From NCBI GenBank assembly GCA_030019025.1, contig JASEFR010000009.1:11444-58133 (forward strand): a stretch of 46,690 nt of DNA, in the 5' to 3' direction. A program made the position numbers and the translations under genes. This document shows positions 1 to 46,690 of this stretch, piece by piece (within the stretch, counting starts at the first letter, position 1; the number at the start of each line of letters is the position of its first letter). The stretch comes from a bacterium (GTDB taxonomy: Bacteria; Hydrothermota; Hydrothermia; UBA1063). Below the pieces are notes generated by a model. It had not been told where the DNA came from. It worked only from the letters and a program-made list of their open reading frames with translations, and searched no databases.

Positions 1-1885
1 GATGCTCAGGAATGGAAGCAACACTTAAAAGAGCATCTAACAGTTTGTAAGTAAATTCAGGATAAAAGAAATAATCGTTGTAATTTTTATTTTCTTCTAA
101 AACTGATTCTAATACCTTTTCTCTGAGGAAACAAGAGATTCTCCTAACTGTTGCTTTAGAAAACGCAGTTGGTTTTCTCCAAATAAGACTGTTTATCCAT
201 GCTTCCCATATTTGTGGTGAGTCTTCAAAGAAATCCGCAATTTCAAAAAATTCTTTCCCTTCATACCATTCAGGATACTGGATAGATAACGCTTCGATCA
301 GTCCATAATTCCATTTCAGCAGTTCTGTTATTTTGGGGTTTTCTTTAAATAATTGTTGTAACTCTTTATTTTCTTTTTTACATTTTTTAAGCAAATATCT
401 TACAATTAAATGATCACTAAATTTTTGAAATGGATACCTGTAATCATAATCTTCAATTCTACTAAAATCTTTAGCATACCTTGGTACCTTTACAAGTAAT
501 AGGTTTCTATCCAAATCCTTTATGAATTCATCAATGTCTATTTGAGGATGTTGGTTTTTTATAATTTCTTTCAATTTATTTTCTGGAATTCTATCAGTAT
601 TACAGTTAACCATGTCTTCCGCTATTTTTTCAATAACAGTATCCCATATATTCTTTTTAGGATCATGGGGTATTCCATATTTATCCTCGATGGTCCTGGC
701 TACATTATCTACATAATACTCAAAAATGTAAGTAAATCCTTCATGCCCTTTATATGCCTTGTTACTGCCCCTTCTCTTAAGAGCCTTACATAATAACAAC
801 AAAAATAAGGGATTTTGAAATTCCGGCATTAGCAGAGGGACCTCAGGAAGAGAGAGGGAATAAGCATTAAAAAATTTAGTTACTGCCTCCCACTCCTTAA
901 ATGTAAACCCTGTGTGTCTCTCTTGAATAAATTTTTCTTCCAGTTCTTTTGTCAAAATTTCATCTTCAAATCCACTACGAATACTTATAACTAGAGCAAT
1001 ATTAGGGTATTTTTTTATCTCTTCATAAATTTCTTTTAAATGAGTTTGCCAAAAACTGACAGGATTCGTCTCATTCAAAGCATCTATTACAAATAAAGAT
1101 CTGCACCTAGATTTTTCTCCAGCTTGATTTAGTGTCTCTAATAATTTTTCTTTAGACCATCCCTCTCCTGGTAGTTTTAAACTTTCGATAACTCGTTGCC
1201 AAAAATCTTTTAGTCCCGAAAAGTCTTCACCAAAAACTAATATAGCGGGCAAATTACTATCTATCCTTTTTTTTACAATATCGCATAGTAAATGAGTTTT
1301 TCCAACTCCTGCTTCTCCTTTAATAAGTAAAAAAGGTTGATTTGAAAGTTTGGCTTTAGTACTTGACGCTAAATCCTCAAAATGGTGGAGTTCTTCTTGT
1401 AGTTTATAAAGATGATGGATATTCCAATCAAACCGCTCAGTCTGTGAAAAAGTTGTATCTTTTCTTTTTTCCTTAGCTAAAGTTTCCTTATTTTCCCTTA
1501 ACTCGCTAATTAATCTCCAAGTTATTTCTTTAGTTTTTTGTGCCTGTTGTTTTATATCATTCCAAGGTATTGGGTTAGTGTTGTAGTCTCTTATATTTTG
1601 TAGTATACCATATAACTGTTTAATTCCTTTTTGAAGTTCTCCATACAACTTTTGGAGCTCTTCTATAACATATCTTGAAGATATGTTTTTTAGTGCTTTA
1701 ATGAGTTGACCGTGATGTTTCCTAATAGAATAGTAAAATTCAGAAGTTCTGCTGATTCCGTCAAATATTTCAAGTATCGGCAATTCAATATTCAATTCTG
1801 GGGTATATCTTGGGCTAGCTTTTTTTATAACAATGTCTAAATGCTTTGCTGTCCATTCCTTGTTAATAAATGGATTGGAACTCAT
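1..1885 (-). CDS. STAND/NACHT-like NTPase, probable defence ATPase (3' end beyond the window)
   Basis: An open minus-strand frame runs from ATG at 1885 through position 1 with no stop, so at least 628 residues are present and the C-terminus is missing. The start has GAGG 9 nt upstream; an in-frame ATG at 1894 is a weaker alternative. Residues 1-170 are helical and charged, without a recognised effector domain. A Walker A motif GEAGVGKTH lies near residue 190 and a Walker B of STAND type, LFVIDALNET, near residue 265, followed by W-rich helical sequence. IDALNE and the preceding WSKEKLLETL segment are typical of STAND ATPases, including the AVAST (Avs) antiphage proteins. The sensor part would be in the missing C-terminus. 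Context fits defence: a restriction-modification pair is the next cassette. Family call from motifs; the defence role is inference. Confidence 0.75.
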   Translation of the reverse strand, partial: MSSNPFINKEWTAKHLDIVIKKASPRYTPELNIELPILEIFDGISRTSEFYYSIRKHHGQLIKALKNISSRYVIEELQKLYGELQKGIKQLYGILQNIRDYNTNPIPWNDIKQQAQKTKEITWRLISELRENKETLAKEKRKDTTFSQTERFDWNIHHLYKLQEELHHFEDLASSTKAKLSNQPFLLIKGEAGVGKTHLLCDIVKKRIDSNLPAILVFGEDFSGLKDFWQRVIESLKLPGEGWSKEKLLETLNQAGEKSRCRSLFVIDALNETNPVSFWQTHLKEIYEEIKKYPNIALVISIRSGFEDEILTKELEEKFIQERHTGFTFKEWEAVTKFFNAYSLSLPEVPLLMPEFQNPLFLLLLCKALKRRGSNKAYKGHEGFTYIFEYYVDNVARTIEDKYGIPHDPKKNIWDTVIEKIAEDMVNCNTDRIPENKLKEIIKNQHPQIDIDEFIKDLDRNLLLVKVPRYAKDFSRIEDYDYRYPFQKFSDHLIVRYLLKKCKKENKELQQLFKENPKITELLKWNYGLIEALSIQYPEWYEGKEFFEIADFFEDSPQIWEAWINSLIWRKPTAFSKATVRRISCFLREKVLESVLEENKNYNDYFFYPEFTYKLLDALLSVASIPEH

Positions 1886-1930
1886 TTTGAGCATCCTCAA
1901 TTACTTTGATTACTATCTCCCTCAATGTTC

Positions 1931-2017
1931 TATAACGTCCCAGTGATATGTGAAGTTTGCGGAGCGCGAGCGGAGCAAATTTGGGCGAGCGTTAGCGAGC
2001 CATATATGCCTGTTAGC
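1931..2017 (-). repeat. attC-like recombination site, class A (site 1)
   Basis: TATAACG at 1931-1937 and TGTTAGC at 2011-2017 form the outer boxes. Inside are arms TTTGC and GCAAA around a GGAGC-rich loop, the shared core AATTTGGGCG, and ATATG/CATAT pairing between the outer arms. A further GC-rich hairpin (GAGCCCCGAT with ATCGGGGCGA) follows at 2031-2053, before the stop codon of the endonuclease gene at 2103. Confidence 0.7.
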
Positions 2018-2102
2018 AAACTCGAAGGGCGAGCCCCGATGAAATCGGGGCGAAGAGTTCCGCACGCCGCTGAGAGTTTTTATTACCATTTTGGCTTCCC
2101 CA

Positions 2103-3170
2103 TTACACAAAAAACTCATTGTTAATTTTAATTCTGAAACCATTGGTTTCAGCTTCTTTTTTCAATAGGTTGAGGAATTCTCTTTCTGATTTACTCAATA
2201 AATTTTCTATAAATTCATTGGTAGTAGTTAATTTCAACACAGGAATTGGACGAAATTCGCAACCATTAAAAGAAATGTTTTCAAGATTTGTAAAGAGTAT
2301 CATTTTTATTAGTCCATCTTTTATGTCTCCTTCAGAAGGTAAAGTGCTTGATTTTGTATGCTTTGCTTCTATCAAATATATTTCATCGCCATGAATTTCC
2401 ACCTCATCACAAGTAAAATAATAGTAACCCCCTAAGTAATTTTTTATAGTAATTGTAGCTTTAGTACCTGTTAAATATTCTTTTGGTTGTGTTGTTATAC
2501 TTTCTCTTCTCTGAGCTTTATGAGCAAGCTCTCTAGAAAATTGCATAAATGTTTCTTTACCTTTATATAATCCTTCAATTCTACGTTTTGCCGATTCCAT
2601 AGAATGCATTTCTACGCCTAATTCTTTTGATATTTTCTCGTAAAAAGAAAAAGCTCTATTTGCTATTTCAAAAATTTTGTCTATTTGCTCTAAATTCCAA
2701 TGCAACGCATCAGATTGATAAGATAGTAATCTTTGAATTTCATTCTTTATGTATTCTGTATCAAATTTCTGATTTGTAATTTTATTTCTATAGTTTGGAT
2801 TCTTGTTCGCTTTTACATAATACCCTATAATCACATATACTCCTAGTAAGCTCATTAGAGAAATTGTGTCCCATTGAATGAAATCTCTATCTCCATCTTT
2901 CCCTTCGTCTTTTATGATGGGAATTATTGTAACCTTTTTACCTACGAATCCTAGCGTCTCATAAACTCTTGCGTATGGATAAGATCTTGTTCTTTTAGGA
3001 GATACCCACCAACTTATAGCAATTTCATTTTTGTTGTTAATTTTTAAAATAAAATTGGCCCTTTCTGACAATGCTTTATCTAACCTATCAATATTATAAC
3101 AAGTTAGGGGTTTCACACAAAGCGGTTTGTATTTTATCCCCTTTATTTCTGCACAAATATCCATGCTCAT
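2103..3170 (-). CDS. Type II restriction endonuclease, PD-(D/E)XK fold
   Basis: A 355-residue protein whose start codon overlaps the stop of the DNA methyltransferase (shared ATGA, 3167-3170), the usual translational coupling of a restriction-modification pair. Near residues 250-270 it has DEVEIHGDEIYLIEAKHT, a plausible PD-(D/E)XK active site (acidic residue, then E-x-K on the next strand). I do not recognise the specificity family. The N-terminal half is mixed alpha/beta with a hydrophobic LMSLLGVYVIIGYYV stretch near residue 110 that looks like a buried core, not a membrane anchor. The partner methyltransferase would protect the host site. The gene is followed by attC-like site 1. Restriction function is inferred from the active-site motif plus the coupled methyltransferase. 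Confidence 0.75.
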   Translation of the reverse strand: MSMDICAEIKGIKYKPLCVKPLTCYNIDRLDKALSERANFILKINNKNEIAISWWVSPKRTRSYPYARVYETLGFVGKKVTIIPIIKDEGKDGDRDFIQWDTISLMSLLGVYVIIGYYVKANKNPNYRNKITNQKFDTEYIKNEIQRLLSYQSDALHWNLEQIDKIFEIANRAFSFYEKISKELGVEMHSMESAKRRIEGLYKGKETFMQFSRELAHKAQRRESITTQPKEYLTGTKATITIKNYLGGYYYFTCDEVEIHGDEIYLIEAKHTKSSTLPSEGDIKDGLIKMILFTNLENISFNGCEFRPIPVLKLTTTNEFIENLLSKSEREFLNLLKKEAETNGFRIKINNEFFV

Positions 3171-4060
3171 TTCCCCTTATTGTTTTTTGCTACCTTTTCT
3201 TGAAGTTGTGTTCTCAGATGTTTAATATCCTCTCTAATAATAATTTCAAATTCCGGGATATTCCCAATTAGGGCTGGCTGGTCAATCTTTAATTTCTTTT
3301 TTACAACATCTAAAAGCTCTATGTCTATCTCATAACCAACTGCTTTTCTTCCTAATTCAAGGGCTACTTTTAATGTCGTCCCTGAGCCCAAAAATGGATC
3401 TAAAACAGTTTCTCCTTTGTATGAGAATAATTTTATCAATCTATATGGTATTTCTTCTGGGAATGCGGCTACTCCTTTCTCTAATCTGTTGTTAATAGGT
3501 AAAACATTTGTAATTTGCCATACATTGAGGTACCACTTTTCTTTTTGATATTCTTGAATGTCAATTTTTGATTCTTCTTTCAACTTTTCAGGAATTTTTT
3601 TGTAATCAAATTCACCATTTTGAAATATTAAGATAGATTCTTGGAGATTATCAGGGTAATAATACATAGGATATGGATGTTGTAGTAAAACACCACTTCT
3701 TCTACTTATCCGAATATATCCTTCTGGTTTAACCCAGACAATTCTTTCTCTATACTTGAATCCTTCTTCTATAAAGGTTTTGGTAATATCTGCAACTACA
3801 GGATATTTTTTCCCCTTTATTAAAGTATCATCTACTACAAAAGCTGCTATTCGTCCTTCATCCAAGACTCGTTTTAACTCTCTTGCTACATTCCTCATTA
3901 AACTTAAAAACTCGTCATAACTTTTAAACAAATCAGGATAGTCAAAAGGGGCATTAAAGTATGGAGGAGAGGTAACAACTAGATGGACGCTATTATCATG
4001 TAACTCTTTCATATTCCGAGCATCACCAAATATTATCATGTTTTTTGTCATATTCCTCAT
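3167..4060 (-). CDS. Type II DNA methyltransferase, beta class (N4-cytosine or N6-adenine)
   Basis: Two conserved motifs appear in beta-class order: the catalytic TSPPY (motif IV) near residue 30 and the AdoMet-binding DPFLGSGTT (motif I) near residue 222. The target-recognition region lies between them. TSPPY is common in N4-cytosine enzymes, though N6-adenine enzymes of this class exist. At 297 residues it has normal length. The frame opens at 4060, overlapping the relic upstream by ATGA. A second ATG at 4051 is better placed relative to AAGGAG (9 nt) and may be the true start. It is coupled by a 4-nt overlap to the endonuclease downstream; together they form a two-gene restriction-modification cassette between attC-like sites at 1931 and 4121. 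Confidence 0.88.
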   Translation of the reverse strand: MRNMTKNMIIFGDARNMKELHDNSVHLVVTSPPYFNAPFDYPDLFKSYDEFLSLMRNVARELKRVLDEGRIAAFVVDDTLIKGKKYPVVADITKTFIEEGFKYRERIVWVKPEGYIRISRRSGVLLQHPYPMYYYPDNLQESILIFQNGEFDYKKIPEKLKEESKIDIQEYQKEKWYLNVWQITNVLPINNRLEKGVAAFPEEIPYRLIKLFSYKGETVLDPFLGSGTTLKVALELGRKAVGYEIDIELLDVVKKKLKIDQPALIGNIPEFEIIIREDIKHLRTQLQEKVAKNNKGK

Positions 4061-4476
4061 CTCCTTAATATGATTTCTTTCATATTTTTAAATATTCTTA
4101 AGGCGGCGTGCGGAATTTCTGCTAACTCATTCATATACGCATTGCGTATATCATTCCAAGTTGGAGTTATATCCGCACTGCGCATATACTCATTCTGAAT
4201 GCTTCTCACCTCCATGCCCACAACGTAAGGCGAGTACGAAAGGCAGGTGCGCATCAACGATAGATAATATTTCAACGATTTTAATATCGCTTTCGGATTT
4301 ATAGCCCTTGTCCCTTTCTCTTCGTTGTTATAGTTTTTCTCAAACTTTTCAATATTTACTTTCTCTTCTACATACCTGTTAACTAATTTTTCTATAGAAT
4401 CTTCTTCAAACTGACTCGCAGGATCAATCATAAGAAAATATCCTGAATAATCTTCTACAGGTTTAAACCTTGCCAT
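4057..4476 (-). pseudogene. IS1182-like (DUF772) transposase N-terminal relic
   Basis: The first 85 or so residues (about 4476-4222) resemble the N-terminus of IS1182-family transposases. It starts MARFKP, contains a degenerate 'ID...QF....IE.LVNRYVEEKVNIEKFEKNYNNEEKG' stretch, and then AINPKAILK. A full transposase would be 450-550 residues with a DDE domain, which is absent. The rest of the frame simply reads through attC-like site 2 and the ribosome-binding region of the methyltransferase, so it is not conserved protein. The transposase appears to have been cut off where the attC-like site begins. Not expected to be functional. Confidence 0.65.
4121..4202 (-). repeat. attC-like site, class B with two palindromic arms (site 2)
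   Basis: GCTAACT opens the site at 4121 and CTGAATGC closes it at 4202. Between them are a palindromic arm ATACGCATTGCGTAT, a spacer TTCCAAGTTGGAG, and a second arm ATATCCGCACTGCGCATAT. The layout matches the sites at 6202 and 17694 although the arm sequences differ. Confidence 0.6.
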
Positions 4477-4512
4477 AACCTGATCCTGATTCTAAAATTT
4501 ACATTAAAAATA

Positions 4513-4722
4513 TTATAAAACAAGTCTAAAATAAAGGAAAGTCCTTATTAAATCAACAGGCAACAGCGGCCTCTCCTGCTCTTTAAATCGTATGAGCTGT
4601 GGATGGGCGGTATAGCCTTTTGTCTTTCCTTCAAGCACCGCTTTAGCCAGAAGACCTTCTTGCCAAAGGACAACAAGGCCCTTAGCATCGAGGTACTTCG
4701 GATGGAGCGACCAGAGTCTCAT
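4513..4722 (-). pseudogene. Truncated pyrimidine-dimer DNA glycosylase (T4 DenV-like)
   Basis: The first 48 or so residues, MRLWSLHPKYLDAKGL then LLAKAVLEGKTKGY and HPQLIRFK, match the start of the pyrimidine dimer DNA glycosylase/endonuclease V family (Pyr_excise). Those enzymes incise DNA at UV photoproducts and are usually about 140 residues or more. Here the frame switches after HPQLIRFK to an unrelated tail and stops at 69 residues, so the C-terminal half is lost. The start has GGAGG about 7 nt upstream and sits 35 nt from the attC-like box at 4757, as expected for the first gene of a cassette. It is probably a decayed repair gene; a short functional derivative cannot be excluded. Confidence 0.7.
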
Positions 4723-4756
4723 GGGTGTGCCTCCAGCACCAGTAGAAATCTCACAT

Positions 4757-4840
4757 TATAACGTTCTGCGGGTATACGAAGCCCTGAGCGAAGCGAAGGG
4801 TTTTGGTGAGCGTAAGCGAACCGCATACCCTCTTGTTGTC
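4757..4840 (-). repeat. attC-like recombination site, class A (site 3)
   Basis: TATAACG (to 4763) and GTTGTC (4835-4840) bound the site. GCGGGTAT near 4768 pairs with ATACCC near 4825, and inner GAAGCCC pairs with GGGTTTTGG. A GC-rich distal module runs on to about 4900, where the stop codon of the next gene directly abuts the GGGAACGT sequence. Confidence 0.68.
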
Positions 4841-4900
4841 AGAGTGCGTTAGCACCGAAGCTAGTGCCAGTGAGCGGAGAGTTGCGGGCGACGGGAACGT

Positions 4901-5104
4901 TCATTCTTCTTGTAGTTCTTTTTTTGGTAATTCTATTGGAGAGTACGTTATACGCTGCACTTCTAATTCGGAAGTATCATTTCTAACGGTAGCAAACATT
5001 TCGCTAGGAGTTGTGTCTATCAGTTGTAGCACTGAAACCAAACCCGAAGTGGTATTTGTTGATGCTATTGGCATCTTTATTTCTTTTTCTAACATATTTT
5101 TCAC
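4901..5104 (-). CDS. Small protein of unknown function coupled to the SDH-type protease
   Basis: A 67-residue product with a strong ribosome-binding site (TAGGAGG, 8 nt before ATG at 5104) lies just 3 nt after the stop codon of the SDH-family protease gene, so the two are surely cotranscribed. The sequence is rich in Thr, Ser and Glu, has no membrane segment or cysteines, and matches no family I recognise. It could be a substrate, adaptor or inhibitor of the protease, but that rests only on position. It is the last gene of the cassette; its stop codon abuts the distal module of attC-like site 3. Confidence 0.6.
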   Translation of the reverse strand: MKNMLEKEIKMPIASTNTTSGLVSVLQLIDTTPSEMFATVRNDTSELEVQRITYSPIELPKKELQEE

Positions 5105-5107
5105 CTC

Positions 5108-6130
5108 CTAGATAGTATTATCTAAAACCCAACCTTCTTGCAAAATCCTTTCTTGATACCCGATAGTATGTATTGGCATTCCTGGTTGAGGTACTTGAAT
5201 TCTTCTAATTTCTTTCTTTGTTCTGTAAACATGTGTTAAATCAGAAGATTCTATTATTGCCCTATTAAAATCAAATACTCCAAATTCTGATTTAGAAAGA
5301 TATATTTCGGGATTGTATGGTGTGTTTAGCTCCAGAATTCTGGAATAAGCGTCAAACAAATCTGTGATATCTCTCAAAAGGTCTTCTTGAGGTTCTTTAA
5401 TGTTTAATCCTAAAATTTCCTTAGCTTCTTTTCTTCCTATAATATAGTCGTGAGAAAATCTTTCACGAGTTATAATTTTCACAATTCGTTCTATTTTCTC
5501 ACAGTCATCAATGTGGTACCTTAGAAGGTTTGAAGCGAGAAAAGCTATTTGTTCTCTTGATCTCTGAACTGCTCCTAGGGCTAAAGGATGAACTTTCGTC
5601 CCCAGTAATTCAAAAACTTTTTTCATGGATTCTTCATTGTTTAGCCCAACTTCTTTTCTTGCTAAGTCTACAAAAGCATTAACATCCTCTACATTTACAG
5701 GTACAATTTGTCCAATAGGTTGGCCTGGAATTTGTATCATCGGTCCCAGTGGATGTTGGACCGAAGGATCGATGGGACTTAGTTGTCCCATTGGGGTCAT
5801 GATTACTTCATCAGCACCTAACGAGATTAAAGTAGCACAGCTTAAAGCTTTAAATGGTATGATCACATTAAATTCTTTACAAAATTCTCTAATTAAATTC
5901 ACCAGAGCGTATCCTGCAATAGTAATTCCTCCAGGACTGTAAAGGTAGAGGTCTATCCTCTCTTGTTTTCCTATACGCATTAAATGCTCATGAAACATAG
6001 GAAATATATCCATACCTATCCTTGTTTCAAGCCCCCTTCTATCGCCTGTTATATACACTAACAACCTTGAGTCACGTTTTTTCTCGATTTTCTTTATTAG
6101 TTCCATTCTTTTTGTTCTCTCCACTTTCAT
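5108..6130 (-). CDS. SDH-family (serine dehydrogenase proteinase) ClpP/SppA-fold serine protease
   Basis: A 340-residue protein when started at ATG 6130, which has AAGGAGG closely upstream. The longer frame to 6292 only reads through attC-like site 4. Family signatures are LYLYSPGG near residue 65, the oxyanion-type glycine strand of the ClpP/SppA clan. Next come KALSCATLISLGADE near residue 97, carrying the likely nucleophile Ser, then MGQLSPIDPSV near 115. These are hallmarks of the SDH_sah family (PF01972). The C-terminal third is helical. No signal peptide or membrane segment is evident, so it probably acts in the cytoplasm. It is coupled to the 67-aa gene. Fold assignment is well supported; substrate unknown, and a role in defence is only a guess from location. 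Confidence 0.82.
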   Translation of the reverse strand: MKVERTKRMELIKKIEKKRDSRLLVYITGDRRGLETRIGMDIFPMFHEHLMRIGKQERIDLYLYSPGGITIAGYALVNLIREFCKEFNVIIPFKALSCATLISLGADEVIMTPMGQLSPIDPSVQHPLGPMIQIPGQPIGQIVPVNVEDVNAFVDLARKEVGLNNEESMKKVFELLGTKVHPLALGAVQRSREQIAFLASNLLRYHIDDCEKIERIVKIITRERFSHDYIIGRKEAKEILGLNIKEPQEDLLRDITDLFDAYSRILELNTPYNPEIYLSKSEFGVFDFNRAIIESSDLTHVYRTKKEIRRIQVPQPGMPIHTIGYQERILQEGWVLDNTI

Positions 6131-6201
6131 ACCTCCTTGATTATCCCATATTCTCATGCTTTTGTTAAAGTTATCTTTCAGCCCGTCGTCCGCAATTTCG
6201 G

Positions 6202-6286
6202 ACAACTCGTTCATATCTGCAATGCAGATATTCTTCCAATTTAAGGGTATATACGCAATATTGCATATATACATACCTGTGGATGC
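6202..6286 (-). repeat. attC-like site, class B with two palindromic arms (site 4)
   Basis: ACAACTC opens the site and CCTGTGGATGC closes it, 2 nt before the stop codon of the recombinase relic at 6289. First arm ATATCTGCAATGCAGATAT is a perfect palindrome; second arm TATATACGCAATATTGCATATATA is nearly so; the spacer is TTCCAATTTAAGGG. A small hairpin GTCCG/CGGAC at 6188-6203 overlaps the left edge. Confidence 0.62.
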
Positions 6287-6288
6287 AA

Positions 6289-6512
6289 TCATGTTTTTTT
6301 CCTCTCTAAAAACTGAATCAAGAGGATTTTTATGTTTGTCAGGCTTGCCTTGCTTACATGAGTGTAAATTTCTGTCATTTTGCTGCTCTTATGCCCAAGT
6401 ATCTCCTTTTCCCCAATCTCAACTTTCACAGCAGGGATTTTGCCTTCCTGTGCCAATTTAAAAGGGTAGATTTTCCTATTTTCAAATATTTTGAGGCTTC
6501 CTCAAGGGTCAT
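6289..6512 (-). pseudogene. Tyrosine recombinase relic fused to an excisionase-type HTH (copy A)
   Basis: Reading from ATG 6512: [16 protein letters not shown] is an excisionase/MerR-like helix-turn-helix. A 1-nt frameshift follows at the next codon, then [10 protein letters not shown] in another frame. This joins directly to [18 protein letters not shown], the extreme C-terminus of a tyrosine recombinase with the catalytic His and Tyr region. The catalytic core (first Arg, HxxR box) is deleted. Copy B at 17829-18184 has the same HTH-recombinase fusion and a frameshift at the same place, so the fusion predates duplication. Nonfunctional. It sits immediately upstream of class B site 4, where an in-line integrase relic would sit next to its attachment site. 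Confidence 0.72.
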
Positions 6513-6564
6513 TACTTCAGAAAAACCTTCCCTCACACTTTTAATTCCTTTTGTGGCTATCATA

Positions 6565-6593
6565 TTTATAAAGCAAAAGAAACAAAAAGTCAA
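6565..6593 (-). promoter_or_regulatory. Sigma70-type promoter of recombinase relic A, reading into the array
   Basis: On the minus strand TTGACT (6588-6593), 17-nt spacer, TATAAA (6565-6570). Transcription would start near 6556 and run left through the relic toward the SDH cassette. The equivalent position in copy B also has a promoter-like pair. Confidence 0.6.
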
Positions 6594-6598
6594 GTCCT

Positions 6599-6671
6599 TT
6601 TTCAAAAATTTTTCCTTTTCGGTGAGGATTCATTATCAATCCAGAATAAAAAAGAGAGAATTTTATTTTTT
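6599..6671. repeat. 73-bp perfect repeat, copy A
   Basis: Identical base for base to 18274-18346. It lies just upstream of the promoter of each recombinase relic and contains a small inverted repeat GGATT/AATCC with a 7-nt loop. Weaker similarity extends rightwards through CCCTTGTGCGGAC and AAGTCGGGAAGATA to about 6725. No reading frame crosses it. Confidence 0.9.
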
Positions 6672-6718
6672 GCCTCCTCCCTTGTGCGGACAAGTCGGGA
6701 AGATACTTCGAAAGAGTT

Positions 6719-6967
6719 TTAAACAGCCATAAAAATACCTCCCCTGATTGACGGCTCTTTCAAAATCTGGACAGGGTTTTGATGGGCAAATTCTGGAAAT
6801 TCAAGAAATTCAATATCTACCTTATTGTTTAGGATTTTTACCTCTTTTATAAAAAGCCTTGCCAGTGCCCGCCTTTCCTTTGGTTCAAGTGAGGGATAAA
6901 CCTCATTAAATCCTTCAAATCCTTTCTTTATTATTTCAAAATCAATAACTGTGCTTTTTCTGATTAT
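6719..6967 (-). pseudogene. C-terminal relic of a large serine recombinase
   Basis: About 80 residues resemble the C-terminal end of large serine recombinases, which typically finish with a helical segment followed by a short strand pair. Visible here are EIIKKGFEGFNEVYPSLEP, then KERRALARLFIKEVKILNNK, then VDIEFLEFPEF. The resolvase catalytic domain, recombinase domain and zinc ribbon are missing. The frame continues upstream only through attC-like site 5, so the gene was truncated at that junction. Its stop lies at the edge of the repeat unit shared with copy B. Not functional as a recombinase. Confidence 0.55.
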
Positions 6968-7050
6968 AAGGTTCCCGGGTATTTGAAGTTTGTGATAGCA
7001 AATCGAGCGTAGGCGAAGGCAAAGCCACATATCTGCCCCGAGTGTAATAG
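6966..7050 (-). repeat. attC-like recombination site, class A, degenerate (site 5)
   Basis: ATAAGGTTC near 6966 and GTGTAATAGC near 7042-7051 stand for the outer boxes. The motif TGAAGTTTG with AGCAAAT and the GTAGGCGAAGGCAAAGCC secondary hairpin match the other class A sites. A distal module containing GAGAGTTCCG runs to about 7088, just before the methyltransferase stop at 7095. Confidence 0.55.
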
Positions 7051-7094
7051 CACCGGAGTGAACGTAAGCGAAGCGGAGAGTTCCGAACCTCTCT

Positions 7095-10000
7095 TCACTT
7101 TCCTCCCTCTATAATCTTCACCCATTCGTGGGATTTTATCTTTTCTATCCACTTATTGATTTCCTTATCCTCTCTCATTGATTCATAAACTTTCTTAATG
7201 GTTTTCAAATTCTCTTCTTCTAACCTTTCAAGTTCTTTTACTTCTTCTTCTGTCAATTTTCCTTCAAGTTGTTTTTTCCAGTAAAGTTCAGCCCAGCGAT
7301 CGTAGTTTATTTGTTTCAAGTGCTTTGAAACCGCTTGCAGGAGATATTCTTTTGGCTCTTTATACAATCCATCTTTTGCAAATTTTTCCTTGAAGTAGAG
7401 TTCGTAAACTAAGCAATCGGCAATCTGGCAATCAAAGTATTCAATCATCTCTTTAAGTTTTTGCCTTCTCTCTTCAGTGGCGTTGAGGAAGAGGAGATAA
7501 TCTGCAAAAATTTCGTATTTTTCTGTTTTTTCAGATAAGCGAATGGGGATTTTTTCAGTATATACTTTCTTGTATCTTGCAGTATTTTCCCCTAGATTAG
7601 TTCCACATAATCGTATTGCAATCCAAGACAACCTTGAATTAAGTAACACTAACAGTAGTTTTAAATTTGTCTTTTCTGAAGTTATTGTAAATGTTGTTGC
7701 CTCCCCATACATTTTTGATTGGTCTAGATAGAATGAAGGTTCTCTAACTATTTCCTGCCACACAATCTTTGGTTTTTCAAATTCTGAATAATAATCACAG
7801 GGTCTTAACTCCCACCAGTAGTCCCCTTGGTCATCTCTATTTACTAACCCTTTACCTCTGCCGGATTTTATGTCTTTAAACTTTTCAAAGTGAGAATATA
7901 TAGATGAGTACGCGTTCTTGAAAATTTCTTCAGCTTCTTCTAAATGTGCATTTCTCTTTATCAGTTTTCTAGTAAATCCTGCTGGGATTATAATCATCCA
8001 TTCATTATTCCATTCCACAAAATACCATCCAATATCTCTCCCTCTTAAAAGCGGTTTAATCAGCTCGGCACTCTTAGGATCTTCTTCAATTATCTTTTTC
8101 CTCGTTTCATCGTCTATAATAAATGCATCATTGAATCCTGTTTTGATTCCACAATAGATATTCACATCCAACTCTTTCAAAGGTTTTCCAACCTTTCCAA
8201 TCCATTTTTTAATTTCTTCCATTTCATCTCTTACGAAATCCCAGACATCATCGCTTAGGTTTGATTGTTTAACATAATATCCTCCTTGTTCAACAGCATC
8301 CCAGCTTTTTGGATGGTTATAGAAAATACGATTATCTTTTTCAGGCTCTTTCTTTTGGATTACATAAATGAGAGTGTCAACTGTCGCTCCAACGAAAACT
8401 CTGATACCGTTAAAGTCTATTACTTTTCTAATGGTAAAGTTCTCTCTCAGATACTTCCTAATCTTTGCTCCATACTTAGCTCTGAGCCATTTGTTGGTAA
8501 TGATAAAGGAATGATAGCCTTTGCCTCTTGTGGTTGAAAGGCTTCTTAAAATAAAAAACATAGAAAAGTCAAAAGTATTATCAAAAGGTTCGTAGATTCT
8601 TGAAAGAATTTCTTTATAGTTAACACCATCAACGATATGATTTATCCCTTCTTGTCTTACATACGGCGGATTTCCAATCACCACATCAAACCCACATCTA
8701 TCTAAAAACACCTCAGGAAACTCAAAAACCCAGTGGAAGGTTTGGATTTTCTTTAAATCTTCAAGTTTTATGTTATGTTCCTCTGCATACTTCTCATCTA
8801 ATTTCTCATTAAATAAATCTGTAATCTTTCTCAAGAGGTCATTGAGAGGCTGAGCGTATTGAGAGTTCAATGATGCAATTAAAATGGTTATGAGCTTTTC
8901 TTTTGTGCGTAAAACCTTTTCAAAGTCCTTCCAATCAATTTTCTTTTTTGCCAGTATTTCGTTAAGTTCTTCAACTTCCTTCACTATATTTCCATCAAGA
9001 TTAAGAGATTTTGCAGTTTTTTCAAGATATGGCTTTAGTTCAGCAACTACCTTTATCTCTTCTGTTATGTATTCGGCTTGCTTTTCCTCTACAAAGAAAT
9101 CAAGTTGAAGCTGTCCTTTTTGTTGCTCCTTGCCAAGCTCAACATAGCCTATAAGAGAATTTCCATCTCTCAAATTAAAATGGACATTGGGAAATCTTAT
9201 GAAAACTTCTTTTTCTTTGCCAGCCCTGAAATGCTTTGCCAAAGTTAAGAACAACCTTGCCTTTGCTACTTTCAAAGCAGAAGGATTTATATCCACACCA
9301 TAGATGTTCTTTGAAAGGATTATGAAGAATTTAACGAGAAGTTTAAATCTCTCTTCATCCGATAGCTCAAGTAAATTTATTTTTTTAATTTCGCCTTTCT
9401 CACCTGCTGTAATAATCTCTAAGCCCTTTTTCATATTCAATTCTATTGCTTTTTCCCTAATCTTCTCATATATGCTCACGAGAACATTTATCGCACTTTC
9501 AAGGAAGTGTCCTGAACCAACAGCAGGATCAAGGATTTTTATCTCTTTCAATTGCTCAAAAAGGCTGAGAAGAATTTCCTCATCATTACTCTCTATTACC
9601 TGATCAATTGATTCAAAGTTTTTATCAAATCTTTCATTAATTCTATCTACAAGATAGGGCTCAATGGTGTTTTTGCATATATAAGAAGTTATTTCTTCCG
9701 GCGTGTAATATGCACCGAGTTTTTTCTTTTCCATATATGCGATTAACTTCTCATAAATTGCGCCAAGAACAAATTCATCTATGTTGCCTTCTGTCCAATC
9801 TCTGCTTTCAAATAAATTGAGAAGAGGAACTTCCTGACTTACTTTCTTTGGTGGTGTGTTTATCAGAATGTCTGTCATTCCTTCTTCGTAGAAGCATTTA
9901 TCAGGAATTGATATAGATTTGCTGTGTTCACCATTCAAGAAGAGGGCTGGTCCTATAACAACTACTTTCCCAACAATTTTATCTTCATAATACTGGCTAT

Positions 10001-10682
10001 CCAGATTATTGCTTACTTTTTCAAAAAAATATGTGAGAAATTCATAATAGTTTTTGAATTCACCAAATAGTTTTTTTCGCTTAGACTCTTTAAATTCTTT
10101 AAATTTAGTGATGAAGTAGTTTTTATCGCTGTTGAAAAATCCTATTTCCTGCAAATACCAGAGGGTAAGCATCTGCATCATGAAATTATCAACAAACTCT
10201 TCCCTTCTCTCTTCCTCAGATATGCCTTTGATATTTTTAAGCAAATATTCTCTTGATTTTTTGAATAGAATATAGAATTCTTCAATTACATCGCTTCTAT
10301 CAAATAATTTGCTGAAACTCTCTTCTTTTGGATCACCCAGAGCTTCTTCGAGTTTGTTCAAAAATTTTTTGTTAATTTTCTTAAGAGTTTTTATTATGTG
10401 CTTATCCCTTCTGTAATCTTTGATGAGCAGATGATCATCATAAAGAATAATACCTATTCTTGGTGCATATCCGCTAACCGGCGGTCTATATCTGGTTTTT
10501 AAATAAGAAACCTCACTCTTGTCTTCCGTTTCAACAAATAGGAACCCTTCAAAGATATTCAGGTCTTCATCGCAAAATTCAGGAACAACATAAAGAGTAT
10601 ATTGTTTATCTGATATTTTAATGTTTTTTTGTTCGTATTTTTTAAGTTCTTTTTCTATTCTTTCTTTAACCTCAGACTTCAT
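7095..10682 (-). CDS. Large Eco57I-like N6-adenine DNA methyltransferase, partner of the PLD-helicase
   Basis: A 1195-residue protein with the AdoMet-binding motif ILDPAVGSGHFLES near residue 386 and the catalytic NPPYVRQEGI near residue 672. This is the order of gamma-type adenine methyltransferases such as Eco57I, PglX and type I HsdM. A TaqI-like specificity/target-recognition region follows (KPLLRGRDIGWY, TARYKKVYTEKIPI) with a coiled-coil C-terminus. Residues 1-330 are helical; I find no PD-(D/E)XK nuclease there, so it does not look like a self-contained type IIG enzyme. The cutting activity is more likely in the PLD-SNF2 protein encoded just upstream, which overlaps by 11 nt. Together they resemble the helicase-methylase logic of DISARM, BREX or type I systems. 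Function inferred. Confidence 0.85.
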   Translation of the reverse strand: MKSEVKERIEKELKKYEQKNIKISDKQYTLYVVPEFCDEDLNIFEGFLFVETEDKSEVSYLKTRYRPPVSGYAPRIGIILYDDHLLIKDYRRDKHIIKTLKKINKKFLNKLEEALGDPKEESFSKLFDRSDVIEEFYILFKKSREYLLKNIKGISEEERREEFVDNFMMQMLTLWYLQEIGFFNSDKNYFITKFKEFKESKRKKLFGEFKNYYEFLTYFFEKVSNNLDSQYYEDKIVGKVVVIGPALFLNGEHSKSISIPDKCFYEEGMTDILINTPPKKVSQEVPLLNLFESRDWTEGNIDEFVLGAIYEKLIAYMEKKKLGAYYTPEEITSYICKNTIEPYLVDRINERFDKNFESIDQVIESNDEEILLSLFEQLKEIKILDPAVGSGHFLESAINVLVSIYEKIREKAIELNMKKGLEIITAGEKGEIKKINLLELSDEERFKLLVKFFIILSKNIYGVDINPSALKVAKARLFLTLAKHFRAGKEKEVFIRFPNVHFNLRDGNSLIGYVELGKEQQKGQLQLDFFVEEKQAEYITEEIKVVAELKPYLEKTAKSLNLDGNIVKEVEELNEILAKKKIDWKDFEKVLRTKEKLITILIASLNSQYAQPLNDLLRKITDLFNEKLDEKYAEEHNIKLEDLKKIQTFHWVFEFPEVFLDRCGFDVVIGNPPYVRQEGINHIVDGVNYKEILSRIYEPFDNTFDFSMFFILRSLSTTRGKGYHSFIITNKWLRAKYGAKIRKYLRENFTIRKVIDFNGIRVFVGATVDTLIYVIQKKEPEKDNRIFYNHPKSWDAVEQGGYYVKQSNLSDDVWDFVRDEMEEIKKWIGKVGKPLKELDVNIYCGIKTGFNDAFIIDDETRKKIIEEDPKSAELIKPLLRGRDIGWYFVEWNNEWMIIIPAGFTRKLIKRNAHLEEAEEIFKNAYSSIYSHFEKFKDIKSGRGKGLVNRDDQGDYWWELRPCDYYSEFEKPKIVWQEIVREPSFYLDQSKMYGEATTFTITSEKTNLKLLLVLLNSRLSWIAIRLCGTNLGENTARYKKVYTEKIPIRLSEKTEKYEIFADYLLFLNATEERRQKLKEMIEYFDCQIADCLVYELYFKEKFAKDGLYKEPKEYLLQAVSKHLKQINYDRWAELYWKKQLEGKLTEEEVKELERLEEENLKTIKKVYESMREDKEINKWIEKIKSHEWVKIIEGGK

Positions 10683-13600
10683 AATACCACCCCACGTGCT
10701 TAACCCTGACCTTTAGAGATTCTATATCTGTGATCCCCTTCTCTCTAAAAAATTCATATAAAATTTCAATAACGCCCTTGAAATCTTTGATGATCACATT
10801 GTCTTTGTTTAAATCTATAATGTTCCTCTCTGTAAGCAAGTGTTTCATTTCTCTTGAATAAGAATAATGTGGTATGGTCTGAAGCGCAGTCATAACAACC
10901 TTAAATTTGTTTTCAATTCCCTCGGCTTTTTTCCTTTCTACAAGCAAAGCATTGAATAGGTTGAAAAGGAATCCCTTTTGCTCCTGTTTATAACCTTCTT
11001 TAAGCTCTTCCACGATTATCTCTGTCTTTTCTTTCATCCTCTTTAAATTCTCAATAGCATTTTCAATCTTCTGGGGCGCTTTTTCTCTCTTTTTAATCAA
11101 GTTAAGAAGGGAAAGAGGAGTCTCTTCGCGTATTTCTTCATCTTCTGATGTTGTGAGTATCTTTTTCATAATCTTGTACTTTCCGCGGTAGAATTCATAG
11201 ACACTCACGATCTTATCTTCACCGTCTATGAATGAATAATAAGGTCCATCTCCCATATTCATAACTTCTTTGAAATCCTCTGCTGTATAGTCAAGTTCAT
11301 ATTGAATTAAATTCAAAAGCTTATATTCATCCAGTTGTTCCTTCGGTATCCCTTCGGGGATAAACTGCTTGAAATCCTCCGAGACTCCATATTGTTCTAA
11401 ATCAGTCATGGAAAGCTTTGATATATCTTTGATTTTCTCGCCAAAGGTCTCTATGCTTATCTCTTCCTCTGGAGACAGTATTTTTACATCCTTACCCACT
11501 ATTAGAGTTATATCGTGTATTTTTTCCTTGAGCTTTTTAAGAATACCGACTATAACCTCTATTTCATAAGATGGAATGTAATTGATCACATAAACATCCT
11601 TTTCGTTGCCTATTCTGTTTACTCTTCCCACCCTCTGAATGATAATCATTGGATTCCATGGTAAGTCATAGTTTATGACCGCATCCGCATCTTGAAGATT
11701 TACTCCTTCGCTCAATGCATCAGTTGATATTAGAATCTCAATCTCTCCGAATTTTCTTACCTCCTCAAAACCATTATTTGATGAAGGAGCAAAGCGCTTT
11801 ATGTAGTTCATCTTTGCTGGGGTTTCTGTATCTCCTGTTACAAGGGCTATTTTGATTCTATCCTTTTCGTCCTTAAGCCATGGATGTAAGTCAGTTTCCT
11901 TACTTATCCACTCATTAAGATTATGATAGAGATAGTAGGCAGTATCTCTATACTGCGTGAAAATTACTATTTTTTTTCGATTCAATGATGGAATACCTTT
12001 ATTCTTTAATTCTTCTGACATATAGGAAGGATTTCCAATTATCTGCTTCAGAGATTCGAGTTTTGGATCCTGTGAATACACATATATTGGCAGGTCAACA
12101 ATATCTTCCTTCTCCCTTGGAATTTTGCCGATTTCCTTAAACTTTCCGTTCTCTATTTTTTTCAATTTGTCCAGTTCTGAAAATATGTTAGCCATAAATT
12201 TCAAATCCTTCTCTAAATTCTCAAGAACCTTCTTTAGTCCGAGTTTGAGCAGCTCAATGACGGGATACTGTTTTCTCTCATCTTTCAACTCCTCTGCATA
12301 TTCAAGGAGAATCTCCACCACTCTGTCAAACCATGTTTCTTCATTCTCTTCCTCTATATTGTATTCCTCCTCAATTTCCTCGAGCTCTTTTTCTATTTTC
12401 GCTTTCTTAACTGCGCTTATGATTAGATTCTTAAGAGAGTCTTCATTCAGGATTTTATCCATTTCTGCCTTGAATATTTCATAAAAGATTCTCTCTTTCT
12501 CATATATTCTCCTAAGAGTGGCCTCAAAGGGATATATTCCGCTTTCAAGCCTTTTACCAAGCAGAAGTTTAAACAGATCAGCTACCTCTATTAGCCTTTT
12601 TACAGGCTTTTCTTCATCAATGTTTTCTTCCTCAAAAACAACAAACCTTGTACCGTAGAGTTTTGTATGTTCAAACAAAATTCTATCAATATTGTCGCTT
12701 ATCGCTTTTATAAGAGATCTATATTCTTTTGTGTAAAATGGAGAATAATCAAGGCTGTGCGGCTTTGGATCTTTAAAAATAAGAGGTTTCCCGTTGACCT
12801 TGAGATCTGTGAACTGTTTCATAATGTATTTTCTTGTTCTAAGGACCATTATCTCGTTGAGGATCTTCTGCTTGATTTCTGTTGCAATCTTCTTTAGTTC
12901 CTTCCTGATATCATTGTCACCCCTTTTTTGTAACTCTTTTTTTAAATCTGTGTATTTTTTTATTAGCTCAACAATTGGGATGCCTTTGATTCTGAAAGGT
13001 GCAAAAGTATCATCTACAAAGAGTCTTATAAGATTGAAAATATCATTAATTGAATTGTTAAGAGGGGTTGCAGTAAGGAGAAGAAACTTATTTGGAAAAC
13101 CGTCCTCTTTTTTTTGTAACTTTCTAACATTTTCCCATCTTTTCGTATTCTTGTTTCTATACTTGTGAGCTTCATCTATCACAAAAAGATCGTACTCCTC
13201 TGCAATTTTCTTTAATTCAGCTTCTTTTAAGTTCTGAAAAATACCCAAGGAGAGAAAAGATATTTTTCCGAGAAGTTTCTTCCCAGATGAATCGTATATT
13301 TCGTAAACCCTGTGATTATATTCATCCTTCACAAGTTTATTAACATTGTCGCTTAAGAAAAGTTTGATTAGCAACTCTTCCCATTGAGATATTATTGATG
13401 GTGGAAGAATAAGCATCACACCAGAGGTTTTACCATTTGGCACCCATGTTGGGTGCTTTCCATTTAAAAACTCTTCTATTATAGCAGAAGCCATGAAACT
13501 TTTCCCAAGTCCTACCGAATCAGCTAAAATTACACCGTTGTAAAAATTGATCTTATCAACAGCATTTACCACACCTACAAGCTGAAATTCCATAAGAATG

Positions 13601-14349
13601 TCTTTTTTGAGGAGATTCAGTACTCTTCCTTCAAACCATCTACATACCAGATATTTGAAAAGTGTTACTGGGTCTACTAATTTTCCTATCTTGGGATAAG
13701 AGCTTTCGGGAAGTACTCCAGATACATCTATGATTTTCAACAGATCTTCTCTGAATTCTATTGACTCGTTCCATAATTGATCAAACCATTGATTTAGATA
13801 GAGAACATCTTCGCGCGAAGTGAGTAATACATTAAGCTCTTTGTTTTTAGTAAGACCTTCTGCTGTAAAGTTAGAAGAACCCACAACAGCTAATCCTGGA
13901 GAACCATACTTTTCTTCTGGTTGGGTTAAAAATAAATAAAGCTTGGCGTGCAATCTTGATTTATCAAAGAGTTTCACGTCTATTAAGTTATTGGCAATAA
14001 AATCCCTTAAAGCCTTCAATTGTCTTACTTGTGCCTCTGTAAACTCCGCTTTCTGTAAGTCTTCTATCATTCTTTGTTTAAATATCTCTCTAAGGTTGTA
14101 CCCCTCTACCAGTTCTTCTTTTGTTGGATATGTAGTTTCATTTCCCATCACAATTCTAAGAAATGGGTTCTTTTCATAATTTTCTGGAAAGTCATCTTTA
14201 ACAAGAGAAAATCCGCTCAGGAAGAAATATCCTATTGCAAATTTAGCCTCTCTTGATTTCTTTAATTGATCTTTCAATACTCTGATTAACTCTCTATTTG
14301 GAGAGTTATCTATTATATTTGGTGCAATTTTATCATTCATGTTTTCCAC
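10672..14349 (-). CDS. PLD-nuclease/SNF2-type helicase fusion, probable antiviral translocase
   Basis: A 1225-residue protein. The N-terminus is a phospholipase-D-like nuclease domain: HAKLYLF near residue 135 followed by GSSNFTAEGL near residue 158, one HKD motif as in Nuc/BfiI-type dimers. A superfamily 2 SNF2-like motor follows: ADSVGLGKSFMAS (Walker A) near residue 280, FVIDEAHKYRN (DEAH box) near 393, LLTATPLNNS near 430. The C-terminal lobe has STDALSEGVNLQDAD and QRVGRVNRIGNE near residues 880-910. Acidic, coiled segments (around residues 620-660) interrupt the motor. It is the first gene of a two-gene cassette with the adenine methyltransferase. Similar PLD plus helicase plus methylase combinations occur in defence islands; I infer a restriction-like system acting on unmodified DNA. 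Whether this exact pair has a name is unknown to me. Confidence 0.85.
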   Translation of the reverse strand: MENMNDKIAPNIIDNSPNRELIRVLKDQLKKSREAKFAIGYFFLSGFSLVKDDFPENYEKNPFLRIVMGNETTYPTKEELVEGYNLREIFKQRMIEDLQKAEFTEAQVRQLKALRDFIANNLIDVKLFDKSRLHAKLYLFLTQPEEKYGSPGLAVVGSSNFTAEGLTKNKELNVLLTSREDVLYLNQWFDQLWNESIEFREDLLKIIDVSGVLPESSYPKIGKLVDPVTLFKYLVCRWFEGRVLNLLKKDILMEFQLVGVVNAVDKINFYNGVILADSVGLGKSFMASAIIEEFLNGKHPTWVPNGKTSGVMLILPPSIISQWEELLIKLFLSDNVNKLVKDEYNHRVYEIYDSSGKKLLGKISFLSLGIFQNLKEAELKKIAEEYDLFVIDEAHKYRNKNTKRWENVRKLQKKEDGFPNKFLLLTATPLNNSINDIFNLIRLFVDDTFAPFRIKGIPIVELIKKYTDLKKELQKRGDNDIRKELKKIATEIKQKILNEIMVLRTRKYIMKQFTDLKVNGKPLIFKDPKPHSLDYSPFYTKEYRSLIKAISDNIDRILFEHTKLYGTRFVVFEEENIDEEKPVKRLIEVADLFKLLLGKRLESGIYPFEATLRRIYEKERIFYEIFKAEMDKILNEDSLKNLIISAVKKAKIEKELEEIEEEYNIEEENEETWFDRVVEILLEYAEELKDERKQYPVIELLKLGLKKVLENLEKDLKFMANIFSELDKLKKIENGKFKEIGKIPREKEDIVDLPIYVYSQDPKLESLKQIIGNPSYMSEELKNKGIPSLNRKKIVIFTQYRDTAYYLYHNLNEWISKETDLHPWLKDEKDRIKIALVTGDTETPAKMNYIKRFAPSSNNGFEEVRKFGEIEILISTDALSEGVNLQDADAVINYDLPWNPMIIIQRVGRVNRIGNEKDVYVINYIPSYEIEVIVGILKKLKEKIHDITLIVGKDVKILSPEEEISIETFGEKIKDISKLSMTDLEQYGVSEDFKQFIPEGIPKEQLDEYKLLNLIQYELDYTAEDFKEVMNMGDGPYYSFIDGEDKIVSVYEFYRGKYKIMKKILTTSEDEEIREETPLSLLNLIKKREKAPQKIENAIENLKRMKEKTEIIVEELKEGYKQEQKGFLFNLFNALLVERKKAEGIENKFKVVMTALQTIPHYSYSREMKHLLTERNIIDLNKDNVIIKDFKGVIEILYEFFREKGITDIESLKVRVKHVGWYYEV

Positions 14350-14378
14350 TTCCTTTCAATAGCGAGGCTCGGGATTTC

Positions 14379-14472
14379 GCCCAACGTTCCGGGGATGTGT
14401 GAAGTTTGCGGAGCATTAGCGGAGCAAATTTGGGCGTAGCCGAAGGCAGAGCCACATATCCTCCTGTTAAGT
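14379..14472 (-). repeat. attC-like recombination site, class A (site 6)
   Basis: GCCCAACG (14379-14386) and GTTAAGT (14466-14472) bound the site. Inside are GAAGTTTGCGG paired with GCAAATTTGGGCG and a GTAGCCGAAGGCAGAGCC hairpin. It is nearly identical in its core to site 1. A distal module with two hairpins (AGCCGTAGGCT; GGCAACGAAGTTGCC) extends to CAACGTTC at 14538. Together these fill the interval between the 57-aa gene and the PLD-helicase start. Confidence 0.72.
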
Positions 14473-14547
14473 GACCGAAGCCGTAGGCTGAGGCAAGGCA
14501 ACGAAGTTGCCGCAGAGTGCCCGCCGTCGCCAACGTTCTTGGTCATT

Positions 14548-14721
14548 TTAAGCCCCCGAGACATATTTAAAATCAATAAGTGTTTCTATAACTTGTTTGT
14601 CATCTACTTTTCCTTCAGTTAGGAGTTTTTGGCATATTTCTTTCCGTGTGTTATTTATTGCATCTATAACTTGTGGATTGCTAATTAACCAAACTTTATG
14701 ATCAAAAATCCTATCAAGCAT
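14548..14721 (-). CDS. 57-residue protein of unknown function, single-gene cassette
   Basis: ATG at 14721 has AAGGTGG 5 nt upstream; the frame ends TAA at 14548. The product begins MLDRIFDHKVWLISNP and looks like a small helical, charged, soluble protein. No signal peptide, membrane segment or recognisable motif. It sits alone between attC-like sites 6 and 7, so it is a typical short cassette gene. The longer frames overlapping it on either side run through the hairpin sites and are not credible. It could be an antitoxin-like or regulatory protein; nothing in the sequence decides this. Confidence 0.55.
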   Translation of the reverse strand: MLDRIFDHKVWLISNPQVIDAINNTRKEICQKLLTEGKVDDKQVIETLIDFKYVSGA

Positions 14722-14756
14722 TTTTCCACCTTCTTGGGTTATCGGCTATGATTTCA

Positions 14757-14835
14757 CTTAACGTTTTGCGGATAAAAGAGATTGTCGAAGGCAATTTGGG
14801 GAAATCTTTGATTTCCATTTTATCCGCTGTTATAT
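14757..14835 (-). repeat. attC-like recombination site, class A (site 7)
   Basis: CTTAACG (14757-14763) and GTTATAT (14829-14835) bound the site. TTGCGGATAAAAG pairs with TTTTATCCGC, an 11-bp outer stem. Inside are ATTGTCGAAGGCAATTTGGGG and a second hairpin GGAAATC TTT GATTTCC. A distal module with GGTGCGAAGCACC follows to about 14880. Confidence 0.78.
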
Positions 14836-14937
14836 GACCCGAAGGCAAGGTGCGAAGCACCACAGAGTCGTGAACGTAGGGCGACACTAATACAAGCATT
14901 TTCTTCCTCAATTCATATTTTATTTGCTTAAGATCCT

Positions 14938-15495
14938 CTACACTTTTCTCTTTGTGAATAAGAAAACCCTTTCTTGTTGACCCAAATAAATAAATCCGTT
15001 TCTTTCTACTGCCGTAACCAACTTTTTCTCTGATAGCCAAGGAGTTTTTTCAATAGAAAGTATACCTTCAGGTTTTAAAACACGATACAGCTCAGAAAGA
15101 ATATTCTCCAGACCTCCAGTATGATGAACAAAACCAAAAAGAAATGTAACATCAATACTTTCATCCGGAAGTCCGGTCTTGGTTACATCAGCAAGAATAG
15201 TTTTTACATTCTCTATCCCTCCTTTTTTTAACTTCTCTTGGACTCTTTTTATGGATAGAGGATGATTGTCCAATGCATAAATAACTCCTTTTTCATCTAC
15301 TATTTTTGCAGCCGGAATTGTAAAAAAGCCAGGGCCACACCCTACTTCCAGAACTTTTTGTCCAGGTTTAAGCCCAGCAGCTTTTAAAAGTTTATAAGGA
15401 TTTCTAAAAACCCACTGAAGCGGATTATCATGTATTAAGGACATCACCTTAAAAGCGAAACCAGGCGTTCTTTTCGACTTTGCCATACCTCTCAT
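14938..15495 (-). CDS. Class I SAM-dependent methyltransferase, UbiE-like
   Basis: A 185-residue Rossmann-fold methyltransferase. AdoMet motif I VLEVGCGPGFFTIPAA lies near residue 50, the acidic ribose-binding YALDNH near residue 73, and the post-catalytic LYRVLKPEGILSIEKTP near residue 138, as in the UbiE/Coq5 and ArsM group. The N-terminal FKVMSLIHDNPLQW has the small-molecule methyltransferase flavour, but the substrate is unknown. The start follows the frame-corrected stop of the upstream paralogue by 3 nt, so both form one transcript. A second ATG at 15486 is also possible. It is the second gene of the cassette ending at attC-like site 7. Confidence 0.85.
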   Translation of the reverse strand: MRGMAKSKRTPGFAFKVMSLIHDNPLQWVFRNPYKLLKAAGLKPGQKVLEVGCGPGFFTIPAAKIVDEKGVIYALDNHPLSIKRVQEKLKKGGIENVKTILADVTKTGLPDESIDVTFLFGFVHHTGGLENILSELYRVLKPEGILSIEKTPWLSEKKLVTAVERNGFIYLGQQERVFLFTKRKV

Positions 15496-15498
15496 CCT

Positions 15499-16102
15499 CT
15501 ACTTAGTCTCTTTAAAAAATGTGATTGCATAATGATATTCTCCTATCTCAGCAACTTTTTTTCTTTTTAAATCCATACTTGCTGATAATCTCCTCAACTT
15601 CTTCAGGCGCCAATCTAATAGATTTTGAAGGTCCCGGCGGACCATCAATTTTTTTAAAATCAATTATAGCAAGGCTCCCATTAGGTTTCAGCACTCTATA
15701 CATTTCTTTTAGTGCGCTTTCAACCTTCTTGTTTACATTAAGTCCATGTAGGATGTTTGCCATTAAAACCACATCTATACTTTCATCATCTATGGGCAGC
15801 TTTTTAGTTATATCCCCAGTGAATGCTTCAATGTTCTTGATATTGTGTTTCTTGATATTTTCTTTAAGAATCTTTATTGACTCTTTAGAAATATCAACTG
15901 CATATACTTTTCCGCTAACTCCAACAATCTCTGAGGCAGGAATAGAAAAACGTCCCTCCCCACATCCAGCGTCTAAAAGGGTGTCGCCCGTTTTGAGCCC
16001 AATTTCTCTAAGAGCCTTTTCGAAGTCGAAAAGGCTGCCAAAATGGCCCCTAAAACGGCCAGAGTCAAAGTAACGATGCTTTCTTTCAAATTCATTGCTC
16101 AT
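15499..16102 (-). CDS. Class I SAM-dependent methyltransferase, UbiE-like, frameshifted at an A7 run
   Basis: The frame from 16102 carries TLLDAGCGEGRFSIPASE near residue 40, VYAVDIS near 68 and YRVLKPNGSLAIIDF near 140, a clear UbiE-like fold. It stops at 15548 after KKKKSC. A run of seven A residues (T run at 15556-15562 on the plus strand) lies just before. Dropping one A continues the frame as VAEIGEYHYAITFFKETK to a TAG at 15499-15501, giving about 200 residues and a C-terminal strand typical of the family (YHYAI). So the gene is frameshifted, slippage-dependent or miscalled in the homopolymer. With the extension, the stop lies 3 nt before the next gene. It is a paralogue of the downstream methyltransferase. 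Confidence 0.8.
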
Positions 16103-16164
16103 TTTGTTACCTTCTGTTATTTATTATACACCTTCCCAATAGTCGCCCATAGTTCACGATTTCA

Positions 16165-16251
16165 TATAACGTCCCGAGTGTATCTGAAGTTCCCTGAAGG
16201 GGAATTTGGGCGGAGTGCCGAAGGCACGAAGCCAGATACGCTCTGTTTGGC
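16165..16251 (-). repeat. attC-like recombination site, class A (site 8)
   Basis: TATAACG (16165-16171) and GTTTGGC (16245-16251) bound the site; the lipoprotein stop at 16260 is 8 nt further. GTGTATCTG pairs with CAGATACGC. Inside are GAAGTTCCCTGAAGGGGAATTTGGGCG and the GTGCCGAAGGCAC hairpin. This is one of the cleanest examples. Confidence 0.78.
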
Positions 16252-16259
16252 GAAGTCTA

Positions 16260-16874
16260 TCATTTCTCAATAACATTTTCTTCAGTAAGTTTTTTTACAA
16301 CTACTTTTGCAAGCGAGTTGGCTAAAGTATTGTAATTAGCAAAAGCGTTACCTCTTGTAAACGATGTCGCTAACCAAGCAACTTGTCCAGATTTGCTATC
16401 AAACAAGCGAATTTCAAATTTAACTCTGGGCTTGGAAATATAATAGCCACCATTTTCTTGCGTATAGCTTTGATAATAAAGAGAGTTGCCGTACAACGAT
16501 ACACTACCTCGGGATGATGAACTCTTAGGAATATACGCCTGCGAGGTCCAGTAATCTTGCAATCTTACTACCAAAACCCCGTCTATATTATTTTGCTCCA
16601 AAATCTTTAATAACTCTTGCTCGTTATAATCTTTCACTGGTGGAATTAGCTCTATGCTAGAAACTGCATTAACACCTGACGAATTAAATTGCGCAACAAA
16701 AGCATTTTCAGTTTGCTTCCTTAAGCCTATATCTGAAAATGGAGCAACAACTAGGAGTTTCCTGAATTTTACTTGCGACAATTCTGGATTTTTGATGGTG
16801 TTTAGAGTCGTCCATGCACACCCTGATAAATAAAAGATAACTAACACCAGCGGAATTTGCTTAAAATGTTTCAT
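16260..16874 (-). CDS. Predicted lipoprotein of unknown function
   Basis: A 204-residue protein with a lipoprotein signal: MKHFKQIPLVLVIFYLSGC, with the lipobox LSGC giving Cys at residue 19. The mature part contains KLLVVAPFSDIGLRKQTENAF near residue 43 and NNIDGVLVVRLQDYW near 94. The middle region is rich in Ser and Tyr, and the C-terminus reads VKFEIRLFDSKSGQVAWLAT. This resembles the layout of periplasmic lipoproteins of the GNA1162/CsgG-like or DUF4136 type, but I cannot place it firmly. Ribosome-binding site GGGGAGG is 7 nt upstream. Single-gene cassette between attC-like sites 8 and 9. Exported products are common in integron cassettes. Confidence 0.72.
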   Translation of the reverse strand: MKHFKQIPLVLVIFYLSGCAWTTLNTIKNPELSQVKFRKLLVVAPFSDIGLRKQTENAFVAQFNSSGVNAVSSIELIPPVKDYNEQELLKILEQNNIDGVLVVRLQDYWTSQAYIPKSSSSRGSVSLYGNSLYYQSYTQENGGYYISKPRVKFEIRLFDSKSGQVAWLATSFTRGNAFANYNTLANSLAKVVVKKLTEENVIEK

Positions 16875-16897
16875 AATTTACCTCCCCTTAAAATTTT

Positions 16898-16977
16898 GCC
16901 TAACGTCCTGCGGATAAAAGAAGTTGCCGAAGGCAATTTGGACGAAACGTAGCGAAGCCTTTTATCTGCTGTTATAC
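16898..16977 (-). repeat. attC-like recombination site, class A (site 9)
   Basis: GCCTAACG (16898-16905) and GTTATAC (16971-16977) bound the site. On the minus strand this reads GGCGTATAAC ... GGACGTTAGGC, a textbook attC pattern. GCGGATAAAAG pairs with CTTTTATCTGC, with inner TTGCCGAAGGCAA and core AATTTGGACG. The stop codon of the upstream cassette gene is at 16989, 12 nt away. Confidence 0.82.
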
Positions 16978-16988
16978 GCCGTGCAAAA

Positions 16989-17663
16989 TCAGAATTCATC
17001 TAATGCTTTCTTTTCCTTCTCTTTCTCTTCCAACTTTTTTAGTTTTTTGCTCTGATATTCAATTGCCAGTGTAATCTCGTAATTCTCCCCATATAATGCC
17101 AAAATTATGTGCGTGTTAGGTGTCTCCCAATCTGCAAAGTAAACTAAATGCCCCAAACTAACTGCGAACCCCCAATTTTGATACTCGTCTCTATATAGGT
17201 CGTTCTTCCAGAGTTGTGAGTCTTTAATCGGTTTCCCATATTTCTTTACCAAGAACTCTTTCAAGGTACTGTAATCCAAAATATAGTCATTTTTATTAGA
17301 ATGAGTCACGGTAAATACATATTTTCCCCTCACGAGTTTACCTTCCGCAAATATATAAAGAATAAAACATTCAAGACCACCTACATTCCCCTGGTAGGCT
17401 AATAGATTCTCATCTTCCTTTACAATTTTACTCTTTTCTGTTTTCTTTACCTCTGCTTTGTTCATTCCCCAGTTCGTCTTTCTGAAATCGTACAGATCTT
17501 CCTTTTTTGGTTCTTCTTTTACATATTCCCAAGTTCCATCATCCTTTAAAAGAACCTTTTTGCCATCTTCAGTAACGGCAATTTGGTCTGCAAAAACAAC
17601 AGTTGAGGAAAGAATGCCTATAAGAATGATGAGAACTATCCGATAAAACATTCTACACATCAT
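16989..17663 (-). CDS. Exported protein of unknown function
   Basis: A 224-residue protein when begun at ATG 17663 (ATGATG), which has AGGAGGGGG 6 nt upstream. The longer frame to 17807 reads through attC-like site 10. A signal peptide is clear: hydrophobic FYRIVLIILIGILSSTVV then FADQ. The mature start, VTEDGKKVLLKDDGTWEY, is a motif seen in many short periplasmic proteins. The rest is a mixed alpha/beta domain with a Lys/Glu-rich C-terminal helix. No catalytic motif recognised. Single-gene cassette between attC-like sites 9 and 10. Confidence 0.75.
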   Translation of the reverse strand: MMCRMFYRIVLIILIGILSSTVVFADQIAVTEDGKKVLLKDDGTWEYVKEEPKKEDLYDFRKTNWGMNKAEVKKTEKSKIVKEDENLLAYQGNVGGLECFILYIFAEGKLVRGKYVFTVTHSNKNDYILDYSTLKEFLVKKYGKPIKDSQLWKNDLYRDEYQNWGFAVSLGHLVYFADWETPNTHIILALYGENYEITLAIEYQSKKLKKLEEKEKEKKALDEF

Positions 17664-17693
17664 GATAACCCCCTCCTTTTTTCTTGCAATGGC

Positions 17694-17780
17694 GTATAAC
17701 TCTTTCATATCCGAACAGTTCGGATATACCACTAATTTGGGCATATACGCGAACTGTTCGCATATATGCCCCTTTAGATG
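17694..17780 (-). repeat. attC-like site, class B with two palindromic arms (site 10); possible attI-proximal site
   Basis: GTATAACT (17694-17701) and CTTTAGATG (17772-17780) bound the site. The arms are ATATCCGAACAGTTCGGATAT (one base trimmed from a 21-mer at each side still pairs) and GCATATACGCGAAC with GTTCGCATATATGC, separated by CACTAATTTGGGC. The two arms can also pair with each other as one long imperfect hairpin. It lies at the 3' side of recombinase relic B. Confidence 0.65.
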
Positions 17781-17828
17781 ACCATTGTTCTGTGTTTTTA
17801 TTCTCACTTTTCATCCCCTTTCAAAAGA

Positions 17829-18184
17829 TTATAAAGCGGGTTCTTTATTGCAAAAAGATTTTTTTGTGCTAACATGGGTGTAAATCTCTGTAGTTTTTGA
17901 ACTTTTATGCCCTAAAAGTTCCTGAATATACCGCAGGTCAATTCCACTTTCTAAAATATGAATGGCAAAACTATGTCTTAAAGAATGCACAGAATTACTT
18001 CTTCTTCCGGAAATCTTCTTTACTAACTCCTGATCACAAGAAATTATAACCTTATCGTTTTCCCCAATCCCAATTTTCACAGCAGGGATTTTGCCTTCCT
18101 GTGCCATTTTATATAGGTAGATTTTCCTATTTTTAAATATCTTACGCTTTCCCCAGTGGTCATTATTTCAGAAAAACCTTCCAT
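17829..18184 (-). pseudogene. Tyrosine recombinase relic fused to an excisionase-type HTH (copy B)
   Basis: From ATG 18184 the frame reads [20 protein letters not shown] then KST. A 1-nt frameshift follows, and then [13 protein letters not shown] continues in the frame that ends at 17829. This part retains [15 protein letters not shown] (the HxxR box) and [14 protein letters not shown] (catalytic His and Tyr). The first catalytic Arg and most of the core are gone, so it cannot recombine DNA alone. The C-terminus is typical of IntI/XerD-like integrases. The HTH resembles excisionase-family helices, giving an unusual HTH-integrase fusion shared with copy A. It is the right-most element of the array, the place expected for an in-line integron integrase. 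Confidence 0.75.
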
Positions 18185-18240
18185 CTTAGATTTACTTCTT
18201 TTGAATCTGCTAAAGTTCATCATCATTTAACGTTAATAAT

Positions 18241-18269
18241 AGCATATAGCAAAGAAAAGAAAAACTCAA
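18241..18269 (-). promoter_or_regulatory. Promoter-like pair of recombinase relic B, reading into the array
   Basis: On the minus strand TTGAGT (18264-18269), 17-nt spacer, TATGCT (18241-18246). It is weaker than the copy A promoter but in the same position relative to the 73-bp repeat. Downstream is the palindrome TTAACGTTAA at 18227-18236. Confidence 0.45.
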
Positions 18270-18273
18270 GCTA

Positions 18274-18346
18274 TTTTCAAAAATTTTTCCTTTTCGGTGA
18301 GGATTCATTATCAATCCAGAATAAAAAAGAGAGAATTTTATTTTTT
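18274..18346. repeat. 73-bp perfect repeat, copy B
   Basis: Identical to 6599-6671. Lower similarity continues to about 18408, next to the stop codon of the BatA-like gene at 18411, with a 6-nt insertion (CTGTGC) relative to copy A. The neighbouring HTH coding remnants are clearly more diverged than this noncoding block. Confidence 0.9.
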
Positions 18347-18410
18347 ACTTTCTCCCTTGTGCGGACCTGTGCAAGTCGGGAAGATATCTTGAAAGAGTTT
18401 AAGACAGCCG

Positions 18411-19829
18411 TCAAGATGGCTCGGCGAAGTATCTGTAAGTAAGGTAGAATTCCAAAAATACGAGTCCAATTAAAAGACTTAGAATAAAATACCTTATAAA
18501 ATTAATATCTTTAACTACGTATTTCAGCGGTAAATGGACCGAATGGACATCACCGATATATGCATAGCCAGTTTGAGTTTGGAGAGTATCCTGCAAATAT
18601 AAGGTGTCATTGAGAATTTTTCCTGCTTTATCCCTAACTGAAGTGTAAACGACTGCAGGGGTAGTTTCCAAAATTTGCAAAAAATAAACCCAGAAATCGG
18701 GGCAGTAAACCGCCTCATTTTTGTCAATATCTGGGATAAAACCGATAAACTCATAGAGGACATTGTCCACCTTCACCCTTCGGCTGGTAGACAACAGAAA
18801 ACTTTTAATATCTGTGAAATTTTTCAAAGTATCAAATATGAAAACATTTTCAAAATATCGGCCTGAGACCTCTACTGGCCCAAACTCCTTAAAGTCTGTT
18901 CCTGTTATCGATTTTATCTGCTCCATGGGCTTGTCGAAGAAGATTATCACCTTCTTAGTCCTTTCCCCTGGCTTCACGATTCGATTAAAAGATATAATAA
19001 TATCAGCACTGTCCGCACTGGTTTCATTACCTAAAATTTTCATAAACCTTTCAATATAGATATTTTTCACTGCAAGATAATATCTTAGGCTCCGGGGAGC
19101 AGAGAGCTCAATGCAATTATCTGACGGGATATCATCTTCTACCTTTAAGCAAACTTTGAGAAGACTTTCTTCTCCAACATCTTGCTTCCATATAATATTC
19201 TTACCCGCTGGAAGAGCAAGATCACTTTCAAAAACCCTTTCCGAATTTTTAAAAATCACAAGCCTAAGATTTGTGTCCTCCAGGTTGTAGTTAGAAATTG
19301 TTAAATAGTAACTTTTGCTTAAGGGATCAAAATCCAATGAGCGGATGCCAGCATTCAGTATCGAAAGGGTATCATAGTAAAATCCACTGGAGAATCGCTG
19401 TGTTAAAAGCGGGTCGGAAAAATCAGAAACAATATAGAATTTTCCCCTTAAATCCCCACTAAAATCTAAGGGGTCACAAAAGGTTTTCATTCTTTTTCCA
19501 TAATAACTCACGAGGGGCTTTAAATTTTCTTGGTTTCTTTTTTCCACCTCCTGTGAATAGATCCCTGTCTCAAAAAAGATTTTACTAAAGTAATACTTAG
19601 ATGGTACGGGCCTTGCTATAAAAATGATCAAAAGTGCAAGGATAAAACATCTCATGATGATAATAAGGTTTTTAAGAAACCTCCTTTTCTTAGCAAGTTC
19701 GCTGTCTTTCAGTAATATAAGCCAGGAAACAAGCTTAATCCTTTCACTTCGTCTTTTAATAAAAAGAGTAAGCAAAGGTAGAAGGGCAAGGGGCAGGAAA
19801 TAAAGCACAGGCGAGTTCAAAAAGTTCAT
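18411..19829 (-). CDS. BatA-like membrane protein (aerotolerance regulator N-terminal domain)
   Basis: A 472-residue protein starting with the BatA N-terminal module: two membrane helices, PVLYFLPLALLPLLTLFIKRR and a second near residues 50-70, ending IARPVP. The large middle is extracytoplasmic beta-rich sequence without a von Willebrand A MIDAS motif. A third membrane helix (FILSLLIGLVFLEFYL) lies at the C-terminus. BatA/BatB-type proteins are encoded beside MoxR ATPases and DUF58 proteins and contribute to envelope stress or complex assembly; here the DUF58 gene overlaps upstream by 4 nt. No MoxR gene is adjacent. The stop codon marks the right limit of the cassette array. Confidence 0.75.
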   Translation of the reverse strand: MNFLNSPVLYFLPLALLPLLTLFIKRRSERIKLVSWLILLKDSELAKKRRFLKNLIIIMRCFILALLIIFIARPVPSKYYFSKIFFETGIYSQEVEKRNQENLKPLVSYYGKRMKTFCDPLDFSGDLRGKFYIVSDFSDPLLTQRFSSGFYYDTLSILNAGIRSLDFDPLSKSYYLTISNYNLEDTNLRLVIFKNSERVFESDLALPAGKNIIWKQDVGEESLLKVCLKVEDDIPSDNCIELSAPRSLRYYLAVKNIYIERFMKILGNETSADSADIIISFNRIVKPGERTKKVIIFFDKPMEQIKSITGTDFKEFGPVEVSGRYFENVFIFDTLKNFTDIKSFLLSTSRRVKVDNVLYEFIGFIPDIDKNEAVYCPDFWVYFLQILETTPAVVYTSVRDKAGKILNDTLYLQDTLQTQTGYAYIGDVHSVHLPLKYVVKDINFIRYFILSLLIGLVFLEFYLTYRYFAEPS

Positions 19830-20677
19830 ATTTCCAAAAAGCTCCTTAGTTGGGTTGTAAAATCCATTTCTGTTTGAAACTCAAAAAAGCGAATACCGGA
19901 GTTTTTGAAAGTAATTTTAAGTTCTTTATAATGCTGGTCTATTATTTCTCCATATAGGATGTTGTCATTTCTACTGAGGCTTAATTCATAACCTGTCTCA
20001 ACATCCTTTAATCTTGCCTCCCGCATAAACAAACTTTTTTCCCTAAGGGATGAAACCAAGAGGGGCATAACTTCATATCCCTTACCTTTGAAAAATCTAA
20101 CAAATTTTCTAATACCCTCTATCTCACTTAAAAAATCAGAAATCAGAACTATCAAACTTCTCTTCTTTATCCTTTCATCAATGCCCAGCATAGCTTTTGT
20201 AAAATCGGTTTTTCCAAAATCTTTATACTCATCAAGACTTTCAAGAAAAAGGAAGAGATTTTTGTAAGTTGTAGATGGTGGCAAAAAGAAGACCTCTTCT
20301 TCATTAAAAAGATAAAGGCCAAAGGCATCTCTTGAATAGTATGACAAAAAGGCAATGGCCGCTGCTACACTTCGCGCCACATTACCTTTATCATAAAGTG
20401 ACATGGAGGCTGAAATATCAAGAGCTACATAAACTCTAACATTGGTCTCCTCTTCAAATTTTTTTACAAAAAACTTTTCACTTCTTCCATATAACCTCCA
20501 GTCTATAAACTTCAAATCATCACCCTTCTCGTAGGGTCTAAGGTCTTTAAATTCAAGAGTATGTCCGTAAAAGGGGCTTCTGTGCTTACCGCAAAGGTAA
20601 CCTTCGAGAATTGTTTCTAAGGATATATTTTTCTTTTTGAGTAGTTCAACAAGTTTCGGATCGAAAGACAAGCCCAC
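19826..20677 (-). CDS. DUF58 domain protein (VWA-like), MoxR-associated family
   Basis: A 283-residue cytoplasmic protein with the DUF58 hallmarks: GHTLEFKDLRPYEKGDDLKF near residue 40, IDWRLYGRSEKFFVK, and then the VWA-like VALDISASMSLY near residue 90 with the DxSxS metal-binding pattern. LIVLISDFLSEI near residue 175 is the second acidic motif. These proteins work with MoxR AAA+ ATPases and Bat membrane proteins. It overlaps the BatA-like gene by 4 nt and begins 1 nt after the stop of the receiver-DUF4388 gene, so the three form one transcription unit. Start supported by GTGGGCTTGTC-like spacing only; no strong ribosome-binding site seen. Confidence 0.85.
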   Translation of the reverse strand: MGLSFDPKLVELLKKKNISLETILEGYLCGKHRSPFYGHTLEFKDLRPYEKGDDLKFIDWRLYGRSEKFFVKKFEEETNVRVYVALDISASMSLYDKGNVARSVAAAIAFLSYYSRDAFGLYLFNEEEVFFLPPSTTYKNLFLFLESLDEYKDFGKTDFTKAMLGIDERIKKRSLIVLISDFLSEIEGIRKFVRFFKGKGYEVMPLLVSSLREKSLFMREARLKDVETGYELSLSRNDNILYGEIIDQHYKELKITFKNSGIRFFEFQTEMDFTTQLRSFLEI

Positions 20678-20678
20678 T

Positions 20679-21806
20679 TCAGGAAAGTCTTTCCTCTTTA
20701 AGTAACCTTATAATATCAGGTATATATTTCAACACAACGGAACGCACTTCCTGAACGGGAGTATCCCTCGCTACGAGTATAAAAACTGCAAAATTGTTTA
20801 CTGGAAGAGGAAAAAGCACTACGTGATCATTTTTATCGGTGATCACAATCTCTGATAGTTCGTCACGTTTTTCTTTTCCCTCAGTAACTATCTCCATTGC
20901 CTCCTGAGCAGCCTTAAGTATGGCACCGTATAAAGTGGCAGAAGCCTGAAATGTTCTTCCTTGAAGAATCGTATCAAAAGCAATAGGAGTTGCTTCCTCA
21001 TAATCAAAAATCATACCACCTATAAAACCTGGAATTTCGGCGTGGAAAAATCTTACTATATCATTAAGGGTTAAGGTTGAAGCCCCTGTTCCTTCTTCAG
21101 CCGCCTCGTCCTTGAGACGGGCAAAGTTCAAAAGCAATAAATCCACTGGGGCATTGATCGTCCTTTCCGGTTCTTCCACATATTTTCTTGTTTCAAACAC
21201 CCCATCCTTCCAGCTCAAAATATCGTACACTGCTTCCTCTCCCCTTTTTGAACCTGCTTTCGCGTCCACAATCTCACCATTTTTAAAAACGATCACCCCT
21301 TCCTTCTTAGTCCTCAAATCTTTGCAACTGAGGATAACGGATTTACCCATAAGTGCAAGAGCTTGAACCATGTCTATAATGTCAACACCAGCAACGGTGC
21401 CTTTAAATCCTTCGATGGTTTCAACCGGTTCCTTTTTCTCCTCTTCTTGAGGTGGTGAAAAGAAGATACTCTTAAAATCTTCCTTAAAATTGCCTGTTTT
21501 GATTATGAAAGCATCTGCGCCTTTCTTCAACACTGATCGTTCAATGGTAGCACCCTTAACATCTGTATACACGTAAACTTTAATGGAGGGGCTGAGCTGT
21601 TTTGCATATATCAAAAGGTCAATGCCATTCCTGTCTGGCAATATGAGATCCATAATCATGTAATCAATTTTGTAAAAATTCAAATAATTCAGGGCTTCGT
21701 CGTATGAGCTGGCATTATAGACTGTCAAACCTAAATCACTAAGGTCATCCTCTATTTCACTTCTCAAGCTTGTATCTGGATCAACGAGTAAAACTCTACC
21801 TTCCAT
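20679..21806 (-). CDS. Receiver domain protein with DUF4388 and Roadblock/LC7-like C-terminus
   Basis: A 375-residue protein. Residues 1-115 form a CheY-like receiver: the acidic VDPD pocket, phosphoacceptor Asp in YMIMDLILPDRNG near residue 53, and Lys in IIKTG near 103. Residues 135-240 match DUF4388 (PATAN-type): IIDMVQALALMGKSV and GVIVFKNGEIVDAKAG. The C-terminal 130 residues resemble a Roadblock/LC7 fold, as found beside small GTPases. No DNA-binding domain, so it probably acts by protein contact, for instance in motility, polarity or envelope signalling. GGGAG lies 6 nt before the ATG. It is the first gene of the three-gene unit with DUF58 and BatA-like genes; the cognate kinase is not adjacent. 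Confidence 0.8.
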   Translation of the reverse strand: MEGRVLLVDPDTSLRSEIEDDLSDLGLTVYNASSYDEALNYLNFYKIDYMIMDLILPDRNGIDLLIYAKQLSPSIKVYVYTDVKGATIERSVLKKGADAFIIKTGNFKEDFKSIFFSPPQEEEKKEPVETIEGFKGTVAGVDIIDMVQALALMGKSVILSCKDLRTKKEGVIVFKNGEIVDAKAGSKRGEEAVYDILSWKDGVFETRKYVEEPERTINAPVDLLLLNFARLKDEAAEEGTGASTLTLNDIVRFFHAEIPGFIGGMIFDYEEATPIAFDTILQGRTFQASATLYGAILKAAQEAMEIVTEGKEKRDELSEIVITDKNDHVVLFPLPVNNFAVFILVARDTPVQEVRSVVLKYIPDIIRLLKEERLS

Positions 21807-21912
21807 TTATTACTCCCATTTTTGCAAAAATTTTAAACCAAAACTAATAACCTGTAAAGTAAAAGGCAAAACTTTTTGTTTAGTTCCAGACTACAACACA
21901 TATCGTTTACAT

Positions 21913-22848
21913 TCAACGAGTTTGTAGAAGTTTCCCAACAATTTTATTTAGAGAATAAAGACCTTTTGAAACAAGAAAATTTTCCAGATCCAACTTTACT
22001 TTACATACGATGTTGGGATCTATAAAGTTTCCCGATCCAATTTGCACCAATTTTGCACCCACAAGGAAGTATTGGACTGCTTCCACGTAACTCACTACCC
22101 CACCTGACGCTATTATGTTTAGCTCCGGATATTTACTTGCAATCTCATAAACAAGCCTCAAAGTCAACGGGAAAATAGCAGGTCCGGACAATCCGCCCGA
22201 CTTTCTCTCAAAGTAGAAATCCATTTTTTCAATGTCAATCACCATTGCGGGGTAAGTATTAGAAACGGTCACATTTACAAACCCTTCGGATAGTAACAAA
22301 TCGATGATCTCATCAAAATGGAAAATATCAGGGGGAATTTTAACGATGTTAACTTTATTAGAGCTTCCAGCTATTTCCCTGAGTAAGGTTTTTAGGGCTT
22401 TTTTATCCCGGAAAAATTCCAATCCCCCTTTCGAGACGTTAGGACAGGAGATATTGATTTCATAGGCAACAATTTCCTTGAAGGGATTTAATTTTTCGAT
22501 CATTAGAAGAAAATCTTCTTCATCATGTCCCGCTAAGTTTACTATAATGGGCTTTCTAAAAGAGAGCATCTCGGGTAGAATCGAACTTATGAACTCTTCA
22601 ACCCCAGGGTTCTCAAGCCCAATGGAGTTTACAAGTCCACAGGGTGTCTCCTTTATTCTCGGAGGGGGATTCCCTTCCCTTTTCTTAAAAGAAAGTCCTT
22701 TGGTGATAAGCCCACCAAAACAATGGATTGCTTTAAAAGATCCCGGTTCAGCTCCGTACCCAAAGGTACCAGAAGCAGGCAAAAAGGGGGATTCAAAATC
22801 TATACCGGCAAAAGTTACTTTCAGTGGGTTTTCTTTAACTTCCTTCAA
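21913..22848 (-). CDS. pyrD: Dihydroorotate dehydrogenase, class 1B-like
   Basis: A 311-residue TIM-barrel flavoenzyme oxidising dihydroorotate to orotate in pyrimidine synthesis. Conserved parts: FLPASGTFGYG near residue 22, PCGLVNSIGLENPG near 70, EINISCPNVSKGG near residue 133 with the active-site base Cys in SCPN, and IIASGGVVSYVEAVQYFLVGA near 240 for phosphate binding of FMN. The class 1B form normally needs a PyrK electron-transfer subunit; none is encoded next to it. The start lies inside the 3' end of the bifunctional nuclease gene (14-nt overlap), at the tail of the rpsF operon. Confidence 0.92.
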   Translation of the reverse strand: MKEVKENPLKVTFAGIDFESPFLPASGTFGYGAEPGSFKAIHCFGGLITKGLSFKKREGNPPPRIKETPCGLVNSIGLENPGVEEFISSILPEMLSFRKPIIVNLAGHDEEDFLLMIEKLNPFKEIVAYEINISCPNVSKGGLEFFRDKKALKTLLREIAGSSNKVNIVKIPPDIFHFDEIIDLLLSEGFVNVTVSNTYPAMVIDIEKMDFYFERKSGGLSGPAIFPLTLRLVYEIASKYPELNIIASGGVVSYVEAVQYFLVGAKLVQIGSGNFIDPNIVCKVKLDLENFLVSKGLYSLNKIVGKLLQTR

Positions 22849-23254
22849 GGGATAACGCCTTTTTCAATACAAATTCAGAAACAAAAATTGGGGCATTTGA
22901 CCGCAGGGCAATAGCTATAGAGTCAGAAGGTCTTGCGTCGATGCTATATAACGTTTTGTTATTCTCATCAAGGAGGATAAGCCTTGCGAAATAAGTGTTC
23001 TCTGTTAGATCGTTTATCACAACCCTTTCCAACTTTAAACCAAAAACTTCAAAGAGATTCACAATCAGATCATGAGTGAGCGGTCTCGGGGTTTTAGAGT
23101 TACTCAGTGCCATGTTAATGGATTGTGCCTCATTAATACCAATCACAATAGGAAGAATTCTATCGCCCTCTTTTTCTTTTAGATAAATAACCGGGCTCTC
23201 CTCAACCCCCTCTGGGAACTGTACCCTGAGAACAATTAATTCAATGAGTTGCAA
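22835..23254 (-). CDS. Bifunctional nuclease family protein (BFN/DUF151)
   Basis: A 139-residue single-domain protein of the bifunctional nuclease family, with RILPIVIGINEAQSINMAL near residue 33, LTHDLIVNLFEVFGLKLERVVI near 60, and the diagnostic DARPSDSIAIALRSNAPIFVS near residue 105. Family members are small DNases/RNases. The normal family length is 130-170 residues. It overlaps bL9 upstream and pyrD downstream by 14 nt each, so it is translated within the ribosomal-protein operon. Confidence 0.88.
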   Translation of the reverse strand: MQLIELIVLRVQFPEGVEESPVIYLKEKEGDRILPIVIGINEAQSINMALSNSKTPRPLTHDLIVNLFEVFGLKLERVVINDLTENTYFARLILLDENNKTLYSIDARPSDSIAIALRSNAPIFVSEFVLKKALSLEGS

Positions 23255-23699
23255 TTTCCTTAGGCAATATTTTAATCTTTAAATTTGCCTCTATACCTGG
23301 GAATAATTTAATTTTGACGTTGTGAATTCCGATATCTTTAATGTGTTCCATTTGAATCATCTGCTTTTCGACATGAATCCCACGCTTTTTGAGTTCTTCC
23401 ATCACTTCAATACTGCTTACAGAACCGAAGATTTTACCTTCTTTGGAAGAAGACTTCTCAAAAATTAACTCTGGAAGACTTTCTATTTTCTTTTTTATTT
23501 CTTCAGCTTTACTCTTCTGATGTTCAATTTTAGACTTCAAAAGTCTTTTCTCACTTTCCAGTCTCTTAATCAGCGAGTCCGTAGCAACCTCAGCCAGGCC
23601 GTTCTTTATTAGATAATTTCGTGCGAAACCATCACTTACATCAACTATTTCGCCTGCCTTCCCAACCTTAGGTACATCCTTCAGCAAATAAACTTTCAT
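23241..23699 (-). CDS. rplI: Large ribosomal subunit protein bL9
   Basis: A 152-residue protein, normal length. The N-terminal domain [19 protein letters not shown] then [17 protein letters not shown] is the classic bL9 signature that binds 23S rRNA near the L1 stalk base. A long charged connecting helix (residues 45-75) and the C-terminal domain follow. The gene start overlaps the rpsR stop by 4 nt, and its 3' end overlaps the bifunctional nuclease gene by 14 nt. Confidence 0.96.
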
Positions 23700-23932
23700 G
23701 AAAGATAGTAACTCTCAACAAATGGCAGAAGAGCTATAATCCTTGCCCTCTTTATAGCCTTGGCCAGCTTTCTCTGATGGAAAGCACAAGTCCCCGTTGT
23801 TTTACGGGGTAAAATCTTCCCCTTCTTAGATATATACTTTGAAAGAACATCAACGTTCTTGTAATCTATTTCTCTGACTCCATCCTTGCAAAATTCACAG
23901 GTTACTTCCCTAATTCTCACCTTTTTGCCCAT
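23696..23932 (-). CDS. rpsR: Small ribosomal subunit protein bS18 (cysteine-containing form)
   Basis: A 78-residue protein with the conserved core [20 protein letters not shown] followed by [20 protein letters not shown]. It has a CEFC pair near residue 10 plus TGTCAFH, i.e. Cys/Cys/Cys/His positions that could hold zinc, the C-plus form of bS18. It partners bS6 on the 30S platform. The gene lies between ssb and rplI in the standard order. Ribosome-binding site GAGGAGG-like AGGAGG is 8 nt before ATG. Confidence 0.96.
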
Positions 23933-23958
23933 TTATTAAACCTCCTCTTTTAAGTTAA

Positions 23959-24420
23959 TCAAAATGGTAAATCCTCTGGCTCTTCCTCATCCGGCTCTAT
24001 TGCCGGAAAGTCATCCGGTAAAGCCGACTCTTCTAAAACTTCTTCCTCCTCGGGAAGATAAACGGCTTCTTCCTCCACTTTTTCAAGAAAGTGAAGTCTT
24101 CTAACTACAATCTCGTAAACCGTTCTCCTCTGCCCCTCTCTGGTTTCGTAAGTTCTTGACCTTAAGATGCCCTCAACAATTAAAGGTGTACCCTTTCTCA
24201 ACCTCCCCGCACTTCTTTCCGCTACTTGCTTGAATAAAACAAGATTAATAAAGAGGGGCTCTTTAACCCATACTCCCTGTGCATTTCTGAAATTTCTATC
24301 ACTGGCAAAACGAACAGTACAAACCGCTGTGCCCTGAGGTGTGTATCTTACCACTCCATCCTCTACGAGGCGACCGGAAAGGATAACATAGTTTATGCTG
24401 GGGAACTTAAGCTCGGCCAT
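23959..24420 (-). CDS. ssb: Single-stranded DNA-binding protein
   Basis: A 153-residue protein with an N-terminal OB fold (residues 1-110: NYVILSGRLVEDGVVRYTPQG, FASDRNFR, KQVAERSAGRLRKGTPLIVEG). An acidic flexible tail ends EEPEDLPF, the conserved tip that recruits replication and repair proteins. Normal length. It overlaps the rpsF stop by 1 nt in the rpsF-ssb-rpsR-rplI order common in bacteria. Confidence 0.95.
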   Translation of the reverse strand: MAELKFPSINYVILSGRLVEDGVVRYTPQGTAVCTVRFASDRNFRNAQGVWVKEPLFINLVLFKQVAERSAGRLRKGTPLIVEGILRSRTYETREGQRRTVYEIVVRRLHFLEKVEEEAVYLPEEEEVLEESALPDDFPAIEPDEEEPEDLPF

Positions 24421-24698
24421 TATTTTCTCACAATAAGCTCTCTTAGATAAGACTTGTTCATCCTTATTTCTTGCTTCAACTCATTAATCGTCTCCGGCGG
24501 TGCCTCAAAATTAAATATTGCGTAATATCCTTCCTTTCTATGGTTAATCTCGTAAGCGAGTTCACGTTTCCCCCAGATTTCCATAGCCTGGAGCTTGCCT
24601 TTCTTCTCTATTATGTTTTTTAACTTGCCAATAAGCGAATCTCTCTCTGCATCAGGAAGCGCAGAATCTAAAATTACAACCATCTCATAATTTCTCAT
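24420..24698 (-). CDS. rpsF: Small ribosomal subunit protein bS6
   Basis: A 92-residue protein starting MRNYEMVVILDSALPDAERD, the bS6 ferredoxin-like fold, with EIWGKRELAYEINHRKEGYYAIFNF near residue 40. It dimerises with bS18 on the 30S subunit. It is the first gene of the operon, with a strong AAGGAGG 6 nt before ATG and a consensus-like promoter at 24727-24755. Confidence 0.95.
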   Translation of the reverse strand: MRNYEMVVILDSALPDAERDSLIGKLKNIIEKKGKLQAMEIWGKRELAYEINHRKEGYYAIFNFEAPPETINELKQEIRMNKSYLRELIVRK

Positions 24699-24726
24699 AC
24701 TTCCTCCTTAGGTTTTTGAGTTTATT

Positions 24727-24755
24727 AGTATAAAACAAACTCTCAGTATTTTCAA
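24727..24755 (-). promoter_or_regulatory. Sigma70-type promoter of the rpsF operon
   Basis: Minus strand TTGAAA (24750-24755), exactly 17 nt, TATACT (24727-24732). The -35 box overlaps the fabD stop codon (24752-24754). Expected transcript start near 24720, giving a leader of about 20 nt with AAGGAGG. Confidence 0.75.
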
Positions 24756-25675
24756 GACTTAACTTGGCTTAAAAATTCTACCAAATCTTCGTAGGTATCA
24801 ATGGAAGTGTATGGCACTTCTCCAAGAGTTTCTTTAAGAAGGCGTCCCAAAACCCGTTTTGGACCTATTTCAACAAAATATGCATTTTTAACACGACCCG
24901 CTACTTTAAGAGACTCGACCCATCTAACAGTACCACAAAGCTGTTTTATTAACAACCCCTTTAACATAAGAGGATTTGACTCTAAGCCAGGTTCAACGTT
25001 GGGAATCACAGGTACCTTAGGGGATTCAAACTTTATATCTCTCAAAAACTCTTCAAACTCTTTCCGTGCAGGCTCCATTAAGGGAGAATGGAAGGCATTT
25101 GAAACCTTTAGCCTTATCACCTTTTTTGCGCCCGCTTCTTTAAGCTTTTCCTCCACAATTTCGAGGTCATCTATAAAACCTGATATCACAACCTGAGAAG
25201 GAGAATTGATATTGGCTATCACAACTCTGTTTTTAAACCCTTCCAGTATCTCCCTAATTTTTTCAAGTTCAAGACCAATTACAGCAGACATACCACCTCG
25301 CTCATACACCCTGTCCATAAGTTCAGCTCGCTTGGCTACAACTTTCGCTGCTTCACTGAAGTTAAGAGCACCTGCTGAGAAAAGAGCAGTTATCTCACCA
25401 AGACTATGTCCCATAGTAATAAAAGGTTCAATTCCATTATCTCTAAGAATGTAAACTATAGCTGCGCTGTGGGTGAAAATGGCGGGCTGGGTGTATAAGG
25501 TCCTGGTAAGTACCTCATCGGGGCCATTGAACATCGTATAACCTAAAGGAAACCCGAGAATGTCTTCCATTTCTCTCAAGAGAACCTTTACTTTATCGTA
25601 CTTGTTGTAAATATCTTGCATCATACCCACATATTGTGAGCCCTGTCCAGGAAACATAAAAATATAATTCGCCAT
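24752..25675 (-). CDS. fabD: Malonyl-CoA:ACP transacylase
   Basis: A 307-residue alpha/beta-hydrolase-like acyltransferase that loads malonyl groups onto ACP for fatty acid synthesis. N-terminal FMFPGQGSQYVGM, nucleophile Ser in GHSLGE near residue 92, substrate Arg region (RAELMDR near 118) and catalytic His in NAFHSPLM near residue 200. Normal length. The start codon directly abuts the stop of the rRNA methyltransferase gene upstream, so it is cotranscribed with the regulator cluster and unlinked here from other fab genes (a fabG is at 39455). Confidence 0.94.
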   Translation of the reverse strand: MANYIFMFPGQGSQYVGMMQDIYNKYDKVKVLLREMEDILGFPLGYTMFNGPDEVLTRTLYTQPAIFTHSAAIVYILRDNGIEPFITMGHSLGEITALFSAGALNFSEAAKVVAKRAELMDRVYERGGMSAVIGLELEKIREILEGFKNRVVIANINSPSQVVISGFIDDLEIVEEKLKEAGAKKVIRLKVSNAFHSPLMEPARKEFEEFLRDIKFESPKVPVIPNVEPGLESNPLMLKGLLIKQLCGTVRWVESLKVAGRVKNAYFVEIGPKRVLGRLLKETLGEVPYTSIDTYEDLVEFLSQVKS

Positions 25676-26848
25676 CTATACATCCTCCTCTAAAAGAAAA
25701 CCCCTTAAATACTCTGCTTCTGGAAAATTAACAGGAACAATGTGATCCCTAAAATCCTGATTTAAAAACTTAACCATCCTAAAATTCCTGCGGGTTAACC
25801 CAGTACTCCTCTGAACTACCGAATACAAATGTTCCCACTTGATATGATTACTGCATGAGAAAACCGCTAACATACTACCTTTTCCTAAAATGCTAAAAAC
25901 TCCACTTAGCAGAGTTATGTATGATTTTAAAGCATCATCAAGGTCCGATGCACGCCTCACAACAGATGGAGGGTCCACTATAACAAAGTCAAACTTCATC
26001 CTCAATGAGGCGATCTCTTTGTGGAATTCAAAAGCGTCTTTCGCTTCACAAATTAGATTCTCCTCAGGGAGACCATTTAGTTTAACATTCTCTTTTAATA
26101 AAGCAATGGACTCTTCCGAAATATCTATGGCAAAAACCTTCTTACCTTTTCTTAAAGCTCTCAAAGAGAAGGCTCCAGTGTAAGAAAAGAGGTCCAGAAC
26201 ATAACTACCCCTCAAATGGTCTTCAATTATAGAACGATTATGCCTTTGATCGTAAAAGAACCCAGTCTTCTGACCATTTATAAGGTCCACATAGAACTTA
26301 AGACCATCTTCTTCCACTATAACTCTGGAGAGATTATACGAAGAGTTATTAATTACGACTTCTGTTCGTTCTCTTAACCCCTCCATCTTTCTCGCATGTC
26401 CTTCGCTTTTTTCTACGATAAAAGCTGGCGAAAAGGCATCGAAGATAGCTTTCACTATATCTTCACGCCTTATTTCCATACCGTAAGAGTTTATCTGAAA
26501 GGCAAAGCCATCTCCATACCTGTCCACGATAAGGCCGGGTAAACCATCACTTTCGCTGAATACGACCCTGTAATATGGCTTATTAAAGTATTTTTTTCGC
26601 TTTTTGTCAGCCATCATGATCTTTTCCTTAATCAGCAGGTAACTGAGCTCCTCCCTCTCGCGGGAATAAAACCTTAATGCGATATTGGAATCGGGATTGT
26701 AAATTGCCGAACCAAGAAATATACCCTTTCTCGAGTAGACCTCTACGCAGGAACCTTTAGATGCACTACAGGAAAGTATATTTCCAGAATAAACCCAAGG
26801 ATGATTTGCCATCTGAATCGGATTTCCTTTAATAATTGCCCTTTCCAT
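25676..26848 (-). CDS. rlmI: 23S rRNA (cytosine-C5) methyltransferase, RlmI-like
   Basis: A 390-residue protein of the RlmI/YccW family, which makes m5C1962 in 23S rRNA. An N-terminal PUA-like domain (residues 1-75, HPWVYSGNI) precedes a beta-rich middle with DGLPGLIVDRYGDGFAFQ near residue 100 and a Rossmann methyltransferase domain. GQKTGFFYDQRHNR, VLDLFSYTGAFSLRALRKG near residue 215 and FVIVDPPS near 290 are visible; the thiol of SCSNH near residue 340 is the expected C-terminal Cys motif. It overlaps the sigma54 regulator gene by 20 nt and abuts fabD. Confidence 0.9.
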   Translation of the reverse strand: MERAIIKGNPIQMANHPWVYSGNILSCSASKGSCVEVYSRKGIFLGSAIYNPDSNIALRFYSREREELSYLLIKEKIMMADKKRKKYFNKPYYRVVFSESDGLPGLIVDRYGDGFAFQINSYGMEIRREDIVKAIFDAFSPAFIVEKSEGHARKMEGLRERTEVVINNSSYNLSRVIVEEDGLKFYVDLINGQKTGFFYDQRHNRSIIEDHLRGSYVLDLFSYTGAFSLRALRKGKKVFAIDISEESIALLKENVKLNGLPEENLICEAKDAFEFHKEIASLRMKFDFVIVDPPSVVRRASDLDDALKSYITLLSGVFSILGKGSMLAVFSCSNHIKWEHLYSVVQRSTGLTRRNFRMVKFLNQDFRDHIVPVNFPEAEYLRGFLLEEDV

Positions 26849-28205
26849 CTTCTATTCCGTACAACTTCATTTTATACCTTAAAACCCGTTCCGAAATCCC
26901 AAGCCTTTTCGCCGCCCTTGTTTTTACGAAATTTTCTTCTTTTAAAGCCTCTAAAATAAGTTTCTTTTCAACTTCGCTCACAATTTCCGGCAAACTCTTT
27001 TGAGAGTAAGAAAAAGAAAAATTAGAGGGGCTATCTCCTTTTATCACTTCCTCCGGCAAATCTTTTACTTCAATCAAATTCTTTGTAGCCATGACGCAGG
27101 CACGCTCAACTATATTACTCAATTCTCTCACATTGCCGGGGTAATCGTATTTCAAGAGATACTTAAGTGCCTCCCGTGAAAAACCCGTAATCTCTTTACC
27201 CTCAGTTTTACTGTATTTTCCAAGAAAATAGTCTAAAAGGACAGGTATGTCTTCTCTACGCTCCCTTAAAGGGGGTACAAAAATTTCAATTACGTTGATC
27301 CTGTAATATAGGTCCTCTCGAAAGGTACCCCGTCGTACCTCTTCCTTGATATCCCTGTTGGTAGCAGTGATCAAACGGAAATCAACCCTCTTTACTTGTG
27401 TCCCTCCAATTGGCCTTATCATTTTGTCTTCAATAACCTTCAACAACTTCACCTGCATTTCCCTCTTGAGTTCACCTATTTCATCTAAGAAAAGGGTACC
27501 ACCATGAGCCCTTAAAATCAACCCTTCATAACTCCTGTCAGCACCTGTAAACGCACCCTTTTCGTATCCAAAAAGCTCACTTTCAACGAGTGATTCAGGA
27601 ATAGACTGCAGGTGAACGTCTATAAAAGGCCCGTCCCTTCTCGAAGACAATGAATGTATTATTCTCGCAATGGCGGTTTTCCCCGTTCCCGTTTCTCCTA
27701 CTATTAAGCAGGGTGCATTGGACTTGGCTGCCCTGATTACATTGTAAAGAACATTCTTCATCTTCTCTGAGGCATAGACAAATTCTGGAAGATGAAAACT
27801 TGAAATATCTTTTATTGCCTTTATCTCTATCTCTTTTATATGGGTAGGCTTAATCGCTTCTAATTTTGAAAGAAGTACCTCAAGATTGACAGGTTTAACT
27901 ATGTAATCCGAGGCGCCCTTCGACATAGCCTGAACCACGGTCTCTACATCACCGAGAGCAGTGACCATTATAATCTTAACAAGAGGATTAACTTCTTTCA
28001 TTTTTTGAATTAAGTCGATGCCACTGATTCCCGGAAGTCTGATGTCTAAAAGGGCAAAATCGACGAAATTTTCCTGAGAATACTTAATTGCCTCCTCTCC
28101 TGTCGCAACCCCAAAGGCTTTAAACCCCTTAGAGCTCAAATATTCCACCAGCAGTTTCCTTGCGTTTTCCTCGTCTTCGACAATTAATACAGTATATTCA
28201 GACAT
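26829..28205 (-). CDS. Sigma54-dependent response regulator (NtrC family)
   Basis: A 458-residue activator. Receiver domain residues 1-120 with DFALLDIRLPG near residue 53 (phosphoacceptor Asp) and Lys in YIVKPVN near 104. AAA+ domain: GETGTGKTAIAR near residue 168 (Walker A), the sigma54-contacting GAFTGADRS loop near 220, GGTLFLDEIGE (Walker B) near 235. A Fis-type helix-turn-helix lies at the C-terminus (RAAKRLGISERVLRYKMK). It overlaps the histidine kinase gene by 8 nt: a clear two-component pair. Upstream in the same direction lies a -24/-12 promoter with tandem dyads (31555-31644), which this protein is likely to control. Confidence 0.93.
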   Translation of the reverse strand: MSEYTVLIVEDEENARKLLVEYLSSKGFKAFGVATGEEAIKYSQENFVDFALLDIRLPGISGIDLIQKMKEVNPLVKIIMVTALGDVETVVQAMSKGASDYIVKPVNLEVLLSKLEAIKPTHIKEIEIKAIKDISSFHLPEFVYASEKMKNVLYNVIRAAKSNAPCLIVGETGTGKTAIARIIHSLSSRRDGPFIDVHLQSIPESLVESELFGYEKGAFTGADRSYEGLILRAHGGTLFLDEIGELKREMQVKLLKVIEDKMIRPIGGTQVKRVDFRLITATNRDIKEEVRRGTFREDLYYRINVIEIFVPPLRERREDIPVLLDYFLGKYSKTEGKEITGFSREALKYLLKYDYPGNVRELSNIVERACVMATKNLIEVKDLPEEVIKGDSPSNFSFSYSQKSLPEIVSEVEKKLILEALKEENFVKTRAAKRLGISERVLRYKMKLYGIEDGKGNY

Positions 28206-29427
28206 TGTTAAAGACCAACTCCACTATTGTACCCTTGCCTTTAATACTCTTTAAATTCACTTCCCCATTTAAGGAATCCGCAATTCTTCGTACCACACTC
28301 AACCCCAATCCCATACCCTGGGCTTTAGTCGTATAAAACAAATCAAAAGCCCTTTTTACCGCTTCTTCATCCATGCCCATTCCATTATCCTCAACCAAGA
28401 TGACAATTTTTCTCCTAACTTTGTTACAGCTTATCTTTACTACCTTCTCATCTCTTTCTACACCCTCAAAGGCTTCAATAGCATTTTTAATTATATTAAT
28501 AAGGGCCTGTTTCAGCAACAATGGATCACTTTTAATCCTTTGCTGGCAACCCTTGAGATTTAATTCAATTTTTATTCCATGCGAACGCGCAAAAGGGATC
28601 ATTTCCTCAGCAACCCGGTCTATAAGGTCTCCTATCTCTACATCCTTAAACTGGGGTTCCATCTTTTTGGAAAGGGAAGAAAAGCGCTGAATAATTGAAT
28701 TAAGCCTATCTATTTCCTCATCAATAATTTTCACAATATCATCAGTAAAACCCTTTTGCTTTGCTACCTGCAAAGCGATATTGATTGAATTGAGGGGATT
28801 CTTTATTTCGTGAGCAATTTGACTCGAGAAACCGGCAAGCTCTCTGAAATACTTAGACTTTTCCTGTTCTTTTGCTAAAACCAGCTCCTTCTCCTGTAGT
28901 TTGCGCGTCAGAAGATAAAAAGAAAAAACGGTGACCCCAAATAAAACAAAAAGACCGAGAACCAGAAAAGCCATTCCGTAAATCGTAAATCTGATCAAGT
29001 TCGAAAATGGTTCGTCAGAAAAGCCACAAATGGCAATAAAAGAGTCTACCGGAAAAGAGTACTCTAAAATGGAATAATCTGGTAGTTTAATTACCCTTTT
29101 TACTCCGGGTTTTATATTTTCAAAGTCTTCAACGGGGAGAAATCCCTCGTACTTCGATGCCCAGCTTACTAACCTGCCTTGTCTTACTAAAGCCACATAA
29201 TCAAGATTTGTTGAATCCACAATGACTTTTAACACCGAATCATCGATTTCCTTTTCGCTCTGTATGATGTTAAAAAACATCTCCCGTACAAGAACCGTTC
29301 GAATCTGTGCATCCCTCTCGGCCATTTCTTTGAAGACTTTCCGCTGTCTCGTAACTAAGTATGTGAAAAAAGCAAATATAACAATAATGTCAACGAGAAA
29401 GACAGAAACGAGATTTTTAAATTTCAT
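28198..29427 (-). CDS. Membrane sensor histidine kinase
   Basis: A 409-residue protein with two membrane helices (residues 8-26, LVSVFLVDIIVIFAFFTYLV, and about 148-172) flanking an extracytoplasmic sensor of about 120 residues. A short linker leads to HisKA with the phosphorylated His in SQIAHEIKNPLNSINIAL near residue 207. The HATPase_c domain has IIKNAIEAFEG (N box), VEDNGMGMDEE (G1), GMGLGLSVVRRIAD (G2). It overlaps the sigma54-type regulator gene and lies after two exported-protein genes in the same unit. The sensed signal is unknown; the sensor domain has no recognised fold from sequence alone. Confidence 0.92.
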   Translation of the reverse strand: MKFKNLVSVFLVDIIVIFAFFTYLVTRQRKVFKEMAERDAQIRTVLVREMFFNIIQSEKEIDDSVLKVIVDSTNLDYVALVRQGRLVSWASKYEGFLPVEDFENIKPGVKRVIKLPDYSILEYSFPVDSFIAICGFSDEPFSNLIRFTIYGMAFLVLGLFVLFGVTVFSFYLLTRKLQEKELVLAKEQEKSKYFRELAGFSSQIAHEIKNPLNSINIALQVAKQKGFTDDIVKIIDEEIDRLNSIIQRFSSLSKKMEPQFKDVEIGDLIDRVAEEMIPFARSHGIKIELNLKGCQQRIKSDPLLLKQALINIIKNAIEAFEGVERDEKVVKISCNKVRRKIVILVEDNGMGMDEEAVKRAFDLFYTTKAQGMGLGLSVVRRIADSLNGEVNLKSIKGKGTIVELVFNNV

Positions 29428-29430
29428 TAA

Positions 29431-29844
29431 TTACCTTTTCCTTCTCAGCCCGTCCTTACTACCTCCAATCCTTTTTGTTTCATCCCCTCTCCTCCCCCAA
29501 AGGGGGAAACCTACCTGTGTCCTCAAAGTTAAAACCGTTTTCGTTTGCATGTTCATTATTTTCCTTGTAATTACATATATTTCGCCATCAGCACGAAAAA
29601 CAGAACCTTCTACAAGGCAAGAATCTTCTTCTCTTGGGATCTCTTCAATAAACCAAGCAGGACCTAAAATTACTTTATATGTGGTATCCCCTTGAGACAA
29701 AAACAATACGATATGATGTACTTCACTCCCTTCAACCTGTTCCCTTTCGACTTTTATCACTTTCCCTTTTATGGTTGTGGTATCCTTAACATTGTAAAAA
29801 TATTTTGGTATCAAGGTCAAAAAAGTTAAAAGCAAAAATTTCAT
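29431..29844 (-). CDS. Small exported protein of unknown function, possible OB fold
   Basis: A 137-residue protein with an N-terminal hydrophobic segment (MKFLLLTFLTLIPKYF) that may be a signal peptide. The following 90 residues, TTIKGKVIKVEREQVEGSE through VEGSVFRADGEIYVITRKI, read as an all-beta barrel of OB type, as in periplasmic nucleotide- or ligand-binding proteins. The tail, with VLTLRTQVGFPLWGRR and a run of basic residues, is unusual. It starts 10 nt after the barrel-like gene and stops 3 nt before the kinase gene, so it may take part in the signal input of the two-component pair. Function unknown. Confidence 0.7.
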   Translation of the reverse strand: MKFLLLTFLTLIPKYFYNVKDTTTIKGKVIKVEREQVEGSEVHHIVLFLSQGDTTYKVILGPAWFIEEIPREEDSCLVEGSVFRADGEIYVITRKIMNMQTKTVLTLRTQVGFPLWGRRGDETKRIGGSKDGLRRKR

Positions 29845-29854
29845 GTTCCTCCTC

Positions 29855-30910
29855 CTATAGTTCTAAGTAAAGTCCTGCACCAAACTCTTTTCTCGTGTAT
29901 GAAAACTCCACAAGATTGGAGTTATTAACTTCATATTTAAAAAAACAAGAAACCCCTGCTTTCAACGTTTTCTTAACCAATGGAATCGTGCCTACCAAGC
30001 TGTGGAAATATGCAACATCACTTCGCGGTAGGGAAGATTGCACAGTGTCAACGATTCTATAATCTTTATAACCGAAGGTGTAGTTATAGTTAATCGAGAT
30101 TTCCTTAATTCCAAGATTCACTATAAAGGAATGGGAAAAGCCAGTATATGCAAATTCCTCTTTATTCAGGGGGTCAAGTTTTTCCTTCAAATTTTCCACA
30201 TCTACCAAATTCTTTGTTGGCAGAAAATGGTAATCAAGCTGATAGTAAAAGTCTAAAAGACCTCCAAACTTCTTACCCAGCCTGATGCTGGAATTTCCCG
30301 CGAAAAGATTTTCTGTTATCATCGTGTAATTAGGCCTTGCAGACCAGCCTACCATCCCCGCCGATGGGGACTGAACATAAGTGGCACTGTACCTCCATTT
30401 CAGGGTAGCCATTAGTAACAAAGAAATGCCCCATAAACCCGTATTTAATCTGATTCGCGGAAGATTTTCCAAGTTATAACTCTCGTCAGAGAACAAAAAA
30501 TGTAAATCCCAGCTTGGTATTAGTGCGCTTTTTCTCTTTTCATCCAAATATATCCTGAACGCAATACCGGGAATAACAGAGAAAGACCTATAGGGTGAGA
30601 AAATATCCCATGCAAAATCAACCCCGCTCTCCATGTAGTTTCCAACCTTTCCGAAATCCTTAAAGTAAAAGAGACTCCCACGGAAGGTCAAAAAATTCAT
30701 ATCACTATAATTATCGAAAAAATTGCCGCTGGCAGAGAGCTCATACCCCCACGGCTTTTCCATCGAATACTGGGTTATAAGAAAATTTAACCCACTGTAA
30801 TAATCCCTTAAATTGCTATCATCTATTAAAATGTTGCTGTCAAATCCCCTTTGGAAGCCAATGCTTAAGTAAGTTAACATAAGAGCTATAATTACAAACA
30901 TATTTGACAC
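29855..30910 (-). CDS. Predicted outer-membrane beta-barrel-like protein
   Basis: A 351-residue protein with a short N-terminal hydrophobic stretch (MFVIIALMLTYLSIGF) and then alternating aromatic/hydrophobic beta-strand pattern throughout: many strands ending in Y/F such as SLFYFKDFG, WRYSATYVQ and LDFYYQLDYHF. The final residues EFGAGLYLEL resemble an OmpA/porin-type terminal strand. No enzymatic motif. Ribosome-binding site GAGGTG is 6 nt before ATG. The 36-bp perfect palindrome sits just upstream. Cotranscribed with a two-component pair, it could be a surface protein under its control. Barrel status is inferred from pattern. Confidence 0.68.
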   Translation of the reverse strand: MSNMFVIIALMLTYLSIGFQRGFDSNILIDDSNLRDYYSGLNFLITQYSMEKPWGYELSASGNFFDNYSDMNFLTFRGSLFYFKDFGKVGNYMESGVDFAWDIFSPYRSFSVIPGIAFRIYLDEKRKSALIPSWDLHFLFSDESYNLENLPRIRLNTGLWGISLLLMATLKWRYSATYVQSPSAGMVGWSARPNYTMITENLFAGNSSIRLGKKFGGLLDFYYQLDYHFLPTKNLVDVENLKEKLDPLNKEEFAYTGFSHSFIVNLGIKEISINYNYTFGYKDYRIVDTVQSSLPRSDVAYFHSLVGTIPLVKKTLKAGVSCFFKYEVNNSNLVEFSYTRKEFGAGLYLEL

Positions 30911-30924
30911 CTCAATAAATTATA

Positions 30925-30960
30925 CAGGGGCGCACACGATCGCGATCGTGTGCGCCCCTG
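30925..30960. repeat. 36-bp perfect GC-rich palindrome
   Basis: Half-site CAGGGGCGCACACGATCG is followed directly by its exact reverse complement, with no loop. About 72 percent GC in an AT-rich region. It lies between two cotranscribed genes (8 nt after the stop at 30969; 14 nt before the start codon at 30910). No T-run follows on the minus strand, so it is not a canonical terminator, though it could form a very stable RNA hairpin or cruciform. Confidence 0.9.
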
Positions 30961-30968
30961 CCAATATT

Positions 30969-31520
30969 TTAGTTACTCTTTCTATTTCTTCTCTGATAAG
31001 CGCCTGTTCCCGGTATATTGTCACTGGAAGGAGTGCCTTCGATGATTCTTAAACGTTCTCTTTCCCTTACTCTCAATGTATCAGGTCCGTCGTCGCATCC
31101 TGCATCTCTATTTCTTGTCCTTTGCATCTCCCTATTTCTTACAGTGTCTTTTTCAGTAGATTTGACTTCTTTTTGTATCACTACCGTATCATTTGGAGTC
31201 ACTACCGTTTTTTCTATCTTTATAACATTATCTCCATCCCTGGTAATCGTCTTTTCAATCGTCATCTCACTCTCTACCGCTGGATTTTCAATTCTTTTCC
31301 TGTTTTGAATCTGGATAGTATCACCTTCATTCATTATCCGCTCCTGAGACCTTATCCTTATGGTATCACCTTGTTGCCTTACCTGTTCCTGATACCTATA
31401 TTGTTCCCTGTAGCGGTAATTGCTGGTCGAATCCTCCGTATCTCCAGGTAGTTCTTGGGCAAAGGCAAAGCCCAAGAAAAGAGATACCCACACTATTTTG
31501 GTTATGTTATTTAACTTCAT
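30969..31520 (-). CDS. Exported charged, repeat-like protein of unknown function
   Basis: A 183-residue protein with a signal peptide (KIVWVSLFLGFAFAQ, cleavage after FAQ). The mature chain is low-complexity and strongly charged, with recurring GDTI(R/Q)I and NDTVVIQKE units and many Arg-Glu/Arg-Asn pairs (RERERLRI, RTRNRD). This suggests an extended, surface- or periplasm-located polymer-like protein. No known family recognised. It is the first gene after the sigma54 promoter and has GGGAGGTG 6 nt before ATG, so it is likely the main target of the downstream-encoded activator. The palindrome after its stop may set its level relative to the rest of the operon. Confidence 0.75.
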   Translation of the reverse strand: MKLNNITKIVWVSLFLGFAFAQELPGDTEDSTSNYRYREQYRYQEQVRQQGDTIRIRSQERIMNEGDTIQIQNRKRIENPAVESEMTIEKTITRDGDNVIKIEKTVVTPNDTVVIQKEVKSTEKDTVRNREMQRTRNRDAGCDDGPDTLRVRERERLRIIEGTPSSDNIPGTGAYQRRNRKSN

Positions 31521-31554
31521 CTTACACCTCCCGTTTTTAGCTATAACAATTACT

Positions 31555-31569
31555 GCAAAATTTGTGCCA
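31555..31569 (-). promoter_or_regulatory. Sigma54 promoter (-24/-12) of the 31520 operon
   Basis: Minus strand TGGCAC (31564-31569), 5 nt, TTGC (31555-31558), embedded in TTGGCACAAATTTTGCA: a full match to the -24/-12 consensus and spacing. Expected start near 31544, about 24 nt before ATG at 31520. Confidence 0.85.
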
Positions 31570-31608
31570 AAAATTTTCCTTTATTCATAATGGTTTTTAC
31601 CTTTCGAC

Positions 31609-31644
31609 TTCGACAAATTTGTCGAAACCGAAAATTTTGTCGAA
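31609..31644 (-). promoter_or_regulatory. Tandem dyads, probable activator (UAS) sites
   Basis: A perfect 18-bp palindrome TTCGACAAATTTGTCGAA at 31609-31626. Directly after it is a degenerate copy at 31627-31644 (CCGAAAATTTTGTCGAA) matching 14 of 18 positions; an extra TTCGAC half-site is at 31603-31608. The first dyad centres about 74 bp upstream of the predicted sigma54 start, the normal location for NtrC-family activators. Probable binding site of the regulator encoded at 26829-28205. Confidence 0.7.
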
Positions 31645-31904
31645 TTTTTAATTTTTCAGGGAATAAAATTGACCTACGTCCTCCAAAATCTATAAATCGC
31701 AAAAACACGTCTTATTGAAAATTCATCAGTCTTATCTCAAAAGGCATACTTAGAAAAAAAACCTTAATTTCCCATCAATTGGATTCCATTATTGGAATGC
31801 CCCCGTCTTTGTAATAGAAGGGGGCGTCTCAAAATGTCTCAAAAAAAAGCTTTATACTAGTCACACCTTATGACCTATTTAAAACTTTCACAGGGTAGTA
31901 AAAG
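31645..31904. other. Intergenic region between divergent units, with two adjacent hairpins
   Basis: The 385-bp gap between 31520 and 31905 has the sigma54 promoter and dyads on its left. The remainder shows no gene. It contains an inverted repeat ATTCCA/TGGAAT (31783-31798) and, immediately next, a hairpin with GCCCCCGTCT pairing to AGAAGGGGGC (31799-31825, one mismatch). These may be a terminator or leader structure for the rightward chromate-transporter genes. No promoter I can support strongly. Confidence 0.45.
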
Positions 31905-31979
31905 ATGAACAAAGAGGAACTTAAAGTTCTTATTTGCCTTGATAAACTGCTAAATAAGAATACCAACAGGGAGAATTAA
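31905..31979 (+). CDS. Possible 24-residue leader peptide upstream of chromate transporter genes
   Basis: ATG at 31905 opens MNKEELKVLICLDKLLNKNT and stops at 31979, 2 nt before the TTG start of the transporter gene. A weak AGGGTAG lies 9 nt upstream. The tight spacing suggests translational coupling or a leader role, but coding status is unproven; it may also be the residue of a lost regulator. Confidence 0.25.
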   Translation: MNKEELKVLICLDKLLNKNTNREN

Positions 31980-31981
31980 AC

Positions 31982-32563
31982 TTGCAAATAACGAGAAAAC
32001 CCACCAACAAAATTAAGGAAACGATTTTGCTCACATACGATTTCTTTCTGATTGGTATCTTCACAATCGGCGGTGGTTACGCAATGATTCCACAAATGCG
32101 GCAAATCTTTTGTAAGTCAAGGAAGTATTTAACGGAAGAGGAATTTTGGGAGATACTCGCAATCTCGCAAATTACTCCTGGCCCAATTGCCGTAAACATG
32201 GCAACATTTATAGGATACAGGGTCAGTGGATTTATAGGGTCTCTCTCTGCCACCATCGGAGTGGTCCTACCTTCCTTTATCGTCATACTTCTTATTTCAA
32301 TTTACTTAACCAGCTTTACCAAAATTCCTCAGGTAAAAAGGTTCCTTATTGGCATATTAACAGGTGTGGTCGGAGAAATTACCTATATTACCTTTGAAAT
32401 CTTAAAAAAAACTGAAAAAAACATCATGTACCTATTTATACTCATCCTGTCTCTTGTTGAACTTTTTATTTTAAGAGTAGACCCAATTTTAGTAATCCTT
32501 GTCGGCGGTTTACTGGGAATAACTTTGGGAAAGTTGTTTGAGGACAAAAATGGTTCTTATTAG
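31982..32563 (+). CDS. Chromate transporter, half-size (CHR family), N-type subunit
   Basis: A 193-residue membrane protein beginning at TTG 31982 with GGGAG 8 nt upstream. It has the CHR signatures FTIGGGYAMIPQMRQIF near residue 20 and ISQITPGPIAVNMATFIGYRVSGFIG near residue 60, plus five or six membrane segments. Full ChrA proteins have two such halves; short forms occur as adjacent gene pairs forming a heterodimer, as here with the next gene (26-nt overlap). CHR proteins export chromate, but many members probably move other anions; no chromate-resistance genes are nearby. Confidence 0.9.
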   Translation: MQITRKPTNKIKETILLTYDFFLIGIFTIGGGYAMIPQMRQIFCKSRKYLTEEEFWEILAISQITPGPIAVNMATFIGYRVSGFIGSLSATIGVVLPSFIVILLISIYLTSFTKIPQVKRFLIGILTGVVGEITYITFEILKKTEKNIMYLFILILSLVELFILRVDPILVILVGGLLGITLGKLFEDKNGSY

Positions 32564-33071
32564 ATTATTCGCTGAATTCTTTAAAATTGGTATCGTCACC
32601 TTCGGAGGAGGGCAGGCAATGCTTCCCCTTCTCCAACGCACCTTTGTAACAGAACTTCACTGGATAACCCAAGAACGTTTTCTCTATTTTATCTCCATTG
32701 CGGAAGTTACCCCGGGACCCGTTGCACTGAATATGGCTACATTTATCGGGTATGAAATCCATGGGGTTATCGGTTCATTGTTCGCCACTCTGGGAGTCGT
32801 AATGCCTTCTTTCCTGATCATATTTCTCATAGCAAACTTTGAAAGTCGATTCAAGAAAAATGTTTTATATAAGAGGTTCATGCTCGGGGTAAAACCCGTA
32901 ATTCCGGCACTTCTAATAAATGCCATTTACCTTATCGTGAGAAGGGGATTTACAGGTGTCACCCCCTATATTATAGCAACACTGAGCCTGGTAGTTTTCA
33001 TCTTTTACAAAAAATCGCCCGTTATTATCCTCCTCGCCACCGGAATTCTGGGTATATTTGCACTAAAATAG
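32538..33071 (+). CDS. Chromate transporter, half-size (CHR family), second subunit
   Basis: A 177-residue membrane protein with VTFGGGQAMLPLLQRTF near residue 17 and IAEVTPGPVALNMATFIGYEIHGVIG near residue 55, the same CHR motifs as its neighbour. It begins inside the 3' end of the first half-transporter gene. The likely start is ATG 32538; an internal ATG at 32550 (MVLIRLFAEFFKIG) fits the family N-terminus better. The pair would form a two-subunit transporter in the inner membrane. Confidence 0.9.
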   Translation: MRTKMVLIRLFAEFFKIGIVTFGGGQAMLPLLQRTFVTELHWITQERFLYFISIAEVTPGPVALNMATFIGYEIHGVIGSLFATLGVVMPSFLIIFLIANFESRFKKNVLYKRFMLGVKPVIPALLINAIYLIVRRGFTGVTPYIIATLSLVVFIFYKKSPVIILLATGILGIFALK

Positions 33072-33085
33072 AAATGTTGCAAGGA

Positions 33086-33097
33086 GTATTTAAATAC
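33086..33097. repeat. Short palindrome GTATTTAAATAC between TTGCA/TGCAA ends
   Basis: A 12-bp palindrome after the transporter stop, flanked by TTGCA (33077-33081) and TGCAA (33099-33103). It could be a weak terminator stem or an operator for the following gene. The rest of the 33072-33195 gap shows nothing I recognise. Confidence 0.35.
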
Positions 33098-33195
33098 CTG
33101 CAATCTAACCCAATTAAAATTTAGCATAATCCAAAGTTTCTTCATCATGGCTCTAATTTTGTCTCTATTTTTCCATACAATATTGCGCGGATTAT

Positions 33196-33224
33196 TTGAA
33201 AAATTTTATGGAAAGATTTATCCT
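33196..33224 (+). promoter_or_regulatory. Promoter of the TPR protein-dprA unit, leaderless geometry
   Basis: TTGAAA (33196-33201), 17-nt spacer, TATCCT (33219-33224), then 8 nt to ATG at 33233. No Shine-Dalgarno sequence fits between. Confidence 0.5.
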
Positions 33225-33232
33225 TTTACTCA

Positions 33233-35701
33233 ATGGAAAATTTTGAGTCTTTTTTGCATTTCAGCTTTTTTGATTTTTTGAGAGAATTAGCTTTCTTATT
33301 TACAAATGGATTTAAACCCCATCTGCTATACATAGAGTTCCCCTTGATAGGCACAATTGAATTGCTTGACTCTCTGGCGAAGAACTATCCTTTCTCAGAA
33401 AGAGAAGCTCTTTTTATCTTTAGTAACTCTTCTTTATTAGTACTGACCCCAGAGCCCGGGCCGTTCCTTAAACATTTAAAACAAAAGGAAATCTATAAGA
33501 AGTTTTTAAAAGGAAAATTAAACATCGTGACTTTATATCTGAGAAAATTTGAACACCATCCTGCCAACATTTTAAGAAGACTTTACGAGAAAGCCCAACA
33601 GGAAAAGAGGCACCTTCACATTCCAAATATAGAGAGCTACAAGAAACTTGCAGAATTAATATCCAGAGGTGATGAGGAGATATTTGTTGACCTGCCGGAA
33701 GAAAACCCCTTCTTTTCAACGGAAACCCTTCAGATAATCACGGGGAGTAAAATAGCCTTCATAAAGGGAGACAAAATTAATTTTCTAAGACTTAAAGAGG
33801 GAACAAAAATTAAAACAATCAAACTTATCAGCGATAACGATTCTACGATTAAAATTGATACAATAACCGTAGAAGACGTCCATAAAACTTTGCAGTCTTA
33901 CTTTATTACTCCCAACGTAAACAGGGAAATTCTGGAACTTCTTTATTACAGAAGTATGAAAAGCTTTTCAAAACTCTTCTGGTTGCTAAATCTCCTCGAT
34001 TCTAAAAACTTTTTCAAGTGGGATGAGAATACAGGCTGGGTATTAAATGAAGGATTGGCATTTCCCTATGAAAACTACTATACAGAGAAGTCAAGAAGGT
34101 TATTTAAATCAATGGGTAAAGAAGAAAAGCTAATAACTTACTTGATTCTATCTTCTGCCCAACCATTAGACAAAACGGACATTATAAAATTATTCCCTAA
34201 GATAAAAACCCAGACGATAGATAAAGTTATCACAAATTTAACCGACAACAGAATTATTAAAGTTGTAAAAAACAAAATCTATTCCTTCCATCCCGTGATC
34301 GAATTTAATACAATGCTTGACCTTCCCGAGCGGTATGTTAAAGAAATCCATGGCAATTACGCCCACTTGCTTCACACCAAGAAAATGAACGGTTTTCCAA
34401 TTGCCTTGTGGGAGATTGCAAGACACTTCGAACTTTCAGGAGATTCCCGGAACGCATTTAAATACTATTATGAAGCTATAAACGAAGAAGTAAAAAATAA
34501 GCAATATAATAAAGCGCTACAACATGCGATTAAAGCAAAGTTGCTCGCAAAAACAAAGAAGCAAAAATCTTCAATAAGAGAAACTATCGTCACTATCTAC
34601 ACTAAAATGGGTGAATATGTGAAGGCCCTCGAATTTATTAAAAGCATGGAAGAAGTAGAAAATAATCACTGGCGGGATAAGAAAAGAGAAATTGAGCTAT
34701 TGACAGAACTTGGGGAAACAAAGAGCGCCGCGAAGAGCTTAGAAGACTTCCTCTCTACAAAAAAAAGATTCTCAAAAGACCTCCTTTTGTTGAGACTTAA
34801 AATTGATTACAATGCGGATAGGTTGGAGTGGAATACGGAACTACTCCTAAAAAAACTTGAGTCAAAAAATTCTTCTCATAACGGAAAAGCAGAAATTTTT
34901 GAAGTCTTAGGTGATTGCGAATTTTATAGAAACAGGATTAAAAAAGCCACCGAATATTACTTAAAAGCGCTGAAGGCATCTAAGAAAATAGAAGATATTA
35001 CCCTCCTAAAACTGAAATTAGCTGAGATGCTGCTTTTAAACTTCAAATTCAGGGGGGCATTGAATCATTTAGAAAACGTATTATGGGCATTGGGTGAAGT
35101 TAAAAATAAACATGCGAGAGAAATCATATTGGGAGAAATAGGTAAGATATATCTCTTTCTTCTCCCACCACGCAGTTATGAAACTTTTATTAAGAGATCC
35201 ATTGACGATATTCTGAACACGACTCCCAAAACAAATTACCCATTCTATTTCTACTCTGGGCTTATATTGATTCATTCTGGCCTTATAAGTGAAGGTTATA
35301 ACCTTGCTATGAAAGGAATCGAATTTGAGAAGCAAAGAGGAAATATATTCAGAGCCAATCAGATGTCACTCATTCTAACTCAAAGGTTATTGAAATATAA
35401 CGAACTGAATAAAGCCCGAGAACTTCTGGAAGGGATAAGGACCAAGAGCGAATATATTTTCGCACGAAAAAGGATACTTGAGAAACTGCTGGAAATGTTG
35501 CAAAATGATAGTGAGATAAATATGGAGGAGGTTGAGAATTTGGTTTCCATGAATGCTCTGAATGCCTTGATTTTCTTCGAAGCTACTGAAAACATAAAAA
35601 AAACAGAAATCGACAGTATCAGGTGTACACTTCTCAATAAGTACAACGATTTAAAAAGTGCTCTAACGGAATTTGACCTCATGAACCACTATTCTATTTA
35701 A
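33233..35701 (+). CDS. Large TPR-repeat protein with STAND-regulator-like layout but no P-loop
   Basis: An 822-residue cytoplasmic protein. Residues 1-220 look like a degenerate RecA/AAA-like domain (LLYIEFPLIGTIELLDSLA, ALFIFSNSSLLVLTPEPGP) but lack a GxxxxGK[ST] Walker A. Residues 280-360 resemble a winged helix (KTDIIKLFPKIKTQTIDKVIT, NRIIKVVKNKIYSFHP). From about 385 to 760 helical repeats of TPR type follow (ALWEIARHFELSGDSRNAFKYYYEA; FEVLGDCEFYRNRIKKATEYYLKAL). This matches the layout of MalT/STAND-type regulators with the nucleotide site lost. It has no clear DNA-binding C-terminus. Transcribed with dprA, whose start lies 2 nt after its stop. Function unknown. Confidence 0.7.
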   Translation: MENFESFLHFSFFDFLRELAFLFTNGFKPHLLYIEFPLIGTIELLDSLAKNYPFSEREALFIFSNSSLLVLTPEPGPFLKHLKQKEIYKKFLKGKLNIVTLYLRKFEHHPANILRRLYEKAQQEKRHLHIPNIESYKKLAELISRGDEEIFVDLPEENPFFSTETLQIITGSKIAFIKGDKINFLRLKEGTKIKTIKLISDNDSTIKIDTITVEDVHKTLQSYFITPNVNREILELLYYRSMKSFSKLFWLLNLLDSKNFFKWDENTGWVLNEGLAFPYENYYTEKSRRLFKSMGKEEKLITYLILSSAQPLDKTDIIKLFPKIKTQTIDKVITNLTDNRIIKVVKNKIYSFHPVIEFNTMLDLPERYVKEIHGNYAHLLHTKKMNGFPIALWEIARHFELSGDSRNAFKYYYEAINEEVKNKQYNKALQHAIKAKLLAKTKKQKSSIRETIVTIYTKMGEYVKALEFIKSMEEVENNHWRDKKREIELLTELGETKSAAKSLEDFLSTKKRFSKDLLLLRLKIDYNADRLEWNTELLLKKLESKNSSHNGKAEIFEVLGDCEFYRNRIKKATEYYLKALKASKKIEDITLLKLKLAEMLLLNFKFRGALNHLENVLWALGEVKNKHAREIILGEIGKIYLFLLPPRSYETFIKRSIDDILNTTPKTNYPFYFYSGLILIHSGLISEGYNLAMKGIEFEKQRGNIFRANQMSLILTQRLLKYNELNKARELLEGIRTKSEYIFARKRILEKLLEMLQNDSEINMEEVENLVSMNALNALIFFEATENIKKTEIDSIRCTLLNKYNDLKSALTEFDLMNHYSI

Positions 35702-35703
35702 AA

Positions 35704-36768
35704 ATGGAGTACGTTTTCACACTATACTCAATTCAGGGAATAGGTTTTGTTTATTACAAGAAACTGGTTTCCCATTTCGGAACAGCGGGAAAAGTTTTTG
35801 AGGCGAGCTTCCAGGATCTGAAAGAAATTGTACCCGAAAAAATCGCAATCTCAATAAAAAGTGTAAATCTCGAACTTTCGCTAAAAACTGCCTCCGCTTT
35901 TATAGAAAAAGGTATAAAATGTATCGACTTCACCTTCAAAGAGTACCCTGAAGCATTTAAAATAAAAGAAATCTTCCCGCCCGTTATTTTTTATAAAGGG
36001 GAACTTCCATCTTCAGAGGAAAGGAAAATAGCAATAGTTGGCACTCGAAAGCCGACAAATTATGGAATTTTGACAACTCAGAAACTGTGTAAGGAGCTAA
36101 CGGAAAACAAATTTCACATAGTATCCGGGGGAGCACGAGGGATTGATACCGAGGCTCACAAGACTGCCCTTAAAGAAGGAGGAAAAACGACAGCAATTTT
36201 AGGATGCGGAATTGATGTAGTATATCCACCTGAAAACCGCCCTTTATATGAAAAAATCGCTCGGAAGGGGTCTTTAATTTCAGAATTTTTCCCCGGAACA
36301 AAACCTTACAAAGAGAACTTTCCGAGAAGAAACAGGCTAATTGCAGGATTGGCAGATTGCGTTCTCGTTGTTGAGGCGGGAGAAAAGAGTGGTGCATTAA
36401 TAACCGCCAGATGGGCTTTAGAGCTGGGAAAGGAAGTGTACGCCATCCCCGGGCCTATCAGCTCGCCCGCTTCCGCAGGCACAAACAGACTCATAAAAGA
36501 AGGCGCAAAACCGATAACTTGCGTAGAAGACATTTTAGAAGATTTCGGAATTGAGAAACCCCAAAAAGTAAAAAAGGATTTTTCGGAATCACTCACGGAA
36601 CAGGAAAAAAAGGTCTTTGAGAAAATATCCCACGAACCAAAACATTTTGATGAATTAGTATCATTAACAGGTTTAATAGTCCCGGACCTCCTGTCCATTC
36701 TATTCCAGCTTGAAATCAAAGGGTTAATTTCAGAATTACCAGGGAAATTTTACACAAGAAGCAATTAA
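35704..36768 (+). CDS. dprA: DNA-processing protein DprA
   Basis: A 354-residue protein. An N-terminal helix-hairpin-helix/SAM-like part (YSIQGIGFVYYKKLVSHFG) precedes the Rossmann-like core with IAIVGTRKPTNYG near residue 110, HIVSGGARGIDTEAHK near 140, and FPRRNRLIAGLADCVLVVEAGEKSGALITA near residue 200. A DprA winged helix forms the C-terminus (HFDELVSLTGLIVPDLLSILFQLEIKG). DprA loads RecA on incoming single-stranded DNA in natural transformation, so DNA uptake is plausible in this organism. It follows the TPR gene by 2 nt. Its stop overlaps the convergent dCMP-deaminase-like gene by 4 nt. Confidence 0.94.
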   Translation: MEYVFTLYSIQGIGFVYYKKLVSHFGTAGKVFEASFQDLKEIVPEKIAISIKSVNLELSLKTASAFIEKGIKCIDFTFKEYPEAFKIKEIFPPVIFYKGELPSSEERKIAIVGTRKPTNYGILTTQKLCKELTENKFHIVSGGARGIDTEAHKTALKEGGKTTAILGCGIDVVYPPENRPLYEKIARKGSLISEFFPGTKPYKENFPRRNRLIAGLADCVLVVEAGEKSGALITARWALELGKEVYAIPGPISSPASAGTNRLIKEGAKPITCVEDILEDFGIEKPQKVKKDFSESLTEQEKKVFEKISHEPKHFDELVSLTGLIVPDLLSILFQLEIKGLISELPGKFYTRSN

Positions 36769-37397
36769 TCCCTGCTTAATCTATCAACCTTAATTCCGTT
36801 TATTTCAAGAAAAGTCTTAGAAGATTCTTTGAACCTTTTATCTTCATAATCCTCAATATACACAACCCTCTTTATACCCGATGCTACGATTAGCTTCGCA
36901 CATTCCATGCAAGGCAAAAGGGTTGTATATAGAGTAGCGCCTGTGATATTAGTTCCTGCTTTAAGAGAAAATGCGATAGCGTTCTGCTCCGCGTGAATTT
37001 CGTACCTTGAGTGTATAAAGTTCAAATTGTAAAAATCATTCTTACCAGCACTCCCATTGCATATTTTTTTCAATGATTCCTCTAATTTACTTCCGAAAAA
37101 CTTGACAAAATCTTCAGTGTATTTGTGAAAATATTTAAACCTATTGTAGTACTCCCGAGCAAATGCTTCTACTCCCCCCGTCTCAAGATACTTCCCTACG
37201 ATATCTCTATTTTCATGTGCAAATTCAAGGACCTCTTGGAGCTCATCACACTGAGGAAAGCCCGAAGGTGAGCCGTTATATCCCATTGAAACTATTCGAT
37301 TCTCTTTAACAACAAGGGCACCTGTTTTATAGTAAACACAGGAACTCTGCCTCCTAACAATTTCAAGAATCTCGATGAAGGTGGAATCGTGCAACAT
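36765..37397 (-). CDS. dCMP deaminase-like (ComEB family) enzyme with a large insertion
   Basis: A 210-residue cytidine/deoxycytidylate deaminase fold. The N-terminus CVYYKTGALVVKENRIVSMGYNGSPSGFPQCDE is typical. The zinc site is EIHAEQNAI near residue 135 and TTLLPCMECAKLI near residue 160. Between them about 80 residues replace the usual 30, with a helical insert (VLEFAHENRDIVGKYLETGG through KLEESLKKICNG). The enzyme would convert dCMP to dUMP for thymidylate synthesis. The gene follows the small lipoprotein gene by 6 nt and converges with dprA. Confidence 0.85.
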   Translation of the reverse strand: MLHDSTFIEILEIVRRQSSCVYYKTGALVVKENRIVSMGYNGSPSGFPQCDELQEVLEFAHENRDIVGKYLETGGVEAFAREYYNRFKYFHKYTEDFVKFFGSKLEESLKKICNGSAGKNDFYNLNFIHSRYEIHAEQNAIAFSLKAGTNITGATLYTTLLPCMECAKLIVASGIKRVVYIEDYEDKRFKESSKTFLEINGIKVDRLSRD

Positions 37398-37403
37398 ACT
37401 CTT

Positions 37404-37751
37404 TTATTCTATTCTTATAGTTTTTCCTGAAGACCACAAGCTGTAATTGCCTTCATAATCCTTGGCCTGAACACTTACGTAATAATCACCAGGAGCGACA
37501 TACACCTTTTCAAATAACACTAAGGAACCGGACCTTACCCACTCTGAATAATCGGAAATATTTCCATCACCAAAGTCAACTCTTACACTAACATAATCAC
37601 CATCAGGGTCAATGGCCCTTACCTTAATCGCAATTATTTCCTTGGGATGAGCAGAAGTGGGAATTTCCACGATTTCAGGGACAGGAGGGGAATTCTTTTT
37701 AATTTCACAGGCTAAAGAAACCAGCAATACCAACATGAATAATTTTTTCAT
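37404..37751 (-). CDS. Small lipoprotein with a PKD/Ig-like domain
   Basis: A 115-residue protein with a lipoprotein signal: MKKLFMLVLLVSLAC, with the acylated Cys at residue 15. The mature part is a single Ig-like, PKD-type beta-sandwich: KVRAIDPDGDYVSVRVDFGDG and SEWVRSGS then FEKVYVAPGDYYVSVQAKDYEGN. DPDGD and VDFGDG are classic PKD motifs. Probably surface- or periplasm-anchored, with a structural or binding role. It is first in a two-gene unit with the deaminase and has no Shine-Dalgarno, its -10 box lying 7 nt before ATG. Confidence 0.8.
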   Translation of the reverse strand: MKKLFMLVLLVSLACEIKKNSPPVPEIVEIPTSAHPKEIIAIKVRAIDPDGDYVSVRVDFGDGNISDYSEWVRSGSLVLFEKVYVAPGDYYVSVQAKDYEGNYSLWSSGKTIRIE

Positions 37752-37758
37752 AGTGTTA

Positions 37759-37787
37759 ATTATACCCTATTAAAAAACGAACTCCAA
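37759..37787 (-). promoter_or_regulatory. Promoter of the lipoprotein-deaminase unit, leaderless geometry
   Basis: Minus strand TTGGAG (37782-37787), 17-nt spacer, TATAAT (37759-37764), then 7 nt to ATG at 37751. Transcription should begin at or next to the start codon. Confidence 0.65.
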
Positions 37788-37795
37788 CCTTCACT

Positions 37796-37823
37796 TTGAA
37801 AAGCTTGAATTCTGGAGTAAAAT
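37796..37823 (+). promoter_or_regulatory. Promoter of cdaA-ybbR, leaderless geometry
   Basis: TTGAAA (37796-37801), 16-nt spacer, TAAAAT (37818-37823), then 6 nt to ATG at 37830. It lies back to back with the lipoprotein promoter. Confidence 0.6.
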
Positions 37824-37829
37824 TTACTT

Positions 37830-38582
37830 ATGAAACTTTACCCTCTTACCATCCGTGACATCGCTGACATTGCCCTCGTCACTCTTATAATTTACTACAT
37901 ACTGAAGCTCTTCAAAGGAACAAGAACTATCTACATCATCACAGGTCTCATTGCAGTTGTCGGATTATCTGCCGCCTCAACTCTATTCAACCTCAAAGGG
38001 TTAATGTGGTTACTTTCCGCCTTTACAAGGTATGGCCTGCTGGCATTGATCGTTATCTTCCAGCCAGAGATAAGAAAAGGTTTGGCAGTTATTGGTACAG
38101 GTACCTTCATCGGTGAGAGAAAAAAGATTGGGATCGCTGAAATTCAAGAACTGGAAAGGGCATTAAGACAAATGGTCCAAAGGGGAATTGGTGGTATAAT
38201 AGTTATAGAGAGGAACATGAGACTGGATGAACTCATTTCTGAAAGCGGAGTGAAGATTTACGCAACTCTTTCAGCGCCTCTTATCCTATCAATCTTCCTG
38301 CCTGACAGTCCTTTGCACGACGGTGCAATTATAGTAAGGGGAAACTATATAATAGGCGCAAGGACCATTTTGCCTCTTTCTCAAGTGGGAATTGTTGAGG
38401 GAAGCTTAGGAACCAGGCATCGGGCAGCCCTCGGCGTGACGGAGCACTTTGACTGCCTTGCAATAGTCGTATCAGAGGAGAGAAGGTCTATAAGAATAGT
38501 CCAAAAGGGTGTTCTCTCCGAGAGCTTAACCTTTGAAAACCTCAGAAAATATATGGAAGAATTGTTGATTAAACAAGGATGA
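37830..38582 (+). CDS. cdaA: Diadenylate cyclase CdaA
   Basis: A 250-residue membrane enzyme making cyclic di-AMP from two ATP. Three N-terminal membrane helices (residues 8-85) precede the DAC domain: FQPEIRKGLAVIG near 75, SPLHDGAIIV near residue 163 (the DGA motif) and GTRHRAALGVTE near residue 196 (the RHR motif). These two motifs form the active site of DAC proteins. Normal length for CdaA. The stop overlaps the start of the YbbR-like gene, the usual regulator partner, by 4 nt. No glmM is adjacent. Confidence 0.95.
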   Translation: MKLYPLTIRDIADIALVTLIIYYILKLFKGTRTIYIITGLIAVVGLSAASTLFNLKGLMWLLSAFTRYGLLALIVIFQPEIRKGLAVIGTGTFIGERKKIGIAEIQELERALRQMVQRGIGGIIVIERNMRLDELISESGVKIYATLSAPLILSIFLPDSPLHDGAIIVRGNYIIGARTILPLSQVGIVEGSLGTRHRAALGVTEHFDCLAIVVSEERRSIRIVQKGVLSESLTFENLRKYMEELLIKQG

Positions 38583-39463
38583 AAGGCCTCAGTTTTATAA
38601 AAGAAAACCTCGGATTGAAAATAATATCACTCATCCTTGGTATTATTGTATGGTTTAACGCAACAACGGACGAAATCTCTGTATATACTATTCCTTTCAA
38701 GATCTCCTACACTTTTCAGGGACTTGGGGACTCCCTTGTTATTATAAACAGATTGCCCGAGTACATAAACGCCTCAATAAAAACTTCGGGAAAAACCTAC
38801 CTGAGGATAAAGTTTTCTGAAAAAGTCGTTTATAAAAACCTTTCAAATCTTCGATATGGAATTAACGAAGTAAAATTCGACTATGAGGACCTACCACTAT
38901 CACTAAAAGACATTGAAATATTCAGCATAAATCCCCGAACGATTTTGGTTCAGGTAGACAGAATCCAGAAAAGAACAGTACCCGTTAAAGTGGTATCAGT
39001 ATTGCTTCAAAATAACAACCTTTTTGTAAAGTCAATAAGTGTTAGCCCTGAAACAACAACTATAATAGGACCTGCATCAATAGTAAGCAAAATACAATTC
39101 TTACCATTAGAACCTATAGAAGTCAAGAAATCCAGTGATACACTCTTCATTTCTAAAGTTGAAAAACTCAACAACGATTTCCTAAAAATCGAAAATACGG
39201 AAGGGTTCAAAGTAAGGCTCTCCTTAGACACACTCTATCGAGACTCTACCTTTTTGAGAATTAGGAAATTCGAGCAAAGAATTAAAATCACCTTCTTACG
39301 GCCTGCCGATTATCAAGTATCAAATAAAAGCTTCAATATAAAGGCAACTCTTATAGACAGTTTGGAAAGTCTTTCAGTCTATAAAATAGAAGTTGAAGCA
39401 CCTCAACCTTTAAAAATCCTATCCATAGAGCCTGAAATGGTCACAATTAAAAAATCAAATTAG
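38579..39463 (+). CDS. YbbR-like protein (CdaR-type regulator of CdaA)
   Basis: A 294-residue protein with one N-terminal membrane helix (LKIISLILGIIVWFNATT) and an extracytoplasmic region of about three YbbR repeats, e.g. RTVPVKVVSVLLQNN and VSPETTTIIGPASIVSKI near residue 150. YbbR/CdaR proteins modulate CdaA in Firmicutes; the pairing here supports the same role. The start overlaps the cdaA stop by 4 nt; the 3' end overlaps the convergent fabG gene by 9 nt. Confidence 0.88.
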   Translation: MKGLSFIKENLGLKIISLILGIIVWFNATTDEISVYTIPFKISYTFQGLGDSLVIINRLPEYINASIKTSGKTYLRIKFSEKVVYKNLSNLRYGINEVKFDYEDLPLSLKDIEIFSINPRTILVQVDRIQKRTVPVKVVSVLLQNNNLFVKSISVSPETTTIIGPASIVSKIQFLPLEPIEVKKSSDTLFISKVEKLNNDFLKIENTEGFKVRLSLDTLYRDSTFLRIRKFEQRIKITFLRPADYQVSNKSFNIKATLIDSLESLSVYKIEVEAPQPLKILSIEPEMVTIKKSN

Positions 39464-40183
39464 GCCGCCGTCAATAGTAAATACCTGGCCCGTTATATAG
39501 CTCGCCTCTTCACTGACGAGAAAAGTAGCTAATTTTGCAACATCCTCAGGTTTGCCAAACTTTTTTAAAGGAATTCTGGCGAGATATTCCTTCTTAATCT
39601 CCTCAGAGAGTTTATCGGTCATCGAAGTTTCAATAAAGCCTGGGGCTATAGCGATCACCCTGATCCCCCATCCTCCAACTTCTTTTGCCAGAGACTTGGT
39701 AAAAGCAATCACACCAGCCTTAGAAGCCGAATAGTTTGTTTGTCCAGCATTCCCCGTTATTCCAACCACTGATGAAATATTTATAATCACTCCCGACTTA
39801 GCATTAACCATGTATTTGAGGACAGCATGGGTCATATTGAAGGTTCCAAGGAGGTTTATCTTGATCACCTCTTCCCAATCAACAGGAGACATTCTGACAA
39901 ATAGCTTATCCTTTGTAATTCCCGCATTATTGACAAGAACATCAATTCTGCCAAACCTGCTATTGATTTCCTCTGCTAACTCCCTACACGCCTTATAATC
40001 AGTTACATCCAACACTTTATAATGACTTTCAAAACCCTTTGATCTCAGCTCATTTTGAGCCTTTACCAGTTCCTCTTCCTTTCTGGCGGTAATAACGGGA
40101 ATATAACCCCTCTGCCCGAGTTCCATAGCAATTGCGAACCCAATTCCTCTTGACCCACCCGTTATAATAGCCACTTTGCTCAT
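39455..40183 (-). CDS. fabG: 3-oxoacyl-ACP reductase
   Basis: A 242-residue short-chain dehydrogenase of classical type: TGGSRGIGFAIA (cofactor loop) near residue 8, DVLVNNAGITKD near residue 85, catalytic Ser in ISSVVG near 138 and YSASKAG (Tyr, Lys) near 151. The C-terminal PGFIETSMT and GQVFTIDGG are typical of FabG, which reduces 3-ketoacyl-ACP in fatty acid elongation. Strong AAGGAGG 6 nt before ATG. It sits 9 nt after the nfi stop in a hisS-nfi-fabG run. Confidence 0.92.
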   Translation of the reverse strand: MSKVAIITGGSRGIGFAIAMELGQRGYIPVITARKEEELVKAQNELRSKGFESHYKVLDVTDYKACRELAEEINSRFGRIDVLVNNAGITKDKLFVRMSPVDWEEVIKINLLGTFNMTHAVLKYMVNAKSGVIINISSVVGITGNAGQTNYSASKAGVIAFTKSLAKEVGGWGIRVIAIAPGFIETSMTDKLSEEIKKEYLARIPLKKFGKPEDVAKLATFLVSEEASYITGQVFTIDGGLI

Positions 40184-40192
40184 AAGACCTCC

Positions 40193-40837
40193 TTATTTTT
40201 CCCTTCGGGTAAATAAGTGAGCCACCCTTAATGGCTCTAGTATTTTATAATGCAACGTATTTTCTAAAACTACCTTGATGGCCATATCAAGGTCAACGAG
40301 ATGGCCAATGGATACGTAAAGCGGTTTTGATCTATCCTTGGTAACAAGGCAGGCTCCAATGACGGCATTGTTTCTATCCCTTAGATAGGTAAAGTTTCCT
40401 CGAACAAGCTCAGGCATATCGCAATATCCATACAATCTACTCTTTGCGACCCCTATTGTTGGAAGATTCAATAAAACCCCAAGGTGGGAGGCAACGCCAA
40501 ATCCCCGTGGATGGGCAATTCCTTGGCCATCAACGAGCACGATATCGGGTTTAACTTTCAGCTTATTGTAAGAATCTATTAGAAATGGCACCTCTCTGAA
40601 AGCGAGATAACCGGGGATATAAGGAAATTCAATCCCTCTTTTGACAACTGCTACATCCAGCAATTTAAACTGCCTATTAAAAACCACAAAAACTCCAACA
40701 CCTTCATTTTTACGATAAGAAACGTCGCATCCACCAATATATTCATAATCTTGAAGCTTATTTACAGTGATAACAAGGCTTCTCAGCTCCTCCTGAACTT
40801 TTTTAAGTAGTTGAATTTCAGGAAGTTTCTCTTTCAT
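40193..40837 (-). CDS. nfi: Endonuclease V (deoxyinosine repair)
   Basis: A 214-residue protein of the EndoV family, which nicks DNA one base 3' of deoxyinosine. Catalytic acids are visible in YIGGCDVSY (near residue 38), PGYLAFREVPF (near 82) and VLVDGQGIAHPRGFGVA (near 105); GVAKSRLYG follows. Length is normal. The start codon is inside the 3' end of hisS (20-nt overlap). Deoxyinosine forms faster at high temperature, and EndoV is frequent in thermophiles, in line with but not proving such a lifestyle. Confidence 0.93.
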   Translation of the reverse strand: MKEKLPEIQLLKKVQEELRSLVITVNKLQDYEYIGGCDVSYRKNEGVGVFVVFNRQFKLLDVAVVKRGIEFPYIPGYLAFREVPFLIDSYNKLKVKPDIVLVDGQGIAHPRGFGVASHLGVLLNLPTIGVAKSRLYGYCDMPELVRGNFTYLRDRNNAVIGACLVTKDRSKPLYVSIGHLVDLDMAIKVVLENTLHYKILEPLRVAHLFTRREK

Positions 40838-42074
40838 ACAATGCCTTCAATTCATTTTCATCGACTTCTATTTCTTCACCCGTCTCCATATTTCTTACCC
40901 TCACCTTCCCTCGCATTATCTCATCCTCACCAACAATAATCGTCCTTTGTGCGCCAATTCTGTCGGCAATTTTTAACTGTGCTTTCAAACTTTTAAGCTC
41001 ATAACACATATCCGAAGGAATGTACCAATCTCTTAGTTTTTTCAGAAGTCTTATTCCATAACCTCTTTCTACCTCTCCGACGGTAGCAACAAAGTAAAAT
41101 GGTCCTTTCAACTTTGGAATCGCACTTTCCATCGCAACCACAATCCTATCCACGCCAATGGCAAAACCCATAGCCGGTGTTGCAGGGCCTCCCAGTTCTT
41201 CCACAAGTCTGTCATATCTCCCACCGCCACATACAGTATCTTGGGCTCCCAACTCTTTAACTTTAATCTCAAAGACGGTATGTGTGTAATAATCAAGGCC
41301 CCTCACGAGTTTCGGATTTATAGTATACTCTATCCCCCAACTATTTAAGTAAGATTGAACATCTTCAAAGTAACGGTAAGACTCACGGGAAAGAAATTCA
41401 AGAATAACCGGAGCATCATAGAGTTTTGGAGCATCAATTTCGCAGTCCAAAATTCTCAAAATATTCGTGGTTTTTCTTCGATTACACGTCTCACAAAGGG
41501 CAAACTCCTTCATCAGTTCCTTTTCTTCAATGTAGTCAAGGAGTGTTCTCTTGTAAATCTCCCTTTCCTCTGGTGTTCCAATAGAATTAATCTCCAGTTG
41601 GAAATTCTCAAGGCCCATCTCTTTGAGAATCCTGACCGCCATTTCTATTACCTCGGCATCGAGAAGAGGGTCTTTTATTCCGAGGGCCTCAGCGCCAATC
41701 TGCCAAAATTCTCTGTACCTACCACGCTGAGGCCTTTCCGCCCTAAACATGTTCATAACATAAGCCAGTTTAGCAGGGGGATGTATCTGATTCTCAAGGA
41801 AAGCTCTGATAATAGAAGCAGTACCCTCGGGCCTCAAGGCCAATAGCCTCTCACCTCGGTCCTGAAAAACAAACATTTCCTTTTCCACAATATCCGTTGA
41901 GGCTCCAATGCTTCTGGAAAACAATTCGGCGTACTCAAAGGTAGGAGTGATCATGAACGTATAGCCATAACTTTCAAGTACTCTTCTGGCTTTTTTAATT
42001 AATCCCTCCCTGAACTTTTCCTCCTCAGGGAGTATATCTCTCGTACCTCTCGGTCTTTGGAATTTAGCACTCAT
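40818..42074 (-). CDS. hisS: Histidyl-tRNA synthetase
   Basis: A 418-residue class II synthetase. N-terminal RPRGTRDILPEE, motif 2 FRAERPQRGRYREFWQIGAE near residue 115, histidine-binding LVRGLDYYTHTVFEI near residue 258 and GGGRYDRLVEELGGPATPAMGFAIG (motif 3 region). A C-terminal anticodon-binding domain completes the usual length. The start overlaps the stop of the C25 peptidase gene by 4 nt (ATGA), so hisS translation is coupled to a secreted-protease gene, an odd partner. Confidence 0.95.
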   Translation of the reverse strand: MSAKFQRPRGTRDILPEEEKFREGLIKKARRVLESYGYTFMITPTFEYAELFSRSIGASTDIVEKEMFVFQDRGERLLALRPEGTASIIRAFLENQIHPPAKLAYVMNMFRAERPQRGRYREFWQIGAEALGIKDPLLDAEVIEMAVRILKEMGLENFQLEINSIGTPEEREIYKRTLLDYIEEKELMKEFALCETCNRRKTTNILRILDCEIDAPKLYDAPVILEFLSRESYRYFEDVQSYLNSWGIEYTINPKLVRGLDYYTHTVFEIKVKELGAQDTVCGGGRYDRLVEELGGPATPAMGFAIGVDRIVVAMESAIPKLKGPFYFVATVGEVERGYGIRLLKKLRDWYIPSDMCYELKSLKAQLKIADRIGAQRTIIVGEDEIMRGKVRVRNMETGEEIEVDENELKALYERETS

Positions 42075-45000
42075 TTTACTATCACCATCCTTTTTGTTTT
42101 GTCTAAAATTTTAACAAAATAAACTCCACTCTTTATCCCCAATAGTGGAACAACTAATTCGTTTATACCTTCTGCTAAAGCAAAATTAAAGCTTTTAATA
42201 AGCCTGCCATTAACATCAAACAGGCCTAAATTTATAAACTCTGAATTTTGGGATAATAGCAAAAACCTAAAGGACCCACCTCTTACAATCATTGGAAAGT
42301 TCAAAATCTTTACTCCTTCAAAGGACAGTTCTTCTTTCCTTACAATATCTTCTTCTGCACTCACAATTTTGATTTCATCCAGACCCCAATAAGTTTCGGA
42401 AGAACTATCTTTTGTAAAGGTTATTAAAACCCTCACATAATCGGGGTTGTCTTCAACTTCTCCTTCATATTGATAGTAAGCCCAGTTTCCATAGATTGAC
42501 TTCTCATCCAAGGCACCACCCGCACCAAGAAAGGCAATATCCTCAACTTCTGTCCTCAAAACATCCCCTCCACTTAACCACTCCTTCCGTAGTGAAATCT
42601 TAACTCCCGTTGTACCGTAAATGGGGAAACTGTAGGTGAAATAAAGGCCGAGCTTAAATTTTCCATTTAATCTAAACCTTTCCGAGTAAATTTTTGCCTG
42701 TAACGGGAAGGGTGCAAATTCATCTTTGTAGGTTAAATATTTATCAAATGGCCCTGCTTGATCTGAAAGACAAAAATAAGTTGTATCTCCATACCATTTG
42801 TCCATTCTTTCAAAATCGGTATAAAAAAGTTCGGAGTCAAAAATCAAGGAAATATCAAACTTTAAATAGATGCCGTTAAACTCAAAAAAGAGACGTAAAT
42901 TTCTACCTTTGGGGACATCAGTTTCTAATGTAAACTCCGCTTGGCTTTCCACTAAAAGAGAATCATTGTAAAATCCTAAGGGAACAAGGCCGGGAACCTC
43001 ATAAACACCAAGCACTCGTCCCTTGAGCCTCATAAAGGAACTATTTACAAATCTCAAAATAAGGGAACTATCCCCTGAAGCATAAGAAACAAAGCGGATT
43101 GAGGGCCAGGCAATTTTTAGAGAGTGAAAGCTCTCCCCTTTTCTTGAACGAATTCTCAAGGTTTTAACGGTATTCTTCTTCAAACTTTCTGGTACTATAC
43201 ATATCACATCAAATCTCAAACTTTCCCCGGTTTGAAGATTCACAGATATTCGATCAGGATCAAATAGGAGCCCTGATGATGACAATGAAATTGTGTCAGC
43301 AAAGGGGGATTCTCCTCCATTCGCTATAGTTAGGCTTAAAATGTTATTTTCACCTGCCCACACCCAATCCCTGAAACTTCCATCATTCTTAACTTTAACA
43401 TCAAAAACTATATCTCTTCTTTTTAACTCAACCCACTCAGAGTAGATGTGAAAGCTGGGTTTCCAGAGGGTAATAAGGACAGAATCGCAAAGCGTATCTA
43501 TGTCGAGGGAAATTATTCCCGAAAAATCGGATTTCTTAACCGCGAGAACTGAATCGCCTACCATTAAGGTAGCGGTTACCCCGCTTAAAGGTTGTCCATC
43601 ATAACCCACAACCAATCTGATATTAGTATCGCCAATATCCTTTGAAAAGATTTCCAACTCCTTAGGTTTCTCCCTCCACAGATAGAGTGCAGGGTCTCCG
43701 AAAAGGTTGATCTCATAATAACACCATCGATAAACGTTTGAATCTCTTGCCAGCGGAGCAAAACTTGCCTTGTGATTCCAAAAAACCTTTCCCAGTTCAT
43801 CATCCTGATTCTTAAAAAGTAACTTAAAGAATTCATTGTCAAAGATATCAGAGTACCCAAATCCTGGATTTCCTGGGGCTCCCCAACCATAACGGGAATT
43901 GGCAACAACACCTAACGCACCGCCCCTGGCCGTTACAAGTGCTTCCGCCAGAGAAGGGTAATCCATCGCCCCGACCCAACAGCCTATGGAGTATAGAAAG
44001 AAGGGGGTGTAAACGTTGGTTAGAGCCACTGTATCGGAAATTCCGATAAAATCGTTTCCGAACCACATCGCAGTAATCCATCCATGCCCATCGTGGTTTA
44101 CCAGATTGACACCACTATTTAAAGAATTGATGATCTCGCTCTTTATGGCGTTACCGTAACTTTCGTAGAACCCAAAAACAATATAGTCTGGAGGAAGAAA
44201 TTTTTTACGAATGTTCTCTTTGTGAATCGATTGATCTGTATAAGGGATTTCCCACAAAATTTGAGCGAGAAAAACCGCCTTAAGAAGAGAAGGATTATCA
44301 GGGGCTACTTCGTACCCCAAAAGTTTATACAAGTAATTAGCAAGTTCTACAGTATCTTTTACAGGCAGTCTTCCCACATAAAAATCGGGGTAAAGTTCAA
44401 CGGAATCTTCGACTTCACCGTAAACCATATTTCCGTTAGCATCGTAATCACCATCAATATCTGCATAATAAAGGTCAGAAGGTATATCATTTTCATTGGG
44501 CATAAAACCAGCCTGACAATCAAAAGCATAGAGATAAACCAAAGGGATTAACGTCTCGTCACCCACCAAAAGCAAAAATCTCTCACCCTCGTAACTTGAG
44601 TACATTTTTAAAAAATTGCGAATTTTCTCCGCATCATTTCTGCCTTGGTACTCTGAGAATATCTCTTCCAGAGCCTTGAATACAACCTTGTATCCTTTCT
44701 GCTTTCGCAATCTTATTAAGGGATTTAGGAAATCTCTAAAATTTTGCGGGGCTATTATAAGGTAAAGGGGTTGATAGAAACCCTGTTTCGTAATTTCTCC
44801 TTCAATCCTGATTGAAAAAATCCTAATATACTCCGCAACGGAATCCCCGGGATTATATCGAAAAGGGAAGAGTATGAGTTCAAGGGTTGTATCAACGCCC
44901 TTTGTTATAACTCTATACGTGAAGTAACTATCGGGATAGAAAGCTTTTTCACTATAGAAAAGGCTGTCAAAAGGGTTTTCTTCTTTTACAGTTTTCATTG

Positions 45001-45256
45001 AAAGAACTTGAGGGGGTAAGGTAGGGGGGATAATACCGTTAACCTTGATTGTCTCTACCTGAACTGGTTTCACTTCAACCCCTTTGAAACCCTTCAAAGA
45101 AAAAGAAAGAGTTTTAGCGGGTATGCTCGGTCTCCCCTTATAGTACAACACCGGAAGCTCGGTGGTGAGTTCCTTTAAAATTAAGTCCACTGCCTTTTCA
45201 CTGGTTAAGGGAAAACTAACCTGCAGTGAAAAGGAAAATATTAAAACGAGAAACAT
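42071..45256 (-). CDS. Secreted gingipain-like peptidase (family C25) with sorting-type C-terminal domain
   Basis: A 1061-residue exported cysteine peptidase. A signal peptide (MFLVLIFSFSLQVSFP) is followed by a propeptide with NG-type repeats and the C25 catalytic domain. Catalytic His is in LVNHDGHGWI near residue 390 and Cys in FFLYSIGCWVGAMDYPSLAEAL near residue 430, with GVVANSRYGWG following. The middle holds beta-sandwich domains. The final 75 residues resemble the FlgD/T9SS type-A sorting domain: INLGLFDVNGRLIKSFNF, LKSGVYFVKILDKTKRMVIVK-like. It probably acts outside the cell on proteins. The -10 box lies 6 nt before ATG. hisS overlaps its 3' end. Confidence 0.88.
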   Translation of the reverse strand: MFLVLIFSFSLQVSFPLTSEKAVDLILKELTTELPVLYYKGRPSIPAKTLSFSLKGFKGVEVKPVQVETIKVNGIIPPTLPPQVLSMKTVKEENPFDSLFYSEKAFYPDSYFTYRVITKGVDTTLELILFPFRYNPGDSVAEYIRIFSIRIEGEITKQGFYQPLYLIIAPQNFRDFLNPLIRLRKQKGYKVVFKALEEIFSEYQGRNDAEKIRNFLKMYSSYEGERFLLLVGDETLIPLVYLYAFDCQAGFMPNENDIPSDLYYADIDGDYDANGNMVYGEVEDSVELYPDFYVGRLPVKDTVELANYLYKLLGYEVAPDNPSLLKAVFLAQILWEIPYTDQSIHKENIRKKFLPPDYIVFGFYESYGNAIKSEIINSLNSGVNLVNHDGHGWITAMWFGNDFIGISDTVALTNVYTPFFLYSIGCWVGAMDYPSLAEALVTARGGALGVVANSRYGWGAPGNPGFGYSDIFDNEFFKLLFKNQDDELGKVFWNHKASFAPLARDSNVYRWCYYEINLFGDPALYLWREKPKELEIFSKDIGDTNIRLVVGYDGQPLSGVTATLMVGDSVLAVKKSDFSGIISLDIDTLCDSVLITLWKPSFHIYSEWVELKRRDIVFDVKVKNDGSFRDWVWAGENNILSLTIANGGESPFADTISLSSSGLLFDPDRISVNLQTGESLRFDVICIVPESLKKNTVKTLRIRSRKGESFHSLKIAWPSIRFVSYASGDSSLILRFVNSSFMRLKGRVLGVYEVPGLVPLGFYNDSLLVESQAEFTLETDVPKGRNLRLFFEFNGIYLKFDISLIFDSELFYTDFERMDKWYGDTTYFCLSDQAGPFDKYLTYKDEFAPFPLQAKIYSERFRLNGKFKLGLYFTYSFPIYGTTGVKISLRKEWLSGGDVLRTEVEDIAFLGAGGALDEKSIYGNWAYYQYEGEVEDNPDYVRVLITFTKDSSSETYWGLDEIKIVSAEEDIVRKEELSFEGVKILNFPMIVRGGSFRFLLLSQNSEFINLGLFDVNGRLIKSFNFALAEGINELVVPLLGIKSGVYFVKILDKTKRMVIVK

Positions 45257-45262
45257 TTTTTT

Positions 45263-45291
45263 ATTTTAAAGCGCTTGAGTCGTATTTGCAA
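45263..45291 (-). promoter_or_regulatory. Promoter of the C25 peptidase-hisS unit, leaderless geometry
   Basis: Minus strand TTGCAA (45286-45291), 17-nt spacer, TAAAAT (45263-45268), then 6 nt to ATG at 45256. No Shine-Dalgarno sequence. Confidence 0.6.
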
Positions 45292-45385
45292 ATCTAAATC
45301 CTTTATTATCAATAAGATACACTGAATTGTTAAAGGAAATTAAAAGTCTGTAGGAAATTCTTTACTACAACTTTATAATTTAGCC

Positions 45386-46309
45386 ATGAAGGCAATAATT
45401 GTTCATGGTGGAGTTGGGAAGGTAAAACCCGACAAACTTGAACGAGTTAAGGCGGGTTTGAAAAGGGCAGTGGAAGCGGGATTTGCCGTCCTTCAAGAAA
45501 AAAATGATGCCCTTTCAGCTTGCGAGGCGGCCGTTAACGTGCTTGAAGATGACCCTGTATTTAATGCAGGAACCGGTTCGGTGCTTACCCTTGACGGCAG
45601 ATGCGAGCTGGATGCTGCAATTATGAAAGGTTCGACACTGGAGGCAGGTGCCGTTGCGGGAGTGGAAAAAATAAAAAATCCCATAAGTCTTGCTCGTCTT
45701 GTTATGGAAAAAACAGACCATGTGCTTCTAATCGGCGAAGGAGCAGAAAACTTTGCGAGAATAATGGGATTTCCAGAATATAACCCTATAACCGAAGAAA
45801 GACTTGAAGAATGGAAGAAGCTCAAGGAAAAACTCTTAAAGGGCGAACCTTTACATTGGAAAAAAATCTATACACTCATAAAACAACACCCTGACCTTCT
45901 GAAAGGCACAGTGGGATGCGTTGCCATTGATGACCATGGAGAAATCGTAGCAGGAACTTCTACAGGCGGCGTGTTTCTAAAACTGTTTGGCAGGGTTGGT
46001 GATACCCCCCTTCTCGGTGCAGGCACTTACGCTACACTCTTTGGTGGAGCTTCCTGCACCGGCATTGGTGAAGGAATAATGCGCACTTTGCTGGCAAAAA
46101 CTGCCTGTGATTTTATGAGAATGGGTATTTCTGCCCAAAAGACTGCAGAGGCCTGTATTGACCTTATAAACAACACAGTCAAAACTGAAACAGGCATTAT
46201 AACCCTTGATAGACATGGGAACATTGGCTTTGCTTACAATACTGAGAATATGCCAGTTGCCTTCGCCTCTTCCGAAGACCCGGAAATAAAAATAGAAGGG
46301 CTTCCTTAA
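45386..46309 (+). CDS. Isoaspartyl peptidase/L-asparaginase (Ntn hydrolase)
   Basis: A 307-residue plant-type asparaginase precursor. N-terminal IIVHGGVGKV, ALSACEAAVNVLEDDPVFNAGTGSVLTLDGR near residue 45, and the autocleavage site LLKGTVGCVAID near residue 172, whose Thr becomes the nucleophile of the beta subunit. AGTSTGGVFLKLFGRVGDTPLLGAGTYA follows. These enzymes remove isoaspartyl damage from proteins or hydrolyse asparagine. No signal peptide. A TATAAT box at 45374-45379 is 6 nt before ATG, again leaderless; its -35 is weak (TAGGAA). Confidence 0.92.
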   Translation: MKAIIVHGGVGKVKPDKLERVKAGLKRAVEAGFAVLQEKNDALSACEAAVNVLEDDPVFNAGTGSVLTLDGRCELDAAIMKGSTLEAGAVAGVEKIKNPISLARLVMEKTDHVLLIGEGAENFARIMGFPEYNPITEERLEEWKKLKEKLLKGEPLHWKKIYTLIKQHPDLLKGTVGCVAIDDHGEIVAGTSTGGVFLKLFGRVGDTPLLGAGTYATLFGGASCTGIGEGIMRTLLAKTACDFMRMGISAQKTAEACIDLINNTVKTETGIITLDRHGNIGFAYNTENMPVAFASSEDPEIKIEGLP

Positions 46310-46322
46310 AAAATTAAATTTG

Positions 46323-46368
46323 TGCGAAAGAAAAAGGGGGCCCATGCAGGCCCCCTTTTTCTTTCGCA
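46323..46368. terminator. Bidirectional terminator between convergent genes
   Basis: A 20-bp perfect stem (TGCGAAAGAAAAAGGGGGCC and its complement) around a 6-nt loop CATGCA, with A and T tracts inside the stem. It lies 14 nt after the isoaspartyl peptidase stop and 12 nt before the stop of the convergent gene, so it can serve both. Confidence 0.85.
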
Positions 46369-46379
46369 GCCAAATCTCC

Positions 46380-46690
46380 TTACCTGACCAGCAGGAACTT
46401 ATTCACGTGATCCTTGCCATCCGCTTTCAATCTCACAAAGTAAATCCCCTGAGGAAGCGCCTTCCCATCTATTCTTAACCTGTAATAGCCTCTGTCGTAT
46501 TCACCCCTTGCAAGAACCTTTACCACCCTTCCCTGTATGTCAATAATTTCCAGAGTTATATGCGACTTCTTGGCAAGTGTAAAGGCAACAAAACCCGTTC
46601 CCCTCATAGGATTGCTCGAAAGACCCAACAAGGCCGTCCTTTGAGGCAACTCCTCAATTACAGCTGAAATCAACCCAGTTGTATCGGTGG
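46380..46690 (-). CDS. C-terminal sorting domain (FlgD/T9SS type A) of a secreted protein, 5' end beyond the window
   Basis: The frame is open to the right edge (reading TDTTGLISAVIEE at the boundary), so only the last 103 or so residues are visible. They form a C-terminal secretion/sorting domain: LSSNPMRGTGFVAFTLAKK, then HITLEIIDIQGRVVKVLARG, then LPQGIYFVRLKADGKDHVNKFLLVR. This is the same type as at the end of the C25 peptidase. Such domains are removed during export by type IX-like systems and mark large secreted proteins in FCB-group and related phyla. The upstream catalytic or binding domain is outside the window. An internal TTG at 46673 is not a start. Confidence 0.85.
   Translation of the reverse strand, partial: TDTTGLISAVIEELPQRTALLGLSSNPMRGTGFVAFTLAKKSHITLEIIDIQGRVVKVLARGEYDRGYYRLRIDGKALPQGIYFVRLKADGKDHVNKFLLVR

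What the first reader, a model, noticed from the sequence alone, without database searches (positions are those of the whole stretch)
7095..14349. 7.2-kb PLD-SNF2 helicase plus Eco57I-like methyltransferase pair as a candidate two-gene defence system
The pair combines an HKD nuclease domain fused to a DEAH motor with a 1195-residue adenine methyltransferase that lacks an evident nuclease domain; the genes overlap by 11 nt. The division of labour (motor-nuclease plus methylase) resembles DISARM, BREX and type I logic but lacks their other components. Its presence as one very large cassette is also unusual, since cassettes are normally under 2 kb.
Basis: partly seen in the sequence, partly recalled or inferred. 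Interest (0 to 1): 0.72.

Follow-up and report, generated by a model that had tools for sequence, protein, structure and literature searches.

The report
Two-gene motor-nuclease and methylase defence cassette
Two adjacent giant genes probably form a restriction-modification system, in which one protein marks the cell's own DNA and the other is a DNA-cutting motor that attacks unmarked DNA; the architecture is widespread and was already noticed elsewhere, and its unusual feature here is that the pair appears to travel as a very large integron gene cassette.

Summary
The window encodes an HKD-nuclease/SNF2 translocase (start better placed at ATG 14340, 1222 aa) and a 1195-aa Eco57I/TaqI_C-type adenine methyltransferase, with an 11-nt overlap and intact catalytic motifs. 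The pair recurs across bacteria and archaea. In IMG/VR, 18 of 18 HKD-positive relatives with enough flank have the methylase beside them. No third gene is general. DUF499 is absent from all 26 genomes or records tested, so this is not Hma/BREX-related type 2; no DISARM DrmB is present. Helicase and methylase body co-evolve (r=0.78), while the methylase target-recognition region is swapped between close relatives, and three relatives carry inverted spare recognition modules beside an invertase. Literature homologues methylate asymmetric sites (GAm6AGGC, GGYGAB). Best reading: an ATP-dependent, sequence-specific restriction-modification system that works like a split Type ISP enzyme with an HKD nuclease. 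The architecture was predicted in 2018 on Lactococcus plasmid pLd8 but, as far as I found, is unnamed. Cleavage and phage defence are unproven. The pair lies in an integron-like attC array with other defence genes, as a ~7.4-kb apparent cassette whose 3' attC is decayed.

The parts
10672..14340 (-). HKD-nuclease/SNF2-type translocase, 1222 aa from ATG (GTG start at 14349 also possible)
   Evidence: 74% identical pair member in Thermotogaceae L021
13756..14073 (-). PLD/HKD nuclease domain (NgoFVII-like, a single HKD motif, so dimerisation is expected)
   Evidence: Pfam PF13091 and PF09565; H134, K136, G157-S-S-N160, E171 invariant
12988..13542 (-). SNF2 ATPase lobe 1 (Walker A, DEAH)
   Evidence: PF00176
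11608..11985 (-). Helicase_C, RecA lobe 2
   Evidence: PF00271
10672..11490 (-). C-terminal region of the helicase, unknown fold, possible methylase contact (inference)
   Evidence: conserved in L021; model too poor to use
7095..10682 (-). Adenine-N6 DNA methyltransferase, Eco57I/MmeI/PglX-like, 1195 aa
   Evidence: homologous to BrxX (9ewz), BseCI (7qw5) and MmeI (5hr4)
8394..9531 (-). Catalytic methylase core (DPAVGSG to NPPY)
   Evidence: PF07669 and conserved motifs
7542..8339 (-). Target-recognition region (includes TaqI_C), swapped relative to L021
14379..14472 (+). attC-like site directly upstream of the pair (folds on the strand given; cassettes read on the minus strand)
   Evidence: covariation; 73.1 bits (training member)
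6964..7047 (+). Decayed attC-like site just downstream of the methylase; conserved core GTT reads CTT
   Evidence: 15.3 bits, E 0.21; 34-nt 85% repeat of the upstream site

Best explanation
A two-gene, ATP-dependent restriction-modification system that works like a split Type ISP ('half Type I') enzyme. The methylase finds a short asymmetric site through its C-terminal recognition region and puts m6A on one strand, marking self. When a site is unmethylated, the methylase-helicase complex uses the SNF2 motor to translocate along DNA, and the HKD domain of the same polypeptide, probably active only as a dimer, cuts when two complexes meet or stall. Shown here: the domains and intact motifs, consistent pairing, co-evolution and exchange of the recognition region. 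Shown by others for homologues: asymmetric m6A. Inferred: complex formation, translocation, cleavage, phage restriction.
For: Domains and catalytic residues are intact. Forty loci carry both proteins, in Thermotogota, Cyanobacteriota, Deinococcota, Bacillota, haloarchaea, Methanococcales, the window's own phylum and IMG/VR contigs. In IMG/VR loci with at least 4 kb on each side, 18/18 HKD-positive helicases have the methylase and 0/29 HKD-negative relatives do. Helicase and methylase-body identities correlate at r=0.78 (0 of 2000 permutations reach it; r=0.73 without close pairs), against r=0.34 for the recognition region. Recognition regions are exchanged while the rest is conserved: window vs L021 helicase 74%, methylase body 68%, recognition part 30%; L093 vs L099 87/70/23%. 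Perfect inverted repeats of 261 nt (L067), 101 nt (L105) and 23 nt (L048) link the methylase recognition region to a spare inverted copy beside a serine invertase. M.Ssp6803IV, by elimination the pSYSX methylase in the same locus as an HKD-SNF2 gene, gives GAm6AGGC at 99.6% of sites (PMC7296061, PMC6604393). Pin17FIII, downstream of a SNF2 gene, gives GGYGAB m6A in E. coli (PMC5608340). Neighbouring genes are a type II R-M system and an Avs2-like STAND protein.
Against: No cleavage, translocation or phage assay exists for this locus, and none was found for relatives. The Synechocystis methylase is only 24-28% identical to this one by segment, and the Prevotella one was not compared. The P. intermedia SNF2 protein was not examined here for an HKD domain. 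The HKD-negative comparison group is one clade, so the Fisher p-value overstates independence. A cryptic nuclease in the methylase N-terminus cannot be excluded.
Confidence: 0.75

Rival explanations
1. BREX/DISARM-like exclusion: the helicase and methylase block phage DNA replication or injection without cutting DNA, and the HKD domain plays a structural or processing role.
For: The methylase is homologous to BrxX/PglX and the helicase to DrmD and BrxH.
Against: The HKD residues are strictly conserved in the paired helicases. The BREX and DISARM partners are missing here, and the genome's single PglZ hit is on another contig.
Confidence: 0.12
2. A Type IIG-like enzyme: the methylase polypeptide both modifies and cuts through a degenerate N-terminal nuclease fold, and the SNF2 gene is an accessory.
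For: PADLOC and REBASE-style calls label such methylases IIG. The weak N-terminal model has an alpha-beta-beta-beta-alpha-beta order, and the window carries an E53-D-K55 tripeptide.
Against: The E-x-K tripeptide is not conserved beyond L021 and model confidence is very low. The HKD nuclease in the partner is strictly conserved.
Confidence: 0.08
3. Epigenetic switch: the main role is regulatory methylation with a changeable target, and the helicase remodels or regulates access rather than restricting foreign DNA.
For: Inverted recognition modules with invertases in L048, L067 and L105 would switch methylation patterns.
Against: The HKD nuclease and motor residues are conserved. This locus has no spare recognition module, and its neighbours are defence genes.
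Confidence: 0.05

Closest known systems
Putative type II R-M orf33/orf34 of Lactococcus lactis pLd8 (PMC6098607)
   Same: Adjacent PLD-SNF2-Helicase_C protein and IIG-type m6A methylase with TaqI_C region and no nuclease domain; same reasoning about division of labour
   Different: Helicase about 31-33% identical by segment; gene order reversed, methylase first; plasmid context; never assayed
M.Ssp6803IV locus of Synechocystis pSYSX (GAm6AGGC)
   Same: HKD-SNF2 helicase and homologous methylase in one locus; asymmetric m6A
   Different: About 24-34% identity by segment; two small genes, one VapC-like, lie between
Pin17FIII of Prevotella intermedia (GGYGAB)
   Same: IIG-type methylase with upstream SNF2 helicase in a 7.6-kb mobile locus; m6A shown in E. 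coli
   Different: Has a spare downstream fragment on the opposite strand; HKD domain of its SNF2 protein not checked here
Type ISP enzymes (LlaGI, LlaBIII)
   Same: Nuclease + translocase + gamma-MTase + C-terminal recognition domain; continuous asymmetric sites
   Different: One polypeptide with an Mrr-like nuclease; here two polypeptides with an HKD nuclease
BREX-related Type-2 (Hma-like) systems (PMC12839542)
   Same: N-terminal HKD nuclease fused to a Swi2/Snf2 helicase, plus N6-methylase
   Different: Those systems are defined by a DUF499 ATPase and nearly always a DUF3780 protein; DUF499 is absent from this genome and the other 25 genomes or records tested
Class I DISARM and ARMADA
   Same: SNF2-type helicase beside a PglX-like methylase
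   Different: They also carry DrmA/DrmB or YprA-family helicases; no MZB (DrmB-type) domain in this genome

Membership tests
HKD-SNF2 + IIG-type methylase pair (pLd8 orf33/34 type, unnamed) | PLDc-SNF2-Helicase_C protein adjacent to an Eco57I/TaqI_C methylase without a nuclease motif | tested here: met
BREX-related Type-2 / Hma | DUF499 ATPase | tested here: not met
   PF04465: no match in the own genome (98.9% complete) or in the 25 other genomes and records tested
BREX-related Type-2 / Hma | HKD nuclease replacing TUDOR at the helicase N-terminus, plus N6-methylase | tested here: met
DISARM | DrmB (DUF1998/MZB) with DrmA | tested here: not met
   PF09369 absent from the genome
BREX | PglX with PglZ and BrxC in one locus | tested here: not met
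   the only PglZ match is on contig C1, not near C9; the PglX model cut-off (500 bits) is missed, 92.9 bits; BrxC not searched
Type ISP | Nuclease, translocase, methylase and recognition domain in one chain, Mrr-like nuclease | tested here: not met
   two chains, HKD nuclease
Type ISP | Asymmetric site, ATP-dependent translocation, head-to-head cleavage | not testable with these tools
   asymmetric methylation known only for distant homologues
Type I | Separate HsdS specificity subunit | tested here: not met
   the recognition region is part of the methylase; no HsdS match among the neighbouring genes scanned
Type IIG | Nuclease domain in the methylase chain | tested here: inconclusive
   no conserved motif, but the fold of the N-terminus is unresolved
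Integron gene cassette | Flanked by attC sites that fold on the bottom strand | tested here: inconclusive
   strong 5' site (a training member); the 3' site is decayed, 15 bits, E 0.21
Integron gene cassette | Functional integron integrase in the genome | tested here: not met
   best integrase matches are fragments (C11 with stops, C9 fragment); the two full-length genes stay far below the TIGR02249 cut-off and look XerC/D-like

The most novel reading that the evidence does not exclude
The pair defines a separate, unnamed class of ATP-dependent R-M systems, a split Type ISP with an HKD nuclease, shared across bacteria and archaea, with recognition regions exchanged by recombination and in some lineages by site-specific inversion; here it was captured and moved as one 7.4-kb integron cassette within an attC-linked defence array. 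Inversion would also explain the unassigned extra motifs (GGNYAG, CCNYAG) of P. intermedia 17F.
Probability: 0.5. Interest if true: 0.6.

Novelty: new member of a known kind. Interest (0 to 1): 0.42.

Why it matters
Annotation tools would likely call the methylase alone a Type IIG enzyme and leave its motor-nuclease partner unassigned, although the two go together in the loci examined. Recognising the pair gives each such methylase a testable restriction partner, offers an explanation for multi-motif methylomes through recognition-region inversion, and suggests that integron-like arrays can hold multi-gene, multi-kilobase defence units.

Tried and rejected
Filing as Hma/BR type 2, DISARM, BREX, Type I or strict Type ISP: a defining feature is absent (see membership table). 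Folding the methylase N-terminus and the helicase C-terminus with a two-sequence alignment: pLDDT 39 and 42, not used, no fold search made. Origin of the PADLOC label C3a139: no paper found. A recalled PADLOC class 'RM_type_HNS': no trace found, not used. Third-gene requirement: neighbours clustered, none general; an SMC-like ATPase in 5 loci, a Schlafen/AlbA-like ATP-binding protein in 4, resolvase/invertase in 5, tyrosine integrases in 7 of 60 (the names of these clusters are read from sequence, and for L021 from Pfam). attC flanks in the Thermotogae and Archaeoglobales copies: none found with this model. Searches centred on relatives' genomes through loci: not accepted.

Full report
Observation. 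The two genes are present as described. The upstream gene (10672-14349, minus strand) encodes an HKD/PLD nuclease domain followed by an SNF2-type motor; the downstream gene (7095-10682) encodes an Eco57I-type adenine methylase with a TaqI_C-like recognition region. All catalytic motifs are intact and conserved in relatives. The ATG at 14340 has an AGGA box and matches the start of the closest relative, so I prefer a 1222-aa helicase. The 11-nt overlap is conserved in the Thermotogaceae copy. The methylase has no nuclease motif conserved over 40 homologues; its N-terminal fold stays unresolved because the structure model was poor.

Relatives. The closest copies are in Thermotogota (helicase 74% full length; an 81% fragment at a contig end) and Archaeoglobales (65%, contig end), which points to transfer between thermophiles across the bacteria/archaea divide. 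More distant pairs occur in the window's own phylum, on plasmids of haloarchaea, Methanothermococcus, Thermus, Deinococcus, Nostoc, Synechocystis, lactic acid bacteria and Pelobacter, and on IMG/VR contigs. Haloarchaeal copies have the two genes convergent, so co-transcription is not essential to the pairing. In Thermococcus profundus, Nostoc and Deinococcus several genes lie between the two.

Is the pair the unit? In IMG/VR loci with at least 4 kb on both sides, 18 of 18 helicases with the HKD motif have the methylase and 0 of 29 without it do. The HKD-negative group is a single clade (support 0.998) nested among HKD-positive ones, so this is strong for pairing but counts as few independent losses. 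No additional neighbour family is general. DUF499, the anchor of Hma/BREX-related systems, is missing from the own genome and from the 25 other genomes and records tested. One relative in the same phylum, L038, is a true HmaA/HmaB locus whose partner methylase is not detected by the pair's methylase profile, which shows that the two kinds can be told apart.

Function. Helicase identities and methylase-body identities correlate at r=0.78 (no permutation of 2000 reached it), the recognition region only at 0.34. Window and L021 share 74% of the helicase and 68% of the methylase body but 30% of the recognition part; L093 and L099 share 87%, 70% and 23%. This is the pattern of changing target specificity with a conserved machine. 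In three relatives (L048, L067, L105) a spare, inverted recognition module with perfect inverted repeats of 23 to 261 nt lies beside a serine invertase. pSYSX of Synechocystis carries two annotated methylase loci; one is the Type I system, so the one in the HKD-SNF2 locus should be M.Ssp6803IV, which methylates GAm6AGGC at 99.6% of sites (PMC7296061, PMC6604393). Pin17FIII of P. intermedia, with an upstream SNF2 gene and a downstream fragment on the opposite strand, gives GGYGAB in E. coli, and two more motifs in that strain remained unassigned (PMC5608340); inversion of the recognition module would explain them (inference). One-strand methylation of an asymmetric site raises a self-protection problem that pairs of head-to-head sites would solve, and Type ISP enzymes do need two head-to-head sites for cleavage (PMC3874165). 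I therefore infer a split Type ISP-like mechanism with a dimerising HKD nuclease in place of the Mrr-like one.

Precedent and novelty. PMC6098607 described the same organisation on pLd8 in 2018 as a putative type II R-M system and proposed the PLD domain as the nuclease. PADLOC has a full-length HKD+Snf2 model (537 bits). No system named for exactly this pair was found in the papers searched; the library holds open-licence papers only. I rate it a new member of a known, unnamed kind.

Context. Seven attC-like sites lie at 1930-16976 in the window on one strand. Five were used to build a covariance model that shows compensatory changes in 11 of 22 pairs. Two sites not used in the model, C9:9382-9470 and C17:32150-32239, were then found at 48 and 45 bits, and window 4756-4839 at 27 bits. 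The pair lies between the site at 14379-14472 and a decayed one at 6964-7047. Cassette-like intervals in the array run from about 0.4 to 4 kb, apart from the 7.4 kb of the pair. Other intervals hold a type II R-M set and a split Avs2-like STAND gene. Only integrase fragments and XerC/D-like genes were found, so the array is probably immobile now unless an integrase is supplied in trans or sits in an assembly gap.

Limits. No experiment exists on this locus; the host phylum is not named by the tools; identities to the characterised methylases are low; the 3' cassette boundary is weakly supported.

Noticed in passing
window 1930-2018, 4756-4839, 6964-7047, 14379-14472, 14756-14834, 16164-16250, 16898-16976 (+ strand fold); C9:9382-9470; C17:32150-32239: An integron-like attC array with covarying stems and a conserved AATTTGG centre; no intact integron integrase found.
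   Followed up: partly
window 17829-18107(-) and about 6359-6551(-); repeats 6404-6741 and 18055-18422: Two partly duplicated stretches (80-89% identical) holding tyrosine-recombinase C-terminal fragments, one on each side of the array section that holds the pair; possible integron-integrase relics.
   Followed up: partly
window 2103-4476(-): A complete type II R-M set (methylase 3167-4060, REase 2103-3170 at 351 bits to a PADLOC REase_II model, plus a 139-aa gene) in its own attC-flanked interval.
   Followed up: partly
window 2-1885(-), continuing to C9:9487-11400: Avs2-like STAND NTPase (535 bits) that begins at Avs2 profile position 169, so it seems to lack the N-terminal effector part, and is split into two frames; attC-flanked.
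   Followed up: partly
window 5108-6292(-); L059 8795-9748(-): ClpP-like SDH serine protease near the pair in the window and near one distant relative; two of 60 loci, possibly chance.
   Followed up: no
L063-L065, L070-L079, L081-L092, L108-L134 (most): A clade of SNF2 proteins on viral contigs, nested within the HKD-positive family, without HKD motif and without any methylase nearby; may be phage proteins derived from the restriction motor.
   Followed up: partly
L067 13594-13854/15144-15404; L105 13482-13582/15152-15252; L048 7981-8003/9370-9392: Perfect inverted repeats joining the methylase recognition region to a spare inverted copy next to a serine invertase: probable phase-variable specificity.
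   Followed up: partly
L136 (contig C11) 919-1422 and 1-816: A broken integron-integrase-like gene with a Mod-like DNA methylase gene downstream, on another contig of the same genome.
   Followed up: no
L021 16081-19209: In the Thermotogaceae copy the pair is followed at once by an SMC-like ATPase and an OLD-like TOPRIM ATPase, absent from the window.
   Followed up: partly
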